DNA of 64,000 nucleotides, taken from the NCBI GenBank assembly GCA_016932995.1, contig JAFGBU010000018.1:35801-99800 (forward strand). The letters run 5' to 3'. The notes beneath the pieces were generated by a model. That model was not told the origin of the DNA and ran no database searches. It worked only from the letters and a program-made list of their open reading frames with translations. Source of the stretch: Desulfovibrionaceae bacterium. GTDB lineage: Bacteria; Desulfobacterota; Desulfovibrionia; Desulfovibrionales; Desulfovibrionaceae. Position numbers and translations under genes: made by a program. Below, in pieces: positions 1 through 64,000 of this stretch (position 1 is the stretch's first letter; each line of letters begins with the position of its first letter).

Positions 1-1
1 A

Positions 2-145
2 AACAACCCCAACAACCCGAACAGCAAGCGCATAGTCTACGATCAGAACGGAAACGCCATCGGCTACGTGGTGCCCAAGAAAAACGGGGGGGCCAACTAC
101 TTCGACCTCCAAGGCAACCGCAAGGCCTACCTGCCGCCGCCCTAG
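2..145 (+). CDS. C-terminal fragment of an unidentified Asn-rich protein
   Basis: Only the last 47 codons are inside the window; the frame is open from base 2 and ends at a TAG. The visible tail starts with Asn-Pro repeats (NNPNNPNSKR), then a short Gly/Asn-rich stretch containing YDQNGNAIGYVV, and ends in PPP. Such tails occur on secreted or surface proteins, but nothing here identifies a family. The start and the rest of the gene lie upstream of the window. Confidence 0.5.
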   Translation, partial: NNPNNPNSKRIVYDQNGNAIGYVVPKKNGGANYFDLQGNRKAYLPPP

Positions 146-201
146 GTCCGGCCCCTGGTCACGGCCCTTGACTATGGGCCATCCGTCCCCGGCCCGGACG
201 G

Positions 202-229
202 TTGACGAGGACTGATTCTGGTATATAAT
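202..229 (+). promoter_or_regulatory. sigma70-type promoter of the AsmA-like gene
   Basis: TTGACG (202-207), 16-bp spacer, TATAAT (224-229). It sits in a short AT-rich pocket in otherwise GC-rich DNA and points at the AsmA-like gene about 70 bp downstream. Confidence 0.7.
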
Positions 230-254
230 GATTATTATTTACAATATAATCATT
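227..254. promoter_or_regulatory. Inverted repeat overlapping the -10 box, candidate operator
   Basis: AATGATTAT (227-235) and its exact complement ATAATCATT (246-254) are separated by 10 bp. The half-site centres are 19 bp apart, about two helical turns. The left arm overlaps the -10 hexamer and the right arm covers the likely transcription start, a classic place for a dimeric repressor. The regulator is unknown. Confidence 0.4.
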
Positions 255-296
255 GTACTATAGTCGTCGGCCGCGGCCGACGCCGACCAGAAGGCG

Positions 297-2174
297 TTGC
301 GATTGAAAAACTCCGTCAAGGCCCTGGGCCTGGGCCTGGCCGTCCTGGCCCTGAGCGCATCGATCCTCATCGCCCTGCTCACCAGCCTGGTGGACCTGGA
401 GGCCGGCAAAAAACAGCTCGCCGAGGCCGTGCGCCAGGCCACGGGCCGCGACCTGGACCTGCCCAGGGAGGTGTCCTTCACCTTCTTCCCCAGACTGTCC
501 CTTGAGACCGGACCGCTTATCCTGAGCAACGCCAAGGGGTTTCACAAGGACTTCATGCTCAGGGCCGAAAAGGTCCGCTGCGGCATAAGGCTGCTGCCGC
601 TTTTCAACAGGCAACTGGAGCTGGGACCGGTCCTGGTCCAGGACATGACCCTGAACATCACCCGCGAACAGGACGGCCGGGACAACTGGACGGACCTGCT
701 CAAGGACCTGGGCCCGGGCCTGTTCGGCCTGTTCAGGGACGGCCTGACCATCGCCAAGGCCAGGGTCCTGCTCGACGACAACCAGGCCGGACGCCACTAC
801 GCCATCGAGGACCTGAACATAGAGCTGGCCCCGCACCGGGACCTCGAACCCTTTGCCTTCAGCCTGTCCTGCGAGCTCCACAACCAGCTGTCCACCCTGG
901 GCCTGATCCCCCGGATCAGGGGCCGGGCGATCGTGGACTCCGGGGCCGGGCGCTGCCGGATCGAGGACGGCCGGGTCGAGTTGGACGTCTGGGGGAGCGC
1001 CCTGAACAGGAAGGCCTACGCCGAGCTCGGCCTTTGCCTGGACCTGGACGTGCCCGGAAAGAACGTCCGGGTCAGCGGCCTGTCCCTGGACTTTTTGGGC
1101 CTTAAGGCCACGGGCTCCCTGTACCTGGACCTGACCGGCAAGGCCCCGGCCCTGTCCGGGCGCCTCAGGCTGGCCGAGTTCAGCCCCAAGGGCCTTGCGG
1201 CCGGCCTGGGCCTGGAGCTGCCGACCCTGGCCGATCCGGCCGCCCTGAACAGCCTGGCCGCGGAGTTCTCGTTCAGCGCCGGACGGGAGACCACCCTGGA
1301 CCTGGACAAGGCCGTGCTGGACGGCTCGCGCCTCCAGGGCCGGGCCAGGATAACGGATCAGGGCCGGGAGGTCCGCTTCAGCCTGGCCATGGACCGCCTG
1401 GACCTGGACCGCTACCTGCCCAGGAGGCCCGAGGCCGGCCGGGCCTGCTGGCCGAAGCCCTTAAACGGCCTGGATTTGGCCGGGGAGATCGAGATCAAGG
1501 ACCTCAAGGTCAAGAACCTGCGGCTCTCCGAGATCAAGACCGAATTGTCCGCGTCCGGCGGGGTCGTTGAACTCGGGCCGCTCTCGGCCAGGCTCTACCA
1601 GGGCGCGCTGCTGGGCAGAATGGTCCTCGACGCCGCGGGCCCGGGCCCGGCCCTGTGCAAGAGCGGCTCCCTGCGGGGGGTGGACGCCGCGGCCCTGCTC
1701 GAGGACCTCTTGGGCGCCGCGCCGCTCAGCGGAAGCCTGCACCTGCGGGCCAGGCTCTGCCCGCCCGGCCCCGGCCCGGACGGCCTCAAGGCCTCGGCGT
1801 CCTTTTTCCTGCGCCAGGGGGCGCTGTCCGGGGTCGACCTGGCCGACCTGGCCCTGAACGGCCCGGGGCAGAAAGACAAGGAGGCCGCGGGGTCCACCGC
1901 GTTCAGCGAACTGAGCGGCAGCCTGGACATCGCCGAGGGCCGGGCGACCATCACCGGCCTGGTGCTCAGGGCCCCGGGCCTGCTGGTGACCGGCCAAGGA
2001 GGGGCGGACCTCTCGGCCAGGACCCTGGACTGCCTGCTGACGGCCGACGCCCCCGGGGGCCGGGCCACGCTGATCAGGGTGAGCGGGGATATGGCCAGGC
2101 CCAAATACAGCCTCGAACCGGACCGGGGCGTGAGCCTCGGGAATCGCGCCTTGCTCGGCCAAGGACCGGGCTAG
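297..2174 (+). CDS. AsmA-family protein, inner-membrane anchored
   Basis: 625 residues. An N-terminal membrane segment (about residues 9-30) is followed by a long periplasmic region rich in beta-strand-like LDLD and SGxLDL patterns, typical of AsmA/DUF748 repeat-barrel proteins. The C-terminus (about residues 480-610) reads like the conserved AsmA_2 end, with a stretch GGADLSARTLDCLLTADA close to the usual form. Family members help move or distribute phospholipids and affect outer-membrane assembly. An in-frame TAG at 261 limits the start to TTG at 297 or TTG at 303; the second is better spaced from a weak AAGG at 291-294. Head-to-tail convergence with the next gene leaves 8 bp between stops. 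Confidence 0.75.
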   Translation: MRLKNSVKALGLGLAVLALSASILIALLTSLVDLEAGKKQLAEAVRQATGRDLDLPREVSFTFFPRLSLETGPLILSNAKGFHKDFMLRAEKVRCGIRLLPLFNRQLELGPVLVQDMTLNITREQDGRDNWTDLLKDLGPGLFGLFRDGLTIAKARVLLDDNQAGRHYAIEDLNIELAPHRDLEPFAFSLSCELHNQLSTLGLIPRIRGRAIVDSGAGRCRIEDGRVELDVWGSALNRKAYAELGLCLDLDVPGKNVRVSGLSLDFLGLKATGSLYLDLTGKAPALSGRLRLAEFSPKGLAAGLGLELPTLADPAALNSLAAEFSFSAGRETTLDLDKAVLDGSRLQGRARITDQGREVRFSLAMDRLDLDRYLPRRPEAGRACWPKPLNGLDLAGEIEIKDLKVKNLRLSEIKTELSASGGVVELGPLSARLYQGALLGRMVLDAAGPGPALCKSGSLRGVDAAALLEDLLGAAPLSGSLHLRARLCPPGPGPDGLKASASFFLRQGALSGVDLADLALNGPGQKDKEAAGSTAFSELSGSLDIAEGRATITGLVLRAPGLLVTGQGGADLSARTLDCLLTADAPGGRATLIRVSGDMARPKYSLEPDRGVSLGNRALLGQGPG

Positions 2175-2182
2175 GACCCGGG

Positions 2183-2764
2183 TCAGCGGGTCGCGGCCAG
2201 CACGGCCCGGGCGGCCTCGGTCACCAGGCCCTGCAGGGCCTCGGTGAGCACCTCGGCGGGCCTCTGGCTGCCCGGAAAAACGACCCTCTCGACCTCGCTC
2301 TGGAACTTCTCGATGTGCACGGTCTCGCCGCCGCGGCTGACAACGACCTTGGCCCTGACCTGGGCCTTGTAGGTGGTGGCCGACTCCTGCTTGACCCAGA
2401 CCTCCAGGACCTCGCCGCCGACCACATAGTCGGTCTCGAACCCGGTGTCCAGGTTGTGGTACTTGACCTTGGCCCCGGCCGCCCTGAGCTCGTCGTACAG
2501 GGACCAGCCGACCCATTCGGCCACGCTGGAGTCGGGATAAAGGGCCTGGCCCTCGGAGTTGACCCCGATGTCCTTTTTGCCGCGGCCGTCCTTGAACGCG
2601 ACCAGGCTCAGCTCGGCGTCCCCGGCCCGGGCCTCGATCCCGACCACCCGGTAGCCCAGGCGCACGCTGTTGCCGGCCGCGCAGGCCAGCAAGAGGCCCA
2701 AGACCGCGGCCGCGGCCGCGGTCCGAACGGCCCGGACCCTGAAACCACTACGGCCCGAATTCAT
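2183..2764 (-). CDS. YajG-like lipoprotein
   Basis: 193 residues. The signal peptide ends in a lipobox (LLLAC, about residues 24-28), so the mature protein should be a lipoprotein. The body has the alternating strand pattern of the YajG / ABC-transport auxiliary lipoprotein group: an early VAFKDGRGKKDIG segment, then SLYDELRAAGAKV, then a two-strand EVLEVWVKQES and KAQVRAKVVV block. Function in this family is unclear. Translationally coupled to the upstream coiled-coil lipoprotein gene: that gene's TGA overlaps this ATG (ATGA), so the two are one operon. Confidence 0.65.
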   Translation of the reverse strand: MNSGRSGFRVRAVRTAAAAAVLGLLLACAAGNSVRLGYRVVGIEARAGDAELSLVAFKDGRGKKDIGVNSEGQALYPDSSVAEWVGWSLYDELRAAGAKVKYHNLDTGFETDYVVGGEVLEVWVKQESATTYKAQVRAKVVVSRGGETVHIEKFQSEVERVVFPGSQRPAEVLTEALQGLVTEAARAVLAATR

Positions 2765-3246
2765 AATTTTTCCTTGTCTTTTTCAGTCATCGAGCTGTCC
2801 AGGTCCTTCTGGGCCTTGTCCAAGAGCCTTCGGGTCAGGTCCAGGAACCGCTCCAGGTTCTCCCGGACAAAGCGCCTGGCCGTGCGGTCGAGCTCCTGGT
2901 CCATCTTCTCCTTCTCCGCCTCGTAGGACTCGGGCCCGGCCTTGAGCAGCTCCTGGCACTTCTTGAGGTTGGCGTCTATCTCGGTCAGCCTGGCCGACAG
3001 CTCGGCCAGGGCCCCGTCGCGCGAGCGCACGGCCTCGGACAGGGAGCCCTCCAGGGCCCGGACCCTGGCCTCGAGCCCAGCGACCCGCTCGGTCACGGTC
3101 CCGGTCCCGGTGGCGTTGGAACCCTGGCCGGTCACGGCCCCGGTCCCGCCGGCCTTGGAATCGCCCTTGGTCTCGGGCCCGGGCGCGCAGGATGGGCCCG
3201 AAAGGGTCAGGGCCAAAAAAAGAACCACTGCAAGGACCCTGGTCAT
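2761..3246 (-). CDS. Small coiled-coil lipoprotein-like protein
   Basis: I place the start at ATG 3246 because GGAGG lies 5 bp upstream; an ORF extension to 3279 has no such site. The 161-residue product has a hydrophobic leader (VLAVVLFLALTLSG) with Cys in GPSC as a non-canonical lipobox, then a Gly/Thr-rich linker, then a charged helical region (about residues 50-160) with heptad spacing, consistent with a coiled coil. No enzymatic motif. First gene of a two-gene operon. It may act as an envelope scaffold with its lipoprotein partner; that is inference. Confidence 0.6.
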   Translation of the reverse strand: MTRVLAVVLFLALTLSGPSCAPGPETKGDSKAGGTGAVTGQGSNATGTGTVTERVAGLEARVRALEGSLSEAVRSRDGALAELSARLTEIDANLKKCQELLKAGPESYEAEKEKMDQELDRTARRFVRENLERFLDLTRRLLDKAQKDLDSSMTEKDKEKL

Positions 3247-3409
3247 GGCCACCTCCATGTCCGGCCGGCGCGGCCGCAAGTCCAGGGCCCGAAAGGACCC
3301 TGTGGTCTCTGACTAACACATCCCAAGCATTGATGACAAACCGTAAAGGGCCTTGATTTTCAGACCCCCGGCGGCCTATACCTGGATGGAGAAAAACGGA
3401 GGTCTTGCC

Positions 3410-3856
3410 TTGCGATCCCCATGGCCCCTGATCGCCCTGCTCCTGTGCCTGGCCCTGCCCGCGTCCGCCGGGCCTCTGGGCCCGGAGACCGCGAAACCCG
3501 CGCCCACCGCGTTCAGGGGCCTGCCATTCGGGGCCGACATAGGCCAGATCAAGGGCCTGGAGCCGGTGCGCAAATACCCGGGCACCTACTACCGGCCCGA
3601 CGAAAAGCTCCGCCTGGGAAGCGCCGAGCTCGTGTCCGTGGCCTACTACTTCCGGGACAAGAAGCTCCGGGGCGTGGGCGTGGCCTTTGAGGGCGAGACC
3701 AACTACTTCATCATCAAGGACCAGCTCATCGCCAAATACGGCCCCGGCAGGCAGGTCGGCGCAAGGTACGGCTGGATGTGGCCCAACTTCTCCCTTGAGC
3801 TCAGGTTCGAAGACGACACCAATTCAGGGGCCCTGATCTACACCCTGGAGCAATAG
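3410..3856 (+). CDS. Small secreted protein of unknown function
   Basis: The best start is TTG 3410, with GGAGGT at 3398-3403 six bases upstream; the longer ORF from 3353 has no ribosome site and would put residues in front of the signal peptide. The 148-residue product begins with a clear signal peptide (PLIALLLCLALPASAG). The mature part opens with FRGLPFGADI, a pattern common in small exported proteins whose name-giving strand is xFRGxxFG, and ends in YGWMWPNFSLELRFEDD. No catalytic motif is visible. Monocistronic, convergent with the TPR gene. Confidence 0.65.
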   Translation: MRSPWPLIALLLCLALPASAGPLGPETAKPAPTAFRGLPFGADIGQIKGLEPVRKYPGTYYRPDEKLRLGSAELVSVAYYFRDKKLRGVGVAFEGETNYFIIKDQLIAKYGPGRQVGARYGWMWPNFSLELRFEDDTNSGALIYTLEQ

Positions 3857-3861
3857 CCCGC

Positions 3862-4380
3862 TCAGAACTTGGGGATCTGGACCTTGGGGTCGAGGCCCTT
3901 GGCTGTGGAGTAGTCCTGCATGGCCCGGTCCTTGTCCCCCAGGACGCGCCAGGCGTTGGCCCGGCGCAGGTAGGCCCCCACGTAGACCGGGTCGAGCTGG
4001 ATGGCCTTGTCGTAGTCGGCTATGGCCATCCTGGGCTGGCGGCGCCTGAGCCAGATGTTGCCCCTGTTGCTGTAGGCCTGGGGCCGCTTGGGGTCCACGC
4101 TGATCGCCCGGTTGTAGTCGGCCAGGGCGCCGGCCGTGTCCAGCCGCTTCTCGTAGGCCATGCCCCTGTTGAGCAGGGCCACGTAGAGGTGCTTGGAATG
4201 CGGACCAAGCTGGCCGGAATCTATGGCCTGGGACAGGACCTTTATGGCCCCCTTGTTGTCGTTGGCCAAGAGCAGCCTGGTCCCCTGGTCCACGAGGTCC
4301 TCGGCCCCGGCCAGGCAGGGGGCCGCAAATCCGAGCAGGACGGCCAGGGCCGCCGACACGATGACAAGCCTCTTGAGCAT
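3862..4380 (-). CDS. Periplasmic TPR-repeat protein
   Basis: Start chosen at ATG 4380 (MLKRLVIVSA), with GGAG upstream, which makes the signal peptide N-terminal; the ORF itself extends further upstream. The 172-residue product has a signal peptide ending near CLAGAED. It then has about four tetratricopeptide repeats (NRGMAYEKRLDTAGALADYN, then two further repeats, and a last one ending MQDYSTAKGL). TPRs are protein-binding scaffolds. The partner is unknown. A second TPR lipoprotein of the same style lies at 33105. Confidence 0.75.
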   Translation of the reverse strand: MLKRLVIVSAALAVLLGFAAPCLAGAEDLVDQGTRLLLANDNKGAIKVLSQAIDSGQLGPHSKHLYVALLNRGMAYEKRLDTAGALADYNRAISVDPKRPQAYSNRGNIWLRRRQPRMAIADYDKAIQLDPVYVGAYLRRANAWRVLGDKDRAMQDYSTAKGLDPKVQIPKF

Positions 4381-4623
4381 GACCACTCCGTAGGGCTGGT
4401 TGGACCGCCGGCCGATTGGGCCGGAATTTTCCATTTGTTCAAGGATATCCCCGTTGAGCCGGACAATCAAGCCCAAGGCCGGGCGGCCGGGCCGGGGCGT
4501 TGTGGATTTTTCCCCTGAAACAGGATATGGCTTCATCAATCGCGCAGCTCACAACCAACTTTTTTTATTTTAAAAAACAAAAACTTGGCGAACACGGCCG
4601 GGCAAGCTGCCTGGGAGAGGGGC

Positions 4624-5376
4624 ATGGGAAAAGGCAAAGCAAGCACCATCTACCTGTTGACCGTTTTTCTGCTCGCCGCGCTCTTCGTGCTCAACCTGTC
4701 CCTTTTCTACGGCCTGCTCCTTGACCGCCAGGCCCCGGCCGAAAACATGACCAGGCTGGTCTACGCGGTCATGATCCTGGGCCTGTCCGTGCTCGCGGTC
4801 CAGGCCGCCCTGGTGTTCAGGTCCATGATCGCCAAGCTGGACAAGGACCGGAACATGGCCGAGGAGCTCGCCGAGCGCATCAACCAGATGACCGTGCTCG
4901 ACGAGCTGACCAAGACCTTCAACCGCCGCAAGTTCGAGACGGTCATCGAACGCGAGGTGGAAAACGCCAGGCGCTACAAGACGCTCATCTCGGGCATCAT
5001 GTTCGACATCGACGGCTTCAAAAAGATCAACGACGCCCACGGCTACAAGACCGGCGACCGGATACTCTACAGCCTGGCCAGGTTCATCAACAGGCGCATC
5101 CGCAAGACCGACTACCTGTTCCGCTGGCGGGGCGGCAAGTTCATCATCCTGGCCCCGCACATCGACCTGGAAAAGGCGGCCATATTCGGCGAAAAGATCC
5201 GCAAGGCCGTGGAGGCCAAGGTCTTCGGCGACTCGGTCAAGCTGACCATCAGCCTGGGCGTGACCCAGGTCAGCCCCAACGACAGCTCGGAAAAGTTCAT
5301 CCAGCGCATCCAGGCCGCGCTCTCCGGGGCCAAGGAAAAGGGCAGAAACCAGCTCTCCGCCCTGCGCGCCGCCTGA
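4624..5376 (+). CDS. Membrane GGDEF-fold protein with degenerate active site and intact I-site
   Basis: 250 residues from ATG 4624, which follows GGGAGAGG; the TTG at 4585 is less likely. Two N-terminal membrane helices (about residues 7-30 and 42-65) lead to a GGDEF-fold domain (about 85-245). The metal/Mg loop DIDGFKKIND and the terminal GAKEKGRNQ helix are conserved. The signature GGDEF is replaced by RGGKF (169-173), which removes the catalytic acidic pair, so cyclase activity is unlikely. The inhibitory I-site RKTD (160-163) sits exactly five residues upstream of it, as in active enzymes, so the protein probably binds cyclic-di-GMP. Likely a membrane receptor. It directly precedes a GGDEF-EAL gene, with separate transcription possible (180-bp gap). 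Confidence 0.8.
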   Translation: MGKGKASTIYLLTVFLLAALFVLNLSLFYGLLLDRQAPAENMTRLVYAVMILGLSVLAVQAALVFRSMIAKLDKDRNMAEELAERINQMTVLDELTKTFNRRKFETVIEREVENARRYKTLISGIMFDIDGFKKINDAHGYKTGDRILYSLARFINRRIRKTDYLFRWRGGKFIILAPHIDLEKAAIFGEKIRKAVEAKVFGDSVKLTISLGVTQVSPNDSSEKFIQRIQAALSGAKEKGRNQLSALRAA

Positions 5377-5556
5377 CCGCCGCACCCCGCGCCGGGCCCC
5401 AAGACCCGGGGAAATCTCCCGACAAACTGTCCACAGCATCCTGTTTAAACCTTTTTGATCAGCGCTTAACTACAAAATCCTGGCCAAATTCCGGCCGGGG
5501 CATTACCCTGGGCAAAAAGTTCGTCCTGCGGCCCGGGCCGCACAAACAGGCACGCC

Positions 5557-7956
5557 ATGCCCAAAAGCGCCTTCAAGAAACTCCTCGACAACCTTGCGCT
5601 GCGCCGCGCCCTGCCCGCGATCCTGGCCGCCCTGCTGCTCGGGCTGTGCCTGTTCCTGCTCATCCTGCCGGCTGTGGAAAGCCAGTTCTCGGCCCAGGAC
5701 CGGGACGCGGCGCGCAAGCGCGTGGACAGGGCCTGGGGCCTGTTGGAGGCCCTGAACAGGGAGGCGTCCTCCGGCCGCATGTCCGGGGACCGGGCCAGGG
5801 CCGCGGCGATCAGCGCGCTTGGGGCCCTGCCCAGGGGCCCGGACCTCTGGGTCGCGGAGCGGTCCAAGGGCCTGCTGCTCGGATCCGCGCCCGGGGCCGG
5901 GGACCCCGACGGCCCGGCCGGGCTCATGGCCGAGGCCGCCCGGACCAGCCAGTCCGGAGTCCTTGAGGCCGCCCGATGGACCGGGCCGGACGGGGAGCCG
6001 GAAACCGGGCCCCTGTACTTCAAGGCCTTCAGGCCCTGGGGCTGGGTCCTGGGCGCCGGGGTCCCGGACAGCCTGTCCCAGGCCAGGTCCGCGTCCCTGA
6101 GGACCAGGCTCTCGCTCATCCTGGCCGCCATATTCTGCCTGGCCGGGCTGCCGGCCGCGTTCGTCATCCGCAAGGACATCCGGTCCGAAAAAAAACGCTC
6201 GCGCATCCAGCGCGGCCGCGAAAACCTGATCAAGGCCATGGCCGAGTCCGAGGAGCGCTACAGGACCGTGGCCGACTTCACCCACGACTGGGAGACCTGG
6301 AGAGGCCCGGACGAGACCATGCGCTACTGCTCCCCGTCCTGCCAGAGGATAACCGGATACCCCCCGGAGAAGTACTTCGAGGACCCCGGGTTCCTGGACA
6401 AGATCATCCACCCCGAGGACCTCGAGGCCTGGAGGGTGTTCATGGCCTCGGACCAGGCCAAACAGGGCGAGACCTTCGACTTCAGGATCATACACAGAAC
6501 CGGCCAGACCCGCTGGCTCTCCCAGGTCGGCCAACGGGTCTACGGGCGCGGCAAAAGGCCCCTGGGCGTCAGGTACAGCCGCCAGGACATCACCGAACGC
6601 AAGGTCCTGGAGGAGCACCTCCGGCACCAGGCCTTTCACGACGCCCTGACCTCCCTGGCCAACCGCACCCTGAGCCTGGACCGCATCAGGCAGGCCATGG
6701 AGCGCGCCAAGCGCAGGGAAAGGCACTGCTTCGCCGTGGTGTTCATGGACCTGGACCGCTTCAAGGCCATAAACGACAGCCTGGGCCACAGGTACGGGGA
6801 CATGGTCCTGATGGAGACCGCCAGGCGCATCCTCAACTGCGTCCGCAGCCTGGACACCGTGTCCAGGTACGGCGGGGACGAGTTCGTGCTCCTGCTGGAC
6901 GAGCTGTCCTCGCCGGCCGAGGCCATCCGCATCGTCCGCCGCATCCGCGATTCCGTGGCCGAGCCCTATGTCCTGGACGACAAGGAGGCGCTCACCAGCG
7001 CGAGCTTCGGGGTCGTGTTCGGCCCGGCCCTGGGCCGGGCCGAGGACCTGGTCCAGGACGCCGGCACGGCCATGCACCGGGCCAAGGATTCCGGACGCAA
7101 CCGGATCAAGGTCTTCAACTCCAGGATGCGCGCGGACACGGTCGGCCAGACCATCCTGGAAAAGGACCTCGAACGGGCCATGCGCGGGGAGGAGCTCTTC
7201 CTCCTGTATCAGCCCATATTCTCCCTGCCGTCATCCGATCTGGCCGGGTTCGAGGCCCTGATCCGCTGGCGGCACCCCAAAAGGGGCGTCCTGGAGCCGG
7301 ACCAGTTCATCCCCCTGGCCGAGGAGAGCGGCCTGATCAACGAGCTCGGCCTCTGGGTCCTCAAAAGGGCCCTGTCCACCCTGGCCTCGTGGCAGAACTC
7401 CGGACGCGGCCCCAAGGACCTGTTCGTCTCGGTCAACATCTCCGGAAGGCAGCTCTTCCATTCCGGATTGCCCGAAAAGCTGGCCTCCCTCCTGGCCGAG
7501 ACCGGGATCAGGCCGCAGTGCCTCAGGCTGGAGCTGTCCGAGTCCGCGGCCATGGAGAACGTCAAGGCCGGGCCGTCCATGCTCTCCAAGACCGGGGCCC
7601 TGGGCGTGCACCTGTCCATCGACGACTTCGGGGCCGGGCACTCCTCGTTCGCCCAGATATTGAGGCTTCCGGTGAACGCCCTGAAGATGGACCGCTCGAT
7701 CGTCTCGCGCATCGACAAGGACCCGAAGAGCATGGACCTGGCCAGGGCGGTCGTGGCCATGGCCCACAGCCTGGGACTGATCGTGGTCGCCGAGGGCGTG
7801 GAGCAGGAGGGCCAGCTCTCGCGCCTAAAGGACCTCAAGTGCGAAAGCGCGCAGGGCTCCTACTTCCACAGGCCCCTTGACCAGGCCGAGGCCGAGGCCC
7901 TGCTCGGGGAGGGCCCGGGCCCGGACGACCAGGCGCGGCCGGGCCCGGGATGTTGA
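5557..7956 (+). CDS. Sensor PAS-GGDEF-EAL cyclic-di-GMP enzyme
   Basis: 799 residues: a membrane helix (about 18-38), a periplasmic Cache-like region (about 40-180) with the WGWVLGAGVPDS ending seen in sCache sensors, a second helix (about 188-206), PAS (about 225-345), GGDEF and EAL. GGDEF (439-443) is intact with an RSLD I-site five residues upstream. EAL (566-568) is intact, and further expected phosphodiesterase motifs are visible: SVNISGRQL, LELSES, IDDFGAG, ALKMD, VAEGVE and AQGSYFHRPL. Both synthesis and hydrolysis of cyclic-di-GMP are chemically possible; which dominates cannot be read from sequence. The periplasmic sensor suggests response to a small external ligand. Confidence 0.9.
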   Translation: MPKSAFKKLLDNLALRRALPAILAALLLGLCLFLLILPAVESQFSAQDRDAARKRVDRAWGLLEALNREASSGRMSGDRARAAAISALGALPRGPDLWVAERSKGLLLGSAPGAGDPDGPAGLMAEAARTSQSGVLEAARWTGPDGEPETGPLYFKAFRPWGWVLGAGVPDSLSQARSASLRTRLSLILAAIFCLAGLPAAFVIRKDIRSEKKRSRIQRGRENLIKAMAESEERYRTVADFTHDWETWRGPDETMRYCSPSCQRITGYPPEKYFEDPGFLDKIIHPEDLEAWRVFMASDQAKQGETFDFRIIHRTGQTRWLSQVGQRVYGRGKRPLGVRYSRQDITERKVLEEHLRHQAFHDALTSLANRTLSLDRIRQAMERAKRRERHCFAVVFMDLDRFKAINDSLGHRYGDMVLMETARRILNCVRSLDTVSRYGGDEFVLLLDELSSPAEAIRIVRRIRDSVAEPYVLDDKEALTSASFGVVFGPALGRAEDLVQDAGTAMHRAKDSGRNRIKVFNSRMRADTVGQTILEKDLERAMRGEELFLLYQPIFSLPSSDLAGFEALIRWRHPKRGVLEPDQFIPLAEESGLINELGLWVLKRALSTLASWQNSGRGPKDLFVSVNISGRQLFHSGLPEKLASLLAETGIRPQCLRLELSESAAMENVKAGPSMLSKTGALGVHLSIDDFGAGHSSFAQILRLPVNALKMDRSIVSRIDKDPKSMDLARAVVAMAHSLGLIVVAEGVEQEGQLSRLKDLKCESAQGSYFHRPLDQAEAEALLGEGPGPDDQARPGPGC

Positions 7957-7981
7957 CAAACCGGCTGGTTGTTCATCATTA
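7953..7981 (+). promoter_or_regulatory. Promoter of the BMP-type importer operon
   Basis: TTGACA (7953-7958), 17-bp spacer, TCATTA (7976-7981), with AAGGAGGT and the start codon 30 bp further on. It overlaps the end of the upstream GGDEF-EAL gene region and fits the host pattern seen elsewhere in the window (TTGAC-like box, 17 bp, -10). Confidence 0.6.
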
Positions 7982-8022
7982 ACGGACAGTCGGTCTCTTC
8001 AACCCGCCACAAGGAGGTGCCC

Positions 8023-9123
8023 ATGCCTACGCGTTTCGCGGCCCTGGCCCTGGCCGTTCTGGCGATCCTCGGACTGCTCGCGCCCGGCGCGGCCCGGGCC
8101 GAAAAGGTCAGGGCGGCCTTTGTCCTGCTCGAGACCATCGACGACCAGGGCTGGACCACCTGCCACTACGACGGGATCAAGAAGCTCCAGCAGGCCCTCG
8201 GGGACCGGGTCGAGGTCGCCTACACCGAGGGCATCGGGTCCGCGGCCGACGCCGAGCGGGTCATCCGCGGCTACGCGACCCAGGACTACGACATCATCTT
8301 CGGCACCACGTTCACCTACATGGACGCCATGTTCAAGGTCGCCCAGGACTTCCCCAAGGTCAAGTTCGAGCACTGCTCGGGCTACAAGACCAGGCAGAAC
8401 ATGGGCACCTACTTCGTGCGCATGTACCAGGGCGAGTACCTGGCCGGATACCTGGCCGGGCTCATGGGCTTCAAGAATGTGGGCACCGTGGCCACCCAGC
8501 CCCTGCCCGAGGTCGTGCGCGGGGTGAACGCGTTCACCATCGGGCTGCTCAAGGGCCTGGCCGAGTCCAGGACCGCCCACGACCCGGCCAAGGTCAACAC
8601 CGTGGTCTGGCTCAAGTCCTGGCGCGACGCGGTCAACGAGACCACCCTGGCCCAGACCCTCGCGGCCATGGGCCACGACCTCATCCGCCAGATGGCCGAC
8701 ACCTGCGACTCGTCAAAGGCCGCCTGCCGCATGGGCGTGCCGGCCATGGGCTACGGCGCGGACGCGGCCGAGTACGGCGCGGACTGCGTCCTGGTCTCGA
8801 CCGTCTTCGACTGGGGCTCCATCTACATCGACCGGGTCAGGGCGATTTTGGACGGAACCTGGAAAGCGGAGGCCGTGTGGAACGGCTTTGACAAGGGCGG
8901 CGTGTCCCTGAGCCGGTTCAACGCCTCGGTGCCCAAGGAGGCCGCGGCCAAGGTCCTGGCCCAAAAGGACCAGCTGGCCAAGGGCCGGGACGACATCTTC
9001 GCCGGGCCCCTGAGCGACCAGTCCGGCAAGGTCCGGATAGCCGCGGGCCAAAAGGCCTCGGACCAGGACCTGTTGGCCATGCGCTGGTTCGTTACGGGCG
9101 TCAGCGGCAGGATCCCGGACTAG
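8023..9123 (+). CDS. BMP-family ABC transporter substrate-binding protein
   Basis: 366 residues from ATG 8023 behind AAGGAGGT; the longer ORF start at 7969 lacks a site. A signal peptide ends at ARAEK. The mature protein has the BMP/PnrA/Med fold signatures: an early DQGWTTCHYDG, YTEGIGSAADAERVIRGYA, a central YFVRMYQGEYLAGYLAG, and GVNAFTIGLLKG. BMP proteins bind nucleosides (purine nucleosides in characterised members). There is no lipobox, so it should be a free periplasmic protein. First gene of a four-gene operon with ATPase and two permeases, a full importer. Confidence 0.9.
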   Translation: MPTRFAALALAVLAILGLLAPGAARAEKVRAAFVLLETIDDQGWTTCHYDGIKKLQQALGDRVEVAYTEGIGSAADAERVIRGYATQDYDIIFGTTFTYMDAMFKVAQDFPKVKFEHCSGYKTRQNMGTYFVRMYQGEYLAGYLAGLMGFKNVGTVATQPLPEVVRGVNAFTIGLLKGLAESRTAHDPAKVNTVVWLKSWRDAVNETTLAQTLAAMGHDLIRQMADTCDSSKAACRMGVPAMGYGADAAEYGADCVLVSTVFDWGSIYIDRVRAILDGTWKAEAVWNGFDKGGVSLSRFNASVPKEAAAKVLAQKDQLAKGRDDIFAGPLSDQSGKVRIAAGQKASDQDLLAMRWFVTGVSGRIPD

Positions 9124-9139
9124 GCCCCAGGGCCCGCCC

Positions 9140-10630
9140 ATGCCCAGGAGCCGCCCGCCCCAAGCCCCGGACCGGACCCGGCCGGTGTTGTCCTGCAGGG
9201 GCGTGTCCAAGGCCTTCGGCGAGGTGCGCGCCAACCAGGACATCGACCTGGACCTCTACCCCGGCCGGGTGCACGCCCTGGTGGGCGAGAACGGCGCGGG
9301 CAAGAGCACGCTGCTCTCCATCCTCTCCGGCCGGCTGCGGCCGGACTCGGGCCGGATCGAGATCCGGGGCCGGGCCGTGCGCCAGCTCAGCCCGGCCCGG
9401 GCCATGGCCGCGGGCCTGGGCATGGTCCACCAGCGGTTCATGCTCGTGGACAGCCTTTCCGTGGCCGAGAACCTGGCCCTGGGCGCCAAGGGGGTGCGCT
9501 CCCCGGACATCCGGCGGCTGGCAAAGAGATACGGCCTGGACGTGGACCCGGACAGGATGGTCCTGGACCTGTCCATGGGCGAGCGCCAGCGCGTGGAGAT
9601 ACTGAAAATCCTCTGCCGGGACGCGGAGACGCTCTTCCTGGACGAACCGACCTCGGTGCTCACCGAGCCCGAGATCAGGTCCCTGTTCAGGGTCCTGGAC
9701 CGGCTCAGGGCCGACGGCCGGGCCATACTCTTCGTGACCCACAAGCTGGCCGAGATCAGCGGCCTGGCGGACGAGGTCTCGGTCCTGCGCCGCGGCCGCA
9801 TGGCGGCCCGGAACCTCCCGGCCGACCGCGACCCCCGGGACCTGGCCCGGCTCATGTTCGGCCGGGACACGGCCAAGGCCCCGGAAAGACAGCCGCCGAG
9901 CCCGGGCCGGGTCGTGATCGAGGTCGAGTCCTTGAGCGGCCGCGACAGCCACGGCCGCGAGGCCTTCAGGGACGTGTCCTTTGACCTGCGCAAGGGCGAG
10001 ATACTGGCCCTGCTGGGCGTGGCCGGCAACGGCCAGGCCGAGCTGGTCCAGTGCCTGACCGGGCTGGCCCGGCCGGCCTCGGGCCGCATCCGCTTCGCGG
10101 GCCGCGCCGGGGACCTGGCCTACGTGCCCGAGGACCGCTACCTCACGGGCAGCGTGGCGGACATGACCCTGGCCGAGAACATGCTCCTGACCTCCGGGCC
10201 CGGCTCGGGCAGGCTCTTGGACCTGGGCCGGGCCAGGCGGATGGCCCAACAGGCCATTGATGAGTACGGCATCAGCGACGCGCACCCCGAGACCCGGGCC
10301 CGGGAGCTGTCCGGCGGCAACCTGCAGAAATTGGTCCTGGCCCGCGAGCTGGCCAGGGAGACGCCCCTTGTGGTCCTCGAGCAGCCGACCCAGGGCCTGG
10401 ACCTCAGATCGAGCCTTCAGGTCCGCTCGGCCATTGCCGGGCACAGGGAGGCATCGGCCGTGCTCCTGGTCACCGGGGACACGGCCGAGGCCCTTGGGCT
10501 GGCCGACAGGGTGGCGGTCATGTTCAGGGGACGCATCTCCGGGACCCTGGAAGCGGTCCGCGGCGACCCCGGCCAGGCCGAGACCCTGGGCCGGCTCATG
10601 GCCGGGCTCGGCCCGGAGGCCCAGGCGTGA
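9140..10630 (+). CDS. Nucleoside ABC transporter ATPase, two ABC domains
   Basis: 496 residues with tandem ABC domains as in the RbsA/YufO group. The first has a full Walker A (GENGAGKST, 49-57), signature LSMGERQ and Walker B LFLDEPTS. The second has a degenerate P-loop (GVAGNGQAEL) but a good signature LSGGNLQK; its Walker B reads VVLEQPTQGLD, with Gln where the catalytic Glu usually stands. This asymmetry is normal for this transporter class. Lies 16 bp after the binding-protein gene and overlaps the first permease start by 4 bp (GTGA). Confidence 0.9.
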   Translation: MPRSRPPQAPDRTRPVLSCRGVSKAFGEVRANQDIDLDLYPGRVHALVGENGAGKSTLLSILSGRLRPDSGRIEIRGRAVRQLSPARAMAAGLGMVHQRFMLVDSLSVAENLALGAKGVRSPDIRRLAKRYGLDVDPDRMVLDLSMGERQRVEILKILCRDAETLFLDEPTSVLTEPEIRSLFRVLDRLRADGRAILFVTHKLAEISGLADEVSVLRRGRMAARNLPADRDPRDLARLMFGRDTAKAPERQPPSPGRVVIEVESLSGRDSHGREAFRDVSFDLRKGEILALLGVAGNGQAELVQCLTGLARPASGRIRFAGRAGDLAYVPEDRYLTGSVADMTLAENMLLTSGPGSGRLLDLGRARRMAQQAIDEYGISDAHPETRARELSGGNLQKLVLARELARETPLVVLEQPTQGLDLRSSLQVRSAIAGHREASAVLLVTGDTAEALGLADRVAVMFRGRISGTLEAVRGDPGQAETLGRLMAGLGPEAQA

Positions 10631-11703
10631 GCCTCGGGTCCCGGGGCCGCACGGCCTTTGCCTCCGGCGCGGTCCTGTCCACGTCCCTGGCCCTGTTCTT
10701 CGCCCTGGCCGTGGGCGCAATCATGTTCGCCTGCCTGGGCGCCGACCCGCTCAGGGCCTATGCGGTCATGGCCAGGGGCGCGCTGTGCTCGGGCTACGCC
10801 CTGGGCGAGCTCCTGGTCAAGGCCGCGCCCCTGATCCTCACCGGCCTGGCCGTGGCCCTGGCCCGGACCATGCTGCTCTGGAACATCGGCTGCGAGGGCC
10901 AGTTCGTCATGGGCGCGACGGCCTCGGCCGGGTTCGCCCTGTACCTGGCCCCTGACTGGCCCGCGGCCGCGCTCCTGCCCGCGACCGTTTTGGTCGGCGC
11001 GGCCGGGGGCGCGCTCTGGGCCCTGATCCCGGCCGGGCTCAAGAACCGCTTCCGGGTCAGCGAGATACTCTCCTCGCTTCTGCTCAACTACGTGGCCATA
11101 TTGTACATGGAGCACCTGTACTACGGGCCGTGGCGCAACCCCCAGGGCTTCGGATTCCCGGGCACCGCGACCCTGCCCCAGGCGGCCTGGCTGCCGACCC
11201 TGCCGGGCTCCCGGGCGCACCTGGGCCTGGTCCTGGGCCTGGGCCTGGCCGCGGCCCTGTTCGTCGCGCTCAGGCGCACCCGGTGGGGCTACGAGGTCCG
11301 GGTCATGGGCCTGGCCCCAAAGGCGGCCGCCTACGCGGGCATGAATTTGCCCCGCCAAACCCTCACGGTCATGGCCCTGAGCGGGGCCCTGGCCGGGCTG
11401 GCCGGCATGGGCGAGGTCTGCGGGGTCCAGCACCTGCTCCAGGACGGGCTGGCCCAGGGCTACGGGTACCAGGGCATCATCGCGGCCTTTCTGGGCCGCC
11501 TCAACCCCCTGGGCGTGGTCCTGGCCGCCCTGCTTCTGGCCGCGGTCATGGTCGGCGGCCAGGGCCTGCAGGTCGAGCTCGGCCTGCCCTCGTCCATCAG
11601 CGTGATCCTGACCGCGGCCCTGTTGTTCGGATTTCTGGCCGCCGAGGGCCTGAAGGGCCTCGGCCCGGCCCTCAAGACACGGGCCGCGCAGGGCGGCGGC
11701 TGA
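10627..11703 (+). CDS. Nucleoside ABC transporter permease 1 (YufP-like)
   Basis: 358 residues, GTG start overlapping the ATPase stop. About eight to nine hydrophobic helices; the BPD_transp_2 signature stretch around TGLAVALARTMLLWNIGCEG, with NIGCEGQF being the family's NIGxEGQ motif, and a second conserved block VMALSGALAGLAGMGEV. Forms the membrane channel with the following permease. Its stop codon shares a base with the next start (TGATG), so expression is coupled. Confidence 0.9.
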   Translation: MSLGSRGRTAFASGAVLSTSLALFFALAVGAIMFACLGADPLRAYAVMARGALCSGYALGELLVKAAPLILTGLAVALARTMLLWNIGCEGQFVMGATASAGFALYLAPDWPAAALLPATVLVGAAGGALWALIPAGLKNRFRVSEILSSLLLNYVAILYMEHLYYGPWRNPQGFGFPGTATLPQAAWLPTLPGSRAHLGLVLGLGLAAALFVALRRTRWGYEVRVMGLAPKAAAYAGMNLPRQTLTVMALSGALAGLAGMGEVCGVQHLLQDGLAQGYGYQGIIAAFLGRLNPLGVVLAALLLAAVMVGGQGLQVELGLPSSISVILTAALLFGFLAAEGLKGLGPALKTRAAQGGG

Positions 11704-12632
11704 TGCCCGGGGACCTGGCCATAGTCGCCCAGATCGCGGTCAAGTCCTCGGTGGCCGTGCTCTTTGCCGCGCTCGGCGAGCTGGTGGCCGAAAAGAGCGG
11801 GGTGCTCAACCTCGGGGTCGAGGGCATGATGCTCGTCGGCGCCCTGGCCGGGTTCGCGGTCGGCGCGCAGACCCAGGACCCGGTCCTGGCCGCCGGCGCG
11901 GGCATGGCCGCGGGCGGGGCCATGGCCATGATCCACGCGGCGTTCACCGTGGGCCTGGGCGCGGACCAGGTGGTCTCGGGCCTGTCCCTGACCATCCTCG
12001 GGGCCGGGCTGTCCGGGTTCCTGGGCCGGCCCCTGGTCAATGCCAGCGGGCCGGTCTTCGAAACCCTGGCCCTGCCCGGGCTCAAGGACCTCCCCTTTCT
12101 GGGGCCGGCCCTGTTCAGCCAGAACGTCCTGGTCTACCTGGCCTTCCTGCTCACGCCCCTGATCTGGTTCGCGCTCCTGCGCACCAGGCTCGGGCTGATG
12201 ATCCGGGCCTCGGGCGAGGACGCGATCTCGGCCGACGCCTCCGGGGTCCCGGTCAGGGCGATCCGCTTCGGGTGCACGGTCTTCGGGGGCCTGCTCGCCG
12301 GGCTGGGCGGGTCGTACCTGTCCCTGGCCTACACCCCGGGCTGGAAGGAGGGCATGACCGCTGGCCAGGGCTGGATCGCCATCGCCATGGTCGTGTTCTC
12401 GACCTGGAACCCGCTGCTGGCCCTGGCCGGGGCCCTGATGTTCGGCTGGCTCACTGCCCTGCAGTTCTACTTCCAGGCCACGGGCAGCGAGTTGATCCCG
12501 CCGTCCGTGCTGCGCATGCTGCCCTATGTGCTGACCATCGCGGTCCTGGTCCTGGCCAACAGGACCGGGATGCTCAAGGGCCGGGCCAAGGCGCCCGCGA
12601 ACCTGGGCCTGCCCTTCAGCCGCGAGCCCTAA
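11703..12632 (+). CDS. Nucleoside ABC transporter permease 2 (YufQ-like)
   Basis: 309 residues starting MPGDLAIV at the ATG overlapping the previous stop; the same frame stays open much further upstream, but that part is a shadow of permease 1. Contains the family motif LNLGVEGMML near the N-terminus and GGLLAGLGGSYLSLAY in the C-terminal half, and about eight hydrophobic helices. Last gene of the importer operon; the convergent metallo-beta-lactamase gene ends 5 bp away. Confidence 0.9.
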   Translation: MPGDLAIVAQIAVKSSVAVLFAALGELVAEKSGVLNLGVEGMMLVGALAGFAVGAQTQDPVLAAGAGMAAGGAMAMIHAAFTVGLGADQVVSGLSLTILGAGLSGFLGRPLVNASGPVFETLALPGLKDLPFLGPALFSQNVLVYLAFLLTPLIWFALLRTRLGLMIRASGEDAISADASGVPVRAIRFGCTVFGGLLAGLGGSYLSLAYTPGWKEGMTAGQGWIAIAMVVFSTWNPLLALAGALMFGWLTALQFYFQATGSELIPPSVLRMLPYVLTIAVLVLANRTGMLKGRAKAPANLGLPFSREP

Positions 12633-12636
12633 AAGC

Positions 12637-13473
12637 TCAGTAATCCAGGCACAGGCCCACGCCCACCTCGCACAGGGGCGCGGCCGCGGCCAGGGCGACC
12701 TTGGAGCCCAGGTCCGTGCAGTGGCAGGCGTGCAGTCCGCCCAGGCCCAGGCCGCGCACATAGTCCACGGTCCCGGCCAGCCGGGCCTGGTCCGGGTCAA
12801 GGAGATGAAACCCGCCTATGATGTCCAGGACCCGGTCCCGGCCGCAGACGCGCCTGGCCTGCTCCACGGTGTTGCAGACCCCGGCGTGGGCGCAGCCGGT
12901 GACGACCACCAGGCCGTGGTCCGAGACATAGGCCAGGGCCGAGTCGTCCGGCACCAGGTCGGGCTCGAACCCCTCCACGGTCAGCCTCTCGCCCACCGGG
13001 GCCGGGGCCTCGAAGTCAAAGACCCTGGGGATGCGGCCCAGAAAGACCAGCCGGTCCGTGATCCAGACCGGGTCCGTGGACAGGCTGAGCTCGAAGTGCC
13101 GGGCCGCCTCCTGCCCGCTGACCAGGCAGCCGATCTCGGGCAGCGGGCCCATGCGCCTGGCGGCAAAGGCCTCGGGAAGGGCCAGGAGCCTGGGCCTGTT
13201 CTGCGGCCGGCCCTCTATGGCCGCCTCCAGGCGCCTGCGGATCAGGGGCCCAAGGCCCCAGGTGTGGTCCAGGTGGCCGTGCGAGAGCACCACCCAGTCG
13301 GCCGCGAGCGGGTCGATGCCCATCCTGGCGGCGTTGGACAGAAAGATGCCCGAGTAGCCCACATCCAGGAGCACCCGCACGCCCCGGTCCTCGATCCACA
13401 GGCTGAGCCCGGGCTCGGCCAGGAAGTAGCGGTCGATCAAGGTGTTGTTGTCCACAAGGACCGCGATGCGCAT
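12637..13473 (-). CDS. Metallo-beta-lactamase protein, dihydropterin-ribofuranosyl-aminobenzene-phosphate synthase type
   Basis: 278 residues, ATG behind GGGGAGG. The Zn motif HGHLDH is in the VVLSHGHLDHTWGLG context; later ligands are GCAHAG and the GGFHL / ACHCT end. The opening VLVDNNTL and this arrangement match the archaeal-type enzyme group annotated as 7,8-dihydropterin-6-yl-methyl-4-(beta-D-ribofuranosyl)aminobenzene 5-phosphate synthase, although most bacterial members have no proven substrate. Last of three tightly spaced minus-strand genes with the TrmO-like and DJ-1 genes. Confidence 0.8.
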   Translation of the reverse strand: MRIAVLVDNNTLIDRYFLAEPGLSLWIEDRGVRVLLDVGYSGIFLSNAARMGIDPLAADWVVLSHGHLDHTWGLGPLIRRRLEAAIEGRPQNRPRLLALPEAFAARRMGPLPEIGCLVSGQEAARHFELSLSTDPVWITDRLVFLGRIPRVFDFEAPAPVGERLTVEGFEPDLVPDDSALAYVSDHGLVVVTGCAHAGVCNTVEQARRVCGRDRVLDIIGGFHLLDPDQARLAGTVDYVRGLGLGGLHACHCTDLGSKVALAAAAPLCEVGVGLCLDY

Positions 13474-13501
13474 CGCTCGGCCTCCCCTGACCCGGGCCCG
13501 C

Positions 13502-14008
13502 TCAACCCTGAGGGGCCCCGAGCTGCAGCTTGATGTCCAGGACCGGGCTGCCGTCTATGGCGTCAAGGCCCCGGACATAGAGGACCAAACCCTGGACCCT
13601 GACCAGCTCGGCGTCCTTCACGGCCAGGCCGGACAACCTGTCCGGGGTCCTGGAGGCGAACACCCCGACCCTCTTTCCGTCCAGGCCCCTGTTGAACACC
13701 GAGCGCACCGGCCGGGCCCGGTGCAGATAGTAGATCACGGTGATCCGGGCCTCGTCCTCCAGCTTGTAGAGAAAGCGCTCCTGGCTGGGCAGGAGCTCTA
13801 TGCGCGAAAGCCCCTCGGCCTCGCCCGAAAGCCCGAACCCCTCGCCCCGACCGAGCGTGTTTCTGACCACCCCGATGGGGTAGACGTGAAACGGCTCGGC
13901 CCCGGCGTACATGCACGAGACGCAGACCAGCTCGTCATCCACCAGACAGCGGTCCGCGCCGGGCTCGATGTCCCTGCCGCACCAGTCGCAACGCTGACCC
14001 GCGGACAC
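13502..14008 (-). CDS. TrmO/TsaA-like methyltransferase domain with N-terminal zinc ribbon
   Basis: 168 residues, GTG start, 6 bp after the DJ-1 gene stop. The N-terminus has two Cys pairs (CDWCGRD and CVSCM, about residues 7-33) that form a likely zinc ribbon. Residues about 43-165 match the TrmO/TsaA fold: YPIGVVRN at the beginning and GVFASRTPDRLSGLA then DAIDGSPVLDIKL at the end, parallel to the TrmO motifs GVFATRSPxRPN and DGTPVLDIKP. TrmO methylates N6-threonylcarbamoyl-A37 in some tRNAs using SAM. The RPN and KPY residues are altered here, so substrate or activity may differ. Confidence 0.75.
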   Translation of the reverse strand: MSAGQRCDWCGRDIEPGADRCLVDDELVCVSCMYAGAEPFHVYPIGVVRNTLGRGEGFGLSGEAEGLSRIELLPSQERFLYKLEDEARITVIYYLHRARPVRSVFNRGLDGKRVGVFASRTPDRLSGLAVKDAELVRVQGLVLYVRGLDAIDGSPVLDIKLQLGAPQG

Positions 14009-14014
14009 GGCGGC

Positions 14015-14614
14015 TCAAGGGCCGGTCAGGGCCCGGGCCACGGCCCGGCCAAAGGCCGCGGCCGCGGAAGGCCCGTTGGCGGTGATGATCTTTCCGTCCA
14101 CCTCCACGTCCCGGCCGGAGATCCCGCAGCCCGCGGCCCGGAACGCCCGGCTCGAGTAGCCGTCCTCGTAGCACGCGGCCCTCTTTCCGGAGAGCACCCC
14201 GGCCCTGGCCAGGACCACCGGGCCGTAGCAGATGGCCGCAAGTATCTTGCCCGAGTCCGCGGCCTGCCTGGCGATCCTGTGCGCCTGGTCGTTGTCCCAG
14301 AGCTCGGACCGGACCCCGGGCCCGCCGATGAAGACCACGGCGTCGAAGCGCGCGACATCGACCTCGTCCAGGGTCAGGTCGGTCTCGGCCCGCATCCCGG
14401 ACACGCCCTTGGCCTGGCCCGGCCGGGTCGAGGCGACCAGGACCCGGACCCCGGACCCGATCAGGGCGTCCCTGGTCTGTCTGAACTCCGTGTCCTGGAA
14501 GCCCTTGTGGGCCAAAATGAGCACGGCGCCCTTGTCCTGGGCCTGGGCCGGGCAGGACCAGGACAGGGCCGCGAGCGCAAGGACCAACAGCGCCGGCCAG
14601 ACACGTCTTTTCAT
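14015..14614 (-). CDS. Exported DJ-1/PfpI-family protein
   Basis: 199 residues, ATG behind GGGGGAGG. A signal peptide (ALLVLALAALSWSCPAQA) precedes a complete DJ-1/PfpI fold: VLILAHKGFQDTEF, then FDAVVFIGGPG, then the nucleophile elbow AAICYGP with the expected Cys. Family members include glyoxalase III/deglycase-like enzymes, chaperones and proteases; the exact activity cannot be told. Being exported is less usual for this family. First gene of the trio with TrmO-like and metallo-beta-lactamase genes. Confidence 0.8.
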   Translation of the reverse strand: MKRRVWPALLVLALAALSWSCPAQAQDKGAVLILAHKGFQDTEFRQTRDALIGSGVRVLVASTRPGQAKGVSGMRAETDLTLDEVDVARFDAVVFIGGPGVRSELWDNDQAHRIARQAADSGKILAAICYGPVVLARAGVLSGKRAACYEDGYSSRAFRAAGCGISGRDVEVDGKIITANGPSAAAAFGRAVARALTGP

Positions 14615-14732
14615 GACCTCCCCCCGTGTGCTTGGCGGGCCCGTGATTCAGGCCCGGGGTTCATCGTGAAACAAAACCCCGGCCAGTGGCAAGGCCATAT
14701 TGACCGCGCCGCCCGGGCTGTGGATAAATACT

Positions 14733-14761
14733 TTGACTTGCGGGTGTGCTTCTGCTTATAG
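14733..14761 (+). promoter_or_regulatory. Promoter of the PAS hybrid kinase gene
   Basis: TTGACT (14733-14738), exactly 17 bp, TTATAG (14756-14761), 52 bp before the kinase start. Confidence 0.6.
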
Positions 14762-14813
14762 CCCGCGGACGGCGCGCTGGACATGCTGAATTTATGCCGT
14801 TAGTCTTTTAAAG

Positions 14814-17099
14814 ATGAAAAAGAAGCAACCGCCTGGGGCCTGGCAGGCCGGCCAAGACGTCCTGTGTCAAATCCTGAACTCCTCTGACGGCCTGATCTTC
14901 CTCAAGGACAAGAACCTCGTCTACCAGGGCTGCAACCAGGCCTTCGCCTCGTTTGCGGGCAAGGCCTGCGCGGACATCGTCGGGGCCACCGACCAGGACC
15001 TGCTCCCCGCGGACATGGCCGATATCCTGCGCGAGATGGCCGACTACGTCATAACGACCCGGAAAAAGAAGTCCGGGCACCTCTCTTTGCAGGGGTTCCA
15101 GGGCAAAAGCCTGGCCCTTGAGGCGACCCTGGCCCCGATAATGAACAAGCAGGGCCGGCTCCAGGGCGTGGCCGGATTTTTGCGCGACGTCACCGAGACC
15201 AGGGCCTCCAAGGAGCACTACCTCCAGGTCGAGGCGGCCTACAAGTCCATATTCAAACGCTCGGACATCGGCATCGCCATATTGAGCGTCACCGGGCCGA
15301 TCATCGACGTCAACGAGGCCATGACCCACATGCTCGGCTATTCAAAGGACGAATTGATCGGCGAAAAGATGACCTTTCTGGTCCAGGAGCCGGTCCGCGA
15401 AGAGTACCGGGCCAGAAACGCCGACCTGTTGGGCGGGGTCAGGGACTGCTGCCGCATGGACGCGCCCCTGAAGCACAAGGACGGCCGCATGGTCTGGGGC
15501 CACGTGAACTCGGTCCTGACCCGCTCGCGCCTGGGGACCCCGTTCTACGCCATCACCATGGTGGAGGACATCACCGCCCGCAAGCAGGCCGAGGCCGAGC
15601 TGGCCTCCCTGACCCAGCACCTGGAGGCCCTGGTCGAGTCCAGGACCGAGGACCTGGAGAAAAAGGCCAAGGACCTGGCCGACGCCAACCAGCGGCTCAA
15701 GGAGATGGACCAGATAAAGACGGCCTTTTTGTCCTCGGTGTCCCACGAGCTCAGGACCCCGCTGACCTCGATTTTGGGCTTTGCCAAGCTCACGGGCAGG
15801 GATTTCGAGACCGCCTTCAAGCCCCTGAGCCAGGGCGAGTCCGGCCTTGAGAAAAAGGCCGGGCGCATCCTCAAGAACCTCTTGATCATCGAGAACGAGG
15901 GCGAGCGGCTCACCCGGCTGATCAACGACGTCCTGGACCTGAACAAGATCGAGGCCGGGCACATAGAATGGCACGACCGGCCGATCGACCTGGAAAAGGT
16001 CATCCGCCAGGCGGTGCGCGCTGTGAGCGGGGAGTTCTCCAACCGGCCCCAGGTCGAGCTGGTGGTCGACATAGAGCCCGACCTGCCCGAGATCGTGGCC
16101 GACCCGGACCGCTTGATCCAGGTGCTCATAAACCTGCTCAACAACGCCGCCAAGTTCACCCCCCAGGGCCTTGTGCGCGTGGCCGCCCTGGAGCCCAGGC
16201 CCGGGGTCGCCCAGGTCCGGGTCGAGGACACGGGCATCGGCATCCCGTCCGCGAGCCTTGAGCGGATATTCAACAAGTTCCAGCAGGCGTCCCAGGGCGA
16301 CACCGTGCAGGACAAACCAAAGGGCACGGGCCTCGGCCTGACCATCTGCCGGGAGATCGTCGATCACTACAACGGGCTGATCTGGGCCGAGTCCGAGGTC
16401 GGCAAGGGCAGCACCCTGATATTCGAGCTGCCGGCCCAGCTCGGGGCCCCAAAGGCCTGCCGGCTGCCGTCGGCAAGGCCCGCGCCGAGCGCCGCCCCCC
16501 GGCCGAGGACCGGCAAGCCGCTCATCCTCGTGGTCGAGGACGACCAGGCGACCAGCTCCTTCTTGTGCCAGATACTCGACGACCACGGATTCGACGTGGA
16601 AACGGCCTTTGACGGCGCCGCGGCCCTGGCCAAGGCGGCCGCGATCAGGCCGGACCTGATCACCATGGACATCAAGATGCCCTGCCTGGACGGCAAATCG
16701 GCCATCACCTGGATCAAAAAGGACCCGGTGCTGCGCGAAATCCCGATCCTGGTGGTCTCCGTGCTCCAGGACGCCGAGGCCGCGGGCGGAGACGCCACCC
16801 TGGTCAAACCCGTGGACCCGGACAAGCTGATGGACAGCATCAACGGGCTCCTCAGCCTGCGCCACAGCGAACAAAAACTCATCATGCTCAGGCGAAACGG
16901 CAAGGAAAAGCTGGGCCCGTTCTTCACCCTGTGCTCGGGAAACATCGAGCACTGCCGCGAGGACGAGCTGTGGGAGAAGCTGGACTCGGGCTTTGAAGGC
17001 ACGGTGATAGTCCCGGCCTGGGCGGCCAAGACCATAGACATGCCCAGGCTCACGGACAAAAAGGGCGTCCAGGTCCTGCTCCTGCCCGAGCAGCCCTGA
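14814..17099 (+). CDS. Cytoplasmic PAS-PAS hybrid histidine kinase with receiver
   Basis: 761 residues, no membrane segment. PAS 1 (about 15-135), PAS 2 (about 140-260, ending TMVEDITARKQAE), a coiled-coil linker, HisKA with phospho-acceptor His311 (SSVSHELRTPL), HATPase with DTGIGIP and GTGLGLTICREIV, then a receiver with acceptor Asp619 (ITMDIKMPCLDG). A C-terminal extension of about 100 residues after the receiver has no motif I recognise. PAS input and cytoplasmic location suggest redox, oxygen or ligand sensing. No cognate regulator is adjacent, so signalling partners are elsewhere. Confidence 0.88.
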   Translation: MKKKQPPGAWQAGQDVLCQILNSSDGLIFLKDKNLVYQGCNQAFASFAGKACADIVGATDQDLLPADMADILREMADYVITTRKKKSGHLSLQGFQGKSLALEATLAPIMNKQGRLQGVAGFLRDVTETRASKEHYLQVEAAYKSIFKRSDIGIAILSVTGPIIDVNEAMTHMLGYSKDELIGEKMTFLVQEPVREEYRARNADLLGGVRDCCRMDAPLKHKDGRMVWGHVNSVLTRSRLGTPFYAITMVEDITARKQAEAELASLTQHLEALVESRTEDLEKKAKDLADANQRLKEMDQIKTAFLSSVSHELRTPLTSILGFAKLTGRDFETAFKPLSQGESGLEKKAGRILKNLLIIENEGERLTRLINDVLDLNKIEAGHIEWHDRPIDLEKVIRQAVRAVSGEFSNRPQVELVVDIEPDLPEIVADPDRLIQVLINLLNNAAKFTPQGLVRVAALEPRPGVAQVRVEDTGIGIPSASLERIFNKFQQASQGDTVQDKPKGTGLGLTICREIVDHYNGLIWAESEVGKGSTLIFELPAQLGAPKACRLPSARPAPSAAPRPRTGKPLILVVEDDQATSSFLCQILDDHGFDVETAFDGAAALAKAAAIRPDLITMDIKMPCLDGKSAITWIKKDPVLREIPILVVSVLQDAEAAGGDATLVKPVDPDKLMDSINGLLSLRHSEQKLIMLRRNGKEKLGPFFTLCSGNIEHCREDELWEKLDSGFEGTVIVPAWAAKTIDMPRLTDKKGVQVLLLPEQP

Positions 17100-17119
17100 G
17101 CAAAAATCCTCTCCCGGGC

Positions 17120-17626
17120 TCAGCGCCCCACGCCGGGCAGGACCAGGTCGAAGCGCTGCTCCAAGATGGCCGCGCCCCACTGGCTGACCGGATTCTCCTC
17201 GCTCAGACAGAAACCCCGGCTCTCGTAAAGCCGCCTGGCCGCGTCCAGGCCCTTGAAGGTCCACAAGAAGACCCGACCGTGACCCGCCCGGCGGCAGAAG
17301 TCCAGGGCCTGGTCCAGGAGCCTGCGGCCCAGGCCGCGGCCCTGGAACCCCGGCTCGACGATGAACCAGCGCAGCCGCGCCCCCTGGCCGGCCGAGAGGC
17401 TTCCGTCAACGGCCACGAAGCCGGCCAGGGCGACGCCTGACCGGACGGCCGAGAAAAAGTCCCGGCCCGGGACAAGGCCGGACATGAACCCGGACAGCTC
17501 CGCGCCGACCTGGGACTCGAAGCTCAGGTCAAAGCCCCAGTGCTCATTGTAGTACCTGGCGTGGAGCCCGGTCACCGCGGCGATGAGCCCCGGGTAATAG
17601 CCAACGAATTCAAGCCCGCCGGACAC
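17120..17626 (-). CDS. GNAT-family N-acetyltransferase
   Basis: 168 residues, GTG start behind GGGAGG. The acetyl-CoA loop reads FIVEPGFQGRGLGRRLLDQAL, the RGxGxG-type motif A, and the C-terminal VFLWTFKGLDAARRLYESRGF is the usual motif B. N-terminal residues (HARYYNEHWGFDLSFES) resemble the C-terminal halves of MarR-GNAT regulators, but no HTH is present here. Substrate unknown. Transcribed from its own promoter at 17673-17701. Confidence 0.85.
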   Translation of the reverse strand: MSGGLEFVGYYPGLIAAVTGLHARYYNEHWGFDLSFESQVGAELSGFMSGLVPGRDFFSAVRSGVALAGFVAVDGSLSAGQGARLRWFIVEPGFQGRGLGRRLLDQALDFCRRAGHGRVFLWTFKGLDAARRLYESRGFCLSEENPVSQWGAAILEQRFDLVLPGVGR

Positions 17627-17672
17627 GTCCGCACCTCCCTGCGCCGCCCGCGAACGCGGGGCGCGGAGGCGA

Positions 17673-17701
17673 TTCTATTGTCCGGCCCAGGCCAAGTCAA
17701 A
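17673..17701 (-). promoter_or_regulatory. sigma70-type promoter of the GNAT gene
   Basis: Reading the minus strand: TTGACT (17701-17696), 17 bp, TAGAAT (17678-17673). It lies between the GNAT gene and the last small gene of the tail-fibre operon. Confidence 0.7.
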
Positions 17702-17735
17702 CCATGTCCGGGCCGCCGGGCCGCTCGATCCCGCT

Positions 17736-17822
17736 TCACTTCCCGCTCCCCTTGCCCTTGCCTTTGCCCTTGCCTTTGCCCTTGATCCCCTTGCCGCTCC
17801 GCTTGAGCACGATCCTGGCCAT
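17736..17822 (-). CDS. 28-residue Lys/Gly-repeat micro-protein
   Basis: Begins MARIVLKRSGKGIKG and continues as (GK) repeats to GSGK. The start is strongly supported: AGGAGG lies 4 bp upstream of ATG 17822, overlapping the stop of the small membrane protein gene before it. Highly basic, about 45 percent Lys+Arg. It could be a nucleic-acid-binding or cationic peptide, or simply slippage-grown coding repeat; no homologue is known to me. It is the last gene of the fibre operon. Confidence 0.5.
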   Translation of the reverse strand: MARIVLKRSGKGIKGKGKGKGKGKGSGK

Positions 17823-17830
17823 GATCCCTC

Positions 17831-17995
17831 CTATCTGCCGCGCAGCTTGTCCGAAATCCAGGCCAGCGGACGCAGCACGGCCCACACAAGACCATAGGCG
17901 CAGGTCCGCCAGCCCCAGAACCAGAGCGCCAGGCCGAGGCAAAGGAGCGCAAGCGCGCCCAGGCCGCTGGCCAGGCCCCACCAATACCCGTCCAT
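17831..17995 (-). CDS. 54-residue small membrane protein at the end of the fibre operon
   Basis: ATG 17995 is 1 bp after the tail-fibre stop, and AAGGAGG lies 6 bp upstream inside the fibre gene. The product begins MDGYWWGLASGLG and has a strongly hydrophobic first half (LGALALLCLGLALWFWGW), then an amphipathic second half ending ISDKLRGR. Very Trp-rich. The position after a fibre gene and the single hydrophobic helix would fit a lysis accessory protein or holin-like peptide, but this is inference from context. Confidence 0.6.
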   Translation of the reverse strand: MDGYWWGLASGLGALALLCLGLALWFWGWRTCAYGLVWAVLRPLAWISDKLRGR

Positions 17996-17996
17996 C

Positions 17997-20315
17997 CTAG
18001 GCCTCCTTGAACGTGCAGCTCGCGGCGTAGACCTTGAGCCTCTTGTTGTTGTGCGTGGTCAGCTTAAGCACGGTCCCGGAACCGGAACCGGCCGACAGGT
18101 CTATGTCTCCGGCGACCAAAACCTTGTCCGCGTCGTACTGGCTGTCCATTTCCAGGTCGGCCTGGATGAACTCGCCCTGCCCGCGCCTGACAAAGGCCGC
18201 AAGGTCCGTGTCCAGGGTCACGTCGTCCACGGCCTCGAACACCAGGACCACCTTGGCCAGGTCCGGGACCTCGGCCGTGAACCCGGTGAACTGGATCACG
18301 GCGTTCGTGGTCTCGGTGTCAACGGAAAGGACCACGGAATCGATTTCCGGATTTTGGCTCGCGCTCGTGGTCTTGAGGGCCACGGCGACCTTGATGTCCC
18401 CGGTCGGGACCGGCCAGTCCGCGTCCGCGACGCCTTCCACCGTGGCCGGAGTCATCCAGCCCGCGCCGTCCGAGGTCGGCAGGCTCACCGTCTCCCAGGA
18501 GTCCCCGTCCCAGGCCTTGAAGGTCACGCCGTCGTCGAAGCTGAAGGCAAAGAGCACGCTTTGGCCGTTCGCGGTCTCGGTCACGGCAGCGGAGTTGATG
18601 TCCGTGATCCCGGCCGCAGCGATGGTCCCGGTCACGGTGTAGAACTGGTTCGTGGGCGCGGCCTGCTCCAGGGCGTAGATATCCATCTCGGTTACGCACA
18701 CCGTGGCGTTGTTCACGGCCGCGGTGATGTTCAGCCGGAACTTGGAGTAGGCCGTGGAGCACCCCGTGATCGTGAAATCCTTGTACACGTTGAGGGTCCA
18801 GTTGGTGACGCTGCTCTGCGTGTCCAGCACGTCCCAGGAAACGCCGTTCCAGCCCTCGAAGGTCCAGGTCTTGGGCGCGGCCGAAACGTCGTAGTTCTGC
18901 ATCAGTCTGTACTTCCAGGGGACCCGGGCCGAGGCGAGCTCATAGGCCAGCCAGTTGACCGCTTGATTGGTCTTGTACCAGTGGGTCGAGGCGGAGTCGT
19001 CAAAGGCCTTGGACCCCTCGCAGCCCGTGTCGTGCCCGTTGTCCGTGGCCGTCCCGCCTGTGCAGATGTCCGTGGTCCCCTGGGTCTGGTGGCAGGAAAG
19101 CTTGACCAGGCCCGAGTCGAACACGGTCCCGTATACGGCCGTGACGGTCTTGGCTCCGGTCGAGAGCGTTCCGTCGAACACGACCTCATCGGTTCCGGTC
19201 CCGTCGTCGGTGATCGCGGTGATTGTGTAGCTGGTCCCGTCGATGACCATGCGGCATCCGGCCTGGACCTTGGCATTCGCGGCCGCGTCGAAGTGGCCGG
19301 ACGTGTCTTCCGTGTCCACGGTCAGGGTGGTTATCGAGCCCTTGACGTCCTCCTGCCCGTAGTCGGCCTCAAGCGCGTAGTCCAGGGTCTTGTCCACGCC
19401 CTCGGCCGCAGGAATAGGTTGGAGATAACCGGTGTCGGCGGACTGAAACTCGTAGCCCGAGGAGTTTTCGGCATCCACCTCGTCCGCGTCGGCCAAGGGG
19501 TCCATCCAGCCGTCGCCCAGGTACTCGCGTCCGTCCTCGGCGTCGCCCACGGCCCGGCGCATGGCTTCGGCCACGAGCAGATTCCTGATCTCGTCCGCGC
19601 CCTGGTCAACGCCCAGGGTCTGCCTGGCCTCTTGCGCGTCCTGATCGTCCATGAGGGTCCTGGCGAAACTTGTGACCCCCAGCCTGTCCAGGACCTCTAT
19701 GGCGTCCTGGTCCCCGGCCATGCCGCGCATGAAGCCGGACAGCCCCAGGTTGGCCAGGGCCGCGTCCGCGGCGCTCGCCCCGGTGCCGCCGTCAGCCACC
19801 GGCACCGGGGTCTCCAGGACGCCTGCGCCGGCCAGGGTCTTGTTTTCAAGGCCCTGGCCCGAGGCGTCCCAGCCCAGCATCCGGCCGGGCTCGGGGTCCG
19901 GCAGCTCCGCGCCCGAGGCCGGGGAGGTGACCTTGAGCTTGACCGCCCTGGCCAGTTTCTCGTCCAGGCCCTGGCAGATCATGGTCAACAGGTCCAGGGC
20001 CGCCTCGTGGGTCTCGGCCGGAAAGGCGTCGTTCTCCTGGTAGTCGGTCTCCTGGACTATGCCCGGGTCCCGAAGCACGGCCAGGACCTCGTCCTGGGCC
20101 GGGGCGATCGAGGTTTCAAGCGAGCCGCCGAGCGGGTCCTTGGCCCCGGACAGGACATAGTCGCTGGTCTCGGTGAGCCGTATCTCCCCGCCGTCCGAGC
20201 GCCGGAGCACCACGGCCAGATCCGAGTTCTTCACAAAGTAGAAGGGGATGCTGAAGACCCTTGTGGAGCCGTTTCCGAGGTAGCTGACCTTGGAGGTCTG
20301 CGAGGCTATGGTCAT
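17997..20315 (-). CDS. Short-tailed-phage tail fibre with discoidin-like domain
   Basis: 772 residues. The N-terminus (NGSTRVFSIPFYFVKNSDLA, about 15-34) is the T7 gp17-type tail-attachment domain, which docks on the gp11/gp12 tail. A linker of PVADGGTGASAADAALANLG type repeats follows, common in fibres. Residues about 435-575 resemble an F5/8 type C (discoidin) carbohydrate-binding domain: GSKAFDDSASTHWYK, then TWTFEGWNGVSWDVLD, then a final TEMDIYAL. The C-terminal part is strand-rich. It should determine which cells are recognised. In the operon from promoter element A, after nozzle, internal and decoration genes. Large and intact. Confidence 0.8.
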   Translation of the reverse strand: MTIASQTSKVSYLGNGSTRVFSIPFYFVKNSDLAVVLRRSDGGEIRLTETSDYVLSGAKDPLGGSLETSIAPAQDEVLAVLRDPGIVQETDYQENDAFPAETHEAALDLLTMICQGLDEKLARAVKLKVTSPASGAELPDPEPGRMLGWDASGQGLENKTLAGAGVLETPVPVADGGTGASAADAALANLGLSGFMRGMAGDQDAIEVLDRLGVTSFARTLMDDQDAQEARQTLGVDQGADEIRNLLVAEAMRRAVGDAEDGREYLGDGWMDPLADADEVDAENSSGYEFQSADTGYLQPIPAAEGVDKTLDYALEADYGQEDVKGSITTLTVDTEDTSGHFDAAANAKVQAGCRMVIDGTSYTITAITDDGTGTDEVVFDGTLSTGAKTVTAVYGTVFDSGLVKLSCHQTQGTTDICTGGTATDNGHDTGCEGSKAFDDSASTHWYKTNQAVNWLAYELASARVPWKYRLMQNYDVSAAPKTWTFEGWNGVSWDVLDTQSSVTNWTLNVYKDFTITGCSTAYSKFRLNITAAVNNATVCVTEMDIYALEQAAPTNQFYTVTGTIAAAGITDINSAAVTETANGQSVLFAFSFDDGVTFKAWDGDSWETVSLPTSDGAGWMTPATVEGVADADWPVPTGDIKVAVALKTTSASQNPEIDSVVLSVDTETTNAVIQFTGFTAEVPDLAKVVLVFEAVDDVTLDTDLAAFVRRGQGEFIQADLEMDSQYDADKVLVAGDIDLSAGSGSGTVLKLTTHNNKRLKVYAASCTFKEA

Positions 20316-20367
20316 TTTCCTTCTCCGTGGGTTTGAGGCCGCAGGCCAAGGCCCGCGGCCTGCGTCC

Positions 20368-20877
20368 TTACTTGAAGAGCCTGGAGCCCTGGCCGATGAG
20401 CGAGCCCAAGGCGCCGAGGCCGGTCTCCCGGCCCGAGGCCTTCGCGGCCAGCCTGTACTGGTCGGCCCTGCGCCCGCCGCCGGACAGGATGCGCTCCTCA
20501 GCGGCCCGGCCCTGTTGGAGGAGCGAAAGGGCCTCGGCCTCGTCCAGGGCCGCCTCGGCCTCCATGACCATGACCGGCGAGCCCTCCATGCGCACCCCGG
20601 ACCGGCCCCAGCCGGTCATGCGCCTGGCGCGCTCCCTGGCCTGGCCGCGCCTGAGCCCTTCAATCCCGGCCTCGGTCCTGGCCCGCTCGTCCGCGGCCTC
20701 CTGCCTGGCCTGCTGCTCGGCGCTGAGGGCCCGCTGCTCGGCCAGCTCCTCCTGCCTCTTTTGATCCCGGGCGCGTGTTGTCTGGTCCGCCGCGACCTTC
20801 AACCCCTGGCTCAGCACCGAGAAGAGCGCGCCCAGCCGGTCGCCCGACCCGGCCTCGGACTTGACGTTGTATCCCAT
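20368..20877 (-). CDS. Phage-type internal virion or tail accessory protein
   Basis: 169 residues. The N-terminus MGYNVKSEAGSGDRLGALFSVLSQGLKVA precedes a long charged helix (about 40-95, ARDQKRQEELAEQRALSAEQ) and a Gly-rich end (GLGALGSLIGQGSRLFK). Composition and position between nozzle and fibre genes are like small internal core proteins (gp14 position in T7-like phages), but I cannot establish homology. A similar Ala/Glu-rich helix protein is at 27142-27468. The larger ejection proteins (gp15, gp16) are not seen anywhere in the window. Confidence 0.6.
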   Translation of the reverse strand: MGYNVKSEAGSGDRLGALFSVLSQGLKVAADQTTRARDQKRQEELAEQRALSAEQQARQEAADERARTEAGIEGLRRGQARERARRMTGWGRSGVRMEGSPVMVMEAEAALDEAEALSLLQQGRAAEERILSGGGRRADQYRLAAKASGRETGLGALGSLIGQGSRLFK

Positions 20878-20910
20878 TTCAACCTCCTGTGTTTTTGTCC
20901 GCTGCCCGGG

Positions 20911-23013
20911 CTACTCGTTGACCAGGACCTCGGGCACGACCATGAGCACGGTCATGGGCAGGGGCTGGTCCTGGACTATGGCCAACAGGCCGTCCCGGTC
21001 CCAGCCCTTGGGGAACTTCACGGTCTTGTCCCCGCTCCACACGGCCGGGGGCGCGCCCATGGCCCCTGAGGTCGGCCGGAAATGCATCGGTTCCAGCCGG
21101 GTCTTGTCCGGGCCGATCTTGCCGCCCACGGTGTCGTGGAACCTGGCCGTGACCTGGACGATGCGCTTTTTCTTGGACTGGGCCGTGCCGCGCATGGACC
21201 CGGCCTCGATGCGCATGGGCACGAGGGTCGAGGAGTAGGCCAGCCCGACGTGCACCACCCCGGCCGGCCGGTCCAGGTCGATCTCCCCGGCCGGGGACAC
21301 GGTCCTCTTGGGCTGGACCGCGCCGTCGGCCAGGACCGCCACCTCCTCCCCGGCCAGGTGCTCCAGCCCGGACACGCTCGAAACCTCGGGGCCCTCGTAG
21401 GTCAGCCCGCTGTCCACGAAGAACGCGGCCTTGTTGTCCGGGCCCGAGAACTCCGCCTCCATGAACTCCACAAAACGCCTGGTCTGGCCGTTGACCTGGC
21501 GCTTGACCACGGCCCAGAGCTCGTCGCGGCCGGCCGCGGAGTTGAACACGCAGGCGATGTCCTCGACCTGCCCGGCCGTGACCTGCCTGGCCCAGGCCAG
21601 GACCTCCTGGTCCCGCTGGTAGGTCAAGGACACCAGCGCCCCGTCCGAGCGCAGGCAGTAGACCAGGGAGTCCGGCTCCTGGGCGTAGGCCAGCCTGACC
21701 ACGCCGGGCCCGGTGATGTGCTCGGAGAGGATGGTCAGGTCCTGGGACACGAAGGCGTCGGACTCGAAGCGGTAGGCCATCTCCCTGATCTTTTTCCCGC
21801 CGCGCTGCACGAACAGGGTGGCGTAACCGACCGGCAGGGGCACGACCCGCTCCGCGCCCGAGGTGCCCTCGTGGCTGGCCTTGACGCAGGACGGGGATAG
21901 GGCCTCGCTCGCGGACGCGCCGCCCACGGTCCACTCGCCGCCCACGGTGCCCACCCAGAGCTTGGCCTTGGAGACCATGAACACTATGGCGTTGGCCTTG
22001 GCCGAGGACAGGGTTATCTCCAGCCCGTCGTCGTCCAGGGGGTCCAGCCCGGCCGGGGAGGCGATGCGCTCGCCCAGGCTCAGCTCCTGCCACTCGGACC
22101 CGTTGAGCGCGCCTGCGCCGGAATGCACGGACCCGATCTGGTTTCCGGCCGGAGAGTCCTTGAAGGTCACGGTCACGTCCGAGCCCGAGGCCGAGATCTT
22201 GAGCCCGCCCTGGTACCTGAACCAGCGCGTGTCCCCGGCCGGGGTCTCGCCCTTGACCACGGACCCGGACTCGAAGACCATGCCGTCCAAAAGCACAAAA
22301 TCGTCGTCCTGCTTGCCGTCGCAGCGGCCGTCCGAGTTCGCGTCCGCGATATTCAGGTCGTCCCAGTCGTCGAGCGGCGCCTGGCGCGTGTTGGTCCGCA
22401 GGTCGAAGTAGTCCCCGGTGCGCGAGAACCATATGCTGTTCGGCCTGTCGGGCGTGGCCGCGAGCACCAGCCGCTCCTCGAAAAAGCAGACCACCGAGGG
22501 GTAGTTGTCCTGGCCCCAGGACTCGGGCTGGCCGATGAAGGACACCGTCTCCAGGGACCAGCTGGCGTGGCCCGAGCGGGTCAGCTTCCTGGGCGGGTGC
22601 TTGGGGTGGACCAGAAACAGGGTGTCGTTGGACTGCACCTGGCGCAGGTCCGCGAAATCCCCGGCCGCATAGGGCGTGTCCAGTTCAAAGGGGGTTTCCC
22701 CGTCCATGACCAGGCCCTGGTCCTTGAACACGCGCATCCGGCCCTGGCCCTCGGGGTCCTCGAAAAACTCCAGGACATAGGTCTGCTCGGTGTTGAACTC
22801 GAAAGCCACGAGCAGGGAGCGCTCGGCCTGGTTGCCGGCCTGGGCCGCGAAGCGGAACCCGCTGCGCCTGGTCACCCCGCCGTGGGGATGGACGTGAAAG
22901 TTCTCCAGCAACCGGCAGCCGTTGAAGTACCGGGACAGATCGACCCTGCCCTCCAGCCGCGGGCTGATCTCCCCGGCGGTGAAGTTGGTCAGGGCGGGCG
23001 TGGCTATGCTCAT
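20911..23013 (-). CDS. Tail nozzle / tail tubular protein B-like (gp12-like)
   Basis: 700 residues. The opening TNFTAGEISPRLEGRVDLSRYFNGCRLLENF, with the conserved FTxGExSPRLxGRxD motif and the GGVTRRSGFRF block after it, is the standard start of nozzle/stabilisation proteins of podoviruses. The central part has the YPSVVCFFEERLVLAA and PNSIWFSRTGDYFDL patterns. It forms the distal tail tube that carries the DNA. Full-length, no frameshift. Third-to-last of the structural genes from element A. Confidence 0.88.
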   Translation of the reverse strand: MSIATPALTNFTAGEISPRLEGRVDLSRYFNGCRLLENFHVHPHGGVTRRSGFRFAAQAGNQAERSLLVAFEFNTEQTYVLEFFEDPEGQGRMRVFKDQGLVMDGETPFELDTPYAAGDFADLRQVQSNDTLFLVHPKHPPRKLTRSGHASWSLETVSFIGQPESWGQDNYPSVVCFFEERLVLAATPDRPNSIWFSRTGDYFDLRTNTRQAPLDDWDDLNIADANSDGRCDGKQDDDFVLLDGMVFESGSVVKGETPAGDTRWFRYQGGLKISASGSDVTVTFKDSPAGNQIGSVHSGAGALNGSEWQELSLGERIASPAGLDPLDDDGLEITLSSAKANAIVFMVSKAKLWVGTVGGEWTVGGASASEALSPSCVKASHEGTSGAERVVPLPVGYATLFVQRGGKKIREMAYRFESDAFVSQDLTILSEHITGPGVVRLAYAQEPDSLVYCLRSDGALVSLTYQRDQEVLAWARQVTAGQVEDIACVFNSAAGRDELWAVVKRQVNGQTRRFVEFMEAEFSGPDNKAAFFVDSGLTYEGPEVSSVSGLEHLAGEEVAVLADGAVQPKRTVSPAGEIDLDRPAGVVHVGLAYSSTLVPMRIEAGSMRGTAQSKKKRIVQVTARFHDTVGGKIGPDKTRLEPMHFRPTSGAMGAPPAVWSGDKTVKFPKGWDRDGLLAIVQDQPLPMTVLMVVPEVLVNE

Positions 23014-23061
23014 CTCTTCTCCCCTTGCCCGGGGGGCCTTCCGGCCCCCCGGGACCTCGCT

Positions 23062-23310
23062 CTAGGTGCCGTTGACAACGCTCACGGTCGAGCCGTCCAC
23101 CTCGGCCGCCAGCAGATCCACGGTCATGGTCCCGCCGAGGCCGCAGACCGCAATGATGACGTCCCCGGCGCCCAGGTTGTATTCCGCGACAGCCTGGTCG
23201 AAGTAGCCCGAGGCCTCCACCGAGGCCACGGCGTCCGCGCTCCGGTACAAGAAGAGCTGCTGGCCGGGCACGCCGCCCATGAGCCTCATCTCGCTTGAAT
23301 CATAGGCCAT
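23062..23310 (-). CDS. Small head protein, decoration-like
   Basis: 82 residues: MAYDSSEMRLMGGVPGQQLFLYRSADAVAS, then GYFDQAVAEYNLGAGDVIIAV, with a strand-rich end. Podovirus genomes often carry a short protein with this layout (Met-Ala-Tyr-Asp start, LYxTxDAxAxVxAxGYFxxA core) next to the capsid gene, and it is regarded as a head decoration or fibre protein. Here it follows the capsid gene by 25 bp in the same operon. Confidence 0.65.
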   Translation of the reverse strand: MAYDSSEMRLMGGVPGQQLFLYRSADAVASVEASGYFDQAVAEYNLGAGDVIIAVCGLGGTMTVDLLAAEVDGSTVSVVNGT

Positions 23311-23335
23311 TTTTTCATCCTCCTGGTTTTACGCC

Positions 23336-24166
23336 CTAGGCGATGGCCGCGTCGTCGTCGCAGTCGATCTCGATGACCCCGTCCGGGTCGATGAGCACGG
23401 CCCCGGCGCTGATCATGTGGTCCACGAGGTGGGCCGCCTTTTCCGGGACCCAGTCGATGTAGGCCTTGACCTCGTGGCCCTCGGCCAGGCCCAAGGCGTT
23501 CTTGTGGTAGATGAAGCACTTGCGCACCCCGTCCTCAATGGGCAGGCCGGAGTGGAAGATCCAGGTCATGCCCAGCCAGACCCGGCTCTCCGCGCCCTTG
23601 AGCCAGGGATAGCGGTCCCCGGCGTAGTCCGCGCTCTTGAACTCGGAGATGTTCAGGAGCTCGTTCCACTGGTGCGCGCCGACCACGGCGAAGCGCTGGT
23701 TGTCGTCAGGCACGTCGAACCCGTTCAGGGTCTCGAAGGCCTCCAGTATCTTGGCCTTGGTCAGGCCGGCCGAGGACTCGGCGATGACGTTGGCCGTGGC
23801 CTCGAGCCTGCTCACGATGAGCTCGTCCACCTTGCGGCCCAGGGCCCAGGCCCCGGCGTTGGCGATGACCATGCGCTCGTCGTGGTTGACCTTGATCTCG
23901 TCGAGCTTGTCCACGTAGTCCGCGCCGTACCAGTCCTCCAAGGTCGCCGAGACCGTGGACCTGGCCACGTTCATGAGCGGCACGTTGCCGTGGCGGGTCT
24001 TGAGACCGGCCGATCCCTTGCCGTTCTTCTGGAAGGTCGCCTTGCTGCCGACCACCCCGGTCTTGAGGCGCACGGTGTTGCGCAGCTTGCTGCCGCGCTG
24101 CTGGTAGGCCTGGTGCACCTCGGACACGTACATGGTCACAAAGGCGTTGCTGATGCTCGTCGACAT
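23336..24166 (-). CDS. Major capsid protein
   Basis: 276 residues, ATG preceded by AAGGAGG at 9-bp spacing. The sequence has the podovirus capsid-family features: an early SNAFVTMYVSEVHQAYQQRGSKL (N-arm), the middle EDWYGADYVDKLDEIKVNHDERM, a P-domain-like helix DELIVSRLEATANVI, and the C-terminal HEVKAYIDWVPEKAAHLVDH strand. It is smaller than T7 gp10 (345 residues), as in several short-headed phages. First gene after element A; its 150-nt leader contains a 17-codon ORF (ATG 24244 to stop 24191, MRDTRRHIGRR...) with a GGAG-like site. The scaffold gene is separated from it by a terminator and its own transcription unit. Confidence 0.85.
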   Translation of the reverse strand: MSTSISNAFVTMYVSEVHQAYQQRGSKLRNTVRLKTGVVGSKATFQKNGKGSAGLKTRHGNVPLMNVARSTVSATLEDWYGADYVDKLDEIKVNHDERMVIANAGAWALGRKVDELIVSRLEATANVIAESSAGLTKAKILEAFETLNGFDVPDDNQRFAVVGAHQWNELLNISEFKSADYAGDRYPWLKGAESRVWLGMTWIFHSGLPIEDGVRKCFIYHKNALGLAEGHEVKAYIDWVPEKAAHLVDHMISAGAVLIDPDGVIEIDCDDDAAIA

Positions 24167-24323
24167 CCGATGTTTCCTCCTTTGATCCGATCATCCCGCG
24201 GCGGGCGCGGCCCGCCGTCCAATGTGCCGGCGGGTGTCCCTCATGCCTTGCTCCGGGGTGTCCGCGGGGGCGGGTCCGGCCCAAAGGCCCGGGGCCGCAG
24301 GGCCCTTTCGGCCCACTGCCCGG

Positions 24324-24401
24324 ATCATAACCCCGGGTTTTCGGAGCGGATGAAAGGGGAAGGAAAGGGGCAATCAAAAGGATGGAAATTGGGGCTTGAC
24401 G
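24324..24401 (-). promoter_or_regulatory. Element A: GTCAA box - 66 bp - TATGAT, upstream of the capsid operon
   Basis: Minus strand: CGTCAA (24401-24396), 66 bp, TATGAT (24329-24324), about 158 bp before the capsid start. Between them lies CCATCCTTTT at positions 11-20 and CCCGGGGT just before the -10. This is one of six matching elements. Confidence 0.75.
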
Positions 24402-24426
24402 GGCCCCGGGACGGGGCCCGTCAAGC
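24394..24426. repeat. Perfect 14-bp inverted repeat around the GTCAA box of element A
   Basis: GCTTGACGGGCCCC (24394-24407) and GGGGCCCGTCAAGC (24413-24426), five-base loop. Both arms contain the GTCAA box, so it is present in both orientations. It lies just downstream of the terminator of the scaffold operon and could also fold in RNA, but no U tract follows. Confidence 0.7.
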
Positions 24427-24471
24427 CCGCCGCTTCCGCTGCCTAAAGACCGCCGGCCGCGAAAAGGGCGC

Positions 24472-24503
24472 AAAAAAAAGGGCCGGGCCCAAGGGCCCGG
24501 CCC
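24472..24503 (-). terminator. Intrinsic terminator of the portal-scaffold operon
   Basis: On the minus strand an 11-bp GC hairpin (GGGCCGGGCCC, two-base loop, 24503-24480) is followed by eight T. It starts 9 bp after the scaffold stop. It separates scaffold from capsid, which in phages normally share transcription. Confidence 0.85.
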
Positions 24504-24511
24504 GGTTGCGT

Positions 24512-25387
24512 TCAAACCCGGGCCTCTCGCCTGTACTGCCCTGGAAACAGGGCCTCGAAGCCCTTGACCACCTGGTCCACGAACTCGGGATCGCGCCTGG
24601 TCTGGTCGCAGTAGCGCGGGTCGCGCATCATCTCCCTGAGCTTGGCCAGGCTCAGGCCCCGGCCCTGGCCCTGACCGACGCCCCTGATGCGGCCCTCCAG
24701 GACCAGCGGGGCGACCCTGGCCAGGGCGTTGATGACCTCGCGCCTGTCCCCGGCCCCGGTGTCCTCCAAGGCCCCGAGCAGATCCTCGCCGCCCAGGGCC
24801 AGGGCCGCCTGTCTGGCGTCGTCCAGGACCCTGCCGGTCTCGCCCCGGTGCACCGAGCGCAGGGCCTCCAGTTCCTCGGACCTGCGCCTGCGGCCCCGCT
24901 CGTCCATCTCGGCCGCGGCCGCCAGGTTGAGCGGCACGAACCACTCGTAGAGCCCCCTGACCTGACCGGGCGTGAGCCCCAGCTCAAAGGCCTTGTCCCT
25001 GAACATGCCCCTGAGCTCCTCGTTGAGCTCAAAGCCCTCGGGCAGCTCGTCCAGGTCCGGGAACTCATAGCCCTCGGCGCTCTCGGGCCGGCCGATGGCC
25101 GCGAAAAAGGCCTCCCGCTGCTCGGCCCCGGCGTCCTCGCCCGGGACCTCGACCCAGCCCTCGGGCCTCTTGCCCAAAAGCCGCTGGGCGTGGACCAGGG
25201 CCTTGACCGCCTCGTCCTTGCTCCCGTACTTGGCCAGGGCCGGGTGCTCCCGGAGCGGGATCTCGACCTCCTGGCCGGATTCGTCCCGATGGACCACGGT
25301 CCAGTCCTTGGGCAGGTCCGCGCGCCAGTCGCTGCTCGGACCTGCCGGCCCCTCGGCCTTAAGCCTGATGTTCTTGGCCTTGCTCAT
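24512..25387 (-). CDS. Capsid assembly scaffold protein
   Basis: 291 residues, acidic and helix-rich, lying between portal and capsid, where gp9-like scaffolds sit. It contains DWRADLPKDWTVVHRDES and HPALAKYGSKDEAVKALVHAQRLLG, a pattern widespread in podovirus and siphovirus scaffold-like proteins, then GWVEVPGEDAG and PESAEGYEFPDLDELPEGFE (typical Ala/Glu/Asp stretch), and a basic C-terminus (YRREARV) suited to capsid binding. Last gene of the operon from element B; overlaps the Bbp19-like gene's end by 29 bp. Confidence 0.8.
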   Translation of the reverse strand: MSKAKNIRLKAEGPAGPSSDWRADLPKDWTVVHRDESGQEVEIPLREHPALAKYGSKDEAVKALVHAQRLLGKRPEGWVEVPGEDAGAEQREAFFAAIGRPESAEGYEFPDLDELPEGFELNEELRGMFRDKAFELGLTPGQVRGLYEWFVPLNLAAAAEMDERGRRRRSEELEALRSVHRGETGRVLDDARQAALALGGEDLLGALEDTGAGDRREVINALARVAPLVLEGRIRGVGQGQGRGLSLAKLREMMRDPRYCDQTRRDPEFVDQVVKGFEALFPGQYRREARV

Positions 25388-25610
25388 CGCCTTCCTCCAT
25401 GATGTTTTTGAAGTTTTCCTCGTCTTTCATGTGCATGACGTGCAGGACCATGGACCTGCGGCCCTCGTTGAACTGGATCCGGCCGGGGTGCGTGGAGAAC
25501 GTGGAGGCCCGGACAAAGCCCCGGCCCTTGAGGTCCTCCAGGACCGTGCGGCCGTCCGGGCCCTCGAAGAGCCGCTTGTAGGCCTGGTGCAGGCGCAATA
25601 TCTCCTTCAT
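25359..25610 (-). CDS. Bbp19-like phage protein
   Basis: 83 residues beginning MKEILRLHQAYKRLF. The middle RGFVRASTFSTHPGRIQFNEGRRSMVLHVM is close to the Bbp19-like domain found beside portal genes in podoviruses of the Bordetella BPP-1 group. Its role is unproven. ATG 25610 overlaps the portal stop (ATGA), so it is translationally coupled; its end overlaps the scaffold start. Good evidence that this block descends from a virus of that group. Confidence 0.7.
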   Translation of the reverse strand: MKEILRLHQAYKRLFEGPDGRTVLEDLKGRGFVRASTFSTHPGRIQFNEGRRSMVLHVMHMKDEENFKNIMEEGDEQGQEHQA

Positions 25611-27142
25611 GGCCTGCCCCCCGCCTGGCCCGCGGCCCTGCTCAGACGCAGCTCGGCCACGGCCTCGACCGGACGGACGTGGTCCGCGGGCATGCCGAAC
25701 AGCTCCGCCGCGTGCCTGGCTATGCGGTCGGTGTCGAAGTTGTCCACGACCCCCAGCTCGTCCCCCCGGGCCATGAACGGCGAGAGGTAGTCCATGGCCT
25801 GCATCAGGCCCTGGGCCTCGTACTGCCGCTGGGCCCGGGCCAGGGGCGAGGAGTAGACCACGGTCATATCCCCGGCCTCGACCCCGGCCGGCGGCTCGGG
25901 CAGCCGCCCGGCCCGGAGCATGATCCTGAACACCCGCTTGACCAGGGGGCACAGGAACTCGGTCTGCATCCGGCCCAGGACCGGGCCCAGGACGCGGACC
26001 TTTTCGCTCTGCCGGATCAGGGCCTCGGTGGCGCTCATGGCCGGGCCGCTGTCCGGGGCCAGCTGGTCGGCCATGAATATCCTGCGGATCGAGGCCCGCC
26101 TCTGCTCCATCATCCGCTCGGCCGCGCCCAGGTCCGCGCTGATCGGCAGGGCCTCGATGCGGTCCGTGGACCCGGCCCGGTAATAGGACAGCCCGCCCGG
26201 CCCGGAGCGCACCGGCCCCAGGAACCCGTCGTCCGGGACCATGAGCGGCGGGTCGGCCATCTTTTCCGAGGCCATGAGCGCGGTCCGGGCCATGGCGTTG
26301 AGCACGCGCGTGTCCGAAAGCGCGGTCAGGCCCGGTCCCCGGCCGTAGACCTCGCCCGCGGCCTTGGACCAGCGGGGCGCCATGTAGGGCATCTCCAGAT
26401 ACCCGGACTCCTCCAGGAGGTGTCCGGCCCTTGTCTCCAGGTACAGGCTGGCGAACGGGAAGTTGGCGCTGCCGAAACCCATGGGATCGCGGTCCTGCCT
26501 GGGGAACACGGCGTGCACTATCTCGACCTTGTCCTCGGGCCGGTCCCTGAACCTGGCCTTGAGCTCCCCGGAGCAGTCCTGCCCCCATTCCTGAAAGGCC
26601 TGGCGCGCCGTGAGCTCGTACTTGCGCAGCACCGTGTCCACCACCCCGCCGGCCGACTCGGACACAAAGACCTCGCCCAGGGGGCGGGTCGAGAACCTGA
26701 CCACGCTCGCCTCGTCCGCCTCCACGTACATGACCCCGATGCCGAACAGGGCCAGGTCCAGGTAGATCTCGTGGGCGTGGGCCTGAAATCCCGTGTCCTC
26801 GGAGTTGAAGACCGAGATCATGGCCTGGCGGCATTTCTCCAGGTAGTCCCGGACCTGCTGGCCGTCGCCCTCGGACCCGGCCCCGAGCCTGATGTCGAAC
26901 CAGGGCAGGGCCGGATTGGTCAGCAGCCCGCCCATGGCCGAGGCCAGAAGCTCCAGGGCGTTGCGCGGCGTGGAGTCGTATATGTTCTCGTCCCCGGCCC
27001 CGGAGGCCGGGCCCTGAAACCCGGCCCTGCGGGGCATGAAGTACCCGGACAGCTCCCGCCAGGTCCCGAGCCACTGCGAGCGCGCCTCGTCCATGGCCCC
27101 GAGACGGGCCAGGACCCTTTCAACCAGCTCCGCTGCAGCCAT
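25607..27142 (-). CDS. Portal (head-tail connector) protein
   Basis: 511 residues from ATG 27142, with GTG 27145 also possible. The N-terminus (WRELSGYFMPRRAGF) and the following YDSTPRNALELLASAMGGLLTNPALPWF are the standard podovirus connector start. The body continues through EIYLDLALFGIGVMYVEAD and PLMVPDDGFLGPVRSGPGGL. Residues about 330-355 have the RRIFMADQLAP loop. Twelve copies form the ring through which DNA is packaged, with the large terminase. Linked by TGATG to the small upstream gene. Confidence 0.88.
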   Translation of the reverse strand: MAAAELVERVLARLGAMDEARSQWLGTWRELSGYFMPRRAGFQGPASGAGDENIYDSTPRNALELLASAMGGLLTNPALPWFDIRLGAGSEGDGQQVRDYLEKCRQAMISVFNSEDTGFQAHAHEIYLDLALFGIGVMYVEADEASVVRFSTRPLGEVFVSESAGGVVDTVLRKYELTARQAFQEWGQDCSGELKARFRDRPEDKVEIVHAVFPRQDRDPMGFGSANFPFASLYLETRAGHLLEESGYLEMPYMAPRWSKAAGEVYGRGPGLTALSDTRVLNAMARTALMASEKMADPPLMVPDDGFLGPVRSGPGGLSYYRAGSTDRIEALPISADLGAAERMMEQRRASIRRIFMADQLAPDSGPAMSATEALIRQSEKVRVLGPVLGRMQTEFLCPLVKRVFRIMLRAGRLPEPPAGVEAGDMTVVYSSPLARAQRQYEAQGLMQAMDYLSPFMARGDELGVVDNFDTDRIARHAAELFGMPADHVRPVEAVAELRLSRAAGQAGGRP

Positions 27143-27468
27143 CACTCACCCAGCCTTTTCTTGAGCCCGGCCCTTTTGACCTCGGCCTCGTTCAAAAGTC
27201 CGGCCCCGCCGGTGACCAAGGTCGACCTCTGACCCTTGAGATCCTTGAGCCGCTTCTCCTCCAGCTCCCGGGCCCTGGCGACCTTCTCCCTCTTCTCGAC
27301 GCGCTCCTCGGCCTGTTTGCGCCTGGCCTCGGCCTCCTCCTCGGCCCGCCGGGCGGCCAGGTCCTCGGCCGCGGAGCCCTCATCCCGGTCCAGGGACCCG
27401 GCCAGGCCCGCGGCCGAGGACACCGCGCTGAAGACCAAAGGAATAATGGACATCGCTCCTCCTCCCAT
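27142..27468 (-). CDS. Small coiled-coil protein, first gene of the portal operon
   Basis: 108 residues (or 103 from the second ATG at 27453). A short hydrophobic start (SIIPLVFSAVSSAAGLAGSL) leads to a charged helix (AAEDLAARRAEEEAEARRKQ) and RSTLVTGGAGLLNEAEVKRAGLKKRLGE. Both candidate starts have a good GGAGG site. Composition resembles the 169-residue protein before the fibre gene. Probably a virion accessory protein; unknown role. The element B promoter is just upstream, giving a leader of about 30 nt. Confidence 0.6.
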   Translation of the reverse strand: MGGGAMSIIPLVFSAVSSAAGLAGSLDRDEGSAAEDLAARRAEEEAEARRKQAEERVEKREKVARARELEEKRLKDLKGQRSTLVTGGAGLLNEAEVKRAGLKKRLGE

Positions 27469-27504
27469 GACCTGTCCTCCTTGTTTTGGGGTCTGTGTGC
27501 CGGG

Positions 27505-27582
27505 ATCATAGGCCCGGGTTTGGGGCCCGGATCAAACAGGAAGGCGAAGGGCGAAAAAAAAGACCGGATTTACGGGTTGACA
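27505..27582 (-). promoter_or_regulatory. Element B: GTCAA box - 66 bp - TATGAT, upstream of the portal operon
   Basis: Minus strand: TGTCAA (27582-27577), 66 bp, TATGAT (27510-27505). Positions 11-20 of the spacer read CGGTCTTTTT, and CCCGGGCC is just before the -10. No good -35 lies 17 bp upstream of the -10. Confidence 0.8.
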
Positions 27583-27669
27583 GGTGCCCCAAGGGCCGGG
27601 GCGCGAGGTCGTCGGTGGTCCGCCCGGACCATTGGTCCAGGGCGGGAGCTTCGGGCCGCGCAGAGAGGC

Positions 27670-27747
27670 GGTCAATAGGCCAAGGCCGTCTTTTTTTGCC
27701 GCCCTCGGCTTGCTCTTTTTTCCGGGCCGAAAAACCCGGGCTATGCT
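27670..27747 (+). promoter_or_regulatory. Element F: GTCAA box - 66 bp - TATGCT, upstream of the gp11-like gene
   Basis: Plus strand: GGTCAA (27670-27675), 66 bp, TATGCT (27742-27747). Spacer positions 11-20 are CCGTCTTTTT, identical to element D, and CCCGGGC precedes the -10. It is the only plus-strand copy, and the only plus-strand phage gene follows. The transcript leader would be about 284 nt. Confidence 0.8.
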
Positions 27748-27929
27748 TGCGGCCGGGGACCCTTGCCGGACCCGGCCCGGCCCAAGGCGCGCCTCTCAGA
27801 CCCCAGGCGCTTCAGGAACCGGCCCCCGGGGCGGCAGACGAAATACCAGAAATTGGCCCCCGCGACCGCCAAGAGGAGGAAAAAGACGATGATCAACACC
27901 GGGATGCCCAACGCGCCAAGCCCACACAC
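27741..27929 (-). CDS. Possible small membrane protein, antisense to the gp11 leader
   Basis: 62 residues, GTG start (27929) behind GGGAGG with 7-bp spacing. It begins MCGLGALGIPVLIIVFFLLL and continues AVAGANFWYFV, a clear membrane helix, then a basic tail with decreasing coding quality. It lies entirely inside the leader that element F would transcribe, in opposite orientation, and its stop overlaps the -10 of F. No homologue recognised; the coding call rests on the ribosome site, the helix and G/C at third positions. Confidence 0.4.
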   Translation of the reverse strand: MCGLGALGIPVLIIVFFLLLAVAGANFWYFVCRPGGRFLKRLGSERRALGRAGSGKGPRPQA

Positions 27930-28037
27930 GGCCGCACCTCCCATGGCCGGGACCGCCGCGCGCCCCGGTCGGCCCAAGTGTACCTGTTTCACAACTCATG
28001 GCAACGCCTTTGCGGCGCAAACCCACAGGAGGAAATC

Positions 28038-28619
28038 ATGGCCGTCAGCGTGATCGAGATCTGCAACAACGCGCTCCTGGACCTCGGAGAGGAGACCATC
28101 ATGTCCCTGGGCGACGACTGCAAGGCGGCCAGGCTTTGCAATCAGCGCTGGAGGGCGATCCGGGACGCGGTTTTAAGGGCCCACCCCTGGAACTGCGCCA
28201 TGACCCAGGCCGAGCTGGCCGCCTGCGCCGGCTCCCCGATCTGGAAGTGGCGCTTCAGGTACCAGCTCCCCCCGGATTTTCTGCGCGTCATCAGCCTGGT
28301 CGCGATCAACGGCGAGGACCTTACCCAGTGGGAGATACAGGGAGGGGCCGTGCTCTGCGACGAGCCCGCGCCGCTCTATGCGGCCTACATCCGCCGCGAG
28401 ACCGACCCCCAGAAGTACGACCCGCTCCTGGACGAGGCCCTGTCCGCCAGGCTCTCGGCCAGCCTGGCCTACCCCCTGTCCGGGTCCACGTCCCTGGCCC
28501 AGGCCTTCTGGAACATCTACCAGCAGAGGCTGGCCGAGGCCCGCGGCGTGGACGCCCGCGAGGGCGTGCCGGAAAACATATCGCCCACGACCTGGCTGCG
28601 GGCCAAGCTCGGGGCCTGA
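28038..28619 (+). CDS. Tail tubular protein A-like (gp11-like)
   Basis: 193 residues, ATG 28038 behind AGGAGG. The sequence opens SVIEICNNALLDLGEETIMSL, then KAARLCNQRWRAIRDAVLRAHPWNCA, then FRYQLPPDFLRVISL, which is the signature series of gp11/tail-tube A proteins, and ends with an SASLAYPLSGS and FWNIYQQRLAEARGVDAREG helix. Forms the ring that joins portal to nozzle. Odd position: it is on the opposite strand to every other structural gene, 410 bp away from element F's -10 and 0.9 kb from the portal operon, and is followed by a host-type hydrolase gene. Confidence 0.88.
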   Translation: MAVSVIEICNNALLDLGEETIMSLGDDCKAARLCNQRWRAIRDAVLRAHPWNCAMTQAELAACAGSPIWKWRFRYQLPPDFLRVISLVAINGEDLTQWEIQGGAVLCDEPAPLYAAYIRRETDPQKYDPLLDEALSARLSASLAYPLSGSTSLAQAFWNIYQQRLAEARGVDAREGVPENISPTTWLRAKLGA

Positions 28620-28629
28620 GCGCCCGGGC

Positions 28630-29268
28630 TCAAGGCAGCAGGGCCACGGCCCGGACCGGGGAGCCGTCCATAACGTCGAGCTTGAGCGGCAGGCAGACAA
28701 AGGTGAAGCCCGCAGGCGGCAGGGCCTTCAACCCGGTCAGGTTCTCGACCACGAGCCCGAGCCCGGACAAGAGCAGACGGTGCGCGGCCAGGTCCGCGCC
28801 TTGCGCCGGGTCCGGGGACGGCGTGTCCAGGCCCAGGCCCATGAGCCCTTGGCCCGCGAGCAGCCGGGCGGCGTCCAGGGACAGCCCGGGGTAGGCGGAG
28901 AAGTAGTCGATTCGGCCCCAGCGCTCGCTCCAGTCGGTGCGCAAGAGCGCGAAACGGCCCGGGCAAAGCAGGTCCGAAAAGGGCTCGAGGTCCCGGGCCT
29001 CGATGATTCCCCGGCCCCGGCCGCTCAGGTCCAGGACGCAGCCCGGCCCGACAAAGGCCCCGACGGGCAGGTCGCGCAGGCCCGGGGCCCCGGCCAGGAC
29101 ATGGGCCGGCGCGTCCACGTGGGTGCCGGCGTGCGAGTCCATCTCCAGCCTGGACAGGGCAAAGCCGTGACTTTGAAGCCCGCGCGTCCGGACAAGGACC
29201 ACGGGCCCGTCCCCGGGAAACACGGGCGTGCCCGGACAAAGGGTCTGGCTCAGATCAACGACCTTCAA
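28630..29268 (-). CDS. Cyclase-family hydrolase (kynurenine formamidase-like)
   Basis: About 212 residues from TTG 29268, which follows GGGAGG; the ORF extends to 29313 without support. The hallmark metal motif HAGTHVDAPAH matches HxGTHxDxPxH of the cyclase family, whose members hydrolyse N-formylkynurenine and related amides and lactams using zinc or manganese. Other family patterns: VVDLSQTLCPGTPVFPGD at the start and GFTFVCLPLKLDVMDGSPVRAVALL at the end. Substrate unknown. A host-type gene wedged between phage-derived units; it is convergent with the gp11-like gene (10 bp between stops). Confidence 0.85.
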   Translation of the reverse strand: MKVVDLSQTLCPGTPVFPGDGPVVLVRTRGLQSHGFALSRLEMDSHAGTHVDAPAHVLAGAPGLRDLPVGAFVGPGCVLDLSGRGRGIIEARDLEPFSDLLCPGRFALLRTDWSERWGRIDYFSAYPGLSLDAARLLAGQGLMGLGLDTPSPDPAQGADLAAHRLLLSGLGLVVENLTGLKALPPAGFTFVCLPLKLDVMDGSPVRAVALLP

Positions 29269-29306
29269 CAAGGCCTCCCAAACCCCGCAAGGGCCACGGC
29301 CCGGGT

Positions 29307-29335
29307 TTGCCAACCGTGTTCCTTGGGGTTATGCT
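29307..29335 (+). promoter_or_regulatory. Host-type promoter before the 103-residue gene
   Basis: TTGCCA (29307-29312), 17 bp, TATGCT (29330-29335), preceded by CTTGGGGT. The -10 region resembles the phage-linked elements, but no GTCAA box lies 66 bp upstream. Confidence 0.5.
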
Positions 29336-29385
29336 TTTTATGGGTATCCCGGCCCGGCGCCGGGCCCAAAAACAGGACAAGGCGC

Positions 29386-29697
29386 ATGGTCCAGGCGCTC
29401 ACCGACCTCATACAGGCCGCCCCGGCCGGGAGCTTCATGGCCGGGCCCCCGGGCAGCTTCACGGCCGGACCCCCGGGACAGGTGGTCCCGGCCCCGGCCG
29501 GACACGTGCCCGTCGACACCTCGCCCGGCGGCCTGGACTCGTTCAGCATGGCCGTGATCAACGCCCCGGTGACCGTCAACCAGCCCGCGCCCTCCGAGGT
29601 CCGGCTGGTCGAGATCAGGGAGCGCACGGTGTTCATCGAGCAGACCATGGCCGCGCCGGAGAGGCCGGGCGGGGACATCGTCCTGGCCTCGGCATAG
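29386..29697 (+). CDS. 103-residue protein with Gly-Pro-rich repeats, unknown function
   Basis: ATG 29386 with a weak site AGGACAAGG. The N-terminal part has near-repeats GSFMAGPPGSFTAGPPG and is rich in Pro, Gly and Val; the C-terminal half (EVRLVEIRERTVFIEQTM) is more protein-like. No signal peptide and no recognised family. Own promoter (TTGCCA-17-TATGCT) about 50 bp upstream. It sits between two minus-strand genes and is not part of a phage unit by any motif. Confidence 0.45.
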   Translation: MVQALTDLIQAAPAGSFMAGPPGSFTAGPPGQVVPAPAGHVPVDTSPGGLDSFSMAVINAPVTVNQPAPSEVRLVEIRERTVFIEQTMAAPERPGGDIVLASA

Positions 29698-29735
29698 CCC
29701 CCGGCACAAGAACCTGGGTCAGGGACCGGGCCGGG

Positions 29736-30995
29736 TCAGGGAAGATACTTGGCCGGGTCAATGCCCATCTCCATGTGGTCCAGGCACTCCACGATCTTGC
29801 GGCCCGTGGACTCGATGGCCGCCAGGTCGATGACGTGGGGGGTCTTGGGCAACAGGTCCTTGTTCAGGATTATCTTGATCCTGGGTCTCAGGGGCTGGTC
29901 CGGGTTGGCCCCGACCACCACCCCGCACTCGCCGCTGGCCAGCCGGACCAGGCTGCCCACGGGATAGATGCCCAGGCACTTGATGAACCTCTCGACGTGC
30001 AGGGGATAGAAGTCCCGGCCGCCGAGGCCGTACATGATCTTGAGGGCCTTGTTCGAGGTCATGGGCTCCTTGTACACCCGGCGGCTGGTCAGGGCGTCGT
30101 ACACGTCCGCGACCCCTATGATCCTGGCCGCCGTGGATATCTGCGCCCCGGTCAGCCCCCTTGGGTAGCCCTTGCCGTTGTGCTTCTCGTGGTGCTCCAG
30201 CACGCCCCGGAGCACGTGCTCCGAGACCCTGGCCTGGGCCTTGATGATGTTGAAGCCCTCGGTGGGGTGGGCCTTGACCTTGCTGAACTCCTCATCGGTC
30301 AACCGGCCGGGCTTGTTGATGATCGGCTCCGGTATCCTGGCCTTGCCCACGTCGTGGAACAGCGCGGCCCTGGCCACGTCCAGGAGGTCCTCGGGCGAAA
30401 GCCCGAGAAACTTGCCGAACACCGCGGAGATGACCGCCACGTTGATCGAGTGGGTGTAGGTGTACTCGTCATAGGCCCGCAGCTGCTTCATGCTCATGAG
30501 CGCGTCCTCGTTGCGCATGACGCTCTCGATGACGTTCTCGACCAGGGGCGCGGCCTCCTCGTACTTGACCTGCCTGCCCATGCGCACGTCCTTGACGATG
30601 TCCCGGGCGAACTGGAGCGACTCGGTGTAGACCTTGCGGGCGGCCTCCATCTCCTGGTCCAGGGGGACGCGCTTCCTGGCCCTGGACAGCTCGGCCAGGT
30701 CCAGCCTGGGCCGCTTCCTGAACTTCAGGGCCCCCCGGATGAGCGCCTTTTCCCTCTCCAGGCTCTCGGCAATGGCCTCCTCGATGGCCACCCGGGACTC
30801 GACCTGCTCGGCCTTGGGGCCCTTCTCGGTGTCGATGAAGGCGCTCCGGTAGCCGAGACGGCGGACATTGTCCGCGGCCCTGCCCCTGAGCACGCCCTCC
30901 CTGGAGTACAGAAAGGGCTTCTCGACCCAGGTCAGGCCGGTGTCCACCACGTACATGCCGGACCTGAGGTCCTCTACCGGTATCTCCTTGATCAC
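29736..30995 (-). CDS. DUF3391/HD-GYP cyclic-di-GMP phosphodiesterase
   Basis: 419 residues from GTG 30995, which has GAGG upstream. The N-terminus (VEDLRSGMYVVDTGL) is a DUF3391-like domain. The HD-GYP domain (about 185-350) has HSINVAVIS, then ARAALFHDVGKARIPEPI, then LEHHEKHNGKGYPRGL, then DVYDALTSRRVYKEP; the HD, HHExxxGxGYP and DxxDALTSxRxY motifs are complete, so c-di-GMP hydrolysis is expected. A promoter is at 31082-31111. Sits between the gp11 unit and the terminase unit. Confidence 0.9.
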   Translation of the reverse strand: MIKEIPVEDLRSGMYVVDTGLTWVEKPFLYSREGVLRGRAADNVRRLGYRSAFIDTEKGPKAEQVESRVAIEEAIAESLEREKALIRGALKFRKRPRLDLAELSRARKRVPLDQEMEAARKVYTESLQFARDIVKDVRMGRQVKYEEAAPLVENVIESVMRNEDALMSMKQLRAYDEYTYTHSINVAVISAVFGKFLGLSPEDLLDVARAALFHDVGKARIPEPIINKPGRLTDEEFSKVKAHPTEGFNIIKAQARVSEHVLRGVLEHHEKHNGKGYPRGLTGAQISTAARIIGVADVYDALTSRRVYKEPMTSNKALKIMYGLGGRDFYPLHVERFIKCLGIYPVGSLVRLASGECGVVVGANPDQPLRPRIKIILNKDLLPKTPHVIDLAAIESTGRKIVECLDHMEMGIDPAKYLP

Positions 30996-31081
30996 CTGCG
31001 CCTCGGCTGAACACCGGCCGCTGGTCCGGCCGGGTCGTGTCCGGTTGCAAAGCCATGGGCCGGGTCCCGGCCATGGTCTCC

Positions 31082-31111
31082 TGCATAGCAAACCGGCCGG
31101 GCAAAGCTCAA
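31082..31111 (-). promoter_or_regulatory. Promoter of the HD-GYP gene
   Basis: Minus strand: TTGAGC (31111-31106), 18 bp, TATGCA (31087-31082). Located just after the stop of the terminase-linked gene. Not a GTCAA-66 element; an ordinary host spacing. Confidence 0.5.
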
Positions 31112-31115
31112 GGCC

Positions 31116-31472
31116 TTAAAGCTCCAGAAACGCGGCCTGGACAAGACAATGGCCCCTGAACCCGAACAGCGCGCTGAACTTGACCCAAGTCCGGTCCGGC
31201 CGGCCGCAGGGATCGGCCCGAAGGCCCACGATGCGCGCAAGGCCCCGGGACCTGGCGTGGGCCTTGAGCCACTCCAGGTCCCTTTCCAGCTCCCGCCTCG
31301 GCCCGGGGCCCCACCTCGAGATATCGAGGTGAAGCTCCAGGGCCTCATGGCGCTCGGCCAGCGCGGCCAGCCCGAAGACCCCGCGGCCGTCGGACAGCCG
31401 GAACCAGCGGTAGGACGAGGGCCCGGGCAGGCCGGCAAAGGCCCCGGGCCTGGTCGTTGTCTCCTCCAGCAT
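31116..31472 (-). CDS. Small protein co-transcribed with the large terminase
   Basis: 118 residues, ATG behind AAGGAGG, 30 bp after the terminase stop. Contains VFGLAALAERHEALELHLD and LVQAAFLEL, and a RRELERDLEWLKAHARSRGLARI helix, giving a layout somewhat like GNAT-related head-assembly proteins in podoviruses, but I could not confirm it. Terminase-linked, so probably virion or packaging related. Confidence 0.5.
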   Translation of the reverse strand: MLEETTTRPGAFAGLPGPSSYRWFRLSDGRGVFGLAALAERHEALELHLDISRWGPGPRRELERDLEWLKAHARSRGLARIVGLRADPCGRPDRTWVKFSALFGFRGHCLVQAAFLEL

Positions 31473-31502
31473 AAGGCCTCCTTTTTTTCCGGCCCCGGCC
31501 GC

Positions 31503-32942
31503 TCAGGACCCGGGCCTGAAGGGCGCGAACTCGTTGACCGAACGGGGCTGCCGGTCCCCGGACCCGGACCCGAGCAGCATCCGGCCCTCGCCGGCCCCGA
31601 TCATCAGGTATTGCCCGGCCTCGCAGACATGCGAGAAACGGTTCTTGTCCGGCCGGTCGAGGAAGCGCTCGCCTGCCGCGTCGCGCACCCTGCGCAGGCA
31701 ATAGCCCCCGGCCATGCCCTTCCTGAGCACCGGGCAGGCGGGCGAAAGCACCAGGCCGGGCGCGCCGTCCACAAGCCTGGACAGGGTCAGGGCCACGGCC
31801 TCGCGCCTGAGCAGGAAGTCGTTGCTCGGCGCGGGCCGCGCCGGGACGCCCACGGCCCGCAGGATGTCGAACGGCGTGCGCTCGTCCACCTGGCTGCGCT
31901 GCATGCCCGCAGGGTCCCCGAAGACCTCGATGTCCCAGCCCGCGTACCGGGCGTTCAGGCGCTTGCGCAGCAGCTCGGCGAAGCGGACCATGCCCATGTC
32001 CTCGGCCACCAGCTCGTCCAGCCATTGCCAGCGGCCCGAGGCCAGCCGCTGGCCGAAGACCGCGGCCGGGGTCAGGCCGAAGTCCAGGCCCACGAACAGG
32101 GGCAGGCCCGGGACCGGGGCCAGGTCCTGGCCGGCCAGGTGCACGGACTCCACGAACTCCGGGTACACCGGCCTGCCGTCCGATACGAACCCGTACTCGG
32201 CGCAGTAGTAGACCCGGACGTGATCCAGGGACTTTCCGGCCAGCCGCTTGCGGTAGTAGTCCGGGGGCAGGTTTTCGAGGTTCTCGGCGGCCGGGTTGGG
32301 GACAAAACCATCCCCGCGGCGCGTGAGCCCGCCGGGCTGGCGGAAGAACTCCCAGCCGGGCAGGACATTGGCCCGGGCCCGGCCCTCGGCCAGCTCGAAC
32401 CACCAGTGGTCCGTGTCCGGGGGGTTGGTGTCCATTATCACCCCGGCCCAGGCGCAGCCGCCCTCGCGCCTGGACGGGTAGCGCTCCACGCGGTCGCCCA
32501 CGGCGTCCACCAGGGCCTTGGGCACCTCGCGGGCCTCGTTGATCCAGGCCCCGGTCAACTCCAGGGACAGTATCCTGGACACGTCGCCGGGCCGGTCCAG
32601 GGCCCTGAACAGGACCTCCAGCTCCACGTCCGCGAAGCGCACCGAGTGGACCATGTCCGAACGCCTGAACGGGCCGAACGCGGCCTCGGGAAACCAGTCC
32701 AGCCAGGTCTTGAGGGTGGTGTCGGCCAGCTCCCGGTAGGTGTTGCGCACCACCAGCCAGCGCGTGCGCCTGACCCCGTCCGGACCCGGCCCCTGCTCCT
32801 TGGCCCGGCGCATGATCTCCATGCACATGGCCGTGGACTTGCCCGAGCCAACCGGCCCCATCACACCCCTGAAAAAGGCCTTGGAGGCGTGAAACCGGGC
32901 CAGGGTGGGCAGGGCCGAGTATCTGGTCCTGTGTGCGGGCAT
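31503..32942 (-). CDS. terL: Terminase large subunit
   Basis: 479 residues, ATG behind AAGGAGG. Walker A GPVGSGKST (29-37), a Walker B region ILSLELTGAWINEARE, a coupling-motif region VIMDTNPPDTDHWW, then a nuclease domain with the acidic triad context FVGLDFGLTPAAVFG and EVFGDPAGM. The motor pumps DNA into the head and the nuclease cuts it; whether it cuts at a specific site (cos/pac) or headful at random is not shown. Complete. Transcribed from element C with a short leader (about 20 nt). Confidence 0.92.
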   Translation of the reverse strand: MPAHRTRYSALPTLARFHASKAFFRGVMGPVGSGKSTAMCMEIMRRAKEQGPGPDGVRRTRWLVVRNTYRELADTTLKTWLDWFPEAAFGPFRRSDMVHSVRFADVELEVLFRALDRPGDVSRILSLELTGAWINEAREVPKALVDAVGDRVERYPSRREGGCAWAGVIMDTNPPDTDHWWFELAEGRARANVLPGWEFFRQPGGLTRRGDGFVPNPAAENLENLPPDYYRKRLAGKSLDHVRVYYCAEYGFVSDGRPVYPEFVESVHLAGQDLAPVPGLPLFVGLDFGLTPAAVFGQRLASGRWQWLDELVAEDMGMVRFAELLRKRLNARYAGWDIEVFGDPAGMQRSQVDERTPFDILRAVGVPARPAPSNDFLLRREAVALTLSRLVDGAPGLVLSPACPVLRKGMAGGYCLRRVRDAAGERFLDRPDKNRFSHVCEAGQYLMIGAGEGRMLLGSGSGDRQPRSVNEFAPFRPGS

Positions 32943-32971
32943 GAACCCTCCTTGCTGCGAATCCTGCGCGC

Positions 32972-33049
32972 ATTATACCCCGGGCCCGGGGGCCGGACAA
33001 AAAAAGAACCAAAAAAGACCTGCGCAAGGAAGACCGGACCCGGTTGACA
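32972..33049 (-). promoter_or_regulatory. Element C: GTCAA box - 66 bp - TATAAT, upstream of the terminase gene
   Basis: Minus strand: TGTCAA (33049-33044), 66 bp, TATAAT (32977-32972). TTGTCC lies 17 bp upstream of the -10, so this copy also has a weak -35. CCCGGGG precedes the -10. Spacer has two TCTT-type tracts. Confidence 0.8.
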
Positions 33050-33070
33050 GCCTGGCGAGCGCCCCGAACG

Positions 33071-33099
33071 TTGACTCGGCCGGGGGCTCGCGCAATAAA
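33071..33099 (+). promoter_or_regulatory. Promoter of the TPR lipoprotein gene
   Basis: TTGACT (33071-33076), 17 bp, AATAAA (33094-33099). The start codon begins at 33105, about where transcription should start, and there is no Shine-Dalgarno sequence. Confidence 0.55.
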
Positions 33100-33104
33100 C
33101 AATC

Positions 33105-33983
33105 ATGAGCCGAAAAAAACACCGCCCGGCCCGCAGCCGGGCTGTCCTGGCCGCGGTCCTGGCCCTGCTGCTTTCGGCCTGCGCGGCAAGGGCCCCGGGC
33201 GAAGCCAACATGGCCGCGGACGACTACTTCGAGCGCGGCCGCGGCTACATCTTTTTCAAGAAGCCCCGCAAGGCCCTCCCGGACTTCGACACGGCCATCG
33301 CCCTGGACCCGGACAACGCCGAGTACCACTACACCAGGGGCGCGGCCTACACCCAGATCGGGGAGCACGCCAAGGCGCTCAAGGACTACGACCAGGCCAT
33401 CGCCCTGGATCCGGGACACGCCGAGCCCTACCTGGCCCGGGGCATCTCCCTGCACCACCTGGGCGACGACGCCGGGGCGGTCAGGGACATCTCCAGGGCC
33501 ATCGAGCTCAAGCCCGGCAAGGTGGAGGCGTACTACGCCCGGGGCGTGAGCCTGCTCGGGCTGGGCAAGAACGCCCAGGCCATCGACGACCTCTCCAGGG
33601 CCGTGGCCATGGACCCGGAAAACCCCGGGGCCTACGCGGCCAGGGCCTCGGCCTGGGCGCTCCTGGGCAGACACGGCCCGGCCGCGGCCGACTACTCGAA
33701 GGCCATCGCCCTGGACCCGGCCATGGCCGCGGCCTACTCGGGCCGGGCCATGAGCCGGGCCGCAACCGGCGACCTCGAATCGGCCGAACAGGACCTGTCC
33801 AGGGCCATTGTCCTGGACCCGGAAAACCCGGCCCTGAGAATGGACCGGGCCGGGATCAACCTGGGCCTGGGCCGGCCGGACAAGGCCGCCGAGGACCGCG
33901 AAGCAGCCGCCCTGCTCAGGGCCCGGCCGGCCCAGGCCGGGCGGCCTAGTCCTTTTCCCCCTCAGGGTCCGGATCCCCGCTGA
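33105..33983 (+). CDS. TPR-repeat lipoprotein
   Basis: 292 residues. Lipobox LLLSACAAR about residues 20-28, so outer- or inner-membrane anchored. Six or seven consecutive tetratricopeptide repeats of 34 residues (for example HYTRGAAYTQIGEHAKALKD and the next with AIALDPGHAEPYLARGISLH). Ends PFPPQGPDPR. Probably translated from a leaderless mRNA (promoter -10 immediately upstream, no ribosome site). Host-type gene lying between the terminase subunits; its last 38 bp overlap the antisense end of the small terminase gene. Function is protein binding in general; the partner is unknown. Confidence 0.85.
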   Translation: MSRKKHRPARSRAVLAAVLALLLSACAARAPGEANMAADDYFERGRGYIFFKKPRKALPDFDTAIALDPDNAEYHYTRGAAYTQIGEHAKALKDYDQAIALDPGHAEPYLARGISLHHLGDDAGAVRDISRAIELKPGKVEAYYARGVSLLGLGKNAQAIDDLSRAVAMDPENPGAYAARASAWALLGRHGPAAADYSKAIALDPAMAAAYSGRAMSRAATGDLESAEQDLSRAIVLDPENPALRMDRAGINLGLGRPDKAAEDREAAALLRARPAQAGRPSPFPPQGPDPR

Positions 33984-34374
33984 GATTCATCTCCAGGATC
34001 ACCCCGGCCGGGCCCTGGTCCTGGTCCCGGCCCCCGGCCTGGGAGTATTTTTCCGGACGATGGGCCCTGAGCATGAACATGGTCAGGGCGTCGGAGTACC
34101 TGGTCACCGAGCCGCACTCCCGGCCCTGGTAGAACACCGGGGTCTCGACCCCCTTGGCCGCCCTGCGCAGGGCCTCGGCCTCGAGGGCGTCCAGGGCCTC
34201 GTCCAGGGCCTCGACCCAGGCCGCGGCGAACTCCGGATCAGAGTCCTTGACCTGATAGGCCCTGCTGCGGGATATGCCCGCGGCCCTGGCCGCGGCCGAC
34301 ACGTTGGCCGTTTCGCGCAACACCGCCAAAAACCTGTCCCTGCCGGCTTGCGTAAACTTGACACGCCTGGCCAT
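33946..34374 (-). CDS. terS: Terminase small subunit
   Basis: 142 residues from ATG 34374 behind GGGGAGG. An N-terminal HTH (NVSAAARAAGISRSRAYQV) like the DNA-recognition domain of small terminases, a DALEAEALRRAAKGV helix, and the GSVTRYSDALTMFMLRAHRPEKY block, a frequent C-terminal feature of such proteins. It recognises DNA to be packaged and stimulates the large subunit. It lies 1 kb away from terL, separated by the TPR lipoprotein gene, which is unusual. The 3-prime end is antisense to that gene. Second in the element D operon. Confidence 0.8.
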   Translation of the reverse strand: MARRVKFTQAGRDRFLAVLRETANVSAAARAAGISRSRAYQVKDSDPEFAAAWVEALDEALDALEAEALRRAAKGVETPVFYQGRECGSVTRYSDALTMFMLRAHRPEKYSQAGGRDQDQGPAGVILEMNLSGDPDPEGEKD

Positions 34375-34387
34375 GCGCCTCCCCTGT

Positions 34388-34687
34388 TCACGGGATCGCC
34401 CTTTTGACCCTGAGCTGGGCCTGGATGTCCAGCAGGGCGCCCTGGATCCCCTTTGTGCGTTCGTCGATGCGCTCAACCTTTGCCGCGGTTGTCCGGGCCT
34501 CCTCCAGCCGCTGCTCGACCTTGGCCATGGACGCCTCGATCGCGTCCAGCCTGGCCGATATCCCGACCACCAGGGAAACGGCCAGCGCAAGGCTGGTCCC
34601 GGCCGCGACCAGGGCGCCGAGGTTTATGCGCCCATCCAGCCACCAGCCGCTGAAACAGGACCTCTGTTCGTTGTTCGATCCGCTCAT
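34388..34687 (-). CDS. Membrane-anchored coiled-coil protein before terS
   Basis: 99 residues, ATG behind AGGGG. A transmembrane helix (about 22-44, LGALVAAGTSLALAVSLVVG) followed by a long heptad-rich region (about 45-90, EASMAKVEQRLEEARTTAAK). This layout is similar to spanin- or Rz-like proteins, but no lipobox partner is seen. First gene from element D; 13 bp before terS. Possibly part of the lysis step; unconfirmed. Confidence 0.6.
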   Translation of the reverse strand: MSGSNNEQRSCFSGWWLDGRINLGALVAAGTSLALAVSLVVGISARLDAIEASMAKVEQRLEEARTTAAKVERIDERTKGIQGALLDIQAQLRVKRAIP

Positions 34688-34769
34688 GCGCCACCCCTGC
34701 GTTGACGGTCATTCAAGCAAACAAGGCCGGACCCGCGGGACCGCGGCCCTCGGGGCCCGGGCCTGACGA

Positions 34770-34847
34770 AGTATAACCCCGAACCCGGGCGCGGCGGTGC
34801 ATAAGCCTTGAAACGGATGGGAAAAAGACGGCATTGGCCCATTGACA
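34770..34847 (-). promoter_or_regulatory. Element D: GTCAA box - 66 bp - TATACT, upstream of the terS operon
   Basis: Minus strand: TGTCAA (34847-34842), 66 bp, TATACT (34775-34770). Spacer positions 11-20 CCGTCTTTTT; CGGGGT precedes the -10. Confidence 0.8.
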
Positions 34848-34879
34848 AGGGCCCCTGGGCCGGGCCCGGGATCAAAGGC

Positions 34880-35245
34880 CTAGGCCAGGCCCTTTTGCCT
34901 CAGGAACAGGCCGAGCTTGGAATCGACCTTGACGATGTGCTCCCGGCACCAGGTTGAGGCAAAGTCGATGAAGTCCTTGGGCACGAGCTCCATCTTCAAG
35001 AACCTGGCCTCGAGCTTGAACGGCTCGCGGATGAAATTGTCGTGCAGGCCCTGGCCGAGTCCGTCTCGCAGTCCCAGTAGGGCGGATACAGGTAGAACAC
35101 CGTGCCGGGGCGGGCATAACGCCGAATCACATCGACGTAGGGCAGGCACTCGATGAGCGCCCAGGCCGCGCCGCAGAACGGCTCGCAGTAGCAGGGCTTC
35201 CCGCCTTCAATCCTTAGCAAGTCCGGGGGGATCGGGCAAGGCGGC
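34880..35245 (-). pseudogene. Decayed DNA adenine methylase remnant joined to a hemerythrin-like end
   Basis: Going 5-prime to 3-prime on the minus strand, one frame reads PPDLLRIEGGKPCYCEPFCG and then YARPGTVFYLYPPYWDCETD. These are the first motif (EPFxG) and the DPPY-type motif of Dam-like methylases with most of the middle deleted and Asp replaced by Tyr. The frame then shifts. The continuation in the next frame (GLGQGLHDNF, then DFASTWCREHIVKVDSKLGL and FLRQKG) matches a bacteriohemerythrin C-terminus (W, HI, D ligands). No start codon with a site opens either part. Probably a dead recombination product downstream of the holin gene. Confidence 0.55.
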
Positions 35246-35249
35246 CGGA

Positions 35250-35663
35250 TCAGGGGCCCTTGGCCCTGCCCATGGCCCCGAGCACGCCCCTCACGGCCGC
35301 GGGCAGGTAGTCGCCGACCTTTTTCACGCCCAGGACCGCGGCCACTATCCAGAAGGTGATCTCCAGAAACCAGCGCGGCAGATCGGACCAGGCGGACAGG
35401 ACCCGCCGGGCCCCTTCCGGGCAAAACCCGCTCCAGACGAAAAAGGCCAGCCAGGCGTAGAACAGGACGTCGTCCTTCCAGCCCGCGTTCTCAAGCTGGC
35501 GCATCTCCCACTCGTGGTTGCACTCCCTGTCCGAGCGGGCCAGGCGCATGCGGTTCTCCATGACCGCCTGCTTGAGCTCCTGCTTGCGTTTCAGGTGCCC
35601 GGTCACGCCCTCCACCACCGCGGTCGCCAGTCCGGCCACCGCGCCTATGATCGGTATGGGCAT
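35250..35663 (-). CDS. Three-TM holin-type protein, gene-transfer-agent holin family
   Basis: 137 residues, ATG 35663 behind AAGGAGG. Three hydrophobic segments (about 1-20, about 67-83 and about 104-120), a charged KRKQELKQAVMENRMRLARS helix, and ENAGWKDDVLFYAWLAFFVW, a layout matching the three-TM holin family first named for gene transfer agents (GWKDE-type motif, Pro-rich turn, G-x-K-K end GVKKVGDYL). Holins open the membrane to release virions or particles. Transcribed from element E with a leader of about 14 nt. Family assignment is from memory of the pattern and should be checked. Confidence 0.7.
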   Translation of the reverse strand: MPIPIIGAVAGLATAVVEGVTGHLKRKQELKQAVMENRMRLARSDRECNHEWEMRQLENAGWKDDVLFYAWLAFFVWSGFCPEGARRVLSAWSDLPRWFLEITFWIVAAVLGVKKVGDYLPAAVRGVLGAMGRAKGP

Positions 35664-35683
35664 ATGGACCTCCTTTTTCGCGC

Positions 35684-35761
35684 ATCCTAACCCCGCATAA
35701 CGGCTTGGTAAGGGAAAGGGATGGTTCGGGAAGGCAACGGGACTCCTTTGACCGCTTGACA
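35684..35761 (-). promoter_or_regulatory. Element E: GTCAA box - 66 bp - TAGGAT, upstream of the holin gene
   Basis: Minus strand: TGTCAA (35761-35756), 66 bp, TAGGAT (35689-35684). CGGGGT precedes the -10. This copy has a second GTCAA eight bases further on (GCGGTCAAAGG) and the weakest -10. Confidence 0.75.
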
Positions 35762-35825
35762 GGATTTCCGGGCCCCGGGCTTTCAAACCGGACTCAAGCA
35801 CAGCTTCCTTGACCAAAAACGCGGT

Positions 35826-38357
35826 TTGGGAATAGACAAATCTGTTGTCTCCAAACCCCTCCGGGCCCAGACCGCGACAGGCGACCCGGAACAAGCCCGA
35901 GGCCGCGTTGTGGAAATCCGCCACCAGGACCTGCTGAACGCCAGATACGGACGCAGGGCGAGCAGGGGCGTGCGCCGGCTGCTCATCCTCTTCGGGCTGT
36001 TCAGCGCGGTCCTGATCGGGATCAGCGTGTTCGCGGCCGCCAAGAGCTACGAGCAGAGGGTCGAGCAGGCCGAGCGCCTGACCATGAACGCGGCCGAGAC
36101 CCTTCACCAGCACATGCTCCGGGCCGTGGAGGCCGCGGATCAGGCCCTGCTCAGGGTCACCGACCGGGTCCGGCCCATGACCTGGGACGCGGCCCAGTCC
36201 TCCGAGGACATCTGGGACTTCGTCAACTCCCTGGCCGACCAGCTGCCCCAGGTGCGCTTCATCTGGCTGGCGGACGAGACCGGCCGGGTGCGCATCTACA
36301 GCGCCAGGTTCAGACCCTCGAACAGCGACGTCTCGAAAGGCGAGACGTTCAACGAGGCCAAGAAGCTCAAGGACGGCTTCTTCATCAGCAACCCGGTGTT
36401 CGGCGGCCCGCCCAGGCGCCACTACTTCACCCTCAGCCGGCGCATGGTCACGGAAAAAGGCGGGTTCAAGGGCGTGGTCGCCGCGGCCATCGAGCCCGAC
36501 TACTTCACCGACTTCCACAAGACCTTCTCGCTCGGGGACTACGGCGAGATCGCGGTGTTCAAGACCAGCGGGATCATGCTCGGCAGGCACCCCTACATCC
36601 AGGAGGCCATCGGCAACAAGACCGTGCAGCACAGGACCCTGAGCGAGGTCGCGGCCAACCAGACCTCCGGGACCTACTACGACCGCCAGACCCGGGACCA
36701 GGTCCCCCGGGTCCTGTCCTATCACCGGGTCGGCGGCCTGCCCCTGGTGATCAGCGCGGCCCAGTCCACCAGGGACATCACCCGGTTCCTGTGGAGGGAC
36801 CTGCGGCTGCTGCTCCTGGCCGTGGCCGTCAGCCTGGCCTTCATGACCTTTTTGTCCTGCGCCTTTCTGCGCAACGCCCGCAGGGAGCACGAAAACCGGC
36901 TCAGGACCGAGGAGCGCGAGCTGGTCTTCCGCTCGATAATCAACAACGCCGGCAGCGGCATCGCCATGGTCGCCCAGGACGGCAGCGTCCGGCTGGCCAA
37001 CCCCAAGCTCCTGGCCATGTTCGGCTACGCCGAGGACGAAATCCTGGGCAAAAAGTTCAACGAGTTCCTGCACCCCGAACACCGGGCCTCGGGGCTTAGC
37101 ATATCCAGGCTGTTCAAGGGCGAGATCGAGTCCTTCAGCATCGAGCGGAGCTTTCTGAAGAAGAACGGGGACTCGATCTGGCTGACCGTCAGCGCGAGCC
37201 TCAAACCCGCCCAGGAGGGCCTCGAGGCCCTGGCCGTGTGCGTGGTCCAGGACATCAGCGAGCGCATAAGGATCGAACGCGAGATCGCCCGCTCGAAGTT
37301 CAAGTTCCGCACCGTGGCCAACTTCACCCGCGACCTGGAGTTCTGGCTCAAGCCGGACCGGACCTTCGAGTACATCAGCCCGGCCTGCCTCAGGATCACC
37401 GGCCGCAGGGCCGAGGAGTTCCTGGACGACCCGGGCCTGTTTCAGGACATGGTCCTGGCCGAGGACCGGCCGGCCTTCCTCAGGGAGCTTGAACACGGCT
37501 TCTCCAGCCGGACGGGCGGGGAGCTGGACTTCCGCATCGCGCACAAGGACCTCGGGGTGCGCTGGGTCAGCCTGGGCTACGAGGTCATCAAGGACGCCGA
37601 GGGCGAGATGTCCGGCCTCAGGGGCTCGATCAGGGACATAAGCCAGAAGAAGGAGATGGAGGCCCTGCGCGAGGACATGGAGCGCATCACCCGCCACGAC
37701 CTCAAGGGCCCGGCCATGTCCACGGTCATGGCCTGCAGGCTGCTCAGGAAAAAAGGGCCCCTGAACAACGACCAGTCCAGGCTGGTCGAGGAGCTCGAGG
37801 CCCTGGGCTTCAGGATGCTGAACATGATCAACGAGTCCCTGAGCCTGTTCAAGATGGAGGCCGGGGCCTACGTGTTCGAGCCCCAGACCCTGGACCTGAT
37901 CCCGGTGCTCTCCAAGGCCGCCCAGGACCTGTCCTCGGCCCTCAGGGTCAAGGACCTGACGATCCTAAAGACCCTGAACGGCCGGCCCCTGAGCGACAAA
38001 GACCGGTTCCAGGTCCTGGGCGAGGAGGCCCTGTGCTACTCCATGTTCAGCAACCTGCTCAAAAACGCCATAGAGGCCTCGCCCGAGGGCGAGTACGTGG
38101 GCATCCAGCTTGCGAACACCGGGCGCAAGGAGGTGCGCATCGCCAACAAGGGCCTGGTCCCGGAGGACGTCCGGGACAGGTTCTTCGACAAGTACTCGAC
38201 CAGCGGCAAGAGGTACGGGACCGGCCTGGGCACCTTCGCGGCCAGGCTCATCGCCGAGACCCACGGCGGGGGCGTGCGCCTGATCACCGACCAGGCCCGG
38301 GGGGAGACCGCGGTCGCGGTCTTCTTCCCGGACGCGGGCCTGAAGGCCGGGCCGTGA
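35826..38357 (+). CDS. Membrane sensor histidine kinase with two PAS domains
   Basis: 843 residues (TTG 35826; GTG 35910 with GAGG upstream is also possible). Membrane helices about 55-77 and about 320-342 flank a periplasmic Cache-like sensor with QVRFIWLADETGRVRIYS. PAS domains follow about 360-480 and 485-610. HisKA has acceptor His624 (MERITRHDLKGP). HATPase has LLKNAIEAS, NKGLVPEDV and GTGLGTFAARLI. The response regulator gene overlaps the stop by 4 bp (GTGA), so this is a cognate two-component pair. Directly follows the phage holin unit but is host in style. Confidence 0.88.
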   Translation: MGIDKSVVSKPLRAQTATGDPEQARGRVVEIRHQDLLNARYGRRASRGVRRLLILFGLFSAVLIGISVFAAAKSYEQRVEQAERLTMNAAETLHQHMLRAVEAADQALLRVTDRVRPMTWDAAQSSEDIWDFVNSLADQLPQVRFIWLADETGRVRIYSARFRPSNSDVSKGETFNEAKKLKDGFFISNPVFGGPPRRHYFTLSRRMVTEKGGFKGVVAAAIEPDYFTDFHKTFSLGDYGEIAVFKTSGIMLGRHPYIQEAIGNKTVQHRTLSEVAANQTSGTYYDRQTRDQVPRVLSYHRVGGLPLVISAAQSTRDITRFLWRDLRLLLLAVAVSLAFMTFLSCAFLRNARREHENRLRTEERELVFRSIINNAGSGIAMVAQDGSVRLANPKLLAMFGYAEDEILGKKFNEFLHPEHRASGLSISRLFKGEIESFSIERSFLKKNGDSIWLTVSASLKPAQEGLEALAVCVVQDISERIRIEREIARSKFKFRTVANFTRDLEFWLKPDRTFEYISPACLRITGRRAEEFLDDPGLFQDMVLAEDRPAFLRELEHGFSSRTGGELDFRIAHKDLGVRWVSLGYEVIKDAEGEMSGLRGSIRDISQKKEMEALREDMERITRHDLKGPAMSTVMACRLLRKKGPLNNDQSRLVEELEALGFRMLNMINESLSLFKMEAGAYVFEPQTLDLIPVLSKAAQDLSSALRVKDLTILKTLNGRPLSDKDRFQVLGEEALCYSMFSNLLKNAIEASPEGEYVGIQLANTGRKEVRIANKGLVPEDVRDRFFDKYSTSGKRYGTGLGTFAARLIAETHGGGVRLITDQARGETAVAVFFPDAGLKAGP

Positions 38358-38758
38358 ACATCCTGATCGCCGACGACGACCTGGCCAGCCGGATGTTCCT
38401 CGAGCACCAGCTCAAGGGCCTGGGCAGGTGTCTGGCCGTGGACAACGGGCTGGACGCGGTCCGGGCCTTTGAGGGCTCCCTGGACAGGGGACAGCCCTTT
38501 GACCTGGTCATCCTGGACATCTTGATGCCGGTTTTGTCCGGCCAGGAGGCGGCCAGGCGCATCCGGGAGCTCGAGGACCGGCGCGGGACCACCCCGGCCG
38601 GCCGCGCCCGGTTGATCATGATCTCGGCGCTTTCGGACTGGGAGGGCCACGACGGGGCGCTGTCCGCGGACAGCGCGACCCGCTTTCTGACAAAGCCCTT
38701 CCGATCCGAGGACATCCTGGAAGCGGTCCGGGGCCTGGGCCGGGAAAAGGACCCCTGA
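38354..38758 (+). CDS. Single-domain response regulator
   Basis: 134 residues, GTG start overlapping the kinase stop. A full receiver: acidic pair IADDDLAS, acceptor Asp in LVILDILMPVLSG, the Ser switch MISALSD and Lys in FLTKPF. No output domain, so it works as a phospho-relay shuttle or by protein contact, as CheY and SpoF do. Coupled to the upstream kinase gene. Confidence 0.9.
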   Translation: MNILIADDDLASRMFLEHQLKGLGRCLAVDNGLDAVRAFEGSLDRGQPFDLVILDILMPVLSGQEAARRIRELEDRRGTTPAGRARLIMISALSDWEGHDGALSADSATRFLTKPFRSEDILEAVRGLGREKDP

Positions 38759-38847
38759 GCCCCGGGCCCTGCGCGGACCCGGCCCGGCCTCCTGGCGCGC
38801 GGGCGGCAAAAGACCCGCAAACAGGCAAAAGGCCGCCAACAGCTTTC

Positions 38848-38876
38848 TTGACGCGACCCGGGATTGCCAGCATAAT
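38848..38876 (+). promoter_or_regulatory. Promoter of the small exported protein gene
   Basis: TTGACG (38848-38853), 17 bp, CATAAT (38871-38876); the start codon lies 34 bp on. Confidence 0.65.
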
Positions 38877-38909
38877 TTGCAAGGTCGACAAAATCATGGA
38901 GGGAACGAC

Positions 38910-39206
38910 ATGAAACGCCTGCTTTCAGCTGCCGCGTGCCTGGGCCTGGTCCTGGCCCTGAGCCTGCCTTCGGCCCTGGCCGAGGGCTGCTCCATCGTGG
39001 TCAACGACGCCTTTGTGCGCGAGGCCACCGACGCCGTAAGCGTCAGCAAGACCCACATCCAGGACGTGCCCGAAGGGGCGAGCATCATCGCCAGGGTCCT
39101 TGACGGCGACAAGATCGCGGCCAAGGGCCTGACCGGGATCAAGAACGGCGACCTGGTGCGCATGACCGACATCGGCGACGGCAATTGGCGGCTCGAGAAG
39201 CCCTGA
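38910..39206 (+). CDS. Small exported protein of unknown function
   Basis: 98 residues from ATG 38910 (RBS GGAGGG; the ORF extends further upstream without support). Signal peptide ending at SALAEG, then a compact domain of about 75 residues: SIVVNDAFVREATDAVSVSK, then GASIIARVLDGDKIAAKGL and LVRMTDIGDGNWRLEKP. Strand-rich. No family recognised. Confidence 0.6.
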   Translation: MKRLLSAAACLGLVLALSLPSALAEGCSIVVNDAFVREATDAVSVSKTHIQDVPEGASIIARVLDGDKIAAKGLTGIKNGDLVRMTDIGDGNWRLEKP

Positions 39207-39266
39207 CCGATCCGAGGCAATGCGCGCTTCGCGCGCCTGGACGCGCCACCCCCCCAAGGAGCGGAA

Positions 39267-39830
39267 ATGAAAAAATCCCTGGGCCCCAAGCCCCTTGCCC
39301 TGCCCCTGCCGGTCTGGGTCATCGGGGTATATGACCCATCCGGCAGGCCCAACGCCATGACCGCGTCCTGGGCCGGGATGTGCTGCTCCAAGCCGCCCTG
39401 CCTGTCCGTGTCCATCAGGGCCGCGACCTACACCCACGGCTGCATCATGGCCAGCAAGGCGTTCACCGTGAGCGTCCCCTCCGAGGCCCATGCGGCCCAG
39501 ACCGACTACTTCGGCGCGGTCTCGGGCAGGGACAAGGACAAGTTCGCGGAAACCGGCCTGACCCCGGTCAGGGCCGAGCGGGTCAACGCGCCGTACGTGG
39601 GCGAGTTCCCGGTGGCCATCGAGTGCCGGGTGGTGCACGTGGCCGAGCTGGGCCTGCACACCCAGTTCGTGGGCGAGATCATGGACGTCAAGGTCGAGGC
39701 CGGGACCCTGTCCGAGGCCGGGACCCTGGACATCCAGGCCGTGCGGCCGATCATCTACTGCCCCGGGACCCGCACCTACCACGGCCTGGGCGTCCTGCTC
39801 GGCCGCGCCGGGGCCATGGCCGCAAGATGA
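39267..39830 (+). CDS. Flavoredoxin-type flavin reductase
   Basis: 187 residues beginning MKKSLGPKPLALPLPVWVIG. The core MTASWAGMCCSKPPCLSVSI and ATYTHGCIMASKAFTVSVPS is the FMN-binding split-barrel of the flavin-reductase-like family and is close to flavoredoxin of Desulfovibrio gigas, an FMN electron carrier implicated in thiosulfate reduction. The ending has RPIIYCPGTRTYHGLG. RBS AAGGAG. Consistent with a sulfate-reducing host. Confidence 0.85.
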   Translation: MKKSLGPKPLALPLPVWVIGVYDPSGRPNAMTASWAGMCCSKPPCLSVSIRAATYTHGCIMASKAFTVSVPSEAHAAQTDYFGAVSGRDKDKFAETGLTPVRAERVNAPYVGEFPVAIECRVVHVAELGLHTQFVGEIMDVKVEAGTLSEAGTLDIQAVRPIIYCPGTRTYHGLGVLLGRAGAMAAR

Positions 39831-39882
39831 CCCCGCCCCGCCCCCCGAAATTTTCAACATGAACATATTAAAAACTTTTTTC

Positions 39883-39911
39883 TTGAGGGGCGGCGACCAA
39901 TCCCATATAGC
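39883..39911 (+). promoter_or_regulatory. Promoter of the HDOD-metallo-beta-lactamase operon
   Basis: TTGAGG (39883-39888), 17 bp, TATAGC (39906-39911), in an AT-rich patch that also contains the AAAACTTTTTTCTTG run. Confidence 0.6.
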
Positions 39912-39982
39912 TTAGCCTAGATAAATGTTGAAAGGCGGCGCTTTGCCTCAAAGGCCGAGCGACTCCACCGGAGCCTTCCCGC

Positions 39983-40843
39983 ATGAGCGGCATAAACCGG
40001 ATCATACAGGCTGTGGAAAGGATGCCCGCGTTCCCCAAAAGCGTGCATCAGGTCCTGCTGTTGACCTCGGACATCAACTGCCCGCAGAAGGAGCTGGTCG
40101 AGGTCATCAAGAAGGACCCGGTCTTCACCCTCAAGATACTCAAGCTGGTCAACTCGGCCTTTTTCGGCCTGGTCAGGGAGGTCACCTCCATCAACCAGGC
40201 CAGCGTATACCTGGGGCTCAACACGCTCAAGAACGTGGCCCTGGGCCTGGCCGCCATCGGCACCTTCCCCAAGAAGAACCCGGCCGGCCTGGACATGAAC
40301 GGTTTCTGGCTCCACTCCCTGTCCGTGGCCACGGGCGCCAAGATGCTCGGCGAGCTTTTGCGGGTCTCCCACGACGAGGCCGGGGATCTGTTCGCCGCGG
40401 GCCTTTTGCACGACATGGGCAAGCTGGTCTTCGCCCTGTACCTGTCCGAGGAGTTCTCCAGGGCCCTGGCCGAGGCCCGGGACACCGAGCTGCCCCTGTT
40501 CCTGTCCGAGGCCAGGATATTCGGCCAGGACCACGCCTCGGTCGGGGCCATCCTGGCGGACAAGTGGCACCTGCCCAAGAACCTGAGCGCCTGCATCGCC
40601 GGGCACCACGCGCCGGACAAGGTCAAAGGCGACCTGCTGGCCGACTGCGTGTTCGCCTCCAACCAGATCGGCAAGAAGCTCGGCTACGGGTTCTCCGGGG
40701 ACCGCACGGTCTGCGACCTGCCGGAGCGGATCAAGAACCGGTTCTCCCTGGACCTGGACGGGCTCGTGGCCTCCCTGCCCGATCTCGACGAGGAGGTCGA
40801 AAAGGCCAAGGTGTTCATCAGGCTGGGCGAGGCGGCCCAATGA
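39983..40843 (+). CDS. HDOD-domain signalling protein
   Basis: 286 residues. HDOD core from about 10 to 205: MPAFPKSVHQVLLL, then KDPVFTLKILKLVNSAFFG, then ASVYLGLNTLKNVALG, and GLLHDMGKLVFAL. HDOD proteins have lost most HD-metal ligands and act as regulatory scaffolds. It ends overlapping the metallo-beta-lactamase start by 4 bp (ATGA), so the two are translationally coupled. Confidence 0.88.
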   Translation: MSGINRIIQAVERMPAFPKSVHQVLLLTSDINCPQKELVEVIKKDPVFTLKILKLVNSAFFGLVREVTSINQASVYLGLNTLKNVALGLAAIGTFPKKNPAGLDMNGFWLHSLSVATGAKMLGELLRVSHDEAGDLFAAGLLHDMGKLVFALYLSEEFSRALAEARDTELPLFLSEARIFGQDHASVGAILADKWHLPKNLSACIAGHHAPDKVKGDLLADCVFASNQIGKKLGYGFSGDRTVCDLPERIKNRFSLDLDGLVASLPDLDEEVEKAKVFIRLGEAAQ

Positions 40844-41721
40844 TCGTCACCTTCTGGGGCACCAGGGGCTCGCTGCCCGCGCCCGGGCCGGACACGGTCA
40901 AATACGGCGGAAACACGACCTGCATCGAGGTCAACGGCCCGGGCGACGCAAGGCTGATCCTGGACGCCGGGTCCGGGATCCGGCCCCTGGGGCTCAAGCT
41001 GGCCAAGTCCATGCCCGTCAAGTGCCTTTTGTTCATCACCCACACCCACTGGGACCACATCCACGGCCTGCCGTTCTTCGTGCCCCTGTTCGTGCCCGGA
41101 AACGAGATCGTCGTGCACGGGCCCCCGGACCCGGTGGCCATGAAGGGCATCGAGGACGTGCTCGACATCCAGCTGGCCTACCCGCACTTCCCGGTGCGCA
41201 GCGTGGAGCTCAAGGCCAAGATCAGATACCTGACCCTGCGGGAGTCGCAGGAGATCGAGGACTCCGGGTTCAAGGTCGCCAGCCTGCTCATGAACCACCC
41301 GGCCCTGACCTTCGGCTACAAGGTCTGCTGCAACGGCAGGACCCTGTTCTTCACCGGGGACCACGAACCCTTTTTCAACATCTACTCCCCGGGCGAGGAG
41401 GGCTTCGCGGACTACGAGGCCAGCGTGCGGGAACGGCTCAAGGGGATCACTGATTTCGTCTCCGGCGCGGACCTGTTGATCGCCGACGCCCAGTACACGC
41501 CCGAGGAGTACGGCCAGAAGGTCGGCTGGGGCCACTCGTCCTACGCGCACTGCCTGAATCTGGCCGCAAGGGCGGGGGTAAAAAAGGTCTGCCTGACCCA
41601 CCACGAGGTGACCCGCACGGACCGGGAGCTCGACGCGCTCCAGGACCGGGTTTCGGGCCTGGCCCGGGACCTGGGGGTCTCGGCCCTGTTCGCGGCCGAG
41701 GGCCTGAGCCTCGAAATCTAA
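40840..41721 (+). CDS. Metallo-beta-lactamase phosphodiesterase-like protein
   Basis: 293 residues, start in the HDOD stop. Zn-binding motif THTHWDHIHGLP (HxHxDH), further ligands GDHEPF and the final LTHHEVT His. The opening VTFWGTRGSLPAPGP and YGGNTTCIEV is characteristic of the cyclic-phosphodiesterase-like group of MBL proteins, for which various cyclic nucleotides are suggested substrates. Always paired with an HDOD gene in this arrangement suggests a signalling role, but the substrate cannot be given. Confidence 0.85.
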   Translation: MIVTFWGTRGSLPAPGPDTVKYGGNTTCIEVNGPGDARLILDAGSGIRPLGLKLAKSMPVKCLLFITHTHWDHIHGLPFFVPLFVPGNEIVVHGPPDPVAMKGIEDVLDIQLAYPHFPVRSVELKAKIRYLTLRESQEIEDSGFKVASLLMNHPALTFGYKVCCNGRTLFFTGDHEPFFNIYSPGEEGFADYEASVRERLKGITDFVSGADLLIADAQYTPEEYGQKVGWGHSSYAHCLNLAARAGVKKVCLTHHEVTRTDRELDALQDRVSGLARDLGVSALFAAEGLSLEI

Positions 41722-41810
41722 GACTAAGCGCGGGGAAGACTTGAGCGGGCCGCGCCTCCCAAGTCCCGTATCTTGAACCCGCGACCCGGTTCAAGGCCAA
41801 AAACGCCTTT

Positions 41811-42914
41811 TTAATCCACGTTCAGGATCACGGACAGGGACTTGAACATCACCCAGACCCGGTCGCCCTGGGCCAGGCCCAGGTCCCGGGCCGAGGCCGC
41901 GCTGATGATCGAGCAGACCCTTAAGCCGTCGGGCAGCCGGACTATGACCTCGACCGAAATCCCGCCCTGGTTCACGGTCTCGACCTGGCCCTGGAACAGG
42001 TTCTCCGCGCAGGTCGCGGGCGGCTCGTCGCCCGCGCAGAGCCCGACCCAGGGGGCCTTGACCACGGCGCTGGCAAAGGCCCCCTCGACAAGGCCCAAGA
42101 CCGCGACGCTGTTGTTGGTGACCATGGAAAAGACCCTGCGGCCGGAAAGGGTGGTCAGCTCGACCAGGGACTGGATGTCGCCGGCCGTGACCCGGGTGAT
42201 CTTGCCGAAAAAGGAGTTCCGGGCGCTGGTCTTGCGCTTCTCGGCCTCCAGGAAGTGCCTGGCGATGCGCTTCACGTCCTGCTCGGAAAAATTCAGGTAG
42301 GCGGCGGTCAGGTCCGTGGTCGAGTGGCCCAGGATGCTCTGGACCACCTTGAGGGGCACGTCCTCGCGCAACAGCTCTATGGCCCTGGAGCGCCTGAGGG
42401 CGTTCGGGTTCAGGCAGTCCTTGGGCAGCCCGCACTCGGCGGCGCGTTCGTAGAACTTGCGGCGCACGTGCCCGGGGTCCATCCTGAACAGCCTGCCGCG
42501 CCAGGCCGCGAACGCCGGGTCGTCCAGGACCTGGGACAGCTCCCGGACCAGGGCCTCGGGCAGCTGGACCTCGCGGGCCGCGTTGTCGCGCCGGGTCCCG
42601 GTGCAAAAGCGCACCAGGCCCTGGTCCAGGTCGAAGTCCCTTGAGTCGTCAAGGCCCAGGACCTCGCCCAGCTTGGCCCCGGTGAACCGGAGCAGCATGT
42701 AGATCAGCCAGAGCCGCTTTCTGGAGACGCGGACGTCCGAACGCCTGGGCCGAGAGGCCCAGGCCCTGAAGGCCTCGGTGACCCTGGCCAGCTCCAGCCC
42801 GTCCAGGTGCTTGACGCCCTCGGGGATGGAGAACAGCCTGTGCGGCCTGAGGCCTCCGGCCGCGGCCCCGAGCCCGGCCGGGCCCTGACCCTGCGCTGTC
42901 GAGGTTGATCCCAT
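41811..42914 (-). CDS. tunR: TunR-type tungstate/molybdate-responsive regulator (recombinase fold fused to TOBE domains)
   Basis: 367 residues from ATG 42914. Residues about 30-225 have a tyrosine-recombinase fold (MLLRFTGAKLGEVLGL, ALRRSRAIELL, ILGHSTTDLTAAYLNF), with the catalytic Arg replaced by Lys and the catalytic His of the HxxR motif by Asn, so cutting is unlikely. Residues about 230-365 hold two TOBE (mop) domains (SSFFGKI-type NSFFGKITRVTAGDIQSLVE; ENLFQGQVETVNQGGISVEV), which bind molybdate or tungstate. This combination is TunR, described in sulfate reducers as a repressor of tungstate and molybdate uptake genes. Divergent from the TauE-type permease gene. Confidence 0.85.
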   Translation of the reverse strand: MGSTSTAQGQGPAGLGAAAGGLRPHRLFSIPEGVKHLDGLELARVTEAFRAWASRPRRSDVRVSRKRLWLIYMLLRFTGAKLGEVLGLDDSRDFDLDQGLVRFCTGTRRDNAAREVQLPEALVRELSQVLDDPAFAAWRGRLFRMDPGHVRRKFYERAAECGLPKDCLNPNALRRSRAIELLREDVPLKVVQSILGHSTTDLTAAYLNFSEQDVKRIARHFLEAEKRKTSARNSFFGKITRVTAGDIQSLVELTTLSGRRVFSMVTNNSVAVLGLVEGAFASAVVKAPWVGLCAGDEPPATCAENLFQGQVETVNQGGISVEVIVRLPDGLRVCSIISAASARDLGLAQGDRVWVMFKSLSVILNVD

Positions 42915-43055
42915 ATCTTTTTCCGCCCCGGCCAATCTAGCCGCAAAAAAAACAGATGACAAACCCCGCCACAAAGGCTAGTTGTTAATTGACACCAAAA
43001 CAATAAAAAACGTGACTGTTGACCCGGAAAGGTCCAGGAGCAAGCGGAGGCGGCC
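42915..43055. promoter_or_regulatory. Divergent regulatory region tunR / TauE-type permease
   Basis: AT-rich 140 bp between oppositely oriented genes. TTGTT (42981-42985) and AACAA (42998-43002) form an inverted repeat with a 12-bp centre containing TTGACA (42988-42993). TTGTTA-16-TAAAAA is a possible promoter for the permease. A candidate TunR operator by position only. Confidence 0.4.
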
Positions 43056-44000
43056 ATGTATTTCCCGGTGGCCGGAATAGAGGTCAATCCCCTGCTGCCG
43101 CCCGTGGTGGCCTTCGGGATATCCTTTCTGACCTCCATGGGCGGGGTTTCCGGGGCCTTTCTCCTTCTGCCCTTCCAGGTCAGCGTCCTGGGCTTCACCA
43201 GCCCGGCGGTCAGCTCCACCAACCAGCTCTTCAACATCGTGGCCATCCCCAGCGGGGTCTGGCGCTATCTCAAGGAAGGCCGCATGGTCTGGCCCCTGGC
43301 CTGGATAGTGATCATCGGCACCCTGCCCGGGGTGTTCATCGGGGCCGTCGTGCGCATCAGGTACCTGCCCGACCCGACCAGCTTCAAGGCCTTTGCCGGC
43401 CTGGTCCTGTTGTACATCGGCGCGCGGCTGGTCTACGACATGTTCCGCAAGAGGCCCGGCGCGGACAAGCAGGCCGCGGAGGCGCGCTTCCAGGAGCTGG
43501 TCATGGCCCACCGCGCAAAGGCCGAGGCCCAGGGCCGGGACCTGCCCAGGGTCAGGGTCGAGGAGTTCAGCCTTAAGCGCATCGTCTACGAGTTCTACGG
43601 CGAGCGCTACGAGGTCCCGGTGACCAAGATATCGATCATCAGCTTCGTGGTCGGAATAGTCGGCGGCACCTACGGCATCGGCGGCGGGGCGATCATGGCC
43701 CCGATATATGTGGCCGTCTTCCACCTGCCGGTGCACACCGTGGCCGGGGCGGCGCTCATGGGCACCTGCGTGACCTCGGTCGGCGGGGTCGTCTTCTACC
43801 AGTGCCTGGCCCCGTTCTATCCGGGCATGCGCGTGGCCCCGGACTGGGTCCTCGGCCTGCTCTTCGGCCTCGGCGGCATGGCCGGCATGTACTGCGGGGC
43901 GCGCTTCCAGAAGTTCGTCCCGGCCCGGGTCATCAAGTGGATCCTGGCCGCGGGCATCGTCTTTCTGGCCGCCAAGTACATCCTGGCCGCGCTGCTCTGA
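43056..44000 (+). CDS. TauE/SafE-type (TSUP) anion permease
   Basis: 314 residues, ATG behind GGAGG. About eight membrane segments in two halves; GVSGAFLLLPFQVSVLGF and the later GIVGGTYGIGGGAIMAPIYV are the repeated TauE/TSUP signatures. The family exports or imports sulfite, sulfoacetate, and other sulfur oxyanions. A charged cytoplasmic loop (about 130-185) separates the halves. Divergently transcribed from tunR, which raises a link to oxyanion handling, but substrate is unproven. Confidence 0.82.
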   Translation: MYFPVAGIEVNPLLPPVVAFGISFLTSMGGVSGAFLLLPFQVSVLGFTSPAVSSTNQLFNIVAIPSGVWRYLKEGRMVWPLAWIVIIGTLPGVFIGAVVRIRYLPDPTSFKAFAGLVLLYIGARLVYDMFRKRPGADKQAAEARFQELVMAHRAKAEAQGRDLPRVRVEEFSLKRIVYEFYGERYEVPVTKISIISFVVGIVGGTYGIGGGAIMAPIYVAVFHLPVHTVAGAALMGTCVTSVGGVVFYQCLAPFYPGMRVAPDWVLGLLFGLGGMAGMYCGARFQKFVPARVIKWILAAGIVFLAAKYILAALL

Positions 44001-44091
44001 CCCGCCCGGCCCCAGGGATCGGCCCTGTACAAAGAGACCGAAAAAACGCTATGCTCCCTTCTCAAAGCCGAATCCCACAAAAGGAGCTGAT

Positions 44092-44262
44092 ATGAGGACG
44101 ACCATCTATTCCGCCATTCTCATCCTCATAGTGATCTTTTTCGTGGCCGTCGCCGGTCCGCTGGGCAAGAAGATCGGGGACATCCCCGACCCCGGCCTCA
44201 AGGTCGAGGCCCCGGCCCACGCAGCGCACGGCCCCGCGCACGGCCCCGCGCACGGCCATTAG
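44092..44262 (+). CDS. 56-residue membrane protein with a His-rich tail
   Basis: ATG 44092 behind AAGGAG. MRTTIYSAILILIVIFFVAV is a membrane helix, followed by GPLGKKIGDIPDP, and a C-terminal tail HAAHGPAHGPAHGH with six His in the last 15 residues. The tail should bind transition metals (Ni, Cu or Zn). It lies 10 bp before an NlpC/P60 lipoprotein gene and may be co-transcribed with it. No family recognised; too short for most annotation pipelines. Confidence 0.7.
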   Translation: MRTTIYSAILILIVIFFVAVAGPLGKKIGDIPDPGLKVEAPAHAAHGPAHGPAHGH

Positions 44263-44271
44263 CCAGGCGCA

Positions 44272-45672
44272 ATGGCCCGGATCAGCGCCCGTTTCGGGAG
44301 CGGCCTGGCCTGCGTCCTGGCTGTCGCGGCCCTTTGCGGCTGTTCCCTGCGCTGCCCCGACATCCCGGGCAGGCCCATGGACATCCGGGAGTACTCCTGC
44401 CTGGCCCAGAACGCCTCGGCCTTTGTCCTGTCCTGCCCGGAGAGGATTGTTGCGCCCGACAGGCAGGACGCCCTGGCCCGGGAGTTCACAGCCCGGCACT
44501 TCGCGCCCTGGCACAGGACCGAACCCGAGAGCGGCCTTGCGGACGTGCGCGGGATATTCTCCCGGCCGAGGGGCGAGAGGCTTTACGGGGAGAACGGCCT
44601 TGAGCGCGATCCGGGCTGGCTTGAGGGCCTGATCCAGGACTGCGGACTCGATTCCTACCCCAACGACGGACGGCCGGCGGTGACCGTGGCCGAGACCGCC
44701 ATGCGCAGCCTGCCCGACTCCAGGCCGGCCTTTTACGGATTCTCGCGGCCCGGCCAGGGATTCCCCTTTGACCACCTGCAGCACACGGCGGTGCACGCCG
44801 GCACGCCGCTCTTCGTCAGCCACCTCTCCCGGGACAGGGCCTGGGTCCTGGCCGAGTGCCGCTTCGCCCTGGGCTGGATCCCGGCCCGGGACGTGGCCTT
44901 TGTCGATCCGGAGTTCATGGAGGCCTTCGAGTCTTGCGGGCTTTTGGCCCTGACCAGGGACAACGCGGCCATGCTCGACGATCAGGGGTCCTTTTTGTTC
45001 ACCGGCCGCATCGGGGCCGTGTATCCCCTTTTGGCCGCGGACGACTCGGGCTTCCTGGTCCTGGCCCCGGCCCGGGACCACCTGGGCCGGGCCGTGCTCC
45101 TGCGCTCCAGGGTCGAGGCCGGCCAGGGCTCGCCCTTTCCGCTCGAGATGAGGGCCGAGAACCTGGCCCTGATCATCGACCGCATGCTCGGCCAGGCCTA
45201 TGGCTGGGGCGGCCTGTACAACGACCGGGACTGCTCGGCCGGGCTCATGGACCTGTTCGCGGCATTCGGCCTGTGCCTGCCGCGCAACTCCGGGGAACAG
45301 GCCCGGGCCGGACGCCGCGAAGACCTGGCCGGGCTCTCCTTGGCCGAGAAGCTGGCCGCTGTGGCCGCCAGGGCGCGGCCCTTCGCCACCCTGCTCCACA
45401 AGCCCGGGCACATCATGCTCTACCTGGGGCTCGACCGCTCGGGCAACCCGGCCGTGTTCCACTACGCCTGGGGCCTGAAGACCAGGGGGCCCCTGGGCCG
45501 GTCCGGCCGGGCCATAATCGGCCGGGCGGTGATCACCGGCCTGGACCCGGGCCGAGACCTGCCCGACGCCGACCCCGCGGCCGGGCTGCTAAAGGCCCTG
45601 GACTGCATGACCTTTCCGGCCGATGCCGCCGACCCCGGCCCGCGGCTGACAAAACAGACTCAAGAACAATAA
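44272..45672 (+). CDS. NlpC/P60 cell-wall hydrolase lipoprotein with SH3-like domains
   Basis: 466 residues. Lipobox LCGC (about 21-24). Two SH3b-like regions (about 160-300) carry cell-wall-binding patterns WVLAECRFALGWIPARDV and GAVYPLLAADDSGFLVLAPA. The catalytic domain (about 300-440) has YGWGGLYNDRDCSAGLMDLF with the nucleophile Cys and HKPGHIMLYLG with the His. It should cleave the stem peptide of peptidoglycan. Long for the family, with an N-terminal region (about 35-150) that resembles the SH3_6-NlpC lysins of Desulfovibrio. A promoter lies before 44092. Confidence 0.85.
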   Translation: MARISARFGSGLACVLAVAALCGCSLRCPDIPGRPMDIREYSCLAQNASAFVLSCPERIVAPDRQDALAREFTARHFAPWHRTEPESGLADVRGIFSRPRGERLYGENGLERDPGWLEGLIQDCGLDSYPNDGRPAVTVAETAMRSLPDSRPAFYGFSRPGQGFPFDHLQHTAVHAGTPLFVSHLSRDRAWVLAECRFALGWIPARDVAFVDPEFMEAFESCGLLALTRDNAAMLDDQGSFLFTGRIGAVYPLLAADDSGFLVLAPARDHLGRAVLLRSRVEAGQGSPFPLEMRAENLALIIDRMLGQAYGWGGLYNDRDCSAGLMDLFAAFGLCLPRNSGEQARAGRREDLAGLSLAEKLAAVAARARPFATLLHKPGHIMLYLGLDRSGNPAVFHYAWGLKTRGPLGRSGRAIIGRAVITGLDPGRDLPDADPAAGLLKALDCMTFPADAADPGPRLTKQTQEQ

Positions 45673-45742
45673 TCTTGCCTTTATTTCCCCGTCTGTATTA
45701 GGTTCCACTCCCCCGCATCCCTTGGGGGCCGGTCGCCAGAGA

Positions 45743-48475
45743 ATGAAAAAGAGCAAGTCCGGAGCGCATACCGACAAGGCCGCCCTGGTCCGGGCGGCCA
45801 AGCCCGAACCCGGCCCGGGCCCCTTGGCTGCGGACTGCGCGGCCGGCTACCAGGACCTCTTCGAGAACTGCCCGTCGGCCTGCCAGACCCTTGACGAGCG
45901 GGGCCGCATCCTGCTCGTGAACCGCGCCTGGCTCACGATCCTGGGCTATCCGCGCGACGAGGTCCTGGGCCGGGCCTTCAGGGACTTTTTGGCCCCGGAC
46001 CAGATCGACGACTTCGAGCAAGGCTTCGCCGGGTTCAAGTCCAGGGGCGAGATCAGGGACGCGCAGTACAAGTTGACGCGCAAGGACGGCGCTGTTGTCG
46101 ACGTCCTGTTCAACGCCAACCTCGGCCAGGGGCCCGAGGGCGAATTCCTGTTCGCCCGCTGCACGATGATCGACATCTCCAGCGAAAAGAGGGCCGAGCG
46201 CGAACTGCGCGACAAGAAGGCCCTCCTGAGGGGGGTGTTTCTGGCCTCGCCCATCGGCATCGGCGTGATCAAGGACCGGATATTCCAGGAGGTCAACGAC
46301 CTGTTCTGCCGCATGACCGGCTACTCCAGGGACGAGATACTGGGCCGGCGCAGCCTGATGCTCTACCCGTCCAGGGCGGAGTTTGAGCGGGTCGGCAGGG
46401 CCCTGTACGGACCCCTGGAAAAAATGGGCCTGGCCGCGACCGAGGCCGTGTGGCGCACAAGAGAGGGCCGGGAAATGGACATGCTCCTGACCCTGGCCCT
46501 TTTGCCCGGCGAAAACCCCGAAGGCCTGGCCAGCTTCTGCGCCCAGGACATCTCCAGGCTCAAGGACTCGGAGAGAAAGCTCAGGGAGAGCGAGGAGCAG
46601 TACCGCAACATGTTCGAGGCCGCGGCCGACGGCCTGATCGTGTTCAACGAGCGCGGCACGCTCGTCGATGTCAACCCCGCCATGTGCGCCATGTACGGCT
46701 ATGTGCGCGAGGACCTGATCGGCCGCAGCGGCTGGGAGTTTCTGCCCGACCGCCTGCACCCCCTGTTCGAGGACCTCCTTAAGACCACCGGACGCGGGCG
46801 GCAGTTCTTCGCCGAGTCCGAGGACCGGCGCAAGAACGGCTCCAAGATATTCATGCAGCTCAAGGGGACCCGGTTCTTCGTCAAGGGCGCCCCGCACACC
46901 CTGGTCGTGGTCAGGGACATCACCGAGCAGCGCCGGGCCGAGGCGGACAAGAACCTGTTCTTCGACCTGAGCCTGGACCTGCTGTGCATCGCCGGGTTCG
47001 ACGGCTTCTTCAAGAGGCTGAGCCCGTCCTGGGCAACGGCCCTGGGCTGGCCCGAGGGGGTCCTGCTCTCCAGGCCGTACCTGGACTTCGTGCATCCGGA
47101 CGACCGGGAACCCACGGTGGAGGTCGCCCAGTCCCTGGCCCAGGGAAACACCGTGGCTCATTTCGAGAACCGCTACCGCCACGGCCAGGGCTCCTACCGC
47201 TGGCTCTCCTGGCGGGCCCGGGCCCAGGAGGACCGGGGCCTGATAGTGGCCGTGGCCCGGGACGTGACCGACGCCAAGCGGACCGAGTTCGCGCTCCGCA
47301 GGGCCAAGGACTCGGCCGAGGCCGCGAGCAGGGCCAAGGGCGAGTTTCTGGCCAACATGAGCCACGAAATCCGCACCCCGCTGAACGGCATCCTGGGCAT
47401 GCTCCAGCTGACCCAGTCCACCGATCTGAGCCGCGAGCAAAAGGAGTACGTGAACACGGCCATCGCCTCGGGCTGGAGCCTGCTCACGGTCATCAACGAC
47501 ATCCTGGACTTCTCCAAGGTCGAGGCCGGGCTCATGGATATCAGCCACAAGGACACCAACCTGGCCGAGGTCCTGCGCTCGACCGTGGACAGCTTCAGGA
47601 AGCCGGCCCTTGAAAAGGGCCTTGAGCTCAAGCTGACCGTGGACCCGCAGGTCCCGGCCATGGTCAGGTGCGACCCGGCCCGGCTGCGCCAGGTCCTGTT
47701 CAACCTGGTGGGCAACGCCGTGAAGTTCACCCACCAAGGCGGGGTCAGGGTGGAGGTCTCGCGGCTGCTCAAGCAGGACGACAGGGTCATGCTCCTGTTC
47801 ACGATCGCGGACACGGGCATAGGCGTGCCCGAGGACAAGCTAGACTCCATATTCGAGTCCTTTTCCCAGGTCGACGGCTCCTACTCCAGGGAGTACCAGG
47901 GCACGGGCCTGGGCCTGGCCATAGTCAAGCGCCTGGTCCCGCTCATGGGCGGGACCATCGCCTTTGACAGCGCGCCGGGCAAGGGGACCCAGGTCAGCTT
48001 CACCATCCGGGCCGGCCTGGCCGAGGCCCCGCAGCCCACGGCCTCGGCCAGGCCGCCCAAGCCGCCGCGCAGGCTGCGCATCCTGGTGGTCGAGGACAAC
48101 CGGGTCAACAGGATCGCGGTTCAGCGGATATTCGAGAAGGAGGGCCACGAGGTGACCTGCGCCACGACCGGACAGGAGGCCTTGGCGGCCCTGGACGGCT
48201 CGGACTTCGACTGCGCGCTCATGGACGTCCAGATGCCGGACATGGACGGCCTCGAGGCCACCCGCAGGATCAGGGAAAACGCCTCGCGCGCGGCCGAGCC
48301 GCGCCTGCCGATCATCGCCATGACCGCCCACGCCATGAAGGGCGACCGGGAGCGCTTCATAGAGGCCGGCATGGACGAGTACATCGCCAAGCCCGCGGAC
48401 CGGATCGAGATGCTTAAGGTCGTCTACTCGACCGTGGAGCGGCTGCGCAAAGACCGGGCCCGAACAGGGCCATAG
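45743..48475 (+). CDS. Cytoplasmic hybrid histidine kinase with multiple PAS domains
   Basis: 910 residues from ATG 45743; an upstream TTG at 45722 has no ribosome site. Four PAS-type domains in series (about 30-150, 155-280, 280-400, 410-525), no membrane helix. HisKA acceptor His541 (FLANMSHEIRTPLNG), HATPase with DTGIGVPEDKL and GTGLGLAIVKRL, receiver with Asp828 (CALMDVQMPDMDG) and Lys in YIAKPAD. Complete. Followed by an HD-GYP-like gene (131-bp gap), which may carry its output. Its C-terminal layout is very similar to the kinase at 59265. Confidence 0.88.
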   Translation: MKKSKSGAHTDKAALVRAAKPEPGPGPLAADCAAGYQDLFENCPSACQTLDERGRILLVNRAWLTILGYPRDEVLGRAFRDFLAPDQIDDFEQGFAGFKSRGEIRDAQYKLTRKDGAVVDVLFNANLGQGPEGEFLFARCTMIDISSEKRAERELRDKKALLRGVFLASPIGIGVIKDRIFQEVNDLFCRMTGYSRDEILGRRSLMLYPSRAEFERVGRALYGPLEKMGLAATEAVWRTREGREMDMLLTLALLPGENPEGLASFCAQDISRLKDSERKLRESEEQYRNMFEAAADGLIVFNERGTLVDVNPAMCAMYGYVREDLIGRSGWEFLPDRLHPLFEDLLKTTGRGRQFFAESEDRRKNGSKIFMQLKGTRFFVKGAPHTLVVVRDITEQRRAEADKNLFFDLSLDLLCIAGFDGFFKRLSPSWATALGWPEGVLLSRPYLDFVHPDDREPTVEVAQSLAQGNTVAHFENRYRHGQGSYRWLSWRARAQEDRGLIVAVARDVTDAKRTEFALRRAKDSAEAASRAKGEFLANMSHEIRTPLNGILGMLQLTQSTDLSREQKEYVNTAIASGWSLLTVINDILDFSKVEAGLMDISHKDTNLAEVLRSTVDSFRKPALEKGLELKLTVDPQVPAMVRCDPARLRQVLFNLVGNAVKFTHQGGVRVEVSRLLKQDDRVMLLFTIADTGIGVPEDKLDSIFESFSQVDGSYSREYQGTGLGLAIVKRLVPLMGGTIAFDSAPGKGTQVSFTIRAGLAEAPQPTASARPPKPPRRLRILVVEDNRVNRIAVQRIFEKEGHEVTCATTGQEALAALDGSDFDCALMDVQMPDMDGLEATRRIRENASRAAEPRLPIIAMTAHAMKGDRERFIEAGMDEYIAKPADRIEMLKVVYSTVERLRKDRARTGP

Positions 48476-48606
48476 CCTTTTCCCGGGCCGGTTCTTTTGA
48501 CAACCGGGCACTCATAATCTATCCACGAATCAAGGCCCCGGGCACCCGGCGGCCGAAGTCCGAAGGCCCCGGAAATCCGGGCCCCGCGCCCGGAAAAGGA
48601 CGGCCC

Positions 48607-49596
48607 ATGAACAGCGACGAAAAAACGCCGCCCCTGGCCCCAAGCTCATGCTTCCCCATCTCCCCGTACTACCTGCTGCCCTCGTGCCGGGGCGGGTTCT
48701 CGGTCTACCTGAAGCAGCACAACAAGCTCGTGCTGTACGCCAAAAAAGGCGAGCTGCTGTCCAAGGAGCACCGCAACCGGCTCGGGGACCTCGGGGTGCG
48801 GGAGATATACGTCAAGCTGGAGGAGCAACAGGACTACCGGGACTACGTGCACAGGAACCTGGGCCAGATACTGGCCGACGAGTCCATCCCCATCCGGGAG
48901 CGCTCCCGGGCCTGGTACGACACCTCGGTGGACATGGCCAAGGAGGTCTTTGACCACAGCCTGCCCGAGCCCATGACCAAGAGCCGGTTCAACAGGATCC
49001 GGGCCCTGATCTCGGCCAGCGCCAACTTCTTCGCGGACCCGGCCTCGCTCAAGGAGCTTTCGGCCTTCATCTCCAAGGGCTACGACATCTACAACCACTG
49101 CCTGGCGGTCATGGTCTTCACCGCCAACGTCCTGAACTCCTACAGGCAGGTGGACGAAAAGATACTTGTGGCCGCGAGCATGGGCGCCATGCTCCACGAC
49201 ATCGGCAAGATCAGGCTGCCCCGGGAGGTGCTGGAAAAGGACCCGGCGACCTTTGACCAGGACGAGACCGCCCAGTACCGGACCCACCCCGCCGTGGGCG
49301 TGAGCATCTGCTGCACCCTGCCCCTGCCCCTGGAGACCCTGCACTCGATCCTGTTCCACCACGAGACCGAGGACGGCTCGGGCTTCCCGTCCAGGGCCAA
49401 GGGCGAGTACATACCCTTTTACGTAAAGGTCCTGAGCCTGTGCAACCAGTTCGACGGCCTGACCAGGAACACGCCCTACCGCGAGGCCCTGAGCCCTTAC
49501 GACGCCCTGCAGTTCATCAAGGCCCAAAAGGGCGCCTACAACGTGAACATCCTCAAGCGCCTGATCCTGACCCTGTCAAAGGCCGACATCACCTAG
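48607..49596 (+). CDS. HD-GYP-related phosphodiesterase with GFP variant motif
   Basis: 329 residues. N-terminal region (about 15-100) resembles DUF3369/DUF3391-type extensions (VYLKQHNKLVLYAKKGELLS). The HD-GYP domain has YDIYNHCLAV, MLHDIGKIRLPREV, RTHPAVGVSICC and LFHHETEDGSGFPSRAKG; the GYP Tyr is Phe. All metal-binding His and Asp appear to be kept, so c-di-GMP or a related linear/cyclic dinucleotide may still be hydrolysed. Follows the hybrid kinase. Its end overlaps the opposite-strand RDD gene by 8 bp. Confidence 0.8.
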   Translation: MNSDEKTPPLAPSSCFPISPYYLLPSCRGGFSVYLKQHNKLVLYAKKGELLSKEHRNRLGDLGVREIYVKLEEQQDYRDYVHRNLGQILADESIPIRERSRAWYDTSVDMAKEVFDHSLPEPMTKSRFNRIRALISASANFFADPASLKELSAFISKGYDIYNHCLAVMVFTANVLNSYRQVDEKILVAASMGAMLHDIGKIRLPREVLEKDPATFDQDETAQYRTHPAVGVSICCTLPLPLETLHSILFHHETEDGSGFPSRAKGEYIPFYVKVLSLCNQFDGLTRNTPYREALSPYDALQFIKAQKGAYNVNILKRLILTLSKADIT

Positions 49597-50059
49597 GCCC
49601 GGGCGGCGGGGCGCTGGGAAAGACCGCGGTGCCCGAGACCAGGTCGTGGAAGGCCAGCCTGCTCCGGGACAGGACGAACAAAAAGCCGATGAACAGGGCC
49701 AGGCCGGTCAGGTTCCCGGCGTAGGTGAAAAAGGCCAGCCCGGTGAGCGCGGCCAGCAGGCTGCACAAGATCCAGAGGTTCTTGACCAAAAAACGCAGCA
49801 GCAGCCTGGGCAAAGGGGCCCTGGCCCCGAACTGGTCGCGGACCACGATGCGCATTATCATCTTGCCCGGGGTCCGGCCGCAGATCCCCTCGACCAGGAA
49901 ATAGGCCGCGGCCAGGCCGGAGATCAGCAGCCTGGCCCGGGCCCCGGACAGGTCCGGCCCGGCCCCGAGCCAGGGCAGGAGCAGCTTTCCGGCGAGCACC
50001 ACCAGCGCGAAATCCAAAACAAAGGCCGCCAGCCGCCGGCCAAGGCCTATCCTGTACAT
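49589..50059 (-). CDS. RDD-family membrane protein
   Basis: 156 residues. The RDD signature Arg-Asp-Asp at RLAAFVLDFALVVLAGKLL (R-D pattern) begins the domain, and the end has NLWILCSLLAALTGLAFF and SRSRLAFHDLVSGTAV with the conserved FHDLVSGTxV box. Four membrane helices. Proposed roles include ion transport and stress; unknown here. Faces the HD-GYP gene and overlaps it slightly. A minus-strand TTGACA (about 50112-50107) may drive it. Confidence 0.8.
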   Translation of the reverse strand: MYRIGLGRRLAAFVLDFALVVLAGKLLLPWLGAGPDLSGARARLLISGLAAAYFLVEGICGRTPGKMIMRIVVRDQFGARAPLPRLLLRFLVKNLWILCSLLAALTGLAFFTYAGNLTGLALFIGFLFVLSRSRLAFHDLVSGTAVFPSAPPPGPR

Positions 50060-50276
50060 CGCCCCTCCTTGCCGCCGCCTTTTTCTAGGCTGTATTTGCG
50101 ATACATGTCAATGTGTTAGTGACCAGTAGACCATTTGAGCCAAAAGGGCAACCCAGAGGCCGGCCGGACCGGGCGCGCTAACACGGCATAAATGTTGCAG
50201 ATTTAATTTCCGGCCGCTGTCGGCCCGGTAGATAATTCCCAGCCGGCCCTGAGCAGGGCCGCCCAAGGCGGGCGCC

Positions 50277-50816
50277 ATGAGTTTGTCCTTGATCCGAGCC
50301 CTTGTTTTGGCCTGCGTCGCGCCCCTGTTTCTGCAGGGCTGTTTCCTTTTGGGGACCGCGCTCAGCCTGGGCGGGGCGTTCATGTCCGGGCCGGCCCAAT
50401 ATGTGGGGACCGCATACTCCGTCGCCGAGTTCGGCTACCAGGTGGCGGTGAACAAAAAGACCCCGGCCGAGGCCCTCAAGGCCAAGTTCGCCTGGCTGCT
50501 CGGCGAGGACCAGGACGGCCCGGCGTCCGGCCGGGTGGTCGAGCTGGCCGAGAACAAACCCGGGGACGCGGGGGTCCCGGTCGCGGGCATGCCGGAGTGG
50601 ACCGGGCCGCTGACCCTGAAAAAATCGCCCAGGCGGGCCTTGACCCTGAGGGGCGGCGAGCGGCCCCGGGACTACAGCGGCCTGGATCTGCGCCAGGTCG
50701 CCCAGCAGACGCCCGCGCCCTTGATCCGCCGGGACGCGGGCCCTGAGCTGCGCTTCAAGGCCATTGACCGGCCGAGCCTGGCCTCGACCACCTCCCCGGG
50801 CCCGGACTGGTCTTAG
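50277..50816 (+). CDS. Small lipoprotein of unknown function
   Basis: 179 residues. Lipobox FLQGC (about 18-22). Next come a Gly-rich segment (LLGTALSLGGAFMSGPAQY) and a mostly disordered, Pro- and Arg-rich C-terminus. No recognisable domain. Own promoter region with a GATAAT-like box about 50 bp upstream. Confidence 0.55.
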   Translation: MSLSLIRALVLACVAPLFLQGCFLLGTALSLGGAFMSGPAQYVGTAYSVAEFGYQVAVNKKTPAEALKAKFAWLLGEDQDGPASGRVVELAENKPGDAGVPVAGMPEWTGPLTLKKSPRRALTLRGGERPRDYSGLDLRQVAQQTPAPLIRRDAGPELRFKAIDRPSLASTTSPGPDWS

Positions 50817-50970
50817 CAAAACCCGCCGCAATGGGCCGGCCGCAAGGCCAGGCCTTGCGCTATCCGCGGCTTGCCCGCGGCCGACGATACGGCTATGTTT
50901 CAGGCCAAGGCGACACAAAGACGCACGCCCTTGGCCCCGCCCGAACAGCCTGTTGCCCTTGGAGGTGGTT

Positions 50971-51282
50971 ATGGGACGCCTGTTTCTTTTGGCCCTGGCC
51001 CTGGCCGCAACGCTTTGCCCGGGCCAGGCCCGGGCAAAGGACGCGGACATCCTGCACTGCCCGGACAGCCGCGTCTGCAGCAGGGAAAAGATCAACTTCG
51101 GCCTGGACAAGGTCGTCTGCCTCAAGGACGGCCAGGTGATCAGCTCCTGGCTCTGCGAGTACGAGGCCGGGTTCTCCTGCCGCGAGCAGACCTCGGGCGA
51201 GGTCAGAAGCGGCGGGCTGCTGCCCGCGGCCAAGGGCCTGTGCGGGCATCTGTGCGGGGACTGCGAACCGGGCTGGGAGTAG
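50971..51282 (+). CDS. Small exported Cys-rich protein
   Basis: 103 residues, ATG 50971 behind GGAGGT. Signal peptide (FLLALALAATLCPGQARA), then DADILHCPDSRVC and LVKDGQV-type middle, with eight further Cys in the 80-residue mature part (KVVCLKDGQ, WLCEYEAGFSC, GLCGHLCGDCEP). Disulfide-rich or metal-binding, periplasmic. No family recognised. Its stop is 1 bp from the stop of the minus-strand HTH gene. Confidence 0.6.
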   Translation: MGRLFLLALALAATLCPGQARAKDADILHCPDSRVCSREKINFGLDKVVCLKDGQVISSWLCEYEAGFSCREQTSGEVRSGGLLPAAKGLCGHLCGDCEPGWE

Positions 51283-51283
51283 C

Positions 51284-51490
51284 TCAGCCTCCGGCGCGCT
51301 CGGCCAGGTTGACGTCCCTCTGGCCGCGCATCCACTGCTTGAGGTCCTCGGGCAGGGCCCGCCACATGCCCCTGTTCTCCCTCTTCCAGGCCGGGAGCCC
51401 CTTGTCGCGCACCAGCCTGACTATCTCCTTGGGATTCTCGCCCACGGCCCGGCAAATGGCCTTGGCCCCCCGGTAGCAAACTCCGTCCAT
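51284..51490 (-). CDS. Small HTH-like DNA-binding protein of phage type
   Basis: 68 residues, ATG behind GGAGG. GAKAICRAVGENPKEIVRLV and LPAWKRENRGMWRALPED resemble the short winged-helix/MerR-like DNA-binding proteins carried near phage repressors. It is downstream of the DUF5675-like gene in the same direction, so both belong to the repressor-divergent operon. Target unknown. Confidence 0.6.
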   Translation of the reverse strand: MDGVCYRGAKAICRAVGENPKEIVRLVRDKGLPAWKRENRGMWRALPEDLKQWMRGQRDVNLAERAGG

Positions 51491-51508
51491 GACCAGTCCT
51501 CCAACTTT

Positions 51509-51961
51509 TCATATCCGGCCGGACAAGGCCCCCTCGTCCGGCCCGGCGTTTTCAGCCCAGCGAACCTCTGCCACCATGAGCTCCGGATCGTCCCGGCCCT
51601 CAAGCGCGTCCAGGAACAGGCCAAAGGCCTCCCTGGACCCGAGCACGGCCCTGTCGCCGCCCAGGCTCCCGACGCCGGTTCCGACAAGGATGCAGCCCCG
51701 GGTGTCCCGGGCGGTGTTTCCGGCGTGAAAAAGTATCTCGCTGCGGCTCGGGACCGCGCAGACCTCAAATGTCGGGCCGAAGCGCGGCGAGACCACCCTT
51801 CGGCACCTGTAACTCCCGGCCGGGATGCAGGATTTGTCCCGGACATTGCCCAGAGACGGCGGCTCCAGGGTCAGGCAGAATATCCGCCCGTCGAGCAGGA
51901 GCGCGCCGAGGGTCTCCTGCCCTGACATCTCCAGCCTGACCAGCCTGAGTTGCGGACCCAC
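51509..51961 (-). CDS. DUF5675-like phage-associated protein
   Basis: 150 residues, GTG start behind GGGAGG. LGALLLDGRIFCLTLEPPSL, then the conserved CIPAGSYRC and FEVCAVPSRSEILFHAGNTA (the FEVxxVPxRxxILFHxGNxxxDTxGC pattern) and TRGCILVGTG are the DUF5675 features. Family members are found in phage and prophage cassettes near lysis genes; the function is not known. It shares a divergent promoter region with the repressor gene. Confidence 0.7.
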   Translation of the reverse strand: MGPQLRLVRLEMSGQETLGALLLDGRIFCLTLEPPSLGNVRDKSCIPAGSYRCRRVVSPRFGPTFEVCAVPSRSEILFHAGNTARDTRGCILVGTGVGSLGGDRAVLGSREAFGLFLDALEGRDDPELMVAEVRWAENAGPDEGALSGRI

Positions 51962-51997
51962 CTTTCCTCCCTGACCCGGACGATTTGTAAGACTTTT

Positions 51998-52049
51998 TAG
52001 TCAAACTACTATTTTTTGTCAAGACATTTTTGTTTTCTGTCTTTAGACA
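51998..52049. promoter_or_regulatory. Three adjacent palindromic operators between repressor and DUF5675-like gene
   Basis: TAGTcaaACTA (51998-52008), TGTCaaGACA (52017-52026) and TGTCtttaGACA (52038-52049), centres 18-22 bp apart, all in an AT-rich pocket between divergent genes. This looks like a three-site operator as in CI-type switches. The first two contain GTCAA, the core of the phage-unit boxes. Confidence 0.65.
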
Positions 52050-52050
52050 T

Positions 52051-52079
52051 TTGCCCAAAAAAGTGTATTTTGATTTTAT
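52051..52079 (+). promoter_or_regulatory. Promoter of the repressor gene
   Basis: TTGCCC (52051-52056), 17 bp, TTTTAT (52074-52079). It starts just after the third operator, so repressor binding there could affect its own synthesis. Confidence 0.5.
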
Positions 52080-52117
52080 AACCCTCTGAAATGAGTAAAA
52101 TTGCCTGGGGGAGCAAG

Positions 52118-52873
52118 ATGACCTTCACCGACGATGTCCGAGACGCCCTTCTGGCCCGCATCGGCAAGGGCAGGCTGTATGCGAACAACAAGCGCATGGC
52201 CGACGACCTGGAGGTGGACCCCTCTCAGCTGAACAGGTTTCTCAAGCGCGAAAGGGGCCTCAACGCGGAGTCCCTGGGCCGGATACTGGACCGGCTCGGG
52301 GCCAGGCTGCTCTTTGCCGACGAGCCGGCCGAGGCCTCACTGGAGGTCTGCTTCAGCCCGCCGGGCGCGACCTGTGCGGACAAGGGGGCCAAGCCCGCCC
52401 AGGCCGGGGACTACCTGGCCGTGCCCCTGGTCTCCCCGGCCGCGGCCGCGGGCCAGGGCCGCATCCCGGAGGAGGCGGTGCGGGGCTGGATCCTGGTCTG
52501 GAAGCACCATGAAAACATCCTCTTCCGCACCAACCTCGTGGCCGTGCAGGTCCCCAAGAACGACGAGTCCATGGCCCCGGCCCTGCACCCCGGGGACATC
52601 GTGATCGTGGACCGCAACGACCGCGAGCCCCTGCCGGCCGGAAAGATCATGCTCGTGCGCGAGCCGGGCGCGCCGGGCCGCGACGCCGAGGCCCTGATCA
52701 GGAGGGTGAACACCGGCAGGCTTGACGAGGACATCGAGTTGGTCTTTTACTCGGACAACGGCCGGCAGTTCCCGCCCCTGACCTTTTGCCTGAACCGCGA
52801 CTACGGGGGGGACATCGCCCGGGCCGTGGCCGGAAACGTGATCTGGGCCATGAGCGACATGACCAAAAAGTGA
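52118..52873 (+). CDS. CI/LexA-like repressor with S24-type domain
   Basis: 251 residues from ATG 52118, which has GGGGGAG 5 bp upstream; the ATG at 52091 has no ribosome site and would be almost leaderless. N-terminal HTH (about 15-60: [20 protein letters not shown]). Residues about 160-240 form an S24 peptidase-like domain with the Ser in [18 protein letters not shown]. The catalytic Lys position of LexA (VKRL) here reads ALIRRV, so Lys is replaced by Arg and self-cleavage is doubtful. Likely a phage-derived repressor divergent from phage-type genes. Which promoters it controls is unknown. Confidence 0.8.
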
Positions 52874-52929
52874 CCCCGGGCCGAATCCGGACCAGGCCCG
52901 GCGAACGACAAACCCGCGGGGGGAAAGTC

Positions 52930-53724
52930 ATGCACATCGGAAAGGCCATCCGCCTGGAGCGCATCTTCAACCGGGACACCAAAAGAACCATCATCGTGCC
53001 CATGGACCACGGCGTGTCCGTGGGTCCCATCGAGGGCCTGGTGGACATCCGGGAGACCGTGACCAAGCTGGTCGACGGCGGGGCCAACGCCGGGCTGGTG
53101 CACAAGGGCCTGGTCTCCTGCGGCCATCGCTCCCGGGGCCGGGACTTCGGGCTCATCGTGCACCTGTCGGCGAGCACCAGCCTCTCGCCCTACTCCAACG
53201 CCAAGGCCCTGGTGACCAGCGTCGAGGAGGCCATCCGCCTCGGGGCCGACGCCGTGAGCGTGCACGTCAACCTGGGCGACGAGACCGAGGCGGACATGCT
53301 CCGGGACCTCGGCCGGACCGCGGAGAACGCCGCCAACTGGGGCATGCCCCTGCTGGCCATGGTCTACGCGCGCGGGCCCAAGGTCAAAGACGAGTACGAC
53401 CCCCGGGCCGTGGCCCACTGCGCCAGGGTCGGCGCGGAGCTCGGCGCGGACGTGGTCAAGGTCCCCTACACCGGCGACATGGACAGCTTCGCCAGGGTCG
53501 TGGAGGGCTCGTGCGCGCCCGTGGTCATCGCCGGGGGGCCGAAGATGGACAGCGTCCGGGACTTTCTGCAGATGGTCGCGGACTCGCTGGCCGCAGGGGG
53601 CTCCGGTCTGTCCGTGGGCCGCAACGTGTTCCAGCACCCGGACCCGACGCGCATGGTGGCCGCCCTGAACAAGATCGTGCACCACGACCTGGGCGTGGAC
53701 CAGGCCCTGGCCGAGCTGGGCTAG
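52930..53724 (+). CDS. ADTH synthase-type class I aldolase
   Basis: 264 residues. FbaB/DeoC-type TIM barrel: [10 protein letters not shown] (Asp26), [27 protein letters not shown] (Tyr146), and [11 protein letters not shown] with the Schiff-base Lys177, then GGPKM and VGRNVFQ phosphate-binding loops. The set matches 2-amino-3,7-dideoxy-D-threo-hept-6-ulosonate synthase, which makes the aromatic-amino-acid precursor by the alternative route used by methanogens and Desulfovibrio. A fructose-bisphosphate aldolase of the same family remains possible. The usual partner (dehydroquinate synthase II) is not in the window. 56 bp after the repressor gene. Confidence 0.8.
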
Positions 53725-53874
53725 GCCCGCGGGCCGCGGGCCGCGGGCCGGTTCCGGGCCAAGGGCCTTTTTCCTTTCCATCGCCAAGGCCTTGGAGTAT
53801 GAGGTCGTTTGGCTGGGTTTTCCGGCGCATCGGCGCGCAACTTGTCCACGGCCCGCGCAGCACCCCCTTCCGGT

Positions 53875-55110
53875 ATGGATCTATACGACCTGTTCTTCTA
53901 CCTCTCCATTGGCGCGGGCTTTCTCATGGCCTTCAACCTCGGGGCCAACGACGTGGCCAACTCCATGGCCTCGGCCGTGGGCGCCAGGGCCATCTCCGTG
54001 CGCCAGGCCGTGCTCATCGCCAGCGTGCTCAACTTCGTGGGCGCGGTGTTCCTGGGCTCGCACGTCACCGCGACCATCAGCAAGGGCATAATCCAGGCCG
54101 ACAAGATCGGCGACCCGGCATTGATGATGGTCGGCATGTTCTCGGCCCTGCTGGCCGCGGCCCTCTGGGTCCTGGTGGCCACGCTGACCGCCCTGCCGGT
54201 CTCCTCGACCCACTCCATCGTGGGCAGCATCATGGGCGTGGGCATAGTCGCCGGCGGGTTCGGGGCGGTCAACTGGTGGGTCATGGGCGGCATCGTTTTG
54301 TCCTGGATCATCTCCCCGTTCTTCGCCGCGGCCATAGCCTACATGATCTTCAGCCACATCCGCAGGACCATCCTGTTCATGCGCGACTTCATCCACCAGG
54401 CCCGAAAATGGGCGCCCGTGTGGATATCCCTGACCGTGGCCCTGGTGCTCTTCTCCTTTGCCTACAAGACCCCGTTCGGCAAGAGTCTCGGCCTGCCCTG
54501 GCACCTCATGGGCCTTGTGGTGGCGGCCCTGGTCTTCCTGTCATGGGCCCTGGCCAGGCTGGTCATGAGGCGCGCGGTCCTGGACCAGGAGCAGGGCGCC
54601 GAGGCCGTGGAGGGCGTGTTCAGGAAGATGCAGGTCGGAACCTCCTGCTACGTGGCCCTGTCCCAGGGGGCCAACGACGTGGCCAACGCCATCGGGCCGG
54701 TCGCGGCCATCTACCTGATCGCCAAGGAGCACGTCCTGGCTGCCAGGGCCGAGGTGCCCATGTTCATCCTGATCCTGGGCGGGATCGGCATCGCCATAGG
54801 CATCTGCCTGCTGGGCCACAAGGTCATGGCCACGGTGGGCGAAAAGATAACCACCCTCAACAACACCCGGGGCTTTTCCGTGGACTTCGGGGCCGCGAGC
54901 ACGGTGCTGGTGGCCTCCAACCTCGGGCTGCCGGTGTCCACGACCCACGCCGCGGTAGGCGCGGTGGTCGGCGTGGGCCTGGCCAGGGGCTTCGGGGCCG
55001 TGGACTTCAGGGTCCTGTGGAAGATCGTGGCCTATTGGGTGCTGACCGTGCCCATCGCGGCCTTTACCAGTATATTCATCTTTGTTTTCCTGAAATGGTT
55101 GTTTCTGTAA
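53875..55110 (+). CDS. Phosphate permease, PiT family
   Basis: 411 residues from ATG 53875. Two copies of the PiT signature GANDVAN (about residues 22 and 263), each followed by a Pro-Val-Ser-(Ser/Thr)-Thr-His motif (PVSSTHSIVG, PVSTTHAAVG), and about ten membrane helices with a central hydrophilic loop. Imports metal-phosphate or phosphate using cation gradients. Followed within 16 bp by a DUF47 gene, the usual partner. Confidence 0.92.
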   Translation: MDLYDLFFYLSIGAGFLMAFNLGANDVANSMASAVGARAISVRQAVLIASVLNFVGAVFLGSHVTATISKGIIQADKIGDPALMMVGMFSALLAAALWVLVATLTALPVSSTHSIVGSIMGVGIVAGGFGAVNWWVMGGIVLSWIISPFFAAAIAYMIFSHIRRTILFMRDFIHQARKWAPVWISLTVALVLFSFAYKTPFGKSLGLPWHLMGLVVAALVFLSWALARLVMRRAVLDQEQGAEAVEGVFRKMQVGTSCYVALSQGANDVANAIGPVAAIYLIAKEHVLAARAEVPMFILILGGIGIAIGICLLGHKVMATVGEKITTLNNTRGFSVDFGAASTVLVASNLGLPVSTTHAAVGAVVGVGLARGFGAVDFRVLWKIVAYWVLTVPIAAFTSIFIFVFLKWLFL

Positions 55111-55126
55111 TCCGGGGGGAAAAACC

Positions 55127-55798
55127 ATGAAGAGACTACCGTTTTTCGGCATGCTGGCCAGGCAGTCGCCCATGATCGGCCTTATCGAGCACTACGACAA
55201 GATCGCTGAGTGCATCAACATCATAGACGAGTCCATGGAATGCTATGTCTCGGGCGGCTCGTGCCGGGAGTTCGGAGAGCTCACCAAGGCCATCGACAGG
55301 ATCGAGGGCCACGCGGACACCATCAAGCGCTACATCCGCAACCACCTGCCCAGGGGCCTGTTCATGGCCGTGGACAAGACCCTGTTCCTGAACTACACCA
55401 AAAGCCAGGACAACATCCTGGACTCCGCCCAGCAGGCCCTGCACTGGCTGGCCATACGCCCGATCTCCATCCCCGGCGCGTTCCAAAAGGACATGATCTA
55501 CCTCTTGGACGAGGTCACGGAGACGACCGTGCTCCTCGGTCCGGCCCTCAAGGCGACCATAAACCTGGTCCACGGGGCCATACTCGACCGCGAGGGGACC
55601 AAGGAGGCCTACCGCAGGGTCAGGCGGCAGCGGGACAAGGTGCGCCGGCTGGTGAACAAGATCAACGGGGACATCTACAACTCGGACATGGACTTCAAGG
55701 ACATCTACCAACTGATCCACTTCACCGAATGCCTGGGCGAGATGAGCCACAACTCCGAGAACTGCGCGGACATCCTCAGAAACATGATCGCCCGCTGA
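55127..55798 (+). CDS. DUF47/PhoU-like phosphate transport regulator
   Basis: 223 residues, all-helical, opening FFGMLARQSPMIGLIEHYDKI as in DUF47 (PhoU-related) proteins that accompany PiT permeases. Later SCREFGELTKAIDRIEGHADT and NKINGDIYNSDMDFKDIYQL are the characteristic long helices with ligand Asp/Glu. Probably modulates the permease. Starts 16 bp after it in the same operon. Confidence 0.9.
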   Translation: MKRLPFFGMLARQSPMIGLIEHYDKIAECINIIDESMECYVSGGSCREFGELTKAIDRIEGHADTIKRYIRNHLPRGLFMAVDKTLFLNYTKSQDNILDSAQQALHWLAIRPISIPGAFQKDMIYLLDEVTETTVLLGPALKATINLVHGAILDREGTKEAYRRVRRQRDKVRRLVNKINGDIYNSDMDFKDIYQLIHFTECLGEMSHNSENCADILRNMIAR

Positions 55799-56102
55799 TC
55801 CGGCCCGCCCCCGGGCGCAAGCCCATCCCTCGGGGCAACCCCGTCGGTCCCGTCCATGGCCGCCGGGGCCTTGAGGCCGGTCAGGCCCCTGCGGCCGGCG
55901 GCCGACCCGCCCCAACCCCTGGATCGCATTTTTACCGAACCCCGAGGCGGGACCCGGGCCCTTGGCCCGGCCGGATCGCCTGAGCGCGCAGCGCCAAGCA
56001 GCGCAGCGGGCCGCCCCGCCGGCCAAAGGCCGCAAGGCCGCGCCCCGGCCGATGCGCTGATCAACAACTTCGCAAAAACAGGCCTGCCATGCGACATCAG
56101 CG
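55799..56102. other. Non-coding GC-rich stretch after the DUF47 gene
   Basis: Short overlapping frames only; I see no ribosome site or protein-like sequence. GC-rich with repeated GGCCG tracts. Transcription of the phosphate operon may run through it to the terminator that follows. Confidence 0.4.
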
Positions 56103-56155
56103 CTGAAAAACGGCGTTGAGTCAACACCCCGGACAGAAACGCCGTTTTTTTTCAG
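56103..56155 (+). terminator. Intrinsic terminator after the phosphate-transport operon
   Basis: AAAAACGGCGTT and AACGCCGTTTTT form a stem with a 20-base loop, followed by eight T (56145-56152). It would also work on the minus strand, since the upstream arm starts with A runs. Confidence 0.7.
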
Positions 56156-56450
56156 TGCTGACCACCTGCCCGGACACCAAAACCAAAACTTGAATGAACA
56201 ACCAAAAATACGTGGTTCTGCTCCCAACGTATATATTTTAATAGTGATACATATACAAGCAATGCATTATAGACTCTATTGAGTAAATTTAAGCAAAATC
56301 TGTAATGTTAGTTAAAGCCAATATCAAACTCAAGATTGTACAAACCTATAAAATTAGATAAACATGAATATATGATGGTATTATTTTGCGCCTAACTATA
56401 GAGTATCCGACTATAATTCAACGGACAAATTATCACGATTCCTGTTGGGG
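56156..56450. other. AT-rich island in GC-rich DNA
   Basis: About 300 bp of mostly A and T in a genome of high GC. Contains ATACGT...ACGTAT arms (about 56208-56231), repeated ACTATA words near 56394 and 56410, and no plausible ORF. Could be foreign DNA, a nucleoid-protein binding site, or an origin-like or promoter region. Confidence 0.5.
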
Positions 56451-56458
56451 CAAGACGA

Positions 56459-56486
56459 GACCGCCCCTGTCTGGACAGGGGCGGTC
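56459..56486 (+). repeat. Perfect 12-bp hairpin before a possible small ORF
   Basis: GACCGCCCCTGT (56459-56470), loop CTGG, ACAGGGGCGGTC (56475-56486). It lies at the edge of the AT island and 34 bp before the ATG at 56520. Could be a leader structure or part of a remnant. Confidence 0.6.
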
Positions 56487-56519
56487 GAAGGTTTCACGGA
56501 TATCAACACTGGAGATGAC

Positions 56520-56735
56520 ATGCCGTACCTCATCCTCCCCCTGGCCGACGGCACCCTACCCACGGCCAGGGCCCTCCGCGATATGGGCTTCCATATTTCG
56601 AATGCGGTTGCAGACAGGGACCACGCGGAACAAGGTCCGGGCGACGAGCCTGGCCAAAGGGAAGGGCCCGGGCCGCGGCAGCGGACGCCTTCCCGGATCG
56701 GCGACTGCAAGGTCAAGCCCGACTGCGGCCCCTGA
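56520..56735 (+). CDS. Doubtful 71-residue ORF beside the AT island
   Basis: ATG 56520 with GGAG five bases upstream. The first 20 codons (MPYLILPLADGTLPTARALR) have host-like codon use, then coding quality falls off to Pro/Gly/Arg-rich sequence. May be the start of a truncated gene whose rest is lost. No family recognised. Confidence 0.3.
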   Translation: MPYLILPLADGTLPTARALRDMGFHISNAVADRDHAEQGPGDEPGQREGPGPRQRTPSRIGDCKVKPDCGP

Positions 56736-57054
56736 CCGGGCGGTCAGGGGCCGCAGGGTCAAGAAATTCGAGGCCAAAACCTCGAAACCCTCCCCTTTGC
56801 GGGCTGTGCTCCGGCTGGGTGGAGAAACGGCCGTGCGCAACAGGCCAAGGGAGATGAAAAAACACCCCCTGCCCACGACCGACGCGTCCTGGATGAGGTC
56901 CAGGAGGCGCATGAAAAAAGGCCCGCCGCGGCACAACCGCGCACAATATCTTGAACCTGATCCGCCCGCGCGGGGAAAGACGCGGGCGTCGCAGCCGGGG
57001 CCGCCGACCAAAAGGCCGGTCCGGACCGTGGCTGGGGCCTTCGACCTGACCACC

Positions 57055-57131
57055 TGTCGAGGTCCCGGAGCTAAAAAAACGGCCGCAAGACCCTTGTCGA
57101 GGTCCCAAGCCTCGGGTAGCGGCCGCAAGAC
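57055..57131 (+). repeat. Two-copy tandem repeat with 40-bp period
   Basis: TGTCGAGGTCCC appears at 57055 and 57095, and CGGCCGCAAGAC at 57080 and 57120: both shifted by exactly 40 bp, while the 13 bases between differ (one copy has an A run). A diverged duplication in a region without genes. Confidence 0.7.
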
Positions 57132-57344
57132 GCCGGCCACCTTCCAAATGCGGGGCCTGAACGCCCCGGACCAGCTTGAACACGCCTGGCCCCCGGCGCG
57201 GACGCGAGGCCCCTGGCCAGGCTGTTTTTCAACTGGCCGCGGACCACGGACGCGGTCAAAGGTCGTTGCAAACCCGACTGCCGAAACAGGTCTCTGGACA
57301 AGAAGAAAAAAAACCTGGAGTTTTTAGTTATATGACAAAGCATA

Positions 57345-57456
57345 TTGACTTATGAAAGCCTTTTGTCTAAAATATGTCAAAAGGCGAGGGCGGCCGGCTG
57401 ACTGCAAACGGCCCGGGAGGGCAGGAGGCCCGGCCCCTTGCGAAAGGGGCCGGGCC
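57345..57456 (+). ncRNA. Possible small RNA: strong promoter followed by a GNRA-capped hairpin
   Basis: TTGACT (57345-57350), 17 bp, TAAAAT (57368-57373): the best promoter for several kb on this strand. It is followed at 57427-57456 by a perfect 13-bp stem with loop GCGA (a GNRA tetraloop). No U tract follows the stem. No plus-strand gene lies beyond; the next gene is the convergent KamA-family gene, whose stop is at 57539. A small RNA or read-through antisense is possible. Confidence 0.35.
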
Positions 57457-57538
57457 GGGCAAGGCCGTTGCGCCGGCCCAAGCGCTGGAGGGCCGGTCGT
57501 GGGCGGTCAAACAGGCCCGACAAGGACCCCGCCAAGGC

Positions 57539-58669
57539 CTAGCGGCCCGGGTCGCGCTTGACGTATTCCAGGCTCAGGCCGGCGATCTGCTCCGCATAGT
57601 CGTCGAACCACAGGGCGTCGGGGTTGCTGCGAAAGACCATGAAGTCGCTGCTGCGGACGCAGTCGAACGAGCGGTGGTAGCGGAAGTAGACGTTTTCCTC
57701 GTCCCTGCCCACGACCTCGATCTTGCCCGTGCTGTGCGACATGGCCAGCCTGGCCCTCTTGGCCAGGCCGGAGCAGTCCATGATCGCGGTCTGGAAGATG
57801 TCGTAGGCCCTCTCGACCGGCACGGTGAAGGCCTTGTTGCCCGAGGTCGGCCGGCAGATGAACACGTAGTACGGCGGAACCCCGGCAAAGGAGAGCTTGC
57901 GGAACAGGGCCCCGAGGACCTCCGGGGAGTCGTTGATCCCCCTGAGCAGGGGGGTCTGGTTGCAGAGCGCCGCGCCGGCCCGGGACAGGATGTCCAGGGC
58001 CGAGACCGCGGCCCTGGTCAGCTCCCTGGGGTGGTTGAAGTGGGTCATGAAGTACAGCTTCCTGCCGGGCAGGCTGTAGCGCTCGATCATCTCGGGCAGG
58101 TCCGGGTCGTCCAGGATCCGGTAGGGGTTGAAGGCCGGCATCTTGGTCCCGATGCGGATGATCCGGACGTGCTCGATCTCCCTGAGCCTGCGGATGTACT
58201 CCCCCAGCTTGCGGGTGGTCATGAGCAGGGGGTCCCCGCCGGTCAGCAGGACATTGGTGATCTCCCGGTGGCCGGCGATGTAGCGCACGGCCTCGTCGAA
58301 AAACAGGCGCACGTGGCTGGTCCGCCTGGTGAAGCGCCGCTTGCGGAAGCAAAACCGGCAGATGGCCCCGCAAACGTCGTTGACCAGAAACAGGGCCGTG
58401 TCCCCGTACTTGTGCTGAAGCCCGGGCAGGACTGTGTAGGACTGCTCGTCGGACGCGTCCAGGCTGCCCCATTCGCCGAGCTCCTCCGGGCTGGGGACCA
58501 CGATCCTGCGGATCGGGTCGTCCGGGTCGTCCCAGTCGATCAGGGACAGGTAGTACTCGTTGGCCCGGAACGGAAAGACCTCCGCAACCTCCTTGACCTC
58601 CCGCCGCTCCTCGGGGCCCAGGCCCTCAAGCCTCTCGACATTGCTTACAAAAGAGGGGTATCGCTTCAT
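57539..58669 (-). CDS. KamA-family radical SAM protein (lysine 2,3-aminomutase-like)
   Basis: 376 residues, starting MKRYPSFVSN. Radical-SAM iron-sulfur motif C100xxxC104xxC107 (CGAICRFCF), then TGGDPLLM and RIGTKMPAFNPYRI, and the KamA-type PPYYVFICRPTSGNKAFTVPVE. The family rearranges lysine to beta-lysine using SAM, [4Fe-4S] and PLP; some relatives act on the free amino acid, others modify elongation factor P, and this one could be either. Shorter than classic aminomutases (about 416), lacking the C-terminal extension. Monocistronic. Confidence 0.85.
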   Translation of the reverse strand: MKRYPSFVSNVERLEGLGPEERREVKEVAEVFPFRANEYYLSLIDWDDPDDPIRRIVVPSPEELGEWGSLDASDEQSYTVLPGLQHKYGDTALFLVNDVCGAICRFCFRKRRFTRRTSHVRLFFDEAVRYIAGHREITNVLLTGGDPLLMTTRKLGEYIRRLREIEHVRIIRIGTKMPAFNPYRILDDPDLPEMIERYSLPGRKLYFMTHFNHPRELTRAAVSALDILSRAGAALCNQTPLLRGINDSPEVLGALFRKLSFAGVPPYYVFICRPTSGNKAFTVPVERAYDIFQTAIMDCSGLAKRARLAMSHSTGKIEVVGRDEENVYFRYHRSFDCVRSSDFMVFRSNPDALWFDDYAEQIAGLSLEYVKRDPGR

Positions 58670-58773
58670 ATCTGCACCTGTAACCCATTGTTTTTAAATA
58701 TTTTTTTATGAAAGGACAACGGCCCGGTTTCAACGTTTAACACGATAACAAAAACACGAGGTCAAGTGAAGGC

Positions 58774-58792
58774 AAAAAAGCCCGCATCGGGC
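58774..58792 (-). terminator. Intrinsic terminator of the thioesterase gene
   Basis: Minus strand: GCCCG ATG CGGGC hairpin (58792-58780) followed by six T. It is 27 bp past the thioesterase stop. Confidence 0.75.
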
Positions 58793-58818
58793 GAAAAAAC
58801 GAGGGGGCCCCTAGGGCC

Positions 58819-59229
58819 CTAGAGGGGGAGGTCGTCCCGCTTGCGGTAGACCAGGCCCTGGAACGCGGCGATGACCTGGCCGGAATCGTCCGAGACCTCC
58901 ACGGCGTAGGAGGCGAGCCTGGAGCCGGCCGAGACCTCCCTGGCCACCGCGGTCAGGACCCCGGACTCTCCGGGCTTGATGAACGAGATGCTCATGTTCA
59001 CGCCCAGGGCCATCTTGCCGCTGGAGTTGGCCGCGGCGCCAAAGGCGAAGTCGGCCAGGCTGAACACGGTGCCGCCGTGGGCCAGGCCCGCGGCGTTCAT
59101 GTGGATGTCGCGGAGCTTGAGTTTGGCCGTGGCCGTTCCCCGGCCCACGGACACGAGCTCCATGCCCAGGTAGCCGGCCAGCTTGTCGTTCCTGGAAAAA
59201 AAGGCCCTCACCCGCTCATGCTTGTCCAT
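58819..59229 (-). CDS. Hotdog-fold PaaI-type thioesterase
   Basis: 136 residues from ATG 59229 (GGAAGG upstream; an ORF start at 59253 lacks support). The hotdog signature HMNAAGLAHGGTVFSLADFAFG, with the conserved Asn-Ala-Gly-x-x-His-Gly-Gly, is that of the PaaI/YdiI acyl-CoA thioesterases; the Asp at the end of the helix is kept. Substrate likely an aryl- or acyl-CoA. Its direction and terminator suggest it is the last gene of the HDOD-kinase group. Confidence 0.85.
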   Translation of the reverse strand: MDKHERVRAFFSRNDKLAGYLGMELVSVGRGTATAKLKLRDIHMNAAGLAHGGTVFSLADFAFGAAANSSGKMALGVNMSISFIKPGESGVLTAVAREVSAGSRLASYAVEVSDDSGQVIAAFQGLVYRKRDDLPL

Positions 59230-59264
59230 GCGCCCTTCCTTGCAACCGTCCAAACGCGCCCCGG

Positions 59265-61448
59265 CTAGCCGGGGCCCCGGCCCAACGCCGAGTCAAGGGC
59301 CTGTTCGATCTCCGCGGGGTCCACGGGTCTGGAGACCACGGCGTCGGCATGCGCCAGGGCCCGGCCGCCCTGCTCCGGGCCGGACATGGCCACGATGACG
59401 GACATCTCTTCGTAGGGGCTCCCTGCCCGCCTCGCAATCCCGGAAAGGTCCACAAGCTCCAGGCCGGGCATGCCCACATCGACGATCAAGCAGTCGAAGC
59501 GCTCCCTGGCCAGAACGTCCAGCAGGCCCTTGGCCGAGGACGCCGTGACCGTGAGGTGGCCCATCGCGGCCAGGCCCTCGGACAGGCTCTCGGCGTATTC
59601 CGGATCGCGGTCGGCCACGATCAGGCGCAGGCCCGACTCGGCCTCGGTCCGCAGGGTCAGCCTTCCGGCGCGGCCCGTGCCCGGGAAATCCAGGCTGAAG
59701 AAGACATCGGTTCCCCGGCCCTCCCTGCTCACGATGGACACGGCGCCGCCCATCAAGGCCACGAGCCGCTTGACTATGCCGAGGCCGAGGCCGGTTCCCG
59801 GGTGCCTCCTGGTGTATGAGCCGTCGATCTGGGTGAAGGGCTCGAACACATACTCCAACTTGTCCCCGGGGATGCCTATGCCCGTGTCCGAGACCCGGAA
59901 CATGATCCTCTTCACGGCCGCGTCCGCCTGTGGGACCAGGGAGACCTCGATGCGCACGCCCCCGGCGTCCGTGAACTTCACCGCGTTGCCCACCAGGTTG
60001 AAGAGCACCTGCCTCAACCGCCCGCCGTCGCCGACGAGCACCTCGGGCACCTGGTCCGAGACCTCGATCCCGAGCGAGATGCCCTTGGCCTCCACCTGGG
60101 TCCCGAAGGCCGTCCTGACGGTCTTGAGCAGCTCGCGTATCTTGAAGGCCTTGTCGCAGATGCGCAGCCGGCCGGCCTCGATGATCGAGAAGTCGAGGAT
60201 GTCGTTTATGACCGCGAGCAGGCTGTCCCCGGACGAGGCCGCGATCTCCAGATACTCCCTGAGCTCCGGGTCCGCGGCCATGGGCTTGGCGAGCTGCAGC
60301 ATGCCCAGGACCCCGTTGAGCGGGGTCCTTATCTCGTGGCTCACATTGGCCAAGAACTCGCTCTTGGCCCGGCTCGCGGACTCGGCCTGCTCCTTGGCCG
60401 CCCTGAGGCTGTCCTCCAGGCGCTTGCGCTCGGTCAGGTCCTGGACAAAGCCCTCGAACCCGGCCTTTTGGCCCGAAGCCCGCCTGACCAGACGCATGCT
60501 GACCGCGGTCCAGAGCCTGGCGCCGTCCTTTCGCCTGGAGGGCATCTCAAAGGACCTCGTCTCGCCCTTGGCCTTGACCTCGGCCACGAGCTCGCGGCAT
60601 TTTTCCGGGTCGTCGAACACCCGGCCGAAGATGTCCGGCGCGGCCCCGATCATCTCCGCGGCGTCGGAGTAGCCGTGCATGTGGGCCATTTCCAGGTTCA
60701 GGTCCAAGAGGGACCCGTCCTCCAGGGCCTGGAAGATGCCCAGGGGGGCCTCCTGATACAGGTTGCGCAGCCGCTCCTCGCTCTGCTGGAGGCTCTCCTC
60801 GGCCTGACGCCTGCCCTTCTTCTCCTCCTTCAAAAGCTCCTTGGACGAGGAGAGCTCGCGGCCCCTGATGCTGATCTGGCGCAGCAGGTCCTGGTTGGAG
60901 CTGCGCAGGGCGCTGTAGAGCTCGTAGCTCTCCAGGGTGTGGGCGCAGGCCAGAAGCACCGCGGTGATGAGCAGCTGCGTGGTGTCGTATATCTCCTCCT
61001 CCCTCTGGCCCAGCACGCCCATGAACATGCCCCTGACCCTGGACTCGGTGGCCAGGGAGTGGAGCATGATCCTGTCCGCGCCGTCCCTGGACGAGACCAC
61101 CACGGGCTTGGTGCGGGCCAAGGCCCAGGCAAAGGTCCGGTCCTCGATGAGCGGCCCGGCCTCGACCTGGAAATAATCGGAAAAGGAGCCCGGCTCGCAC
61201 AGGGCCACCTGGAAGTCGGCGTCTTCCTCGCGGACCAGGAAAAAGCAGACCGCCTTGAACCCGACAAGGCCGCGCATCCTGGCCGCGGCCTCCTCCAGGA
61301 TGGGGACCTGGTTCTCGATGTCCTTGAAGCCCGAGCCGAACCGGGACAGGCAGGAGGACATCTCCAGGGCGTTCAGGGCCTTGCCCTTCTCCTCGCGCAG
61401 GTAGACCACCTGCTCTTCAAGCACCCGGAGCCTGTCCCTGTCGTCCAC
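59265..61448 (-). CDS. Hybrid histidine kinase with GAF-like and PAS input and modified receiver
   Basis: 727 residues, GTG start 4 bp after the HDOD gene. A coiled-coil N-terminus, a GAF-like region (about 40-180), another coiled coil, PAS (about 220-345), HisKA with His371 (FLANVSHEIRTPLNG), HATPase (DTGIGIPGDKL; GTGLGLGIVKRL), receiver with acceptor Asp657 (LIVDVGMPG). In the receiver the conserved Lys is replaced by Arg (VSRPVD), which usually weakens phospho-signalling. No membrane segment. Runs with HDOD gene upstream as an operon. Confidence 0.87.
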   Translation of the reverse strand: MDDRDRLRVLEEQVVYLREEKGKALNALEMSSCLSRFGSGFKDIENQVPILEEAAARMRGLVGFKAVCFFLVREEDADFQVALCEPGSFSDYFQVEAGPLIEDRTFAWALARTKPVVVSSRDGADRIMLHSLATESRVRGMFMGVLGQREEEIYDTTQLLITAVLLACAHTLESYELYSALRSSNQDLLRQISIRGRELSSSKELLKEEKKGRRQAEESLQQSEERLRNLYQEAPLGIFQALEDGSLLDLNLEMAHMHGYSDAAEMIGAAPDIFGRVFDDPEKCRELVAEVKAKGETRSFEMPSRRKDGARLWTAVSMRLVRRASGQKAGFEGFVQDLTERKRLEDSLRAAKEQAESASRAKSEFLANVSHEIRTPLNGVLGMLQLAKPMAADPELREYLEIAASSGDSLLAVINDILDFSIIEAGRLRICDKAFKIRELLKTVRTAFGTQVEAKGISLGIEVSDQVPEVLVGDGGRLRQVLFNLVGNAVKFTDAGGVRIEVSLVPQADAAVKRIMFRVSDTGIGIPGDKLEYVFEPFTQIDGSYTRRHPGTGLGLGIVKRLVALMGGAVSIVSREGRGTDVFFSLDFPGTGRAGRLTLRTEAESGLRLIVADRDPEYAESLSEGLAAMGHLTVTASSAKGLLDVLARERFDCLIVDVGMPGLELVDLSGIARRAGSPYEEMSVIVAMSGPEQGGRALAHADAVVSRPVDPAEIEQALDSALGRGPG

Positions 61449-61452
61449 GGGC

Positions 61453-62706
61453 CTACTTCCCCTCGCCCAAAAAGGCCTTGTTTATCTCGTCCAACTGCCT
61501 AAGGGCCTGCTTTACGGCCGGACCCAAAACGCTCGGCGCGAATCCCGCGGACGCCCAGGCCGTCTCGGACACGGCCGGGACCACGCGGGTGCCGCTGTTG
61601 CCGATGCCCAGGGCTATGGCCAGGATGTCCGCCAGGTGGATGATCGCCGAGTCGATGGGGTTTTTGCCCGCGTCGGGCTTGTGGTGATGCCTGACCATGT
61701 TCCTGAGCGTGGGCGGGAGCTTCCACTCGTTGAACAAGAACCCGGCCACCTCGGTGTGGTCGTAGCCCACGACCTCTTCCTCGACCAGGTGATTGGGCCG
61801 GCCCTCCTTCTCGGACACGGACAGGACCCTGAGCATGGGCTTGGGGATGCGCTGGAGCATGAACAGCTTGCCCACGTCGTGCAGCAGCCCGGCCACGAAG
61901 AACCGCTCGCCCGAAAGCCCGGGCTTGTAGTCGGACAAGACCCTGGCCAGGACGCCGCAGGCGATGGAGTGCTCCCAAAAGGCCTTCATGTCCACGAGCT
62001 CGGGCGGAATGCCCTGGAAGCTGTTGATGACCGATATGCCCAGGGCCAGGGTCGAGAGCTCCTGGGCGCCCACCAGGGCCACGGCCCTGGAGATGGAGTC
62101 GATCTTGGAGGGAAAGCCGTAGAACGGGCTGTTGACCAGCCTCAGGAGCTTGGCGGTGAGACTGGGGTCCTTGCTCACGACCTCGGCGATGTGAAAGGCC
62201 GAGGTGCGCGGGTTGTCCAGGACCTCCACGATCCTGAAGTAGATGTCCGGCAAAGACACCAGCGAGGTGCGGCCCTGGACCAGGTTGTAGGGCGAGGGCA
62301 GGTCCGGAAAGCCCCCGGTGTCCAGGGGGGCCTCGTCCTCCTCGACCGGGAGCCTTGCGGTCTGCAGGGTCCCGGAGATCATGGCCCTGGCCGTGCGCAT
62401 CACGCACAGGTCGTAAAGGTCCCTGACCGGCGGCCTGTCCAGGTCGTTGAGCCGAAAAAGGCCCTTCACCCGCTCCTGGCTCGCCCTGAGGACCTCAATG
62501 GGGATATCCGACAGCCCGGGGCCCTCGCCTTTCTGCGAGCCCGCGCCCACGATCTCGGCCTCGGTGACGCCCCAGATCTTGATGATCCTGAGATGCTTCT
62601 CCTCTATGGTCGCCCCGGCCGGAAGCAGGCTCCTGCCGTTGGCGCCCTTGAGCTCGCTCTCCAGGACCATGCCGGGCTTCAGATCGTCTACAAAAACCTT
62701 GCCCAC
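61453..62706 (-). CDS. HDOD-domain signalling protein with N-terminal DUF3391-like region
   Basis: 417 residues, GTG start behind AAAGGA. VDDLKPGMVLESELKGANGR and LLPAGATIEEKHL form the N-terminal domain seen in front of HD-GYP proteins. The HDOD core has IVEVLDNPRTSAFHIAEVVS, then DPSLTAKLLRLVNSPFYGF and GLLHDVGKLFMLQRI. A partial set of HD residues is left (LLHDVGK; MVRHHHKPDAG), so a phosphodiesterase role is unlikely. First gene of the kinase operon. Confidence 0.87.
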   Translation of the reverse strand: MGKVFVDDLKPGMVLESELKGANGRSLLPAGATIEEKHLRIIKIWGVTEAEIVGAGSQKGEGPGLSDIPIEVLRASQERVKGLFRLNDLDRPPVRDLYDLCVMRTARAMISGTLQTARLPVEEDEAPLDTGGFPDLPSPYNLVQGRTSLVSLPDIYFRIVEVLDNPRTSAFHIAEVVSKDPSLTAKLLRLVNSPFYGFPSKIDSISRAVALVGAQELSTLALGISVINSFQGIPPELVDMKAFWEHSIACGVLARVLSDYKPGLSGERFFVAGLLHDVGKLFMLQRIPKPMLRVLSVSEKEGRPNHLVEEEVVGYDHTEVAGFLFNEWKLPPTLRNMVRHHHKPDAGKNPIDSAIIHLADILAIALGIGNSGTRVVPAVSETAWASAGFAPSVLGPAVKQALRQLDEINKAFLGEGK

Positions 62707-62968
62707 GTCCGAACGTCCTTTGTGCGCAAAAAATCCCTTGCCCCGGGTCGGGCCCTGAGGCCGGCGAAACCCGATCAGGCGGCCTGTATCTCAAGCCATT
62801 TATCCCACGCTCCAGGCCGGTCTGGCAAGACCCGGGCCGGGACGTGCATCAGCGGCTCTCAGAGGTAAAACCCCTTCCTGCACGAACGCGGCGCTGTCAA
62901 GCAAAGGCCGCCCGGCGCGAAGCTCCCGGCCGGTGCGCGCCCGGGCGGCGGGCCATGTTTTTTTTGTA

Positions 62969-62998
62969 TTGCCGCAGGCATTCTTTTTTCTATATAAT
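62969..62998 (+). promoter_or_regulatory. Promoter of the sulfatase-modifying-factor-type gene
   Basis: TTGCCG (62969-62974), 18 bp, TATAAT (62993-62998). The start codon at 63005 is about where transcription would begin, so the mRNA may be leaderless. The rest of 62707-62968 shows no gene. Confidence 0.65.
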
Positions 62999-63004
62999 TT
63001 TATG

Positions 63005-63886
63005 ATGAACTACGCAGTCATTCGAGCTCGCGTCTTTGCCCTCCGCCTTGCCGCCGTCCTGATCGCCTGCTGCCTTGGGCTTGCCCCGGCCGGGGCGGCC
63101 CGGGCCATGGGCCCGGGACCGGACGACGGGCCCGAGGACCAGGCCAAGCCGATTCGGGAATGGCGCGACCCCTTGACCGGCATGGAGTTCGTCTGGGTCC
63201 CGGGCGGCTGTTTCCTGATGGGCTGCGGGCCCTGGACCAGCGAGTGCCACGATGACGAGTCCCCGGTGCACCAGGTCTGCCTGGACGGGTTCTGGATGGG
63301 CAAGTACGAGGTCACCCAAGGCCAGTGGCAGCGCGTGACCGGCGACAACCCGGCCAGCTTTCACAGCGGGCCGCGCTATCCCATAGAGTCGGTCTCCTGG
63401 GTCGATGCCCAGAGGTTCATCGACAAGCTCAACGCCCTGAGCAAGCATCCGCACGGGTTCAGGCTGCCCACCGAGGCCGAATGGGAGTACGCGGCCAGGA
63501 GCGGCGGCAAGCAGGAGAACTATTCGGGCGGCAACGACCCGGACCTGGTCGCCTGGTACGGGGACAGCGCCGGGGCCACCCATCCCGTGGGCCTCAAGGC
63601 CCCGAACGGCCTGGGAATATACGACATGAGCGGAAACGTCTGGGAATGGACCGGCGACGCCTACGACAAGCTCGCCTACAGGAGCGCCCACCGCTACAAC
63701 CCGACAACCGGCGAGGCCGGCGTCCATCAGGTCTGCCGCGGCGGAAGCTGGAACTACGTCAGGCGGTTCATCCGCTGCACCGAACGCAGCCGGGCCTCCA
63801 AGGACTTCAACTACAACGACCTGGGATTTCGCCTGGCCCGGAGCGCGGACGACGAGGACCGGGACCAGCCCGCCTCCAGTCCCTGA
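63005..63886 (+). CDS. Exported formylglycine-generating-enzyme-like (SUMF1/EgtB-type) protein
   Basis: 293 residues from ATG 63005 (ATG 63002 also possible). A signal peptide (VFALRLAAVLIACCLGLAPAG) precedes the FGE-sulfatase domain: FVWVPGGCFLMGCGP, YEVTQGQWQRVTGDNPASF, LPTEAEWEYAARSGG, YDMSGNVWEWTGD, VCRGGSWNY and DLGFRLAR. Such domains are found in sulfatase-activating enzymes and in many structural or regulatory relatives; a Cys in FIRCTERSRA is near the active-site Cys region, but activity is uncertain. Probably translated without a leader. Confidence 0.85.
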   Translation: MNYAVIRARVFALRLAAVLIACCLGLAPAGAARAMGPGPDDGPEDQAKPIREWRDPLTGMEFVWVPGGCFLMGCGPWTSECHDDESPVHQVCLDGFWMGKYEVTQGQWQRVTGDNPASFHSGPRYPIESVSWVDAQRFIDKLNALSKHPHGFRLPTEAEWEYAARSGGKQENYSGGNDPDLVAWYGDSAGATHPVGLKAPNGLGIYDMSGNVWEWTGDAYDKLAYRSAHRYNPTTGEAGVHQVCRGGSWNYVRRFIRCTERSRASKDFNYNDLGFRLARSADDEDRDQPASSP

Positions 63887-64000
63887 AATCCGCCTTTGCG
63901 TCCGGCGCTTTACCTCGACGGCGATTGGCGTATATTGTCTTTGGCGCCCTTTTTTCGCGCAGCGGCCCTGGGGGCCGGTCTGAGCGAGGGGGAGTGGGCC
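63887..64000 (+). other. Intergenic tail of the window with a possible promoter
   Basis: A TATATT-like box (about 63931) in GGCGTATATTGTC, with TTTACC 16 bp upstream, suggests a further plus-strand gene just beyond the window. Nothing else seen. Confidence 0.3.

What the first reader, a model, noticed from the sequence alone, without database searches (positions are those of the whole stretch)
24324..35761. Six-copy bipartite element with an invariant 66-bp spacer in front of every phage-derived transcription unit
Six elements have a GTCAA box, exactly 66 bp, then a -10-like hexamer, always read in the direction of the gene behind it. A: CGTCAA 24401-24396 / TATGAT 24329-24324. B: TGTCAA 27582-27577 / TATGAT 27510-27505. 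C: TGTCAA 33049-33044 / TATAAT 32977-32972. D: TGTCAA 34847-34842 / TATACT 34775-34770. E: TGTCAA 35761-35756 / TAGGAT 35689-35684. F (plus strand): GGTCAA 27670-27675 / TATGCT 27742-27747. I counted the spacer in each copy. Spacer positions 11-20 are near-identical in B, D and F (C/G, GTCTTTTT) and similar in A; CCCGGG or CGGGG just precedes most -10 hexamers. The -35 position is weak in nearly all copies, so an activator that binds the GTCAA box and T-tract is a natural explanation. I found none before host genes in this window, where TTGAC-17-(-10) is the rule. A GTCAA box at such a rigid distance (about seven helical turns) is not a known promoter class to me.
Basis: seen in the sequence. 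Interest (0 to 1): 0.94.

Follow-up and report, generated by a model that had tools for sequence, protein, structure and literature searches.

The report
Shared promoter of scattered phage genes
Six copies of one long promoter-like element stand before the structural genes of an apparently domesticated phage, and the same element precedes the matching phage genes and Rhs toxin-like genes in related bacteria, where it would likely let one phage-repressor-type protein switch on a predicted gene-transfer particle.

Summary
A sequence profile finds the element in 77 of 288 family genomes, up to 25 per genome, before the same podovirus-type units and before 23 of 25 Rhs genes that keep their start, including this genome's only detected Rhs gene. 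Its presence tracks the major capsid gene: 53 of 55 genomes; the other two matched a second profile.

The anatomy is a GTCAA box, helically phased A/T tracts, a conserved non-consensus -35 (TYRTCC), mostly 17-18 bp, and a -10. The box-to-(-35) distance is quantised: 41-42 or 50-51 bp in 68 of 74 pairs.

The likely regulator is a CI-like protein at 52118-52870. Orthologues (three as pieces) accompany 53 of 55 capsid genes and lie near them. In eight genomes known to carry a perfect TTGACW-N7-WGTCAA palindrome just upstream of it, that is the only copy in the genome in five. Two orthologues with a different DNA-binding domain belong to genomes without convincing elements. Binding, activation and particle formation are untested.

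The parts
24324..24401 (-). Element A (CGTCAA-N66-TATGAT), in front of the major capsid gene
   Evidence: profile R1 53.8 bits
27505..27582 (-). Element B (TGTCAA-N66-TATGAT), in front of the portal/scaffold unit
   Evidence: R1 56.6 bits
27670..27747 (+). Element F (GGTCAA-N66-TATGCT), in front of the tail tubular protein gene
   Evidence: R1 46.8 bits
32972..33049 (-). Element C (TGTCAA-N66-TATAAT), in front of the large terminase gene
   Evidence: R1 37.3 bits
34770..34847 (-). Element D (TGTCAA-N66-TATACT), in front of a small gene and the small terminase gene
   Evidence: R1 34.4 bits
35684..35761 (-). Element E (TGTCAA-N66-TAGGAT), in front of a holin-like gene
   Evidence: R1 32.7 bits
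23336..24166 (-). Major capsid protein gene
   Evidence: PF19821 4.3e-73, phrog_3437
24512..25387 (-). Scaffold-like gene
   Evidence: phrog_3742 (unknown function) 1.3e-18; PF05396 T7 capsid assembly below its cut-off
25607..27145 (-). Portal (head-tail connector) gene
   Evidence: PF12236 3.3e-145
28038..28619 (+). Tail tubular protein gene
   Evidence: phrog_394 tail protein 1.5e-50, phrog_9239 tail tubular 4.6e-13
31503..32942 (-). Terminase large subunit gene
   Evidence: phrog_2 3.2e-23
33949..34374 (-). Terminase small subunit gene
   Evidence: phrog_4044 2.5e-39
35250..35663 (-). Small protein gene behind element E, read as holin-like
   Evidence: phrog_2524 (unknown function) 1.4e-07; 68% identical in three relatives next to terS/terL; 'holin-like' is my reading of position and hydrophobic stretches, from no call
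20911..23013 (-). Tail protein gene (own element in relatives, none of its own here)
   Evidence: phrog_376 6.3e-186; cluster c6, first gene in 6 of 9
17997..20315 (-). Tail fibre-like gene
   Evidence: phrog_1640 tail protein 5.4e-29, N-terminal part
52118..52870 (+). R: CI-like regulator (XRE-type HTH plus S24 domain), candidate for the protein that reads the GTCAA box; the open frame starts at 52091
   Evidence: phrog_4 5e-11; fold matches lambda CI, weaker LexA and UmuD'; co-occurrence and linkage; palindrome in relatives
51962..52117 (.). Intergenic region between R and a divergent DUF5675 gene; GTCAA at 52000-52004 and 52018-52022, TGTCAAGACA at 52017-52026, TGTCTTTAGACA at 52039-52050
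   Evidence: read; relatives
51509..51961 (-). DUF5675 gene, divergent from R
   Evidence: PF18925 4.6e-30; phrog_1501

Best explanation
The six elements are copies of one promoter class that precedes phage-structural units here and, in related genomes, the scattered matching units and most Rhs genes with an intact start, and they are likely switched by one CI-like protein (R, window 52118-52870) predicted to bind the GTCAA box and to activate a sigma70-type core promoter whose -35 lies about 42 bp further down. Shown: the shared architecture (GTCAA box; A/T tracts with a 10.5-11 bp period; -35-like TYRTCC; mostly 17-18 bp; TANNNT), its conservation, the quantised box-to-core distance, the gene set behind it, and R's co-occurrence, linkage and WGTCAA palindrome. 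Inferred: R binds the half-site about 80 bp upstream of the predicted start, the phased tracts curve or stiffen the linker so that R lies on a fixed face of the helix, and R then recruits polymerase to a weak core, as class I activators or GafY do. The genes look like a dispersed, vertically kept gene-transfer-agent-like set, co-regulated with Rhs proteins; the particle is predicted.
For: Element profile in 77 of 288 family genomes; up to 25 per genome. Capsid and portal modules behind it in 9 relatives plus the window. Element and close capsid gene together: 53 of 55 capsid genomes at E<=0.01, 0 of 5 genomes with only a distant capsid homologue; the two exceptions, G143 and G333, gave weak R2 matches (E about 2e-4) that read as GTCAA elements before a tail gene and the portal unit. 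R2: 12 of 13 genus-g5 genomes tried and 0 of 10 genomes of other genera tried besides the own. Among 92 distinct cores, TGTCAA to the -35 is 41-42 bp 47 times, 50-51 bp 21 times, 30 bp once, with 5 scattered singles; three control hexamers together once. Periodicity: 0 of 200 shuffles reach the observed power at 10.5 bp in either class. R: in 53 of 55 capsid genomes, 3 of them as pieces; median distance to the capsid gene 59 kb in 15 genomes of one or two contigs. Palindrome TTGACW-N7-WGTCAA upstream of R: perfect in 9 of 30 sequences (29 genomes), at most one mismatch in 13, never perfect with any other spacer from 0 to 13; of 12 genomes searched whole, the 8 already known to have it carry 1 to 4 copies each, and in 5 the copy at R is the only one. 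HTH domain changed in G023 and G031 (31-34% identity to the window copy against 55-77% in the others, S24 domain kept at 61-67%), and neither has a convincing element.
Against: No binding, transcript or particle data. The co-occurrence of R, capsid gene and element may partly reflect one clade: genomes are not independent, and no neutral clade-specific gene was run as a control. 24 of the 77 element genomes at E<=0.01 lack the close capsid gene (6 of 51 at E<=1e-4). A further 51 genomes have weaker R homologues that I excluded by a threshold of my own (E<1e-70), and 5 R genomes lack the close capsid gene. G332 and G343 have elements and the capsid gene but no R match; G351, with 14 elements, has R only as two pieces, and G327's R match contains a stop. 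This window's own R lacks the palindrome (4 mismatches) and has direct GTCAA repeats instead; G331, G013, G028 and G000 have no perfect palindrome anywhere. GTCAA/TTGAC is dense upstream of R (61 in 29 sequences, shuffled 10.2), but TTGAC is also a -35 and upstream regions of other window genes hold 0 to 3. R belongs to a family named for repression, and its Caulobacter counterpart RogA represses (PMC9632790, passages). The terminase behind the elements in G130, G325, G331 and G351 is of another type than here (clusters c17 and c38). Elements C, D and E of the window match the inner boxes poorly. The model elements were collected by requiring GTCAA and TANNNT, so invariance of those letters is partly by construction; one R1 match reads GTCAG. 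G026, with a close terminase and R1 matches (best E 1e-5), has no R2 match.
Confidence: 0.6

Rival explanations
1. R is a direct repressor: it occupies the GTCAA box and, in class I elements, the TTTTGTCC copies including the -35, and the units come on when R is removed, as in prophage induction.
For: R is CI-like (fold); many class I elements carry TGTC at the box and again at the -35 (TTGTCC is the -35 in 23 of 80); most orthologues keep Ser, Lys and an Ala-Gly motif.
Against: Class II elements and five of the six window elements lack TGTC at the -35; the -35 is non-consensus, as in activator-dependent promoters; the Lys is Arg here and in L344, L350, L356, L360 and L365, and Ser is lost in L350 and L356, so cleavage seems dispensable in several lineages.
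Confidence: 0.2
2. Another, unidentified activator (GafY-like) reads the box, and R controls only itself and perhaps that activator, as RogA controls gafYZ.
For: Caulobacter precedent: far-upstream GafY site plus IHF plus sigma70 core, with the S24-like RogA acting one step above (PMC11150451 and PMC9632790, passages). No GafA/GafY homologue was searched for, so one is not excluded.
Against: R's own palindrome half-site WGTCAA is the box itself; the IHF consensus is not enriched in the elements. Among the clusters behind elements that I inspected (nine proteins scanned) no regulator was seen; not every first gene was annotated.
Confidence: 0.2
3. The elements are only inherited decorations of an old phage late-promoter set in decaying prophage remnants, without current function.
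For: Phage relatives exist; some Rhs cassettes and R copies are broken.
Against: Open capsid frames with mostly 68-78% identity across genera, presence in nearly all listed members of those genera, the same architecture at unlinked loci, and copies before Rhs genes; the 14 viral contigs found by capsid search, four of them with 68-71% capsid identity, have no R1 match.
Confidence: 0.07
4. Chance or an artefact of reading many hexamers.
For: Single hexamer pairs at a given distance do occur: with the bare pattern 78 of 99 relatives have a match, with control counts of the same order by eye, not summed.
Against: 6 against 0.08 expected in the window and profile matches down to E 6e-21 in relatives.
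Confidence: 0.01

Closest known systems
GafY/IHF-dependent GTA promoter of Caulobacter (and GafA of Rhodobacter)
   Same: Far-upstream regulator site, intervening bendable DNA, sigma70-type core, control of phage-derived units.
   Different: No IHF consensus enrichment; the candidate regulator is CI-like, and a GafA homologue was not looked for; podovirus-type genes; the element is repeated before many units with a quantised distance.
RogA (Caulobacter LexA-like, S24-like GTA regulator)
   Same: HTH plus S24-like domain; RogA lacks the catalytic residues, and so do some copies here; tied to a GTA or GTA-like set.
   Different: RogA was found only at gafYZ and one other promoter and represses; R's half-site lies at the structural promoters themselves.
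Class I activator-dependent sigma70 promoters (CRP type; recalled)
   Same: Upstream site whose helical face relative to the core matters.
   Different: Single GTCAA half-site, phased A/T tracts, unusual conserved -35 TYRTCC and a conserved AAAACCGGGG-like stretch in the spacer.
Gene transfer agents, including Dd1 of Desulfovibrio desulfuricans and the podovirus-like FpGTA
   Same: Phage structural genes scattered in the host genome and kept in nearly all listed members of genera; podovirus type as claimed for FpGTA (PMC12946183, passages).
   Different: No particle shown here; relation to the Dd1 locus (TerS Ddes_0720, PMC6854486, passages) was not tested; co-regulated Rhs genes.

Membership tests
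Gene transfer agent | Phage-derived capsid, portal, terminase and tail genes | tested here: met
Gene transfer agent | Long-term vertical maintenance | tested here: met
   Close capsid gene in 35 of the 36 g5 genomes, 13 of 15 g29, 3 of 3 g14 and 3 of 3 g28 that appear; genomes without any match are not listed there, so these denominators are minima, and no host tree was compared
Gene transfer agent | Genes dispersed over the host genome | tested here: met
   Units on several contigs or more than 100 kb apart in relatives; in the window they lie within about 18 kb
Gene transfer agent | No own replication or integration genes | tested here: inconclusive
   None among the cluster proteins scanned; the whole genome was not scanned for them
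Gene transfer agent | Particles package host DNA at random | not testable with these tools
   needs particle DNA sequencing
GafY/IHF-type GTA promoter | IHF site between activator site and core | tested here: not met
   IHF consensus with at most 1 mismatch in 1 (forward) and 2 (reverse) of 88 elements, shuffled 1.25; only the E. coli-type consensus (recalled) was tried
GafY/IHF-type GTA promoter | GafA/GafY homologue | not tested
   no search made
CI/LexA-like regulators | HTH plus S24-like domain of CI/LexA fold | tested here: met
   phrog_4, and phrog_6201 in orthologues; Foldseek 2ho0 (lambda CI) E 6.4e-4, LexA 3.2e-3, UmuD' 2e-2; model pTM 0.61; no sequence match in the PDB
CI/LexA-like regulators | Intact Ser/Lys autocleavage pair | tested here: not met
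   Lys replaced by Arg in the window copy (position assigned by analogy with LexA, recalled); intact in most orthologues
Class I activator-dependent promoter | Activity depends on helical phase of the upstream site | tested here: inconclusive
   Natural distances are quantised; activity not testable
Rhs proteins | RHS/YD-repeat shell domain | tested here: met
   PF25023 4e-23 above cut-off in one of two scanned; 37.2 bits, below the cut-off of 50, in the other

The most novel reading that the evidence does not exclude
A single CI-like protein turned activator runs a scattered regulon, through a promoter class whose linker length moves in whole helical turns, that builds a domesticated podovirus particle together with an arsenal of Rhs polymorphic toxin-like proteins, so that particle release and toxin deployment are one coupled programme in dozens of Desulfovibrio-type species.
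Probability: 0.3. Interest if true: 0.95.

Novelty: new variant of a known kind. Interest (0 to 1): 0.83.

Why it matters
It gives a sequence handle that finds a scattered phage-derived regulon by its promoter rather than by its genes, ties it to a named candidate regulator, and links a gene-transfer-like system to Rhs genes. A review says that GTAs outside the alphaproteobacteria, Desulfovibrio's included, have had only cursory characterisation (PMC11841831, passages). The naturally quantised linker lengths make helical-phase activation from a distance directly testable by comparison and by reporters.

Tried and rejected
Bare pattern across 99 relatives: not informative by eye against its control column, replaced by a profile. 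Divergent promoter reading of TTGACA on the other strand: no matching -10 seen by eye in the copies inspected, no count made. IHF linker: not enriched. Known RNA families or tRNA in the window: none. Phage late-promoter origin: of the viral contigs searched with R1 (30 of the 94 fetched, together with 8 other loci) only L254 has an element (37.1 bits; L044, a bacterial locus, gave a partial 15.9 bits); L254 has no R homologue in the part held. PDB relatives of R by sequence: none. Gene at 41811-42974: Phage_integrase plus TOBE, recalled as TunR-like, not pursued as regulator. Literature: no paper in the library holds both Pseudodesulfovibrio and gene transfer agent; gene transfer agent with Rhs and polymorphic toxin gives two papers, seen as listing and abstract starts only, neither on this subject; the listings show no description of this element. 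Names: Humidesulfovibrio and Desulfocurvus come from record titles, Paucidesulfovibrio from the contig length shared by P0011 and G053:C8; that g5 is Pseudodesulfovibrio is my guess and comes from no call. Some early coordinates were in the wrong frame (searches failed and were corrected).
Full report
The observation. The six elements stand as described: a GTCAA box, 66 bp, TA[TG][AG][ACT]T, each read toward the gene behind it. In the window this spacing has 6 hits, the other spacings from 30 to 100 average 0.29, and Markov sequences average 0.08. The genome is 2.48 Mb in 49 contigs.

The genes. The units are podovirus type: capsid (PF19821), a scaffold-like gene (weak T7 match), portal (PF12236), tail tubular protein, large and small terminase, tail and fibre. 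Host-type genes lie among them (an HD-domain gene, a TPR gene, a cyclase-like gene; these names are my reading of the sequence and come from no family search).

Conservation. Large-terminase homologues with E below 1e-130 occur in 12 genomes besides G000 among 198 searched; capsid homologues in 18 loci of named genomes, 13 at 72-78% identity and 5 at 49-55%. GTCAA-N65/66-TANNNT lies upstream of the capsid gene in 12 of those 13 (the thirteenth starts 60 bp before the gene) and is present in 9 of the 10 terminase loci at 65-71% identity; the two at 49-51% have none convincing. Thirty-eight elements were aligned and turned into a sequence-only profile, R1. R1 finds 77 of 288 family genomes at E<=0.01 and up to 25 sites per genome when scored fully (G122). 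Weak matches in genus g40 and others are probably chance: the second profile R2 gave none in the three g40 genomes with the best R1 scores.

What lies behind the elements. One search lists 99 matches in nine genomes; I entered 84, of which 83 were covered by fetched stretches, and with the window's six compared 89 downstream stretches. Orthologous frames recur as first or early genes: capsid (11 frames, 10 first), the portal unit, tail, tail tubular, holin-like, small terminase. The large terminase is of this window's type in some genomes (c38) and of another type in G130, G325, G331 and G351 (c17). The largest cluster (45 frames, 26 first) is made of Rhs/YD-repeat proteins with variable ends, judged from six of its members. 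Of 25 Rhs matches that keep the N-terminus in ten genomes, 23 have an element within 401 bp upstream; one of the two misses starts at a contig end. This genome has one Rhs match with the query used, and its gene is preceded by a seventh 66-bp element.

Dispersal and maintenance. In G013 most of the units lie together and the capsid gene lies about 40-60 kb away; in G028, G122, G130, G331 and G351 the units are spread over several contigs or more than 100 kb. Close capsid gene and element coincide in 53 of 55 capsid genomes at E<=0.01, with 24 element-only genomes; at E<=1e-4 it is 45 of 55, with 6 element-only genomes. The two capsid genomes without an R1 match, G143 and G333, were searched with R2 and showed elements before the tail gene and the portal unit. 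The 14 viral contigs found by capsid search, four with 68-71% capsid identity, have no R1 match; in the two longest of those four (L235, L237) the morphogenesis genes lie in one run.

Anatomy. In 80 of 89 elements a -35-like and a -10 hexamer could be assigned: GTCAA to -10 is 64-66 bp in 59, 74-75 in 20 and 61 in one; GTCAA to the -35 is 41-43 bp in 58, 50-51 in 19 and 39, 44 or 53 in three; -35 to -10 is mostly 17 or 18 bp; nine elements have no TANNNT at an accepted place. A search that starts from 92 distinct core promoters gives 47 at 41-42 bp, 21 at 50-51, one at 30 and 5 scattered singles. Single instances of 54 bp (G351) and 86 bp (own genome, contig C30, R2 21.6 bits) were checked. 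Because loci were partly gathered with R1, lengths far from the profile are under-sampled. A/T tracts have strong power at 10-11.5 bp in both classes, 0 or 1 of 200 shuffles of their runs reaching it; the sequences within a class are related. The spacer between -35 and -10 ends in a conserved AAAACCGGGG-like stretch, unexplained.

The regulator. R (52118-52870) has an N-terminal HTH and an S24-like domain, matches phage repressor families, and its model resembles lambda CI and, more weakly, LexA and UmuD' (mean pLDDT 81.9, pTM 0.61). With E<1e-70 as my threshold, plus three genomes with pieces, R occurs in 58 of 288 genomes, 53 of them among the 55 with the close capsid gene; 51 further genomes have weaker homologues, taken as paralogues by threshold only. 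In 14 single-contig genomes and G351 (two contigs) R lies a median of 59 kb, at most 484 kb, from the capsid gene (some genome lengths are rounded; the genomes are related, so the p value is not corrected). Upstream of R, TTGACW-N7-WGTCAA is perfect in 9 of 30 sequences (one genome, G348, is in twice) and within two mismatches in 21. Twelve whole genomes were searched for it: the eight put in because they have it carry 1 to 4 copies, one of them at R in each, and in five no other copy exists; the four others have none; the reversed control matches once each in G351 and G013. The half-site WGTCAA is the box of the elements. Orthologues in G023 and G031 keep the S24 domain but have another HTH, and those genomes have no R2 match; G031 has one weak R1 match (E 0.0072).

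Mechanism, with status of each step. Shown: element, phase-like lengths, gene set, co-occurrence, palindrome. Inferred: R binds the box; the phased tracts shape the linker; polymerase is recruited to a weak core; the products form a particle; Rhs proteins are made at the same time. Against activation stands the repressor ancestry of R. For it stand the far-upstream place of the box, the non-consensus -35 and the absence of TGTC at the -35 in class II and in five of the six window elements.

Known systems. In Caulobacter GafY binds far upstream, IHF lies between, and the core is sigma70-dependent (PMC11150451, passages). RogA, LexA-like without catalytic residues, represses gafYZ (PMC9632790, passages). 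GafA binds near the -35 and on flanking fragments in Rhodobacter (PMC9638019, passages). A podovirus-like GTA-like element is claimed as the first in Faecalibacterium (PMC12946183, passages). D. desulfuricans, host of Dd1, has a predicted TerS, Ddes_0720 (PMC6854486, passages); I did not compare it.

Verdict. A real, conserved, apparently undescribed promoter class of a dispersed phage-derived and Rhs regulon, with a strong candidate regulator. 'Undescribed' rests on the listings in an open-access library only.

Noticed in passing
G000 contig C30:60414-60512 (L386): A further element-like site in the own genome with GTCAA and TATGAT 86 bp apart (R2 21.6 bits), before a small gene with a CEKC...HPNC-type stretch that seems split over two frames.
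   Followed up: partly
window 41811-42974 (-): Protein with Phage_integrase and TOBE domains, recalled as like the tungsten-responsive TunR of Desulfovibrio rather than a prophage integrase.
   Followed up: no
window 28630-29313 (-): Cyclase-like gene (my reading) with homologues near phage units in several relatives (G013, G053, L063, L064, L066, L067), reason unknown.
   Followed up: no
G130, G122, G351 Rhs loci: Short Rhs C-terminal pieces follow several full genes, like orphan cassettes of polymorphic toxin loci.
   Followed up: partly
G351:C1:366824-367666 (L359): R is split into two frames although the genome keeps 14 elements; the palindrome in front of it is intact.
   Followed up: no
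L254:7802-7890: An IMG/VR contig carries a 74-bp element with about five near-tandem TTTTTCGTCC-like units of about 10-11 bp, upstream of a terminase 60% identical to this one.
   Followed up: partly
most aligned elements, between -35 and -10: Conserved AAAACCGGGG-like stretch, sometimes a CCGG-AAAA-CCGG dyad, just upstream of the -10.
   Followed up: no
window 51509-51961 (-): DUF5675 gene divergent from R and sharing its GTCAA-rich control region; a similar divergent frame seems to be present upstream of several orthologues, seen by eye.
   Followed up: partly
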